DNA from: a virus
Virus record (IMG/VR): IMGVR_UViG_3300020189_000049
Location: 1 to 29,924 of that record
Length of the DNA: 29,924 bases
Reading direction: 5' to 3' (one strand)
The first letter of the stretch is position 1, and every line of letters starts with the position of its first letter. A model generated the notes under the pieces. It searched no databases. It saw only the letters and a program-made list of their open reading frames with translations, and had not been told where the DNA came from. Both the position numbers and the translations under genes were made by a program. Shown here in pieces: positions 1-29,924 of the stretch.

Positions 1-1197
1 AATTTAGTTGATGCTACTACTCTTTCCTCGACTAGTACACTTTACATTTTAAAAGAAGCACCGAATGGTTATTTTGAACTCAGCTTTGGTGATGGGTCAA
101 CGTTCGGTTCAGCACCGGCCGCAGGATCCAAAATTGAAATTGAATATCTTGTGAGTGCTGGTCCAGCTGCAAATGAAGCTACAGGTTTTGCAAGTGGTGT
201 AGATTACAGCTTCGGAGGTACAGATTATCAGTTCTCTGTAACATCTGTATCCGCATCAGCAGGTGGTAGCTTTAAAGAATCACTAGAATCTATTCGTAAG
301 AATGCACCATTCCAATATGCTGCTCAGAATAGAATGGTAACAGCTGCAGATTATTCTACACTTATTCTTCGGAACTTTGGATCATATATTAGCGATATTA
401 AAACGTGGGGTGGGGAAGAAAATCTACAGGCCAAGTTCGGTACTGTGTTCTGTTCGATTGTATTCAATGCAGATGTTGACGCAGCAACTATCACATCTCT
501 CAAAAGTCAGATTACAGATCTTGCAAATCAGTTAGCGATTCTTTCTTTTGAAATAGAATTTATTGATCCTGTAACAACCTATATTGAAACAGAAACATTC
601 TTTAGATTTAATCCACGACTTACTACACTATCTTCAAGTGCAGCACGTTCAGCAGTTAATAATGCTATTTCTAATTACTTCACGACAACAGTTGGTGACT
701 TTGATGCTGCATTCCGACGTTCTAATCTGCTTACAATTGTAGATGAAACAAGTCCAGCAATTCTTTCAAGCCGTATGAGTGTTCGTATGCAGCAAAGAAT
801 TACACCAACACTTGGTGCATTAAATTCTATTACAATTCGATTTCCACAACCAATTGCATCAGCAGACGATGAAAATTATATTATTACCAGTTCACAATTT
901 ATTTTCAGCGGTGAAAACTGTATTATAAGAAACAGATTGAATTCAAACGTACTTGAAGTATTCTCTAACACGTCAGCAACAGTACTAGTTGATAATGTTG
1001 GATCATATAATGCTGATGCCAATACTATTAGTATTTCTGGATTCAGACCAGCATCGATCATAGGTGGTGTGAATTACATTAAAGTAAAAGCAGTCCCTGC
1101 AAACCAAAGTGCCATTGTACCAAACAGAGAAGAGATCCTTGAATTTGATGCAGGTGAATCGTTTGCAAGAGCGGTTACAACGAGTGCGACTAACTAA
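1..1197 (+). CDS. gp6: Baseplate wedge protein gp6, C-terminal part (5' end outside window)
   Basis: The frame is open from the first base; the GTG at 151 is not the start, because the same frame upstream already encodes the family motif YFELSFGDG (about codons 24-32 of the visible part). This motif and the following 'ESLESIRKNAPFQYAAQNRMVTAADY' region, in which a structural protein is turned into a wedge ring, are typical of T4 gp6 / baseplate J-like proteins. About 398 residues are visible against roughly 660 for T4 gp6. In T4, gp6 forms the dimeric ring that joins the wedges around the hub and drives the baseplate switch on infection. The C-terminal part (about residues 280-398) is beta-rich and ends in 'FARAVTTSATN'. 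Its stop overlaps the next start by one base (TAATG), so the two are probably translationally coupled. It is the first gene of the baseplate block and sits next to the gp7-position gene as in T4. Confidence 0.87.
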   Translation, partial: NLVDATTLSSTSTLYILKEAPNGYFELSFGDGSTFGSAPAAGSKIEIEYLVSAGPAANEATGFASGVDYSFGGTDYQFSVTSVSASAGGSFKESLESIRKNAPFQYAAQNRMVTAADYSTLILRNFGSYISDIKTWGGEENLQAKFGTVFCSIVFNADVDAATITSLKSQITDLANQLAILSFEIEFIDPVTTYIETETFFRFNPRLTTLSSSAARSAVNNAISNYFTTTVGDFDAAFRRSNLLTIVDETSPAILSSRMSVRMQQRITPTLGALNSITIRFPQPIASADDENYIITSSQFIFSGENCIIRNRLNSNVLEVFSNTSATVLVDNVGSYNADANTISISGFRPASIIGGVNYIKVKAVPANQSAIVPNREEILEFDAGESFARAVTTSATN

Positions 1198-2153
1198 TGA
1201 GCCATACTACATTCACAGACAGAGATTTAGGCAGGCGTAACCTTTCCCTACTATCACAGAGGGAAGTTACGCAGGTACTTCCTGAATATTATCAGGAGAG
1301 ATATCCGAAGCTTATTACCTTTCTAGAAAAATATTATGATTGGGCAGACTCTGATGTATCACCGTCACATCTTATACAAGATTTATTTTTAGCAAGAGAT
1401 ATTTCTCAGTCACCAGCTGAACTTCTAGATTTTCTGGAAGATGAACTACTACTTGGTCAAGAATACTTTGGAGGCTTTCAGAACAAAAGAGCGGCGGCAA
1501 AGTTCTCTAATACTTTTTATAGAACTAAAGGTACGAAGTTCTCAATTGAACAATTCTTCAACGCATTCTTTGGTATTGATGTTGATGTACAATATCCTAA
1601 ATCACAAAGATTCATTGTTGGGGAAAGTGAAGTTGGCTTTGAATCTCAGAGATTTCTTACAAATGCAGAACTATATCAAGTCTTTTCTGTACTAATTAAA
1701 TCTGAATTACCACTATCAGACTGGAACGACGTTTATAAACTATTTGTACATCCTGCTGGTATGTACCTTGGTGCTCAGATACAAGTCGTATCAGTTGCAG
1801 ATGCTACCCCAGGTACAGATTCAGCAACACCTCTCGATGTTACCTATGTTGCACAGGGTGAGGCAGCAACCACACTCAGTGCAATTGCAGATACTACCGC
1901 TATCATAACTGTTGATTCTGATCTTAGCAGACTTAGAGTCGATAACAATACCGTTGGTCAAGAACCAAGAACATATGCAGATCTGTACAGTATGGGTCAG
2001 CTTGATAGTGCATACGACAACGTATCTGAATTCCTTGACACTAACTCGTTTAGAATGGATGAAGGTGTTGGTGATCCAGGCATTATGAGAATGGATAATA
2101 CCATCGAGCAAATGGACGAAGTAAATTACAAGTATTATGATAGTTCCGCTTAA
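1197..2153 (+). CDS. Virion structural protein in the gp7 position (putative baseplate wedge component)
   Basis: A 318-residue protein starting on the last base of gene 6. Residues about 29-50 contain LPEYYQERYPKLITFLEKYY, an acidic/aromatic helical opening found in baseplate-adjacent proteins of marine T4-like phages. It is followed by a conserved-looking alpha-rich region to about residue 200 with 'FYRTKGTKFSIEQFFNAFFG', then a low-complexity Ala/Thr/Asp part and a short C-terminal tail. Position between gp6 and gp8 equals that of T4 gene 7, but T4 gp7 is about 1032 residues, so this is at most a reduced functional counterpart; I see no direct sequence match to T4 gp7 by eye. The gene is followed by a 41-nt gap holding a late-promoter motif, so it ends the upstream transcript unit or reads through into the next one. 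Confidence 0.7.
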   Translation: MSHTTFTDRDLGRRNLSLLSQREVTQVLPEYYQERYPKLITFLEKYYDWADSDVSPSHLIQDLFLARDISQSPAELLDFLEDELLLGQEYFGGFQNKRAAAKFSNTFYRTKGTKFSIEQFFNAFFGIDVDVQYPKSQRFIVGESEVGFESQRFLTNAELYQVFSVLIKSELPLSDWNDVYKLFVHPAGMYLGAQIQVVSVADATPGTDSATPLDVTYVAQGEAATTLSAIADTTAIITVDSDLSRLRVDNNTVGQEPRTYADLYSMGQLDSAYDNVSEFLDTNSFRMDEGVGDPGIMRMDNTIEQMDEVNYKYYDSSA

Positions 2154-2159
2154 AATTTA

Positions 2160-2167
2160 TATAAATA
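2160..2167 (+). promoter_or_regulatory. T4-type late promoter motif TATAAATA
   Basis: An exact TATAAATA, the consensus -10 element of T4 late promoters (recognised by gp55 sigma with gp33/gp45 in T4), lies in the gap after the gp7-position gene, 27 nt before the ATG at 2195. No -35 element is expected for this class. The same octamer recurs in the two other substantial intergenic gaps of the window. Confidence 0.72.
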
Positions 2168-2194
2168 AAGTTAACAGTTTATTTGGATTAGCAG

Positions 2195-3220
2195 ATGACA
2201 AGACAACACATTAACATCGGTACAACTGCAAATGATGGCACTGGCGATACTCTAAGAGCTGCTGGTGATAAAATCAATGACAACTTTGTGGATCTGTACA
2301 AAATACTTGGTGGTGATTCTGACTATCCTATGTCAGGTATTTCATTCGACAGCACAGGTATTATCTTTGAAGGCACAACAGTCGATGCTTATCAAACATA
2401 TTTAAGAGCGAGTAATCCAACAGCAGGTGACGTACTTATTACAATGCCTGATTCTAGTGGTATTATGATCGTTGATTCTGCTGAACAAGATTTATATAAT
2501 AAGCACCTTTATACTACAAAGATTGATGGTGAATTAAGACTTCATGGTGTATCAGGCACAGGATATTATTTTGTTAATTATCTTGGCCAAGTCGATTCTG
2601 GCACGGATCTAAATGTTAACTTTCCAGCATTAGCAGATAGTGCTACATTAGTATTTGATAACCATACACAGACACTTACAAACAAAACTTTAACATCACC
2701 AGTAATAGATAATGCAATTGTTCACGGATCAGTTCAAGATTCTGCTGGTTTGGAATTAATTACATTTACTAGCACTGGTTCAGCAGTAAACGAATTAAGA
2801 GTCACAAACTCTGCTAGTGGATCGGGGCCAATCATTACTGTTTCTGGTGATGATGCAAATATTGATATGCAGTTAACAACAAAGGGAACTGGCACAGTAC
2901 TATTCAATGATCCACAGAGACTTGGTAGCGAGACTCTTACGTCATCTACAGCAATCAGTGTTACGGTACCACTTACAATGATTAATTCTGGTGCAGGCAC
3001 ATCGATGACTATGGGTGACGGTAACGGAATTGGACAAGTTAAAACGATCCTAAATATAGGTGCAGGATCATCAACTGTCACACCAACTAATTTAGGTAAT
3101 GGATCCACATTTACTTTGCATCAGTATGCTTCGGTGGATGCTATCTGGCAAGGAGCTAATTGGTATTTGATGGGACTTGATTCAGCAGCGGGTCTTGGAA
3201 ATAGAGTGATAGTGGCATAA
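2195..3220 (+). CDS. Tail fibre-like virion protein with 'IGTTANDGTGDTLR' N-terminus
   Basis: A 341-residue protein opening with INIGTTANDGTGDTLRAAGD followed by KINDNFVDLY (residues about 6-35), an N-terminal module widely found in phage fibre and baseplate-attached proteins of marine myoviruses. Residues about 160-180 hold a 'TLTNKTLTSPVI' element, another common fibre unit, and the rest is a Gly/Ser/Thr-rich beta region ending in a short 'IWQGANWYLMG' cap. It is the first gene behind a late-promoter motif and precedes gp8 by 9 nt with the ribosome site AGAGGA. It sits between the gp7 and gp8 positions, where T4 has no gene. Role in fibre attachment or as a short decoration fibre is inferred from composition and place; a specific T4 counterpart is not assigned. 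Confidence 0.68.
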   Translation: MTRQHINIGTTANDGTGDTLRAAGDKINDNFVDLYKILGGDSDYPMSGISFDSTGIIFEGTTVDAYQTYLRASNPTAGDVLITMPDSSGIMIVDSAEQDLYNKHLYTTKIDGELRLHGVSGTGYYFVNYLGQVDSGTDLNVNFPALADSATLVFDNHTQTLTNKTLTSPVIDNAIVHGSVQDSAGLELITFTSTGSAVNELRVTNSASGSGPIITVSGDDANIDMQLTTKGTGTVLFNDPQRLGSETLTSSTAISVTVPLTMINSGAGTSMTMGDGNGIGQVKTILNIGAGSSTVTPTNLGNGSTFTLHQYASVDAIWQGANWYLMGLDSAAGLGNRVIVA

Positions 3221-3229
3221 GAGGAAAAA

Positions 3230-4603
3230 ATGGCAGCAGTACTTAATCAACCAACCAAATTCTTACTGGCTCAGAGACTTCTGACAGAGGATTCTGATAC
3301 TAATCTATATGTTGCTATTGGACGCAGTAATGACTGGGACAGCTCAGACACTGCACCAACACCAATTTCTACTGAAAGAGAAGAAAGAAATCTTCGTCTT
3401 GCTATGCAGTCCATGAAACAAGTTACTGCATCTTCACTCGTTGTACCACGTCATGCTTGGTCTTCTGGTACAATTTATAGCAGATATAATGATAACCAAG
3501 AAGGTAACGAACCGACTCAGCCATACTATGTTATGACTGACGAAAACCAAGTTTACGTATGTATTCAACAAGGCAGAACAAATGCAGGTGTTGCTAAAAC
3601 ATCTACTGTTAAACCAACAGGAACATCAACTGAACCATTCCTTACTGCTGATGGTTACATCTGGAAGTTCCTTTATACAGTTGGTTCACTCGATGCTACG
3701 AACTTCCTTGCAGCTAACTTCCAACCGATTGAATTCATTACAGATTCAGCAGGTGCACCAGGACTTACAGCATCACAGGTAGAACAGGTAGGTATTCAAG
3801 CGGCAGCAGATTCATCCCATGAGATCGTCGGTGCTCTTATGCTGAACAATGGTTCAGGATACTCATCAACACCAACAGTTACTATCGTAGGTGACGGATC
3901 TGGTGCAAAACTACAGGCAACAGTAAATGGTGGTCAGGTAACAAAACTAGAACTCATTGATTCCTCTGGTACGATCACAATGGGTAAAGGTTATAACTAC
4001 GCAGAGATTCAAATCGCGGCACCAGTAAGTGGTACACAGGCAACAGCACGTGCTATTCTTGGTTCTAAATCTTCTACAGGGTTTGGCTTCGGTGCTGATC
4101 CACGTATTGATCTAAGAGCAAGAGCGGTTATGTACAACACCAAACCAAATGGTGCTGAAGGTGGTGACTTCCTTATTGATCAGGACTTTAGACAGATTGG
4201 TCTTATACAGAACCCAACACAATTCGATTCTAACTCACCTGGTAACCTGTTTACACAGGCAACAGCAAACGCACTTTACAGAATGCAGTTCTCTTCTATC
4301 GCTACTGCGTTCACGGTAGATAATACTATTCAAGGTGGTACAACTGGTGCAAAAGCATACGTTGATAAAGTAGATTCTGACCTGCTTTATTATCACCAAG
4401 ATGAATCTACTGGATTCACCCAGTTTGATTCGGCAGAAAGTGTAACAGAAATATCTGGCTCAGGATCAGGTGTTATCCAGCATCCTAAGTTGGTACCAGA
4501 AGTTGATCCATTCTCCGGCGATCTTCTTTATATTGATAACAGAGCGGCAATTACAAGAACATCTGGTCAGGAAGATGATCTAAAAATTATTATTCAGATT
4601 TAA
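3230..4603 (+). CDS. gp8: Baseplate wedge protein gp8
   Basis: A 457-residue homologue of T4 gp8 (334 residues). Seen directly: the N-terminal 'TNLYVAIGRSNDW' strand (about residues 24-36), 'HAWSSGTIYSRYND' (75-88), 'YYVMTDENQVYVC' (99-111) and 'STVKPTGTSTEPFLTADGYI' plus 'WKFLY' (about 125-149), which match the order of the gp8 core motifs known in T4 (GTIYxxY, YVLTxxxxVYKC, PTGTST..F.TADGYVWKY). In T4 gp8 is a dimeric wedge protein binding gp10, gp7 and gp6. About 120 residues are extra; residues about 199-279 form a Gly-rich 'NNGSGYSSTPTVTIVGDGSGA' unit of a type repeated in many phage structural proteins, which accounts for most of the surplus length. The ribosome site AGAGGAAAAA lies just upstream of the ATG. 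Confidence 0.9.
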   Translation: MAAVLNQPTKFLLAQRLLTEDSDTNLYVAIGRSNDWDSSDTAPTPISTEREERNLRLAMQSMKQVTASSLVVPRHAWSSGTIYSRYNDNQEGNEPTQPYYVMTDENQVYVCIQQGRTNAGVAKTSTVKPTGTSTEPFLTADGYIWKFLYTVGSLDATNFLAANFQPIEFITDSAGAPGLTASQVEQVGIQAAADSSHEIVGALMLNNGSGYSSTPTVTIVGDGSGAKLQATVNGGQVTKLELIDSSGTITMGKGYNYAEIQIAAPVSGTQATARAILGSKSSTGFGFGADPRIDLRARAVMYNTKPNGAEGGDFLIDQDFRQIGLIQNPTQFDSNSPGNLFTQATANALYRMQFSSIATAFTVDNTIQGGTTGAKAYVDKVDSDLLYYHQDESTGFTQFDSAESVTEISGSGSGVIQHPKLVPEVDPFSGDLLYIDNRAAITRTSGQEDDLKIIIQI

Positions 4604-4614
4604 CGGTGTAGGAA

Positions 4615-7600
4615 ATGCCAAATACATTTAATTCAAATACCTTTGCATCAACTTATAAAGATGATTTTCTTGATAGTGATAACTTTCACCGAATCCTGTT
4701 TAACAGCGGTAAGGCACTTCAAGCACGTGAACTTACTCAGATGCAAACCATTATCCAAGAGGAGATGGGGCGGCTTGGGCGTTTCTTCTTTAAGGAAGGT
4801 GCAGCTGTAGAACCTGGTGGTTTTGGTGTATCTAATCCTGAATTTATTAAACTCAATACTTCAGTTAACACGCTTCCTGCTAATCCAAACGATCTGGTAG
4901 GTGTTGAGCTTACATCTGACGGCGGTATCAAAGTTGAGGTACAAGAGGTATTGACTGCGACAGCAAGTGATCCTGCAACGCTCTTTGTAAAATACACTGA
5001 CACCTCTTCTGGTACAGCAGGAGCTACTACGATTCGTGTAGCACAAGGTGAAGATCTCAGCGGTGGAGGTTATACCCTTACTATTGGTTCAACTGGTACT
5101 GGCCAGACAGCACCTATTGTTGGTCGTGGTTCTAAGTTCCACAATGCTGAAGGTGTGTTCTTTGCTAAAGATCACTTTGTATACGCACCACCACAATCAA
5201 TTACCGTTGCAAAATATTCTCAAACACCTGATGCTGATCTAGGCTTTCTGGTAACAGAAGATATTGTTACAGTAGATGATGATGATGGTCTTTATGATAA
5301 CCAAGGTGCCACACCTAACCGTTCATCGCCAGGTGCTGACAGATATAGAATCAGACTTACCCTTATTAATATGGCTGATGTAGATTCTGATCAGAATTCT
5401 ATTGAAATCGCAAACATGCGTAATGGTTTGATTGAAGCACAGATTGAGGCAGAAGATGATCTAGCAGTAATTGGTGATATTCTTGCTACAAGAACAAAGG
5501 AAGAATCTGGTAACTATATTGCTAAACCATTCCAGCTTTCTTTTGATACGGATTCGGCTGATACGTCAATATTAAACTTTAACGTTACTCCAGGCCTAGC
5601 ATATGTAAATGGTTATCGTGCAGAAACAGAGCTTTTCACAGAAGTTCCGGTATTAAAACCAAGAACTACAGTAACAGAGAACAACGAGGTTTCAGCAGCT
5701 AACTTCGGTAACTATGTTCTTGCACTTGGTGAAGATAGTGCTGGTGGCAGAAACAGTTACGGACTTCCGAATATCAGTCAATTTGAACAGTTTAACCTAA
5801 GAAACCAAGTACATTATGGTGGTAGTACAATTGGTACTGCACGTATCAAAGCTATTGAAGAAGATACTGGTGGTAACTATCGTCTTTATCTCTTTGATGT
5901 TCAGATGAATGCCGGTCAGGCATTCCGTCGAATCCGTTCGCTTGGCACATCTGGTACAAATTACTTCAACGTTGATACAACTGGTGGTGTAAAGAGATTC
6001 GATACAACTGTAGATCTTGATAATCTTATTTTTGATCTTCCAGTTACACGTCCGAGAGCACTGACAGATATCAGTCTTACTGTACAGAGATTCGGTTCAT
6101 TTACAGCAACTGGTTCAGTAGCAACCCTTACGCTAACAGCTGCAGATGAAACATTTGCGAATACAACAGACTGGATCGTCGCGGACTCAGCAATTAATAC
6201 AGGTCTTGCTATCGCAGGTGCTGGTACACAATCAGCTACTATTACTGGTGTAGCACCAGGAGCAACAGTCGATGTTGCTTACTACGTTAACAAGTCTAAT
6301 GCTACAGTCAGAACAAAAACACTGAACACTGCCGTAACTGAAACAATCACACCAGGTAGTGATGAAATAGTTCAATTTTCAAATGTTGATATCTTTAAGG
6401 TAAACAGTATTGAAGATAGTAGCGGTAACGATATTTCTGATCGGTATATTATTGATAATGGTCAGAGAGATGATTATTACGCACGTGGTAGATTAAGGCT
6501 TCGCGGGGGAGCGCAGGCACGAGGAAGTAGAGCAGTTTCAGTAGATTACGATCACTTTAGTCACGGTGCGGCTGGTTCCTTCTTTGCGGTAAACTCTTAT
6601 ACTGGTCAGGTTAACTACGAAGATATTCCAAGTTATACCTATAGAGATGGGACAACAGTTAATCTTAGAGACGTTCTTGATTTCCGTTCTTCTGTTAATT
6701 CATCTGGTACATTTGGATCAGGTGCACGTATCAACGAGATCCCACAGAACACCGATCTAATTACAACTGACGTAGAGTACTACCTTCCAAAGAATGCTAT
6801 TCTCGTAATTGATACAGATGGCGTACTATCAGTTAGAGAGGGTCAACCAAATCTTCAGCCACAATTCCCAAGTATCTCACCAGATGAACTTGAACTTTTC
6901 AGAGTTCAGATGAATCCTTATACTGTTAATGACAGTGACTTGGTATCAACACGTATTGATGCTAAGAGATACACAATGGCAGATATCGGTCGTCTTGAAA
7001 AAAGAATTGACAATTTAGAAGAACTTACATCACTCTCACTTCTTGAGCTTGATACACAGGCATTCAGTGTACTTGATTCGGCAGATAATACTCGATTCAA
7101 ATCTGGTATCTTCGTAGATAACTTTGCAGATCACCAGAGATCACTGACAACAGGTATTGATTATAGAGCAGCTATCGATCCTCAAGGTAAGGTTATGAAA
7201 CCAAGAGCGATTGAGAAAAACGTTCCTCTTGCTTATGATTCATCACAGTCATCTAACGTTATTCTAAAAGGTGATAATGTATATCTGAATTATACCCACG
7301 TAAGTTATATTAATCAACCGTTGGCATCTAGCGCAATTAATGTTAATCCATTCGCAGTTGTTCAAGGTAAAGGTAAAATTAAGCTATCACCAGCATCTGA
7401 TACATGGAAAGAAATAAGATACAATCCAGATAGAACAGTAAGTGGTGGGACAAAAATTAGACAATCTGATCGTCTTCTTGCTAACCAACAGATTTGGAAC
7501 TGGGCAGGAACTAGTATAAATGATATCAACGTTAACGGTGTGGTTGTAGGTCAAACACTTGCTCAACAAACTAATAATACTGGTGACACCCAAACAACAG

Positions 7601-9729
7601 GTAGTATCTCGGTCGCTAGTATAGAAACCACGCGTGAGCTTATTAGTGATAGAGTAGTTTCAAGAGTCTCTATTCCGTTTATGAGAAGTATAAAGGTATT
7701 CTTTAAAGCACAGGGTCTAAGACCAAATACAAGATACTTCGGATTTTTCAATAAGAAACCAGTTGCTAGCTGGCTAAGAGAAGAAGCTTTCCAAAGTGTA
7801 GCATCAAACGTTGTTGATTACGGTGATCAATATGCAAATGCAACAGCTCACCCAGATGGTGCTACAAATCTGATTTCAGATACTAACGGTACTATTACAG
7901 GATCATTCTTTATACCTTCAACAGATTCTACCAAGTTTAGAACTGGTGAGGCAGAATTTACTCTTTTAGATGTTTCTGCATATGACCTAACTGAAGCTAT
8001 TTCACAAGCATCAACAACTTTCATTTCTTCTGGTGTACTAGAAACACGACAGAGAACATTCCTTTCTACGAGACACGTAACACTTACAGGATCTGGTACT
8101 TCTAGAAGAGTTTCTACCCCTGATGGATCTGGTCAGGCCGAGCCCGGTCCAGATCCACTAGCACAAACATTCTTTGTCACAGAAAGAACTGGTATCTTTG
8201 CAACAAAGATCGATATCTTCTTTGAAACAAAAGCATCCGATGGCGTACCGGCATTTGTAGAACTTCGTCCAGTAGTTAATGGTTATCCATCAGCAACAGA
8301 GACATATCCAGGATCAACAGTATTCCTTGCACCTAGCTCTATTACTACAAGTACAGATGCTTCAGTAGCTACAACATTCGAATTCGATGAACCAATCTAT
8401 CTTCCAAATGGTGAACATTGTATTGTAATTGGAAGTGATAGTAACGCATATAAAGCATATATTGCTGAAACATATGCATTTGTATTAGGTACAACTGAAA
8501 GACGTGTTAATAGTCAGCCAACACTTGGTTCACTATTTAAATCTCAGAACGCAAGGACATGGGAGGCAGATCAAACAAAAGATCTTACTTTCCAGCTTTA
8601 CCGTGCAGATTTTGATACTGCAGGTGGTTATGCAATTATTGAAAACGTAGATCTTGCACCAACACTTCTTGCTGGTAGAACACAGTTTGGGGGATTACTT
8701 AATAATCCTCTTACCACAACCAATGGCAGTGCAGTTGTACAGGTCAAACATCCTAACCATGGTCTGTTCGTTGGTAATACAGTAACAATTGCAGGTGCTA
8801 CTGCAACAGGGGGTATTTCAGCAGGTAACCTAAATGGTAATAGAACAATCGTAGCTATTGACGGTACAGGATACACATTCACAGCAGGCGCTTCAGCAAC
8901 AAGTGATGCAGTTGGTGGTGGTACGGCAATTACTGCAAGTCACCAAGCACAAGGTGATATGGCACTACCATTTATCGGTGAACCACTTCTTCCAATCCTT
9001 ACCGATCTTACTTACGAGGCTAAGTTTACTTCTGGTAGATCTTATGCACACTCCGGTGGTTCATTACAAGTACCATATGTGAAAGATACAACATATAGAA
9101 ATATCCAAGATAAATCGCTTATCAGATTTAATTCACCGAAGGTAATTGCAACTGCAACAAATGAAACAAGTGAACTTGGTGCTGGTATTCGTTCAAATAC
9201 TTACAAGGTGAGCTTTAGCACAACAAATTCAAAAGTATCACCTGTACTTGATATGCAACGTGCATCGGTAACAATGATCAATAACATTATTGATAGACCA
9301 GCAGCTGCAGCCGTAGCAGGATCATTCAATGAACCGCTGGACACATTCGTAGCAGAGACTGATCCAGATGACGGTTCAGCACTTGCTAAACACCTTACAA
9401 ATGTTATTGGTCTTGAAGAATCTGCAAAGGGTCTAAAGATCCTGCTTGGTGCAACACGTCCAAATGAAGCAGAAATCGAAGTCTACTATAGAACAAATGC
9501 TGAAGGTGATATTAATGAGGCATCATTTACAGAAGTAACGGTAGAAGGTGTACAACCAGCATCTGATGAAACAGGATTCAGATTTAGAGAATATGAATAT
9601 CTCGCTGGTGGGTTAGGTGGTACGCTTGACGACTTTACAGAATTCCAGGTAAAAGTTGTTATGCTTTCTACCAATAGTTCTAAAGTACCAGTAATTAGGG
9701 ATTTACGAGTGATTGCATTGGCGGTATAA
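4615..9729 (+). CDS. DUF4815-type baseplate/fibre virion protein, 1704 residues
   Basis: The N-terminus (residues about 15-70: 'DDFLDSDNFHRILFNSGKAL', 'QARELTQMQTIIQEEMGRLGRF', then 'FKEG') matches the DUF4815 family, a large structural protein of cyanophages and other marine T4-like phages. A further family element, 'ADIGRLEKRIDNLEELTSLS' then 'LLELD', at about residues 789-815, is a short coiled coil. Between these are long beta-rich stretches. A separable module of about 80 residues (roughly 1362-1441, 'HPNHGLFVGNTVTIAG...GISAGNLNG') looks inserted. The gene lies directly after gp8, the place where T4 has gp9/gp10, so it may do the work of connecting the wedge to receptor-binding proteins; that role is inference. 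It starts 11 nt after gp8 with a TAGGAA ribosome site. One intact frame, no truncation. Confidence 0.82.
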   Translation: MPNTFNSNTFASTYKDDFLDSDNFHRILFNSGKALQARELTQMQTIIQEEMGRLGRFFFKEGAAVEPGGFGVSNPEFIKLNTSVNTLPANPNDLVGVELTSDGGIKVEVQEVLTATASDPATLFVKYTDTSSGTAGATTIRVAQGEDLSGGGYTLTIGSTGTGQTAPIVGRGSKFHNAEGVFFAKDHFVYAPPQSITVAKYSQTPDADLGFLVTEDIVTVDDDDGLYDNQGATPNRSSPGADRYRIRLTLINMADVDSDQNSIEIANMRNGLIEAQIEAEDDLAVIGDILATRTKEESGNYIAKPFQLSFDTDSADTSILNFNVTPGLAYVNGYRAETELFTEVPVLKPRTTVTENNEVSAANFGNYVLALGEDSAGGRNSYGLPNISQFEQFNLRNQVHYGGSTIGTARIKAIEEDTGGNYRLYLFDVQMNAGQAFRRIRSLGTSGTNYFNVDTTGGVKRFDTTVDLDNLIFDLPVTRPRALTDISLTVQRFGSFTATGSVATLTLTAADETFANTTDWIVADSAINTGLAIAGAGTQSATITGVAPGATVDVAYYVNKSNATVRTKTLNTAVTETITPGSDEIVQFSNVDIFKVNSIEDSSGNDISDRYIIDNGQRDDYYARGRLRLRGGAQARGSRAVSVDYDHFSHGAAGSFFAVNSYTGQVNYEDIPSYTYRDGTTVNLRDVLDFRSSVNSSGTFGSGARINEIPQNTDLITTDVEYYLPKNAILVIDTDGVLSVREGQPNLQPQFPSISPDELELFRVQMNPYTVNDSDLVSTRIDAKRYTMADIGRLEKRIDNLEELTSLSLLELDTQAFSVLDSADNTRFKSGIFVDNFADHQRSLTTGIDYRAAIDPQGKVMKPRAIEKNVPLAYDSSQSSNVILKGDNVYLNYTHVSYINQPLASSAINVNPFAVVQGKGKIKLSPASDTWKEIRYNPDRTVSGGTKIRQSDRLLANQQIWNWAGTSINDINVNGVVVGQTLAQQTNNTGDTQTTGSISVASIETTRELISDRVVSRVSIPFMRSIKVFFKAQGLRPNTRYFGFFNKKPVASWLREEAFQSVASNVVDYGDQYANATAHPDGATNLISDTNGTITGSFFIPSTDSTKFRTGEAEFTLLDVSAYDLTEAISQASTTFISSGVLETRQRTFLSTRHVTLTGSGTSRRVSTPDGSGQAEPGPDPLAQTFFVTERTGIFATKIDIFFETKASDGVPAFVELRPVVNGYPSATETYPGSTVFLAPSSITTSTDASVATTFEFDEPIYLPNGEHCIVIGSDSNAYKAYIAETYAFVLGTTERRVNSQPTLGSLFKSQNARTWEADQTKDLTFQLYRADFDTAGGYAIIENVDLAPTLLAGRTQFGGLLNNPLTTTNGSAVVQVKHPNHGLFVGNTVTIAGATATGGISAGNLNGNRTIVAIDGTGYTFTAGASATSDAVGGGTAITASHQAQGDMALPFIGEPLLPILTDLTYEAKFTSGRSYAHSGGSLQVPYVKDTTYRNIQDKSLIRFNSPKVIATATNETSELGAGIRSNTYKVSFSTTNSKVSPVLDMQRASVTMINNIIDRPAAAAVAGSFNEPLDTFVAETDPDDGSALAKHLTNVIGLEESAKGLKILLGATRPNEAEIEVYYRTNAEGDINEASFTEVTVEGVQPASDETGFRFREYEYLAGGLGGTLDDFTEFQVKVVMLSTNSSKVPVIRDLRVIALAV

Positions 9730-9732
9730 TAA

Positions 9733-9957
9733 ATGAAAAGATTAAAGGTGGAAGGCAATCCTAGCCTAGTTCGTGATACAAGATCTGGTGCAATTATTAA
9801 TATAAATAAGAAGGAAATCGACAGAGCAAGAAGATCAAAGGCTGAAAGAAAGAAGAAAGAACAAACTTTCGAAAATCTGCAGGCCGAGGTGAACAACTTA
9901 AAGAATGATGTAAGTGACATTAAAAGACTGCTCGAGAAATTAGTAGAGAACAAGTAA
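9733..9957 (+). CDS. Small basic coiled-coil protein of virion gene cluster
   Basis: A 74-residue protein starting 3 nt after the large DUF4815 gene. The N-terminal part ('VEGNPSLVRDTRSGAIININ', about residues 6-25) resembles a short motif common to small proteins encoded between structural genes of marine T4-like phages. The C-terminal half is strongly charged (Lys/Arg/Glu) with a leucine/valine heptad pattern 'LQAEVNNLKNDVSDIKRLLE', predicting a coiled coil. Its stop overlaps the next ATG by one base. Function is unknown; a small structural linker or assembly chaperone is possible. The opposite strand here also has an open frame, but coupling, codon use and synteny favour this strand. Confidence 0.72.
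   Translation: MKRLKVEGNPSLVRDTRSGAIININKKEIDRARRSKAERKKKEQTFENLQAEVNNLKNDVSDIKRLLEKLVENK
9801..9808 (+). promoter_or_regulatory. Possible intragenic late promoter motif TATAAATA
   Basis: An exact TATAAATA inside the 74-residue gene, about 150 nt upstream of the INEL-repeat fibre gene at 9957. It encodes the Asn-Ile-Asn-Lys part of the protein, so it may be chance in AT-rich codons. It is given because the octamer is otherwise found only at gene boundaries in this window. Confidence 0.3.
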
Positions 9958-11024
9958 TGGCAAAATCATACGTATCACTGTCATCAACCTTCCGAAATCT
10001 TGTTGATCAATTAAATCAACATGAGAACGGAATTGGTGATATTGCTCTCCTTACGACTGGCGATACTACAGGCGCTGACTCTGATCTAGTTGGGGCTGTT
10101 AATGAGCTTGACTCTGATATTGGTGCTAGACCGGCCACTAACTTAAATACTACTGCAAAGACACTTACTGCCGCTATTAATGAACTTCATGATTCTATCG
10201 GCGAGGTAGGACTTAACACTACCTCCACTACTATCAAAGGCGCTATTAATGAACTTCACGATTCAATTGGTGAGGTTGCCTTATCAACAGCAGCTACTAC
10301 AATCAAAGGGGCTATTAACGAGCACGAAACTGATATCGGTAATATGACCCTTACAGGTCTTACAGCTACTGATATTTCTGCAGCATTACGTGAATTAAGA
10401 ACAGAACTTGGTGATCATACCGCACTTACAACGCCAACTACTTCGAATCTCGTTACTGCTATTAATGAACTAGATTCTGATATTGGTAACAGGTCTAGCT
10501 TAACGACTGCTGCAGACCAAAACCTTGTCGTAGCAATTAATGAATTAGATGCTGATATTGGTAGTATGTCTCTTAATACTACCGCATCTAATTTGACAGC
10601 AGCTATCAACGAAATTCACGATTCAATTGGGGAAGTTGGCCTGGCCACTACTGCTACTACAATCAAGGCTGCTATTAATGAATTAGATAGTAGATTAGAT
10701 TCGAATGATACAGATTTCAATAACTTAGTTGGTAGAGCCACACTTACGACAACTGCAACAAAAGCTAGAAGTGCTATCAATGAACTAGATTCTGATATTG
10801 GTACATTAACATCGCTGACTACAAGTGTTAAATCGTCACTAGTTGGGGCGATCAATGAACTGAAAGCTACTGTTGATCTCCTTGATTCCGATGTCTCAAC
10901 AAATCCAGTTGGGGATCTTAATTCATTAGTAACAACAGCAAAATCAAACATAGTGGCTGCTATTAATGAAACATATAATAGAATTCCAAATATATATGAT
11001 TCAGATGGTACACTATTAAACTAA
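9957..11024 (+). CDS. Fibre-like virion protein made of AINELDSDIG repeats
   Basis: A 355-residue protein consisting almost entirely of about 12 repeats of roughly 25 residues. Each has a helical 'AINEL(D/H)(D/S)SIG' part and a linker such as 'LTTTATTIKG' or 'LNTTASNLTA'. This repeat style is known from phage fibres, where it makes trimeric helical/coiled shafts. N-terminus 'MAKSYVSLSSTFRNLVDQLN' is the likely attachment part. The last residues are 'YDSDGTLLN'; a similar ending ('AAGSLLN') closes the 2071-residue fibre at 24335. It overlaps the preceding gene by one base. A role as a tail or whisker-like fibre is inferred; no receptor-binding tip domain is visible, so it may be a connector rather than the distal part. 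Confidence 0.72.
   Translation: MAKSYVSLSSTFRNLVDQLNQHENGIGDIALLTTGDTTGADSDLVGAVNELDSDIGARPATNLNTTAKTLTAAINELHDSIGEVGLNTTSTTIKGAINELHDSIGEVALSTAATTIKGAINEHETDIGNMTLTGLTATDISAALRELRTELGDHTALTTPTTSNLVTAINELDSDIGNRSSLTTAADQNLVVAINELDADIGSMSLNTTASNLTAAINEIHDSIGEVGLATTATTIKAAINELDSRLDSNDTDFNNLVGRATLTTTATKARSAINELDSDIGTLTSLTTSVKSSLVGAINELKATVDLLDSDVSTNPVGDLNSLVTTAKSNIVAAINETYNRIPNIYDSDGTLLN
10086..10971 (+). repeat. About 12 in-frame repeats encoding AINEL...IG units
   Basis: Degenerate in-frame repeats of about 75-80 nt, each centred on a GCTATTAATGAAC-like sequence (variants GTTAATGAG, GCTATTAACGAG, GCAATTAATGAA, GCGATCAATGAA). Silent third-base differences between copies show that most are not recent duplications. 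Confidence 0.8.
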
Positions 11025-11026
11025 GG
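11011..11026 (+). repeat. 16-nt gene-junction repeat, copy 1 (CACTATTAAACTAAGG)
   Basis: This covers the last codons (Leu-Leu-Asn), the stop and the AAGG ribosome-site core before the gene at 11035. The identical 16 nt recurs at 24322-24337, ending the 2071-residue fibre and preceding gp13. Confidence 0.75.
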
Positions 11027-11034
11027 GACAGATC

Positions 11035-12507
11035 ATGGCAATTATTGACGCCCTTCTTAAGATCGACGACGGTGATGGTAATCTTAAAAAAATTACAGCC
11101 ACAGAAGAAAATTATGCAGCATACCAGGCTGGTATCCAACTAGCGCAAGCTGGTCAATCAAAGGTTGCTTCTCTCAGTACCGGTACCGGGAATGTTGTCG
11201 GTACCTATACGAATACGAAGTTCGATCAAGCTGTAGGCACACATCCTGCTTCATCTTTCACCACAACTACTACAAATACTACAATCTATCAAAACACTGG
11301 TACAGCACCAGAAGATCCACCATTTTCTAAACCTGTACTTTGGGATCAAGATCCTGGTGAGATTGAAGCACTGAATGACACGCAGCTTAACGCTGTGGTT
11401 GATCGTCTACTACTCACAATATTTGCTGGTGATTATCCTGGCACTTACAGACTTGCTACATCTGCACCGAGCGCAGATTACTCGGCACACATTGCAAATG
11501 TATTCACAGATACAAGAACTGATGGTACTTCAGTAGATTACACTATTTGGAAACGTCAGGCTATGACGCCACCAACCGTGGTAAAGCCTGTGAGACTTGT
11601 TGAAGGTACTAAAAATCTGCAACGTATGAGTACCGTAGAAATGCAGGCAACGTTTGGCCAGCGTGCAAAAACACGTATTATGTCCACTGGTATTGGTACG
11701 TATCAGTTACGTAGTTCTGCAGATGGCGCGCCGACAGATCCTGGCACATGGGTGGCTAAAGGGACTGCAACAGACACAAAACAACAAACTGCTGATCAGA
11801 ATTATACAAGAGACAGTACAAGAATTTCAACTAGAGATTCAACTCAGAACTTTACAAGAATAAGTCAATCTAATTACGTTTCTAATTATGGGGCCGTGTA
11901 TGATGGTGATTATGTTGGTACCACTCAATACATTGCTGCTGATTATGTAGGGGAATATGCCGGAACGTATTCTGGTGCTGACTTCGAGGGTAACTATACA
12001 GATGACACCTATACTGGTAACTATGTAGCTACATACACAGGTGTGGATACTTACCTTGGTAACTATCTGAGAAACTTCGTCAGAGATTTTGCGACGTGCG
12101 TAAGCTTCAGCGACTTTTTCAATGGCTTTGAAGCCCAAGCTTATAGGCGTCAAGTAGTGTATACTGGTAACTTTGAGCGTGATTTCGTAGGGGATTACGA
12201 AGGTCCTGCTGATTATTCCACGGATTATCTTGGCGAATACACTGGCGATTTTATTGGTAACTATATAAGTAATTATGAAGGTGATTATGCTGGTGATTAT
12301 ACACCAAACTATGTTGGTCCTATTACGTACGTTGGACAGTATGATGCAGCATATCAAAATGAATACACTGGAGATTATACCGGTGACTATGTAGGTAACT
12401 TTATTGGAGATTACTTAGGTAACTATATAGGTGATTACGCTGGAGAGACAATCCAATCGTCAAACGAAACTATTGAAACATATACGTTATATGTTAGGAC
12501 TGCATAA
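11035..12507 (+). CDS. Tetrapeptide aromatic-repeat virion protein, short paralogue (490 residues)
   Basis: A 490-residue protein. Residues 1-about 255 form a non-repeated head shared with the next gene: 'FDQAVGTHPASS', 'TTTTTNTTIYQN', 'YPGTYRLATSAPS', 'NVFTDTRTDGTSVDY' and 'GTATDTKQQTAD' have near-identical counterparts there in the same order. From residue 256 a four-residue repeat with consensus [ND]-[YF]-x-[GRST] (for example DYTG-DYVG-NFIG-DYLG-NYIG) runs to about residue 471, broken once by a Cys-containing module 'RDFATCVSFSDFFNGF'. The C-terminus 'GETIQSSNETIETYTLYVRT' is nearly identical to that of the paralogue. Y-x-G repeat proteins occur in structural gene clusters of marine T4-like phages, but I know no assigned function. 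Only 3 N-[YF]-T sites are present. Ribosome site AAGGGA precedes the ATG; its stop overlaps the next ATG by one base. Confidence 0.75.
   Translation: MAIIDALLKIDDGDGNLKKITATEENYAAYQAGIQLAQAGQSKVASLSTGTGNVVGTYTNTKFDQAVGTHPASSFTTTTTNTTIYQNTGTAPEDPPFSKPVLWDQDPGEIEALNDTQLNAVVDRLLLTIFAGDYPGTYRLATSAPSADYSAHIANVFTDTRTDGTSVDYTIWKRQAMTPPTVVKPVRLVEGTKNLQRMSTVEMQATFGQRAKTRIMSTGIGTYQLRSSADGAPTDPGTWVAKGTATDTKQQTADQNYTRDSTRISTRDSTQNFTRISQSNYVSNYGAVYDGDYVGTTQYIAADYVGEYAGTYSGADFEGNYTDDTYTGNYVATYTGVDTYLGNYLRNFVRDFATCVSFSDFFNGFEAQAYRRQVVYTGNFERDFVGDYEGPADYSTDYLGEYTGDFIGNYISNYEGDYAGDYTPNYVGPITYVGQYDAAYQNEYTGDYTGDYVGNFIGDYLGNYIGDYAGETIQSSNETIETYTLYVRTA
11800..12446 (+). repeat. 12-nt period repeat encoding [ND][YF]x[GRST] units (short paralogue)
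   Basis: About 50 four-codon units such as GATTATGTAGGG, AACTATATAGGT and GATTATGCTGGT, interrupted at about 12070-12175 by the module containing FATCVSF. Synonymous codons vary strongly between neighbouring units, so most of the array is old. Confidence 0.8.
12085..12173 (+). repeat. Cys-module shared with 14097-14182
   Basis: This segment inside the short paralogue's repeats shares a 17-nt block (GATTTTGCGACGTGCGT) and a 26-nt block (12148-12173 versus 14157-14182) with the long paralogue, whereas flanking repeats differ. It encodes 'DFATCV' ... 'FNGF' ... 'RRQVVYTGNF', the only cysteine-bearing part of either repeat region. Confidence 0.75.
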
Positions 12508-15011
12508 TGGCTTTATCTACTTTACAAACCCCGCTTAAGCTCCAGGGGTCTGGGGGTGACTTACAACAATTCGATTCAGATGAATTGGATTACCTTGCAT
12601 ACCGAGCCGGATTAAAATTATCGACTATTGCTAACACCTCAGTATCACGTATTAATTCATCTGGTGCAGGTGCTGATGCTATTGGTACATATACTGACAC
12701 ACAGTTTGATCAGGCTATTGGAACCCATCCAGGTTCATCTCTTACTACCACTACTACGAATACTACCATCTATCAAAATAGTGGTACAGCATCCTATGTA
12801 GATTCTGATGGATTCCGTCGACCACTAGGATTTAAAAGTGACGGTAGTTTCCAAGCCAGAGAGATGGCAGATTCAGATATGAATCTTTTGGTCGATGAAT
12901 TGAATACACGTATTCACACCTACCAATATCCTGGTACTTACAAACTTGCAACATCGGCACCAAGTGGGGATTACACAGCAGCACTATCAAATGTCTTTAC
13001 GGATAATCGTACTGATGGCACGGCGGTTAATTATAGTATTTGGCAACGTACTGCAATGACTGCACCAACTACTACAAAGTATGTACGTATCAAAGGGATC
13101 TATACAGACGAGACAGATCTTGGTGAATCATACGATGGTTTCCAAGAAGCTACTGTTGGTGAGATAGGATACACTTTAGGTAAAGTTGCTCAGAACCGTA
13201 TCATGACAACTGGGATTGGTACCTATGAGCTTCGATCTTCTGCTGCAGGTGCACCATCTGGTGGTACTTGGGTATCACAAGGTACTGCTACTGATACTAA
13301 ACAGCAAACTGCTGATGTAAACTACACACGAGATAGCACACGTAATTCAACAAGAGATTCTACTCAGAACTTTACTCGTAACTCACTACTGAACTACACA
13401 GGTGATTATACAGGTAACTATCTGTCTAACTTTACTAGAGTTTCTACAAATAATTTTGCGGATGCTTTCACTGCAGTCTATGAAGGAACGTATGATGGTA
13501 ATTATGCAGTGGATTACGCTGCTGACTTCATTGGTGATTACATATCCAACTTTACTCGAGTATCTACTGGTAACTATACTGGTAACTATAATCCCGATTA
13601 TACTGGTGACTACACCGGAAATTACCTAAGTAATTTCACAAGAGATTCAACAAGAATATCCAATCAGAATTACACAAGAGAATCTGCAGCAAACTATACT
13701 GGTAATTATATTTCAAACTTTACTCGAGCGTCTGCTGCAAACTATACTGGTGATTATATAGGTGGTAACTTCCTTGGTGACTATACTGGTAACTATGCTA
13801 CAGACTTTACTCGAGTTTCAGCAGCTAACTATACTGGTGACTATGTAGGTGGTAACTTCCTTGGTGATTATACGGGTAATTATACCGCAAACTTTACTCG
13901 AGTTTCAGCAGCTAACTATACTGGTGACTATGTAGGTGGTAACTTCCTTGGTGACTATACTGGTAACTATGCTACAGACTTTACACGTGTATCAACCCGA
14001 AACAGTCAACGAACTTCTACCGTAGATTATACTGGTGACTTTACGGGTAATTATGAAACGGACTATGTAGGTAACTATGTGCGTGACTTCGTGCGGGATT
14101 TTGCGACGTGCGTGCAATTCTCCACCTTCTACAATGGCTTTGCGCGAAGTTTTAGACGTCAAGTAGTGTATACTGGTAACTTCGCTGGTAACTTTGCAGG
14201 TAACTATCTGTCTAACTTTACTAGAGTTTCTACACTCATTTCGACAGCAAACTTCCTGGGAGACTACACCGGTGACTACACTGGGAATTATGTTTCTAAC
14301 TTTACTCGAAATAGCCAGCGCACATCTACTGTAAACTACACTCGGGCATCTGCTGCAAACTATACTGGTAACTATGCTACAGACTTTACTAGAAACTCAC
14401 AACGTACGTCTACTGTAAACTACACGCGAGCATCTGCTGCTAACTACACTGGGAATTATGTTTCTAACTTTACTCGAAATAGCCAGCGCACATCTACTGT
14501 AAACTACACGCGAGCATCTGCTGCGAACTATACTGGTAACTATGAAACAGATTTTACCCGGGTGTCTGCTGCGAACTATACTGGTAACTATGCTGCAGAT
14601 TATACTGGTAACTACATTGGCAACTATGAAACAGATTTTACACGTGTATCAACCCGAAATTCATTAGGTGATTTTACCCGTAATTCGACAGATTCCTACA
14701 CCGGTGATTATGAAACTAACTTTACTAGAAACAGTTTGATACAGTACGCTGGTGATTATGTGGGTCAATACGATCAAGGTTATACGGGTAATTATACTGG
14801 TATAGAATATACTGCAGATTATACTGGAAACTATGAAACAGATTTTACACGTGTATCCACAGACATATATAGTTCAGACTTCATTGGAGATTACGTCGGT
14901 AACTTCATTGGTGACTACATAGGTAACTATATTGGGGATTACCTTGGAGAAACCATTCAGGCAACAAATGAAACGATAGAGACCTATACCTTATACATGC
15001 GTATTGCTTAA
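12507..15011 (+). CDS. Tetrapeptide aromatic-repeat virion protein, long paralogue (834 residues)
   Basis: The paralogue of the preceding gene, 834 residues. Residues 1-about 271 are the same head domain (with a 'YVDSDGFRRPLGFKSDGS' insertion); residues 272-about 814 are repeats; the tail 'GETIQATNETIETYTLYMRI' matches its neighbour. Repeats follow [ND]-[YF]-x-[GRST], mixed with 'RVST', 'RDST', 'VSAA' and 'NSQR-TSTV' units, and are grouped into larger units of 29 residues (about 13780-13980) and 56 residues (about 14275-14510). I count 27 N-Y-T or N-F-T tripeptides. The Cys module 'RDFATCVQFSTFYNGF' occurs once. A fibrous, possibly solenoid or beta-spiral structure with ladders of aromatic residues is inferred from the strict period. 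The gene starts on the last base of the preceding one and ends 13 nt before a gene cassette with two glycosyltransferases. Surface-exposed fibre role likely but unproven. Confidence 0.76.
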   Translation: MALSTLQTPLKLQGSGGDLQQFDSDELDYLAYRAGLKLSTIANTSVSRINSSGAGADAIGTYTDTQFDQAIGTHPGSSLTTTTTNTTIYQNSGTASYVDSDGFRRPLGFKSDGSFQAREMADSDMNLLVDELNTRIHTYQYPGTYKLATSAPSGDYTAALSNVFTDNRTDGTAVNYSIWQRTAMTAPTTTKYVRIKGIYTDETDLGESYDGFQEATVGEIGYTLGKVAQNRIMTTGIGTYELRSSAAGAPSGGTWVSQGTATDTKQQTADVNYTRDSTRNSTRDSTQNFTRNSLLNYTGDYTGNYLSNFTRVSTNNFADAFTAVYEGTYDGNYAVDYAADFIGDYISNFTRVSTGNYTGNYNPDYTGDYTGNYLSNFTRDSTRISNQNYTRESAANYTGNYISNFTRASAANYTGDYIGGNFLGDYTGNYATDFTRVSAANYTGDYVGGNFLGDYTGNYTANFTRVSAANYTGDYVGGNFLGDYTGNYATDFTRVSTRNSQRTSTVDYTGDFTGNYETDYVGNYVRDFVRDFATCVQFSTFYNGFARSFRRQVVYTGNFAGNFAGNYLSNFTRVSTLISTANFLGDYTGDYTGNYVSNFTRNSQRTSTVNYTRASAANYTGNYATDFTRNSQRTSTVNYTRASAANYTGNYVSNFTRNSQRTSTVNYTRASAANYTGNYETDFTRVSAANYTGNYAADYTGNYIGNYETDFTRVSTRNSLGDFTRNSTDSYTGDYETNFTRNSLIQYAGDYVGQYDQGYTGNYTGIEYTADYTGNYETDFTRVSTDIYSSDFIGDYVGNFIGDYIGNYIGDYLGETIQATNETIETYTLYMRIA
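13320..14949 (+). repeat. 12-nt period repeat array with 87-nt and 168-nt higher-order units (long paralogue)
   Basis: About 135 four-codon units. Higher-order copies are almost identical in DNA: 13804-13867 equals 13891-13954 (64 nt, spacing 87 nt = 29 codons), and 14275-14341 equals 14443-14509 (67 nt, spacing 168 nt = 56 codons). All spacings are multiples of three, so the array grows without breaking the frame. Recent duplication or gene conversion is implied by absence of silent changes. Confidence 0.85.
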
Positions 15012-15024
15012 TTAGGAAAGTGAA

Positions 15025-15474
15025 ATGAAAAAACAATGGAAACATCCCTTTTGGGAAAATTATCAGAAGGATCGTATTACCTGTAAGTTAGTCATTGAGC
15101 ATGACGATGGTAAAGAAACTTCTTCTACTGCAAAAATCTTCAAGTACACCAGCGGTGGTAAGATCAATCCTGACTGGGAAGAAATTCTAAAGCAGAACGA
15201 TATTGCTAAAATCGATAAAAATACGCAAGAACGCGAAGAGCGACACCGGAAACGTCGTGAAGCTGAGGCTATGCAAAAGAAAGAAAGAGATCAAGCTCAA
15301 AAGCTAGAAGAACTCTTTAATGCAAAGCTAGAGGTATTTGAGATCGATTCCGTTAAGAATTCTTCCAATAGGAAGATGAAGGCGCGTATGCGTAAGTCCA
15401 AAAATCGTTATGAATTGTTGGCCTACACTGTTATGTTATTGAAAGAAGAAATTGAGAATGAGCAATCCGTCTAA
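15025..15474 (+). CDS. Basic coiled-coil protein of unknown function
   Basis: A 149-residue, strongly charged protein. Residues 1-60 contain 'HPFWENYQKDRITCKLVIEH', a short beta-looking segment; residues about 68-100 are a Lys/Arg/Glu-rich run ('REERHRKRREAEAMQKKERD') likely to be a long helix; the C-terminal part 'KMKARMRKSKNRYELLAYTV' is basic and helical. I do not recognise the family. It starts 13 nt after the long repeat protein with a good AGGAAAG ribosome site and overlaps the glycosyltransferase gene by 17 nt, so it belongs to the same transcript as the cassette. A chaperone or assembly factor for the repeat proteins, like the small assembly proteins found next to fibre genes, is a possibility from position only. 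Confidence 0.7.
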   Translation: MKKQWKHPFWENYQKDRITCKLVIEHDDGKETSSTAKIFKYTSGGKINPDWEEILKQNDIAKIDKNTQEREERHRKRREAEAMQKKERDQAQKLEELFNAKLEVFEIDSVKNSSNRKMKARMRKSKNRYELLAYTVMLLKEEIENEQSV

Positions 15475-16270
15475 AGGATTTGTAATTGTAGCTACAAACA
15501 AACCCGCATTCTACTCCTCTGCTATGAATCTCGTAGAATCTATCCTGGATCACTACGAAGATGCAAGAATTACTTTCTTCACTTCCCACCCCGAATGGAT
15601 TGATAACAGAGCAAAAGATTACTGCGAAAATATTCTGGATTGTCCTGAACATATTCGTGGTAAATTGTATGGTATGGCAAACAGCCCGTATGATATAACA
15701 TTCTACGTTGATGCCGATTCTGTTTGTGAGCATGAAGATATTGTAAATGTATGGGATGAACTTGGTGATAATGATCTTTCATTTGTAAGACTTACAAAAG
15801 ACAAGGTTGCTGCAGCCTCTTTTGTAGAGGTTGACGCCCCAATTGAAGGTACCGATAAAGTTATTGATTTGGTTCTATGTGGTGGTGTTTGTCTATATGA
15901 TATGAGAAAACCAATCATTCGAGATTTTATGAAAGATTGGTGGGAGATGTTTCTAGTACAAGAAGAATGGTACAATCATTATAGAGGAAGAGGTTATAAA
16001 CCAACTTCAACCCCATGGTGGCATGAAGGAACACCCATCACTATGTTAAGATGGGATCAATTTACGTTGTGGTGGATGACTAACGAAATGGATAAGTACA
16101 AAGATCTTAAGATAGGTAAATTTGAAGATAACTACAGATGGAATTGGTTTACAAGTTTTAAGTTCAACCAGACTGGATCAAATGCTGGTAAGCACAGATT
16201 AGTGAACAATCCACCAATTATAGTCCATCATTCTGCAACTCTTCAAAAAGATAAGGACTTTAGAGTATGA
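15458..16270 (+). CDS. Glycosyltransferase-like protein with DxD motif
   Basis: A 270-residue protein from ATG 15458 (a TTG at 15452 in frame would add two residues; ATG preferred). Residues 8-25 'GFVIVATNKPAFYSSAMNLV' is a Rossmann-like first strand and helix; 'ITFYVDADSVCEHED' puts a DxD motif at D85-D87, as in metal-dependent GT-A glycosyltransferases that use nucleotide sugars; 'LCGGVCLYD' (about 145-155) fits the acceptor side; 'IIVHHSA' near residues 254-260 gives C-terminal histidines where GT-A enzymes often have a metal ligand. Substrate unknown. The start lies 17 nt inside the previous gene and the end overlaps the oxygenase-like gene by 4 nt. It is one of two unrelated-looking glycosyltransferases in this cassette. 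A target among virion proteins or host surface sugar is inference. Confidence 0.72.
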   Translation: MSNPSKGFVIVATNKPAFYSSAMNLVESILDHYEDARITFFTSHPEWIDNRAKDYCENILDCPEHIRGKLYGMANSPYDITFYVDADSVCEHEDIVNVWDELGDNDLSFVRLTKDKVAAASFVEVDAPIEGTDKVIDLVLCGGVCLYDMRKPIIRDFMKDWWEMFLVQEEWYNHYRGRGYKPTSTPWWHEGTPITMLRWDQFTLWWMTNEMDKYKDLKIGKFEDNYRWNWFTSFKFNQTGSNAGKHRLVNNPPIIVHHSATLQKDKDFRV

Positions 16271-16938
16271 GAGATATTAAAATCAACAATGAGATGGTAA
16301 TGGAATCTTTGAATAAGTTCAAAAATTTTGTTCTTACTAAGTATCAAGAAGGTAACTTACAAAAGGATCTACCTTTAAATTCAAAAGACCACACCAGAGA
16401 CAGGTGGCTTGCGGATGACTATCTTGAAAGAATTATTGCGCGAGGCAGAGAACATGACGGATTTCCAGAGAGTATGCACTCGTATTCTGGTTTGATGCCA
16501 GGGGCAGAAAGAGATACCGGGAATACGGATCTAAAAATTATAGAAGAGTACAGGAATAAAGCCCAAGAATTAAATAATGAATTAATGGCAGAACTTTCTG
16601 CTAAAAGAAATACTCTTGTTACACTCTATCCTCCTGGAGGCTGGATATCTTGGCATAATAATGCAAATGCTGCGGGGTACAATGTTATTTTCTCTTGGTC
16701 AGAAAACGGGGATGGATGGTTTGATTACTGGGACCTTGAAAAGAAAGAACGTGTGAGAGTTCAGGATGTACCTGGATGGCAGTGTAAGATGGGTTACTTT
16801 GGTGCGTACCATCAACCAGATAAGCTCTGTTACCATGCAGCATCAACAGACTGTCTCCGTATTAGTGTTGCATATGTGTTTGCTGAAGCTGAAAACATTT
16901 GGGAACAGATTATTGAGGATATTGAAGATCCGTTATGA
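16267..16938 (+). CDS. 2OG-Fe(II) oxygenase-like protein (HxN variant of metal motif)
   Basis: A 223-residue protein. The C-terminal half has the layout of a double-stranded beta-helix oxygenase: 'LYPPGGWISWHNNANAAGYN' (about 120-139, first metal His = H130), 'FSWSENGDGWFDYWD', then 'CYHAASTDCLRISVAYVF' with distal His H190 and R198 at the place of the 2-oxoglutarate carboxylate-binding Arg. The usual HxD carboxylate is an Asn (H130-N131-N132). Similar 'WHTN..N' proteins are found in cyanophage genomes, often labelled 2OG-Fe(II) oxygenase. N-terminal 110 residues are helical and unassigned. The gene overlaps its neighbours by 4 nt at both ends (ATGA type), showing co-translation with the two glycosyltransferases. 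It may hydroxylate a protein or sugar, or may bind without classical catalysis; the Asn makes activity uncertain. Confidence 0.6.
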   Translation: MRDIKINNEMVMESLNKFKNFVLTKYQEGNLQKDLPLNSKDHTRDRWLADDYLERIIARGREHDGFPESMHSYSGLMPGAERDTGNTDLKIIEEYRNKAQELNNELMAELSAKRNTLVTLYPPGGWISWHNNANAAGYNVIFSWSENGDGWFDYWDLEKKERVRVQDVPGWQCKMGYFGAYHQPDKLCYHAASTDCLRISVAYVFAEAENIWEQIIEDIEDPL

Positions 16939-17702
16939 TTAACGTAGTGTGTGTCAAGACTGGCACCAAATACGAGCCAGAATTTGTTAACAGACTCTAT
17001 AGAATGGTAAGGAAGAATTTGTCTTTACCATTCGATTTTTATTGTCTTACGGAAATCCCAGATGGGTTAGATGATGGGATTAATCCAGTTGATATTTCAG
17101 ATGAGGTAGAAAGTGGTATTGATGGCTTCTGGCCAAAGCTTTGTGTTTTTAATCCTGACCTGTACCGTGAAGGGGGTAGAACACTTTTTTTGGATTTGGA
17201 TGTAGTAATACAGAATAATATAGACTATCTTTTTAGCAATGTAAACCCCCATAAAATAAAAATTTGTTATGGAAGTATCGATTCCCGTATGATGGATGTT
17301 GATATAAAACAACAAAGATACAACTTTACTAAAGTTAATTCATCTATTATGATTTTTAATTCATTTGAATTGCGCGAAATCTATGAGCACTTTGAAGAAA
17401 ACCCATATATTATTATAGATGAATACAAAGGTGTGTGCAGATATTTGTGGAACCTACACAGGGATAAACTAGAGTATCTTGAAATACTAAAAGACTATTA
17501 CCCTGTTACGAATATCCCTGAAATACTACTCAAGGACCGATCGTGGCAAAGTACTGCATATAAATTCAAAGTTAAAAGTCAGAGGTTTGATGGTTCCACT
17601 CAGGGCTATTATATGTCTGAACCAACAATAGCTGTATTCAATGGTGGGGCAAAAGATTTATTCTTGGATTCTGATAACATCTTTTCTTGTTATTATAAAT
17701 AG
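16935..17702 (+). CDS. Glycosyltransferase-like protein, GT-A fold with DLD motif
   Basis: A 255-residue protein. Seen: 'INVVCVKTGTKYEPEFVNRL' then 'YRMVRKNLSLPFDFYCLTE' (residues 2-40), 'GFWPKLCVFNPDLY' (about 64-77), 'RTLFLDLDVVIQNNIDYLF' with DxD at D87-D89, and 'VNSSIMIFN' (134-142). This order fits a family of phage and marine-bacterial glycosyltransferases related to GT8-type enzymes. At the C-terminus, where the family commonly has a metal-binding 'FHG..K', this protein has 'VFNGGAKD' (about 234-241), so a His seems replaced by Asn. It starts inside the stop of the oxygenase-like gene (ATGA). Base use is visibly more AT-rich than in the virion genes (runs such as TTTTTTT and AATAATATAG), suggesting later acquisition. 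The stop codon lies in the first of two late-promoter motifs. Confidence 0.72.
   Translation: MINVVCVKTGTKYEPEFVNRLYRMVRKNLSLPFDFYCLTEIPDGLDDGINPVDISDEVESGIDGFWPKLCVFNPDLYREGGRTLFLDLDVVIQNNIDYLFSNVNPHKIKICYGSIDSRMMDVDIKQQRYNFTKVNSSIMIFNSFELREIYEHFEENPYIIIDEYKGVCRYLWNLHRDKLEYLEILKDYYPVTNIPEILLKDRSWQSTAYKFKVKSQRFDGSTQGYYMSEPTIAVFNGGAKDLFLDSDNIFSCYYK
17694..17701 (+). promoter_or_regulatory. T4-type late promoter motif TATAAATA, first of tandem pair
   Basis: An exact TATAAATA overlapping the last codons and stop (TAG at 17700-17702) of the glycosyltransferase gene, 56 nt before the ATG at 17758. Confidence 0.6.
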
Positions 17703-17718
17703 ATGAAAGCTTTTTTAT

Positions 17719-17726
17719 TATAAATA
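17719..17726 (+). promoter_or_regulatory. T4-type late promoter motif TATAAATA, second of tandem pair
   Basis: An exact TATAAATA in the 55-nt gap, 25 nt downstream of the first motif (about 2.4 helical turns) and 31 nt before the ATG at 17758. The transcript would begin about 10 nt later and cover the GAAGAG ribosome site. Confidence 0.7.
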
Positions 17727-17757
17727 AAGAAGAATCCTATTAACGAAGAGTAGTCTT

Positions 17758-18108
17758 ATGGCAGAATATGAAGAATTCGATGTTGAACAAGGTACCGATC
17801 TTACAGTTGAGCTTCACTTAGAAACAACAGATGGTGCAGCAAAAAATTTAGAAAATCATTCTATTGCTGCAAAGATGAAAAGAAGTTACAGTGACAGTGA
17901 TGGTGATGCTACTACATTCCAGGGACTGCTTATTTCCCCACAGACCGAGGGAAAAGCTACTATTAGTCTAACAAATACTCAAACGGCTGCCTTACGAAAA
18001 GGCAGATATGTTTATGATGTAGAACTATCCTTTGTAGATAGTGATGGTGAAACCGTGATCGAGAGGATTCTCGAAGGAAGAATTAACGTAACACCATCAG
18101 TTACATAA
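17758..18108 (+). CDS. Small Ig-like virion protein
   Basis: A 116-residue beta-rich protein. 'EFDVEQGTDLTVELHLETTD', 'LENHSIAAKMKRSYSDSDGD', 'GKATISLTNTQTAALRKGRY' and 'VYDVELSF..DG..ERILEGRINVTPSVT' give the alternating-strand layout of an immunoglobulin-like or baseplate-adaptor fold. The same arrangement ('QGTDF...GY...AAKMRKSY...G...SL...T..LK.GRYVYDVE...V.EG.V.VTPGV') is common in small proteins next to fibre genes of cyanophages. It is the first gene behind the tandem late promoters and is separated from the 2071-residue fibre by 11 nt, so it is likely expressed together with it as an adaptor or decoration. Function in the particle is inferred. Confidence 0.72.
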   Translation: MAEYEEFDVEQGTDLTVELHLETTDGAAKNLENHSIAAKMKRSYSDSDGDATTFQGLLISPQTEGKATISLTNTQTAALRKGRYVYDVELSFVDSDGETVIERILEGRINVTPSVT

Positions 18109-18119
18109 AGGATATATGA

Positions 18120-21100
18120 ATGGCCGGAGCTCAAAGAACTATTGTTAAACGCGTCATTGTAGGAACACCTATACGAAGTGTTCGTGCAAGTGGTAGTGAT
18201 TTAAATTTTGCGGGTGACTCTGGTACAGGCTTAGTATCAGTCGGTTCAGCACAAATTCTTACATTTGATGGCGTAGCTCCTCTTACTGCAAAGGTTGGGG
18301 TAGTTGATAATAGAACCGTTACCTTTACTGCAGATAATGCAACAGATTCCTCTGTCGGTGTTGCAAAATTTGATGCAGATCACTTCACCGTTAGTGGTGA
18401 TGGTAATGTTCGAATCAATATGCTTGATTCGTCAGATCAAGTTACACACAGTCTTATTCCTAATGCTGACAGCGCACTTGATCTTGGTAGTGCTACTAAT
18501 AAATGGCGTAAGTTATATCTTTCTGGACAAACTATCCAGCTCGGTACTATTGCTCTTGAAGAATCAGATGGTGGCTTTGCAGTTAAGACCACATCTGGTG
18601 ATCCAGCTGCTTTAAGTCTTGCAGGTAATACAACAAACGACCTTGCTGAAGGAAGTAATAACTTATATTACACAAGGGCACGTGTAGATTCTGCTCTTGG
18701 TGATGCAGTATCAACTGCAACAATCAGAAGTTATTTCCAAGCAATTGATGCAGCTGGGGATGGCACATTTACATATGATTCTGCTACTGGCACATTCACC
18801 TATTCGGGTCTATCTACAGCCCAGGTAAGGGGATATTTCCAGGTACTTGATCAAGGTGGGGATGGATCATTAAGTTATGATTCTGCTACTGGTAATATTA
18901 CATATACTGGTCCAAGTGCAACTGAAGTAAGAGCACACTTCCAGGCACTTGATTTAGGCGGTGACGGATCGTTCAGTTACGATTCTGCTACAGGTAATTT
19001 CTCATACACAGGACCTTCTGCTTCTGAAGTAAGAGCACATCTTGTCGCTGGTACTGGTGTAACATACGAATCATCTGGTGGGGTTATTTCTATTGGACAA
19101 CCAGTTGGTATCAGTGATAACGTTACATTTAATTCTGCATATTTCAGTAGTGGGGTTACCGTACATGGAAATTTAACGGTTGATGGGACAACGACAACAG
19201 TTAATTCAACTGTAGTTAATATCGCAGATAAGAATATTACATTAGCAGATTCTGCAGCCGACCTAACTGCTCTTAATGGTGCTGGTATTACACTTGGTGG
19301 TGCAAGTATTACTACACCTCCGGAAATGAAGTACGTAACATCTGGTGATTTAATTAACTTCAATAGAGCAGTTGATGTTGATGGTGCGGTCACCGCAGAT
19401 TCTGCTACATTTACTAATATCACTCGCTCAGGTGCTACAAGTTATGCTGGAACATGGGGCTCAGCTTCACTTGTTCCCATTGTTACTCTAGACGCTTCAG
19501 GATTTGTTGACAGTATCGGCACAGTATCAGTCGCTGGCGTTAGTAGCACATTATGGGATTCTTCAACAGCGCAATTAGTAATTAATACCGCTGATGGAGG
19601 AATATTCAGAACTACTATTAATGGTTTTGGTGACGATCAAAGATTATACTTTGGTGATGCTAATGAAGCATCGATACGGCATACCACTGGTGGTACAACC
19701 GTTATTGAAGCAGGGGCTACTGAATTAGATCTTGATGGTGCTGGTCATTTCTTAATAAAAAATAATGTCGGTGGTGCTAAAATTGCAGAATTTACTCCTT
19801 TTGCAGGCGTCGATCTATATTATGGAAGTGTTAAAAAATTAGAAACTACATTAACTGGTACTACCGTTACCGGTACGTTGAACGCTGATTCGGCTACAGT
19901 AACAAATCTAACTGCTGATTCTGCAGTAGTTACAAATATATCAGGTACATCAGCAAACTACAGCTCAGTAAACGCTACAACAGGTACGATCAGTCAGCTT
20001 GATGTAGACTCAGCACATATTGGTATTATCGATAATAATACTATTAATACAAATTCATTAAATGCAGATTCTGCTATTGTAACTGATATCTCCGGTGTTA
20101 CTTCTAACTACGCTACTGCACATGCTGCAGCACTTACTGCTGATTCGGCGTCAGTTACTAATATCTCTGGTACATCTGCTAACTACACAACTGTAAATGC
20201 CACAACTGGAACAATTAGTCAGTTCTCTGCAGACTCAGCGCACATTGGCATAATTGATAATAATACATTAAATACGAATGCCTTGGATGCGGATTCAGCT
20301 AATATAACTAATGTATCTGGCTCATCTGCAAATTATAGTACTGGTAATTTTACGACTTTAACCGCTGCTGGACTAACAGTAAATGGAAACATTACGGGTA
20401 CAGGTAACACATATATTGCTGGTAACCTAACTGTTCAAGGTACTACAACAACTGTTAATTCAACAGAAGTTACTATAAATGATAAAAATATTGTACTCGC
20501 TGATTCAGCCGTAAACAATGTTGATATTGATGGTGCGGGATTAACTATTGGTGGCGCATTATACACTGGCGGTACTAAACCGACTATAACATATACCTCT
20601 ACTGATGATCGCTGGGCATTAAATAAAGCATTAAATGTATCAGGTGCAGTAACAGCTGATTCTGCTACAGTAACAAATCTGACAGCAGATTCCGCAGTTA
20701 TTACGGATATCTCTGGTGTTACTTCTAACTACGCTACTGTACATGCTGCAGCGCTTACTGCTGATTCTGCTATTGTAACTGATATCTCTGGTGCTACTTT
20801 AAATTATGGTACTGGTCATATTAGCCAATTTGATGCAGATTCCGCACGTGTACAAACATTAAATACCCATACTTTATCAAGATCCAATACAACTGTAATA
20901 GCAGGAGCTTATGGTTCAGCATCACTTGTTCCAGTGGTAACAGTTGATGCTTCAGGTTTTGTTGATAGTATTGGAACCGTAAGTGTTGCTGGTGTATCAA
21001 GTACATCATGGGATTCATCAGTTGGCGTATTTACAATTAATACTGTTGATGGTGGATCATTTTCAACACCAATCAGAGGATTTGGTGATAACGTATCACT

Positions 21101-24100
21101 TGCATTCGGTGATAACGATGATGCTATTATTAACCGAAATCCTGTTAATTTGGTTATTAAAGATTCCACCGGTGGGATCTACATTGAAGCACAAGACATC
21201 TATCTGTCATCAAAAAATAATGGTAACCCAATTTGGTTGCAAGCTGGTGCGGATGATGGTGTAAAAATCAATGATTCCTCTGGTGATCTTAGGCTTCAAA
21301 CAGTTAGCACCGGTACAAAGGTGTATGGTTCACTCACAGGTGCTACTACTGTATCAAGTACTAATCTAGAAGCTGACTCAGCAGATATTCAAATTATTTC
21401 TGGTAGTATTGCAAGTTACGGATCACTGCTCGGGGATTCAGCCACGATCAGTCAACTATCTGTTGATTCTGCACACATCGGAATTATTGATAACAATACA
21501 TTAAGAACTAATTCGCTTGATGCTGACTCAGCATCATTAACAAATGTATCTGGTAGCTCTGCAAATTATAGCACAGTAAATGCTACAACAGGTACAATTA
21601 GTCAACTTGATGTAGACTCAGCCCATATACAAACACTGAATACACATACACTTACTAGATCAAATACAACGGTAACTGCTGGTGTATATGGTTCGGCATC
21701 ACTAGTTCCTATTGTCACAGTTGACGGATCAGGATTCGTAGATAGTATTGGAACCGTAAGTGTTGCTGGGGTATCAAGCACATCGTGGGATTCTGCAAGT
21801 ACTACCTTTACTATTAATACTGCTGATGGTGGTAGTTATCCGACTATTATAAACGGATTTGGAATACTTCAGGCGGATTCTGCTTCGATTACAAATATAT
21901 CTGGTACGTCAGCAAACTATTCTACAGTAAATGCTACAACAGGTACGATTAGCCAATTATCTGTAGATTCAGCACATATCGGTATTATTGATAATAATAC
22001 ATTAAATACAAATGCACTAAACGCAGATTCTGCAATCGCAACTAATATATCAGGTGTATCACTAAACTATGGTACTGGTCATATTAGTCAATTAACAGTA
22101 GATTCTGCTACAATCACAAGCTTCCAAGCAGACTCAGCTACCGTTGGTGAGATTCAGTTCCAGCTTGGTTGGGCAGATAGTCATATTGGATTTAGAGAAG
22201 GTGCTCTATGGTATGATCCTTTCCATAAGAATCTAAACTATTATACTGATTTCGATCATCCAATTGAAATTGGTATGCAAGAAGTTGAGAGGGTGTACAA
22301 CAACACTGGCGTGGAAATTGCCAAAGGTAAACCACTCTATTACTCAGGTAACTTCGTTAACGATTCTGGCAGAGAATCTCCTACAATTGCTCTAGCAGAT
22401 GCAACAGACGCAGCTAAGTATAACGTTCAGGGTCTTTCAGCAGAAGCTATTCCAAATAACTCTTACGGACAAATTGTTGTATCTGGTGTAATTGATGGCA
22501 TTGACACATCCTCTCTTACTGCAGGTCAAAACTTCTTCGCCGGCCTTACACCAGGTGCACTACAGAATGCTGCCCCGGCTTATCCTAACTTCCCGATGTG
22601 TCTCGGTTGGGTTATTAAATCTGATCCTAATAACGGTAAAGTTATTATCAACCAGCAGAACCATTCGGTTGCTGGATTTAGAGTTCAGTCTGCTGCACAC
22701 ATCGGTGGTGATTTAACTATCGACGGTAACTTAAATGTTACTGGTACACAAACCATTACTTCTACAGCAAATGTAGAAATTGGTGGTAACTTCCAGTACC
22801 TCAATGCTGGTGATACGATTGGTGAGGCTGGTACAAGCTTTGTTGGAACTGGCCTAGATGATGCATTCTACTCTGGACATTACTCAGGCGATGAAGCAAC
22901 TAAGTCATTCTTCGTTAAGATTGACGCTACTGGAACACCTGATACGTTTGAATGGGGATTTGATTCATCTGTCGGTACAGAAGCAACGGGTATTGCTATC
23001 ACAGGCGCTGCTCAGATACTAGACAGTGCGTACGGTATTGAGATCGACTTTGGTGCTACAACCGGTCACACAGTTGGTGATAAATGGACAGGCACAGCTA
23101 CTGCAACAGATATTGATACAGGATTCTTCTCTAACAGAAACGATTCTGCATACACCCACGTTGGTCTATACTTCGACGTATCAGAAAATAAATGGACATT
23201 CCTAAACAGATACGATCCAGAACCAGATGCACCAATTGATCCAAATTCAGCTGGTACACAATATGGTGTAGTTAAAGCAACTACATTCGAAGGTAACTTA
23301 TCAGGTAATGTGACTGGTAACGTAACTGGTTCGCTCACAGGTAATGCTTCAACAGCTACAACTCTTGCAACTGGTAGAAACTTCTCTGCTTCGGGTGATG
23401 CAACAGCACCAAATGTTTCATTCAATGGTTCAGCACCTGTTGATCTAGTACTTACATTAGCAACAGTGAACGGTAACGTTGGATCATTCGGATCTTCATC
23501 ACAGGTACCAGCAATCACTGTTAATGGTAAGGGTCTGGTAACTGCAGTTACGGCAACGAATATTGATCACGATGCTCTTACAAACTTTGTATCCAATGAG
23601 CATATTGACCATACATCAGTATCAATTACAGCAGGAACAGGTCTAACAGGCGGTGGTACAATCGCAGCTACTAGAGATCTTGCTATTGACTCTGCAGAAT
23701 TCCTAGCATATTTCGAAGGCTCTATTAACCACGATAACCTCTCTGGTTTCGTTGCAAATGAGCACATTGACCATACATCAGTGTCGATCACAGCAGGAAC
23801 AGGTCTGACAGGTGGCGGCACAATCGCATCTACCAGAGATCTTGCAATTGACTCAGCTGAATTCTTAGCATACTTTGAGGGTTCAATTAATCACGATAAC
23901 CTCTCTGGATTCGTAGCTGATGAGCATATCGATCACTCATCGGTATCAATTACCGCTGGTACAGGCTTAACGGGTGGCGGTACGATCGCTTCTACAAGAG
24001 ACCTTGCTATCGATTCAGCTGAATTCTTAGCATATTTTGAAAGCTCTATTAACCACGATAACCTAACAGGATTCGTAGCTGATGAGCATATCGATCACTC

Positions 24101-24335
24101 GACGGTATCAATCACAGCAGGCACTGGTTTAACAGGTGGTGGTACAATCGCATCTACTAGAGATCTTGCAATCGACTCTGCACAATTAACTTCTTACTTC
24201 GGTGCAACGATCTTTACCGATATTAAAACAAGAGATGGGGCAGGATCTGGTCTTGATGCAGATACACTTGATGGTCAACAAGGTACATATTATAGGATCA
24301 ACGTATACAATGCAGCTGGATCACTATTAAACTAA
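18120..24335 (+). CDS. Giant modular tail fibre-like protein (2071 residues)
   Basis: The largest gene in the window. Order: basic N-terminus 'MAGAQRTIVKRVIVGTPIRS'; three 34-residue 'GGDGSFSYDSATGNFSYTG' repeats with Asp/Gly loops (about residues 205-306); two 'GNLTVDGTTTTVNST...DKNI.LADSA' modules (about 350 and 767); three 'GSASLVPIVT..ASGFVDSIG' modules (about 447, 932, 1191); a long stretch of 'ADSA.VTNISGTSANY' / 'DSAHIGIIDNNT' repeats; a unique domain about 1340-1700 ('WADSHIGFREGALWYDPFHK'); then four 54-residue 'EHIDHTSVSITAGTGLTGGG' repeats; and a C-terminal 'GLDADTLDGQQGTYY' cap, a motif common near phage fibre tips. These modules are known from tail fibres of marine T4-like phages. 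The repeated shaft and cap predict a long trimeric fibre; whether it is the receptor-binding fibre or a whisker is not decided. It sits just before gp13, where T4 has wac. Confidence 0.82.
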   Translation: MAGAQRTIVKRVIVGTPIRSVRASGSDLNFAGDSGTGLVSVGSAQILTFDGVAPLTAKVGVVDNRTVTFTADNATDSSVGVAKFDADHFTVSGDGNVRINMLDSSDQVTHSLIPNADSALDLGSATNKWRKLYLSGQTIQLGTIALEESDGGFAVKTTSGDPAALSLAGNTTNDLAEGSNNLYYTRARVDSALGDAVSTATIRSYFQAIDAAGDGTFTYDSATGTFTYSGLSTAQVRGYFQVLDQGGDGSLSYDSATGNITYTGPSATEVRAHFQALDLGGDGSFSYDSATGNFSYTGPSASEVRAHLVAGTGVTYESSGGVISIGQPVGISDNVTFNSAYFSSGVTVHGNLTVDGTTTTVNSTVVNIADKNITLADSAADLTALNGAGITLGGASITTPPEMKYVTSGDLINFNRAVDVDGAVTADSATFTNITRSGATSYAGTWGSASLVPIVTLDASGFVDSIGTVSVAGVSSTLWDSSTAQLVINTADGGIFRTTINGFGDDQRLYFGDANEASIRHTTGGTTVIEAGATELDLDGAGHFLIKNNVGGAKIAEFTPFAGVDLYYGSVKKLETTLTGTTVTGTLNADSATVTNLTADSAVVTNISGTSANYSSVNATTGTISQLDVDSAHIGIIDNNTINTNSLNADSAIVTDISGVTSNYATAHAAALTADSASVTNISGTSANYTTVNATTGTISQFSADSAHIGIIDNNTLNTNALDADSANITNVSGSSANYSTGNFTTLTAAGLTVNGNITGTGNTYIAGNLTVQGTTTTVNSTEVTINDKNIVLADSAVNNVDIDGAGLTIGGALYTGGTKPTITYTSTDDRWALNKALNVSGAVTADSATVTNLTADSAVITDISGVTSNYATVHAAALTADSAIVTDISGATLNYGTGHISQFDADSARVQTLNTHTLSRSNTTVIAGAYGSASLVPVVTVDASGFVDSIGTVSVAGVSSTSWDSSVGVFTINTVDGGSFSTPIRGFGDNVSLAFGDNDDAIINRNPVNLVIKDSTGGIYIEAQDIYLSSKNNGNPIWLQAGADDGVKINDSSGDLRLQTVSTGTKVYGSLTGATTVSSTNLEADSADIQIISGSIASYGSLLGDSATISQLSVDSAHIGIIDNNTLRTNSLDADSASLTNVSGSSANYSTVNATTGTISQLDVDSAHIQTLNTHTLTRSNTTVTAGVYGSASLVPIVTVDGSGFVDSIGTVSVAGVSSTSWDSASTTFTINTADGGSYPTIINGFGILQADSASITNISGTSANYSTVNATTGTISQLSVDSAHIGIIDNNTLNTNALNADSAIATNISGVSLNYGTGHISQLTVDSATITSFQADSATVGEIQFQLGWADSHIGFREGALWYDPFHKNLNYYTDFDHPIEIGMQEVERVYNNTGVEIAKGKPLYYSGNFVNDSGRESPTIALADATDAAKYNVQGLSAEAIPNNSYGQIVVSGVIDGIDTSSLTAGQNFFAGLTPGALQNAAPAYPNFPMCLGWVIKSDPNNGKVIINQQNHSVAGFRVQSAAHIGGDLTIDGNLNVTGTQTITSTANVEIGGNFQYLNAGDTIGEAGTSFVGTGLDDAFYSGHYSGDEATKSFFVKIDATGTPDTFEWGFDSSVGTEATGIAITGAAQILDSAYGIEIDFGATTGHTVGDKWTGTATATDIDTGFFSNRNDSAYTHVGLYFDVSENKWTFLNRYDPEPDAPIDPNSAGTQYGVVKATTFEGNLSGNVTGNVTGSLTGNASTATTLATGRNFSASGDATAPNVSFNGSAPVDLVLTLATVNGNVGSFGSSSQVPAITVNGKGLVTAVTATNIDHDALTNFVSNEHIDHTSVSITAGTGLTGGGTIAATRDLAIDSAEFLAYFEGSINHDNLSGFVANEHIDHTSVSITAGTGLTGGGTIASTRDLAIDSAEFLAYFEGSINHDNLSGFVADEHIDHSSVSITAGTGLTGGGTIASTRDLAIDSAEFLAYFESSINHDNLTGFVADEHIDHSTVSITAGTGLTGGGTIASTRDLAIDSAQLTSYFGATIFTDIKTRDGAGSGLDADTLDGQQGTYYRINVYNAAGSLLN
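18732..19037 (+). repeat. Three 102-nt in-frame repeats (34-residue GGDGSFSYDSATG units)
   Basis: Unit starts at 18732, 18834 and 18936, exact spacing 102 nt; a partial fourth begins at 19038. Each encodes 'YFQ.LD.GGDG..SYDSATG..TYTGPSA.EVRA'. Asp/Gly-rich loops could bind calcium, which is an inference from composition. Confidence 0.85.
19890..22140 (+). repeat. ADSA / SGTSANYS / HIGIIDNNT repeat region of giant fibre
   Basis: In-frame degenerate repeats of about 20-60 codons built from the elements 'ADSA.VT', 'ISG.S.NY', 'TVNATTGTISQL' and 'VDSAHIGIIDNNT', interrupted by the second and third 'GSASLVPIVT' modules (start 20913 and 21690; the first is at 19458). Confidence 0.8.
23568..24215 (+). 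repeat. Four 162-nt in-frame repeats (54-residue HD.L..FV..EHIDH units)
   Basis: Unit starts at 23568, 23730, 23892 and 24054, all exactly 162 nt apart. Each encodes 'HDNL.GFVA.EHIDH.SVSI', 'TAGTGLTGGGTIASTRDLAI' and 'DSAEFLAYFE'. The last copy diverges at its end and leads into the C-terminal cap. Confidence 0.88.
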
Positions 24336-24337
24336 GG
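24322..24337 (+). repeat. 16-nt gene-junction repeat, copy 2 (CACTATTAAACTAAGG)
   Basis: Identical to 11011-11026: last Leu-Leu-Asn codons, stop, and AAGG of the ribosome site, here before gp13. Confidence 0.75.
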
Positions 24338-24348
24338 TAAATACAGAT

Positions 24349-25104
24349 ATGGCAAATCCAAGTTCAAGACAAGGTTTAATTGATTACTGCTTAAGGCGGT
24401 TGGGTGATCCTGTAATTGAAATTAATGTTGATGACGAACAAATTGAAGATCGTGTAGATGAAGCGATTCAATTCTGGCGTGAGTATCACTCTGAAGCAAC
24501 TTTTAGGGATTATGTTTCTTATCAGGTAACTTCACAAGATCTTACCAATGGATTTATTGCTGTTGACAGCAACGTTCTTTATATCACAAAATTATTCAGA
24601 CTCTCTAGCTCATTTAATACTTCATTTAACTTCTTTGATATTAAGTATCAAATGATGCTGAATGATATTGCCGATATGCAGAACTTTGCAGGTGATCTTG
24701 CATACTACGAACAACTACAACAATATCTCTCACTACTTGATATGAAACTAAACGGTCATCCACAAACAACATTTGCACGGAAAAAAGACAGACTGTATAT
24801 CCATGGTGACTTTAAAGATGGTGATGTTGTTGCAAACGAATATATTGTGTATGAAGCATATAAATTTATTGATCCTGGAACATACACCGAGGTCTACAAT
24901 GATATGTTCTTAAAAGAATATACTACAGCACTTATCAAACAACAATGGGGTACGAACCTTAGTAAATTTGAAGGTGTACAATTACCAGGTGGCGTTACAT
25001 TAAACGGTCCTAGAATTTATGAAGAAGCTACACAAGAAATCGAAAGGTTAAGAGAGAAAATTAGGCTTGAGCACGAATTCCCTGCAGACTTTTTCGTAGG
25101 ATAA
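24349..25104 (+). CDS. gp13: Neck (head completion) protein gp13
   Basis: A 251-residue homologue of T4 gp13 (309 residues). 'LIDYCLRRLGDPVIEINVDD', then 'EQIEDRVDEAIQFWREYHSE' (residues about 10-50) is the diagnostic N-terminal region shared by marine T4-like gp13 proteins, and 'QLPGGVTLNGPRIYEEA' (about 214-230) is a second conserved site. In T4, gp13 and gp14 close the head after packaging and form the neck to which the tail joins. The gene opens the conserved 13-14-15-16-17-18 run, right after the fibre gene, with a TAAGG ribosome site. No abnormality; four bases separate it from gp14. Confidence 0.9.
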   Translation: MANPSSRQGLIDYCLRRLGDPVIEINVDDEQIEDRVDEAIQFWREYHSEATFRDYVSYQVTSQDLTNGFIAVDSNVLYITKLFRLSSSFNTSFNFFDIKYQMMLNDIADMQNFAGDLAYYEQLQQYLSLLDMKLNGHPQTTFARKKDRLYIHGDFKDGDVVANEYIVYEAYKFIDPGTYTEVYNDMFLKEYTTALIKQQWGTNLSKFEGVQLPGGVTLNGPRIYEEATQEIERLREKIRLEHEFPADFFVG

Positions 25105-25108
25105 TATC

Positions 25109-25996
25109 ATGGCAGTTAATCCTTACTTCAACCAGAATCTTAGAGGTACACAGAACCTCTACGAAGATTTGGTTCTAGAATCCATAAAAATATATGGTCA
25201 AGATGTATATTATCTCCCTCGTGAAACAGTAAACGAGGATACGATTCTTGGTGACTTAGAAGCATCTCGTTTCGGAAATGCTTATAAGGTTGAAATGTAT
25301 ATTGAGAACATTGAAGGATTCGATGGTGAGGGAGATCTGTTTACTAAGTTTGGTGTAGAAATTCGTGATGAGGCAACATTCATCGTAGCACGTCGTAGAT
25401 GGACAAGCGCAGTTGCAAGAGCGCAGAGTGATGCAAATATTATTAGACCACGGGAAGGGGATTTAATATATCTTCCTTTGTCAAAGTCTATGTTCCAGAT
25501 TCAACATGTAGAACATGAACAGCCATTTTATCAGTTAAATAATTTACCTATTTACAAGATGCGCTCACAGCTATTTGAATTCAGTGGTGAAGATTTTGAT
25601 ACGGGTGTCGATGATATCCAGGCTATTGAAGAAAACTATGCATACGAATTCTTACTACAACTTGATTCTGGTGGTGACTTTGTAGAAGGTGATACTATGA
25701 TTCAGACATTGTCTGATGGTACAGTACTTACGGGAGAAGTTAGTAGATATTCTGATTCAGATAAGATTCTAGGTCTTATTAATTTTGGTGGGGATGATGG
25801 TCTATTCCATCTTCCAACTACTGATGTATTTGTACAAAGAATCGCAGCAGATGGTGGTGGTACATCATTTGTGTTATCAGTAACAGAGAATAACCAGCTC
25901 AGTGAAAATGAACAGAATGATGCATTTGATACAACAACCACGGATCTTGGCTTCCTAGACTTCTCTGAAAGCAATCCGTTTGGAGATCCTCAGTAA
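25109..25996 (+). CDS. gp14: Neck protein gp14
   Basis: A 295-residue homologue of T4 gp14 (256 residues). The N-terminal 'VNPYFNQNLRGTQNLYEDLV' then 'LESIKIYGQDVYYLPR' (residues about 3-38) and 'FGVEIRDEATFIVARRRW' (about 81-98) are the family signature, followed by 'RPREGDLIYLPLSKSMFQI'. It acts with gp13 in head completion and neck formation. A Gly/Asp-rich C-terminal stretch (about 205-295, 'GGDFVEGDT', 'FGGDDGLFHL', 'SESNPFGDPQ') is longer than in T4. The stop overlaps the gp15 start by one base. Confidence 0.9.
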   Translation: MAVNPYFNQNLRGTQNLYEDLVLESIKIYGQDVYYLPRETVNEDTILGDLEASRFGNAYKVEMYIENIEGFDGEGDLFTKFGVEIRDEATFIVARRRWTSAVARAQSDANIIRPREGDLIYLPLSKSMFQIQHVEHEQPFYQLNNLPIYKMRSQLFEFSGEDFDTGVDDIQAIEENYAYEFLLQLDSGGDFVEGDTMIQTLSDGTVLTGEVSRYSDSDKILGLINFGGDDGLFHLPTTDVFVQRIAADGGGTSFVLSVTENNQLSENEQNDAFDTTTTDLGFLDFSESNPFGDPQ

Positions 25997-26784
25997 TGTT
26001 AGGTGATTATTTCTACCACGAACGAATTAGAAAAAGTGTGGCTATGTTTGGCTCACTCTTTAACAACATCTACGTGCTACGTAAGAACTCTTCTGGTGGT
26101 GTTATTAGTACACAAAAGGTTCCTTTGTCGTATGCACCAAAGCGTGACTTCTTAGAACGTATTCGTGAGAATCCAGATCTATATGATGATACAAAGGTAG
26201 CTATGAAGTTACCTCGTATGTCTTTTGAGATTATTGGTTACCAGTACGATGCTCAAAGACAATTACAGAAAATGAATAACTTTTCTAAATCTGGTAGTGC
26301 TACAGAGAACAGAGCGAAGATTAATGCTCCGGTTCCTTATAGTATTAGTATGCAGCTTAATGTTTATTCTAAGACACAAGATGATGCACTACAAATTGTA
26401 GAACAAATTATACCATATTTTAGTCCACAGTATACATTAACAATCCAACCGTTTTCTAATTACAACGACGTGAAAGAAGACGTACCGATTATCCTACAAG
26501 GTATGAGTTACCTTGATGATTATGAGGGTAACTTTGGTAGAAGAACTATTATCTACCAGTTGGACTTCTTGATGCATGCAAACTTCTATCATGGTATTGC
26601 AAATTCAAAGATTATTCGTCAGGTGGATGGGAATCTTTATGTTGGTGTATTAACAGACTCAGATGGGTTTGGTAACTCTGTTTACCCACAACCTAAGCTT
26701 ACCGTGCTACCTAATCCATTAGACGTGTCACCAGATAGTGATTATGGATTTACTGAAACCTTTACATATGTGGATAGTGCATAA
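25996..26784 (+). CDS. gp15: Tail terminator / sheath stabiliser gp15
   Basis: A 262-residue homologue of T4 gp15 (272 residues). 'MLGDYFYHERIRKSVAMFGS' then 'LFNNIYVLR' (residues 1-29), 'VPLSYAPKRDFLERI' and 'KLPRMSFEIIGYQYDAQRQL' (about 74-93) follow the T4 layout ('FYNSSFRRYATLMGDLFSNI', 'VPITYASKEHF', 'LPRINLHLVDFSYNA'). In T4 it forms the hexameric ring that caps the tail sheath and tube and joins the neck. Coupled by one-base overlaps to both neighbours. Confidence 0.9.
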   Translation: MLGDYFYHERIRKSVAMFGSLFNNIYVLRKNSSGGVISTQKVPLSYAPKRDFLERIRENPDLYDDTKVAMKLPRMSFEIIGYQYDAQRQLQKMNNFSKSGSATENRAKINAPVPYSISMQLNVYSKTQDDALQIVEQIIPYFSPQYTLTIQPFSNYNDVKEDVPIILQGMSYLDDYEGNFGRRTIIYQLDFLMHANFYHGIANSKIIRQVDGNLYVGVLTDSDGFGNSVYPQPKLTVLPNPLDVSPDSDYGFTETFTYVDSA

Positions 26785-27140
26785 TGGAAAACAATGAAAA
26801 TATCAAAAGTGATTATGAATATTCCAGAGACACCTATTACGAAATTCTAGAAAAAGGTAAAGAAAGTCTGGAACTTATGATCGAGGTCGCACGCGAGAGC
26901 GAGCACCCGAGAGCGTTCGAAGTATTATCTGGTATGATGAAGAATATGGCAGATATTAATGATAAATTAATGGATTTAAATAAAAAGAATAGAGATATTA
27001 ACGAACAACCAAAACAGGCACAAGTTGGTACAACAAATAATAATTTGTTTATTGGATCAACAACAGATTTACAAAGATTCCTTCAGGCACAAACCGCTGA
27101 TAATGTAATTGATATGACGCCGAGGTTAGATGATAAATGA
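26784..27140 (+). CDS. gp16: Terminase small subunit gp16
   Basis: A 118-residue homologue of T4 gp16 (164 residues). 'DYEYSRDTYYEILEKGKESL' then 'ELMIEVARESEHPRAFEVLS' (residues about 10-49) and 'NNNLFIGSTTDLQRFLQAQ' (about 85-103) match the conserved parts of T4 gp16 ('DYNYVRQNLYHLIEQGQNAL', 'SEHPRTFEVV', 'NNSLFVGSTAELNKFL'). In T4 it forms rings that regulate the gp17 motor at packaging start. It is shorter mainly at the N-terminus, where T4 has a DNA-binding helical region. Its end overlaps gp17 by 11 nt. Confidence 0.9.
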   Translation: MENNENIKSDYEYSRDTYYEILEKGKESLELMIEVARESEHPRAFEVLSGMMKNMADINDKLMDLNKKNRDINEQPKQAQVGTTNNNLFIGSTTDLQRFLQAQTADNVIDMTPRLDDK

Positions 27141-28722
27141 AAAAGAGAGTTATCTCGGTAATATTAATGTAAAGCGAGATGGCGTTGTCCAGGAATGGAC
27201 AAAAGAACAAATAATAGAATATCAAAAATGTATGCAAAGTCCTGCTTACTTTGCTCGTACTTATTGTAAGATTATTTCACTTGATAAGGGTTTAGTACCA
27301 TTTGAATTATATCCTTATCAGGAAAACATGTTTGGACATTTTAATGAGTATAGGTTTAGTATTGTACTTGCCTGTCGTCAGTCAGGAAAATCAATTTCGT
27401 CAGTTGTCTACCTCCTCTGGTACGCAATCTTCCATTCTGAAAAGACTATTGCAATTTTGGCAAATAAAGGTGCGACTGCAAGAGAGATGCTTGCAAGGGT
27501 TACACTTGCTCTCGAAAATCTTCCTTTCTTTCTTCAGCCTGGTTGTAAAGCCCTTAATAAAGGTTCTATTGAGTTCAGTAATAATTCTAGGATTATCGCT
27601 GCTGCTACTTCTGGATCTTCTATTCGGGGTATGTCTGTTAACCTCCTTTATCTAGACGAATTTGCTTTCGTTGAACGTGCTGCAGAGTTCTATACGTCAA
27701 CCTATCCTGTTGTATCAGCTGGTAAAGAAACAAAGGTGATTATTACTTCTACAGCAAATGGTATTGGTAACCAGTTCTATAAAATCTGGGAAGGTGCAAC
27801 ACAAGGTATAAATGAATTTAAACCATTTAGGGTAGATTGGTGGGACGTACCAGGTCGAGATGAAGCCTGGAAGAAGGAAACTATTGCTAATACTAGTCAG
27901 CTACAGTTCGATCAGGAATTTGGAAATACGTTCTTTGGAACAGGTGATACACTTATTAATGCTGAAACTCTCATGGGTATGAGAGCAAAACCGCCTATTC
28001 ATGTTGACGGTGATTTATATGTTTACAAAGAACCGATTAAAGATCATGATTACATTGTAACAGTAGATGTGTCAAAGGGAAGAGGCCAGGACTACAGTAC
28101 TTTTAATGTGATCGATATTAGCACGAGGCCTTTTGAACAGGTTGCTGTATATCGCAATAACCTTATCTCTCCTATTCTCTTCCCAAACATTATTTATAAG
28201 TATGCGAAAGTCTATAATGATGCATACGTCGTAGTAGAATCAAATGACCAAGGTGGTGTAGTTTGTAATGGTTTATATCATGACTTAGAATATGAAAATA
28301 TGCACGTTGAATCCACTGTGAAAGCCAATGCACTTGGTATTGAAATGAATAGAAAAGTCAAAAGACTTGGTTGTTCATCTATTAAGGATATATTAGAAAA
28401 TAATAAATTGCAGATTGTAGATGAAAATACTATATTAGAAATTAGTACATTTGTAGCAAAAGGACAATCATACGAAGCATCTGATGGTAACCATGATGAT
28501 TTGATGATGAATCTTGTTATGTTTGGATATTTTGTTTCTACAAGTTACTTTGCAAATCTAACTGATATTAATATTAAACAAATGTTGTTTGAACAGAAGA
28601 TGAAAGAAATTGAAGACGATGTTGTACCATTCGGCTTTATTGATACTGGTGAAGAGCAAATAGAACGTATAGAACAATCAGAACGAGATGGATGGGCTAT
28701 CGAGTATGATGCGGATCTCTAA
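27130..28722 (+). CDS. gp17: Terminase large subunit gp17 (packaging ATPase-nuclease)
   Basis: A 530-residue homologue of T4 gp17 (610 residues), the motor that pumps DNA into the prohead and cuts concatemers. ATPase part: Walker A 'CRQSGKS' (82-88), Walker B 'LLYLDEF' (172-178) followed by the catalytic Glu E177, and coupling motif 'TSTAN' (206-210). Nuclease part: 'IVTVDVSKGRGQDYSTFNVI' with D313, 'VVVESNDQGG' with E370 and 'GNHDDLMMN' with D456/D457, forming the RNase H-like acidic triad of T4 D401/E458/D542. All key residues are intact, so the protein should be active. The gene starts inside gp16 (ATG 27130) and ends 12 nt before the late promoter of gp18. Confidence 0.97.
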   Translation: MINEKESYLGNINVKRDGVVQEWTKEQIIEYQKCMQSPAYFARTYCKIISLDKGLVPFELYPYQENMFGHFNEYRFSIVLACRQSGKSISSVVYLLWYAIFHSEKTIAILANKGATAREMLARVTLALENLPFFLQPGCKALNKGSIEFSNNSRIIAAATSGSSIRGMSVNLLYLDEFAFVERAAEFYTSTYPVVSAGKETKVIITSTANGIGNQFYKIWEGATQGINEFKPFRVDWWDVPGRDEAWKKETIANTSQLQFDQEFGNTFFGTGDTLINAETLMGMRAKPPIHVDGDLYVYKEPIKDHDYIVTVDVSKGRGQDYSTFNVIDISTRPFEQVAVYRNNLISPILFPNIIYKYAKVYNDAYVVVESNDQGGVVCNGLYHDLEYENMHVESTVKANALGIEMNRKVKRLGCSSIKDILENNKLQIVDENTILEISTFVAKGQSYEASDGNHDDLMMNLVMFGYFVSTSYFANLTDINIKQMLFEQKMKEIEDDVVPFGFIDTGEEQIERIEQSERDGWAIEYDADL

Positions 28723-28734
28723 AATATAATTTCT

Positions 28735-28742
28735 TATAAATA
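28735..28742 (+). promoter_or_regulatory. T4-type late promoter motif TATAAATA before tail sheath gene
   Basis: An exact TATAAATA in the 81-nt gap between gp17 and gp18, 61 nt before the ATG at 28804. The spacing leaves an untranslated leader of about 50 nt that includes the palindrome at 28769-28782. T4 gene 18 is likewise expressed late, in line with this site. Confidence 0.75.
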
Positions 28743-28768
28743 GAAGTATTGAAACTCCGTATTATGAC

Positions 28769-28782
28769 TTATAAGCTTATAA
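28769..28782. other. 14-nt perfect palindrome TTATAAGCTTATAA in gp18 leader
   Basis: A perfect inverted repeat between the late promoter and the gp18 ribosome site (AGAGGAAAGAG at 28791-28801). The arms meet directly, so a stable RNA hairpin is unlikely; it could be a protein-binding site or chance in AT-rich DNA. Confidence 0.35.
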
Positions 28783-28803
28783 TTTAACTCAGAGGAAAGA
28801 GTC

Positions 28804-29924
28804 ATGGCATTATTCACACCCTCCGCCTCTCCGGCGATTACGGTCAAAGAAATTGACCTTACTGGTGTAGTGCCGAACGTTACAACTAGCACAGGTGCAT
28901 TCGTTGGGGAATTTAAATGGGGGCCAGTTGAAACCCCTATTTTGGTCTCAAATGAAGCAGGTCTTGTTGAACAGTTTAGTACACCAGACAGTGATAACAC
29001 TGTGGAATGGCACTCCGCAGCGTACTTTTTAAGATATTCTAATGCCCTTTATGTTGTCAGAGCAATCAATGACGCAGGTGATCTACCTGTTAACTCATAC
29101 GATGCTTCAGCAGCAGTAGGTGCATCAGATTCCGCAAGTTACCCAATCCCATCTGCAAGTCGTCCATTGGTAAAGAACGATGACAACTGGGACGATCAAA
29201 AAGCAACACTTGCAAGTGGTTCATTTGTTGAAGATTCAGCAACAGTTACCGTTAATCACACCTTTTTGGCTAAATGGCCTGGTGAATTAGGTAACTCGTT
29301 AAAGGTAGAATTCCTTGGTGCTGATTCAGCAGATAATGACTCTGCTTTTGAAGCTTGGGCTTATCGTACAAACTTTGATGCTGCTCCTAAGACATCAACT
29401 TATGCATCCGATCGTGGTGCAACGAACGATGAGGTTCACGTAGCAGTTATTGATGAAGATGGACTTTTCACAGGGACAAGAGGTTCAGTTCTTGAAACGT
29501 TCCCGTTCCTTTCACTTGCTAAAGGCGCAACAAACGCAGATGGTTCAACGAACTATATGCCTGATGTGATCAACAACGCTTCCCGATATATTTGGCAAGC
29601 AGGATTTGGTCCAGCATTCATTTCAAATGGACGTTTATTCTCAACCCTTGCAGGCACAAATATAGATTCAGGTGACGATTATGTCTACCGAGGGGGAGAC
29701 GTTGTTCAGAGCGTTTCACTTGTTAATGGTAGAGACAATACAGCACTTGACACCGGTGATTACGGGAAGGGCTTCGATCAGTTCGAAGACACAGAGCAAA
29801 TCACTGTTGATATGCTTATTGCTCCAGGTATGAACAGCAGAACAAATCAAACAACTGTTGTTAACGATCTGGTATCAATTGCAGGCACAACAAGAAAAGA
29901 TTGTGTAGCAGTTACATCACCAGC
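28804..29924 (+). CDS. gp18: Tail sheath protein gp18, N-terminal part (3' end outside window)
   Basis: The frame from ATG 28804 remains open to the last base (373 codons plus 2 nt); T4 gp18 has 659 residues, so a little more than half is visible. 'MALFTPSASPAITVKEIDLT', then 'GVVPNVTTSTGAFVGEFKWG' and 'PVETPILVSNEAGLVEQF' is the classical sheath N-terminus, followed by 'AAYFLRYSNALYVVRA' and, near the window end, 'TRKDCVAVTSP', another conserved point in sheath proteins. gp18 polymerises round the tail tube and contracts at infection. It has a strong AGAGGAAAGAG ribosome site and its own late promoter, as expected for an abundant protein. Confidence 0.95.
   Translation, partial: MALFTPSASPAITVKEIDLTGVVPNVTTSTGAFVGEFKWGPVETPILVSNEAGLVEQFSTPDSDNTVEWHSAAYFLRYSNALYVVRAINDAGDLPVNSYDASAAVGASDSASYPIPSASRPLVKNDDNWDDQKATLASGSFVEDSATVTVNHTFLAKWPGELGNSLKVEFLGADSADNDSAFEAWAYRTNFDAAPKTSTYASDRGATNDEVHVAVIDEDGLFTGTRGSVLETFPFLSLAKGATNADGSTNYMPDVINNASRYIWQAGFGPAFISNGRLFSTLAGTNIDSGDDYVYRGGDVVQSVSLVNGRDNTALDTGDYGKGFDQFEDTEQITVDMLIAPGMNSRTNQTTVVNDLVSIAGTTRKDCVAVTSP

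Follow-up and report, generated by a model that had tools for sequence, protein, structure and literature searches.

What is a long array of aromatic tetrapeptides for in the tail region of a phage, and which other genes belong to it? The locus that raises this question lies in the 29.9-kb virus record G000 (the whole analysed stretch, referred to here as the window), a T4-like tail and neck gene cluster in which two consecutive genes encode such arrays (Table 1). The two open reading frames (490 and 834 residues) are as an earlier note on this DNA had given them. The start codon of repeat protein 2 overlaps the stop codon of repeat protein 1 (TAATG), and the two proteins are 51% identical over residues 6-352. 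Several relatives of the anchor gene, which lies outside the cassette, are annotated as 'L-shaped tail fiber protein assembly'. Phage C48C1 and Pelagibacter phage Mosig, both with relatives of the window proteins, are assigned to the Kyanoviridae.

Table 1. Features of the window.
Feature	Position	Strand	Remarks
gp9/10-like N-terminus	2195-3220		
DUF4815	4615-9729		
s9733	9733-9957		PHROG 'virion structural protein'
Repeat protein 1	11035-12507	+	490 aa, from the ORF list; N-domain 1 to ~262, array, C-terminal strand ending ETYTLYVRTA
Array 1	~11821-12426		residues ~263-464 of repeat protein 1
Repeat protein 2	12507-15011	+	834 aa, from the ORF list; paralogue of repeat protein 1
Array 2	~13335-14930		residues ~277-808 of repeat protein 2
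Chaperone-like gene	15025-15474	+	149 aa; follows the array gene; name from position only
GTa	15458-16270	+	GT-A-like glycosyltransferase; conserved DxD, WDQ, H-x-S...K motifs
2OG-oxygenase-like protein	16267-16938	+	223 aa; double-stranded beta-helix fold (predicted)
GTb	16935-17702	+	second glycosyltransferase; phrog_1962 match
Anchor gene	17758-18108	+	LtfC-like beta-sandwich, outside the cassette; PF23926 E 0.0015, below curated cut-off
Large fibre	18120-24335		
T4 neck protein	25109-25996		PF11649, E 2e-39
T4-type large terminase	27130-28722		

In uncultured marine phages of the T4-like type, we found a tail-region protein bearing a giant loop of Tyr/Phe four-residue repeats. In the window, periodicity was scored on regions slightly wider than the arrays, of 228 (short) and 552 (long) residues. 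Aromatic residues stood four positions apart 33 times in repeat protein 1, against 9.4 expected (z 10.0), and 73 times in repeat protein 2, against 19.0 expected (z 15.2); in neither case was any of 2,000 shuffles as high. Lags of 8 and 12 were enriched in both arrays, likewise with no shuffle as high, and the remaining lags up to 12 were near or under expectation. The unit reads [ND]-[YFS]-x-[GRST], with Ser frequently at the aromatic position. The scored regions hold 47 (short) and 103 (long) aromatics, the latter number meaning that about a quarter of the units in the long array have none; such units often carry Ser (DSTR, NSTR, VSTG, ESAA). Gaps between successive aromatics are exactly four in 31 of 46 cases in the short region and in 71 of 102 in the long one, the long array slips register to give 10 register runs, and a Cys-containing stretch (DFATCV...RRQVVYTG) interrupts both arrays. 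The earlier note had called the repeat strict and placed it at 11800-14949: the period of four is borne out, strictness is not, given the Ser replacements and register slips, and the span does contain both arrays but also covers the N-terminal domain of repeat protein 2. Its estimates of about 50 and 135 units are right by length.

Composition of the two array regions is narrow: I, L, V and M together make up 12% (short) and 10% (long), Lys, Trp, His and Met are absent from both, and Pro occurs once in 552 residues of the long region and three times in 228 of the short. The tetrapeptide DYTG appears in 11 copies written in 8 different DNA words, and such varied codons for one peptide indicate that the repeat is maintained in the protein sequence and did not arise from recent DNA expansion alone. 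Profile scans of the repeat proteins gave no Pfam or PHROG match, and nothing was found in Pfam for four long relatives with possible inserted domains. Pentapeptide repeats have a period of 5, RTX repeats of 9 and triple beta-spirals of about 15; with a period of four and no family profile match, the arrays belong to none of these, as had been argued from the sequence at the outset. None of the libraries searched gave a match to the repeat family, and to this extent the reading of the note is borne out. The best PDB sequence match of the repeat proteins, Glideosome-associated protein 50 at E 0.17, was rejected as a match of composition. In the open-access literature searched, covered mostly as titles and abstracts, we found no report of this repeat family and none in which a phage oxygenase is paired with a glycosyltransferase to act on a repeat protein.

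Relatives of the window proteins have the same design with considerable variation. We clustered 88 array sequences and used 87 non-redundant arrays for residue frequencies. In these, the laddered aromatic is Y (.61) or F (.39); it is preceded at position -1 by N (.40), D (.20) or T (.11), followed at +1 by T (.30), A (.15), V (.13) or S (.12), and at +2 by G (.54) or R (.24). Aromatic-to-aromatic gaps are multiples of four in 78% of cases. The composition is one of T, Y, G, R, N and S, with K, C, W, H and M each at or below 0.4% and P at 1.3%. No array residue is invariant, and position -1, where Q, S, T, G and P all occur, varies between phages: it is mostly Gln in L158, Ser, Thr or Gly in L113, and Pro or Asp in L096, which has the spacing variant PYTGDFTRLAQQ. 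A further spacing variant, NFLGVTPANYSGVRP, is found in L094, and the [YF]-x-G repeats of L084 are short and of other spacing.

We asked where in its protein the array sits. In an AlphaFold2 model of repeat protein 1 (monomer, 35-row alignment), residues 1-250 form a block of pLDDT 77-98, predicted strands flank the array (239-262 before it, 463-488 after it), and residues 471-490 again reach pLDDT 87-97; the array between them has pLDDT ~27-44 and no secondary structure. This monomer prediction does not bear out the solenoid or beta-spiral fold that the earlier note had suggested, and is itself not proof of disorder. The strands on either side of the array probably pair with each other, judging from the secondary-structure string and from homologues. 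A fold search with the repeat-protein model returned nothing at E<=0.001 in the PDB or BFVD (one row had Z 4.1), a result that may reflect masking of the N-domain by the long low-confidence stretch in the model.

Phages without an array clarify this arrangement. At 13 such loci that we inspected, the place of the array gene is taken by a protein of 309-339 residues, whose neighbours are mostly a small tail-fibre-like gene and a chaperone-like gene. These 13 repeat-less proteins, chosen by gene position, matched a profile of the N-domain (48 sequences with recognisable borders, 46 retained by hhalign) with a probability of 98.3% and E 1.7e-14 over 239 columns at 15% identity, and the match extends to the GTATDT strand that precedes the array. 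Furthermore, the repeat-less homologues from viral contigs have a C-terminal end similar to that of the array proteins, of the type NTYYLKIGK, resembling the ETYTLYVR end that follows the array. The homologue match and the similar ends imply that the array replaces some 30 residues (by eye) between two strands. The array is thus an insertion between two strands of one folded domain, with repeat-less homologues in the same place, and the proposed free fibrous domain gives way to a loop whose two ends return to one domain, according to both AlphaFold and hhalign. The same domain family and gene neighbourhood occur in Pelagibacter phage Mosig EXVC030M (QOI69061.1) as well as in viral contigs; unlike the window, Mosig has a homologue without an array, 54.6% identical to the L154 member, and tblastn at E 1e-3 found no GTa or 2OG-like relative in its genome.

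The loop varies enormously in length. Arrays run from ~37 to 3,059 residues with a median of 548 (67 proteins with the end motif, the N-domain set at 262), and the array protein of Phage C48C1 has 3,347 residues in total. The strict C-terminal motif is present in 73 of 88 proteins and a strand similar by eye in 13 of the other 15; L082 and L083 are without one.

Behind the arrays come, in order, the chaperone-like gene, GTa, the 2OG-like protein and often GTb; the GTa and 2OG-like pair, which tracks the array, lies outside the stretch that the earlier note had singled out. In 128 of 134 cases the gap or overlap between GTa and the 2OG-like gene does not exceed 100 bases. The AlphaFold model of the 2OG-like protein (pLDDT 89.5) has the predicted double-stranded beta-helix fold of the 2OG-oxygenase superfamily. 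Foldseek matched it to prolyl hydroxylases, PolD and AlkB, the best being P. putida P4H at E 3e-6, with 153 matches at E<=0.001 and TM-scores of only ~0.25-0.42 among the matches listed. One Foldseek match is an insecticidal Cry protein. VIA, for which Z 7-8 is typical of models without a clear match, aligned the model with PHD2 (Z 10.7, 153 residues, rmsd 3.9) and PiuC (Z 10.6, 141 residues, rmsd 2.6), and all 50 matches that it listed are 2OG-oxygenase-type or putative oxygenase entries. The protein had no credible Pfam match.

The active-site residues of this family are unusual. H130-x-N132, H190 and R198 are invariant in a 21-row alignment, and H-x-N, with Asn at the carboxylate position, is present in all 92 distinct 2OG-like sequences. 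The usual metal-binding motif of 2OG oxygenases is HxD/E, and none of the 92 sequences checked has the HxD/E...H iron triad. The Hx7R pattern (H190...R198), with the Arg/Lys for 2OG binding, is found in 88 of the 92. Since HxN runs throughout the family, we name these proteins oxygenase-like, and catalysis is not assured. The family is also not confined to an array role, as a paralogue among other genes indicates: the protein of L181 is 37% identical to that of the window and has neither array nor GTa within its 20.6-kb stretch, and L180, another stretch of the same contig, carries a full cassette.

The glycosyltransferase assignments differ in firmness. In GTa, the DxD pattern is present in 82 of 88 sequences, and WDQ and the terminal H-x-S...K are conserved as well. 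Against Pfam, GTa matched weakly: Glycos_transf_2 in 10 of 18 members, with a best E of 4e-4, and Glyco_transf_8 in 2 of 18 (best 8.5e-4). The window member matched neither, and the unrelated ExbD family was nearly as good (4 of 18 members at 3.8e-3). PF01501 was not found in the window; PF03407 gave no match anywhere and is therefore uninformative. GTb matches the PHROG 1962 glycosyltransferase profile at E 2.4e-9 over residues 5-163; only some of the cassettes include it, and it also occurs in phages that lack arrays. When the profiles of GTa and GTb were compared, the probability was 1.9%, with one 28-column match around DxD. Nothing usable came from PDB searches with the 2OG-like protein, GTb or the three enzyme profiles; a pairing of the GTb profile with Skp1 galactosyltransferase (E 1.4) is compatible but proves nothing, and we set it aside.

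We then examined whether array and enzymes occur together. An array was scored where i, i+4, i+8 aromatic triples numbered at least 6 and exceeded five times the composition expectation. Loci found through the repeat protein, being biased towards the array, were kept out of the counts for the 2OG queries and the anchor, and L002-L005, which are fragments of the window, were excluded from the locus tables. Queries with the 2OG-like protein gave 82 loci, the scan returning the best 80 of at least 589 matching stretches in marine viral contigs; the anchor gene, an independent control, gave the best 80 of those matched. As only the best 80 loci were covered, more distant members, the L181 type for example, are under-represented, and the collection searches may omit records very near the window. 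Loci with less than 4 kb upstream went uncounted (20 of 82 for the 2OG queries, 17 of 80 for the anchor). Among the matches listed, the 62 loci of the 2OG queries with at least 4 kb upstream had a scored array in 59 cases and both GTa and the chaperone-like gene in all 62; with near-copies removed, 40 of 43 had a scored array. The unscored L084, L094 and L096 still carry differently spaced [YF]-x-G repeat proteins. From the N-domain side, 105 of 108 loci with at least 3 kb downstream had array, GTa and 2OG-like protein. In L084 and L092 the 2OG-like protein accompanies repeats of different spacing that were not scored, and the stretch of L092, which begins inside the array gene, does not include GTa. 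L015, a candidate for an array without the pair, was rejected since its contig breaks off within the second repeat gene.

The anchor gene gave the same picture. Its matches listed included 63 loci with enough upstream sequence, 56 of them non-redundant: 27 had array and pair, none the pair only, 28 neither, and one 'array only' (Fisher p 8e-15, on rows that are not phylogenetically independent). The single 'array only' locus, L167, was rejected as an array without enzymes, the protein being an unrelated fibre with F-rich DSAF/NADF units. In 12 of the 29 no-pair loci, L167 included, the interval runs past the end of the stretch covered; 'neither' there means neither within that stretch, and an array or pair may lie further upstream. 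In the 29 anchor loci where s9733 is visible, and with it the whole interval, 12 had both, 17 neither, and none was mixed (p 2e-8). The 17 comprise 12 with the repeat-less homologue and five with other proteins in that place; L163, the 13th repeat-less locus, is a near-copy. Of the 29 non-redundant loci that lack the pair, 6 had a scored chaperone-like gene. On the anchor-gene tree the cassette changed state at least 7 times (bootstrap range 6-8), 4 of the changes being forced by well-supported branches, and 5 times once the incompletely seen no-pair loci were left out; weak inner branches and the short anchor make this count approximate. Taken together, the GTa and 2OG-like pair occurs with the array, and not without it, in the loci examined, across several switches on the tree.

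Named phages rarely carry the system. The anchor gene is present in 96 named phage records, and the repeat protein, GTa and the 2OG-like protein are each found only in Phage C48C1, which for the 2OG-like protein is 1 of 50,697 such records. C48C1 has the genes in the same order as the window (repeat protein, chaperone-like gene, GTa, 2OG-like protein). A scan of bacterial-genome contigs gave three loci in two MAGs: two are stretches of one 142-kb contig with T4-like genes in a Sphingobacteriales MAG, and the third is a 6.5-kb contig in a Bifidobacterium MAG. We read them as phage contigs binned with bacteria and rejected a location in bacterial chromosomes.

These observations suggest a substrate and its modifying enzymes, the phage oxidising and/or glycosylating the array, perhaps with sugars. 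We consider it reasonably probable that each array forms a giant loop carried by a tail-region domain, and that the GTa and 2OG-like pair serves to modify it. In such a scheme, the 2OG-like protein would oxidise a recurring array residue, and GTa, sometimes aided by GTb, would add sugars to hydroxyl groups of the array. Candidates for the modified residue are N/D at -1 and T/S at +1, which are the most frequent, and Y, which is also abundant; the aromatic and the Gly at +2, the most persistent features, may be a recognition motif and not the modified residue. Hydroxyproline or hydroxylysine chemistry is unlikely, since Pro is rare and Lys absent in the window arrays. With a unit of four residues, modified side chains and aromatic rings would stand at a constant pitch on an extended chain, and the outcome could be a filament on the phage tail, decorated in the manner of a mucin or glycofibril, which might provide reach, adhesion to the cell, or shielding. 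More tentatively, and with a little under an even chance of being right, we propose a tetrapeptide loop of up to ~3,000 residues that is oxidised by an HxN-type oxygenase and then glycosylated by GTa to form a glycofibril of four-residue pitch, with Asn/Asp, Thr/Ser or Tyr chemistry in place of Pro or Lys chemistry. Further observations touch on modification in general: the overlapping cassette genes and the residue make-up of the arrays count in its favour, and the presence of glycosyltransferases in phages without arrays counts against it.

Other explanations have to be weighed against modification of the array. The array might fold by itself into a regular fibre (a beta-spiral, an aromatic-ladder beta ribbon or an intertwined trimer), the enzymes acting on another protein such as that encoded at 18120-24335. 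The strong period of four, with an aromatic on a fixed phase over long stretches and Gly at +2, would suit such a fibre, as would the tail-region location and the predicted strands of 24 and 26 residues at the array ends, which could continue as a ribbon. However, the array was modelled at pLDDT ~27-44 with no secondary structure, its register slips, and relatives have spacing variants such as PYTGDFTRLAQQ or NFLGVTPANYSGVRP; moreover, array-less phages also lack the pair in the 17 fully visible non-redundant loci. We regard a self-folding fibre as unlikely. A disordered, sticky low-complexity region, with Tyr/Arg stickers and Gly/Ser/Asn spacers, acting through numerous weak contacts as an adhesive or gel whose stickiness the enzymes merely tune, is somewhat less likely again. 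It agrees with a composition of T, Y, G, R, N and S that is nearly free of K, C, W, H and M (each <=0.4%) and low in P (1.3%), with the lack of a predicted fold, and with lengths from tens to ~3,059 residues, but the repeat keeps its period of four more regularly than stickers and spacers require, and stickiness alone leaves unexplained why an oxygenase-like protein and a glycosyltransferase go with the array.

The link itself could also have arisen through position. Because the cassette genes are adjacent, recombination that exchanges them as one block could make them co-occur even if the array were not the substrate of the enzymes, and GTa and the 2OG-like protein would then perform host-surface or metabolic chemistry. 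The close and often overlapping gene order (GTa to 2OG within 100 bases in 128 of 134 cases) speaks for this, as does the 2OG-like paralogue found elsewhere without an array; in addition, cyanophages commonly carry 2OG-Fe(II) proteins, for which a part in 2OG/nitrogen signalling and in DNA repair has been discussed (PMC3037559). Such linkage by position alone would nevertheless have to accommodate an array and pair that change state jointly on the anchor tree, 5-7 times at the least, and L094, in which the gene order is altered, with a second array gene between GTa and the 2OG-like gene, and all members are kept. We therefore hold a mere recombination block to be improbable, more so than either of the preceding explanations.

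Modification of the array can be compared with known systems. By repeat length, the nearest are the freshwater glycofibrils of the CryoSeek II type, which are reportedly glycan-coated linear filaments on tetrapeptide repeats, the repeats being said to contain a modified proline plus Ser/Thr. The arrays resemble them as linear four-residue repeats that could form the core of a glycan coat, and differ from them in that Pro accounts for 1.3% of residues in the 87 arrays, which speaks against a modified proline in each repeat. As a working analogue of array and enzymes, the closest is mimivirus L230, which hydroxylates Lys of a viral collagen-like protein and adds glucose, as outlined in PMC9614988. 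A virus there encodes 2OG hydroxylase and glycosyltransferase activity for its own short-period repeat protein, and the phages would putatively do the same. L230, in that account, is one bifunctional protein with an HxD motif acting on Lys of Gly-X-Y collagen; unlike it, the window belongs to a bacteriophage and has two separate genes of putative activity, HxN and a period of four, and neither window array is collagen-like, both having period 4 and no Lys. Mycobacteriophages offer a further parallel, since phage glycosyltransferases have been proposed there to modify the phage's own structural protein (PMC11256854). The shared elements are phage-encoded glycosyltransferases and an own structural protein as the proposed target; in the mycobacteriophage case the target is the capsid, and the abstract of PMC11256854 mentions no repeat array or oxygenase partner.

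If array modification is correct, these phages would have a counterpart of collagen-type modification, with repeat, oxygenase and sugar transferase in one gene cluster, and a function would be given to a family that is frequent in marine viral contigs and present in 1 of 50,697 named phage records. It would also yield a glycofibril amenable to genetics and point to a possible type of source for the glycan-coated tetrapeptide fibrils of natural waters. As part of the glycofibril proposal, to which we give slightly less than even credence, marine T4-like phages with the array loop would be widespread and their loops a new class of modified filament. Oxidation and glycosylation by phages of their own tail proteins, and the retention of HxN, would likewise become testable questions. 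Finally, a scan of the region found 36 promoter-like sites against 28.4 (sd 5.2) in shuffles, and 9 terminator-like sites against 4.1 (sd 2.7).

At one locus, L094, two array genes with the aromatic tetrapeptide repeat are present, with the gene for the GT-A-like glycosyltransferase (GTa) between them, and the second of these array genes sits between GTa and the 2OG-oxygenase-like (2OG-like) gene. This is a rearranged cassette order in which no member has been lost. In Phage C48C1 the array protein reaches 3,347 residues and is interrupted by several non-repeat insertions, which look like small domains and gave no Pfam match. Judged by eye, the folded N-domain that precedes the array in the window seems to be composed of three look-alike modules, each running from a helix into GTY...DTR...hairpin; on this view, the array would be placed in the hairpin of the third module.

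A paralogue of the 2OG-like protein lies on a contig that also bears a full cassette, and it has the HNNAN motif in common with the cassette 2OG-like proteins. Repeat-less phages carry a further conserved block that includes GTb, the second glycosyltransferase, seen at L109 and in similar form at L112, L118, L133 and L163, in which the product of the 296-307 aa gene contains a DFD motif. This block is possibly a different modification system occupying the same place.

Other repeat proteins were also seen. The fibre protein of L167, with units such as FDSAFNADFQPVF and FDSGFNASFAAAF, has no sequence relationship to the arrays, and the enzyme pair (GTa and 2OG-like) was not found around it within the sequenced stretch examined. 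The phage with the collagen-like repeat protein is itself cassette-bearing. In the large fibre-like protein of the window, EF-hand-like Pfam matches under the curated cut-off fall near DQGGDGS/DLGGDGS stretches, which may be calcium sites; within its gene, segments of 102 and 162 bases are repeated.

Coordinates of the features discussed
Feature	Locus	Position	Remark
N-domains	window	11035-11820; 12507-13334	
Fibre-like protein	window	18120-24335	2,071 residues
Array protein, C48C1	L001	15007-25050	
Rearranged cassette	L094	735-7320	
GTb block	L109	7832-9987	GTb + 206-207 aa gene + 296-307 aa gene
Collagen-like repeat protein	L158	10364-11326	G-Y-T-G-S-[KRV]-G; immediately follows anchor gene (LtfC-like)
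Fibre protein	L167	2677-7728	Phe every fourth residue
2OG-like paralogue	L181	9998-10636	outside cassette
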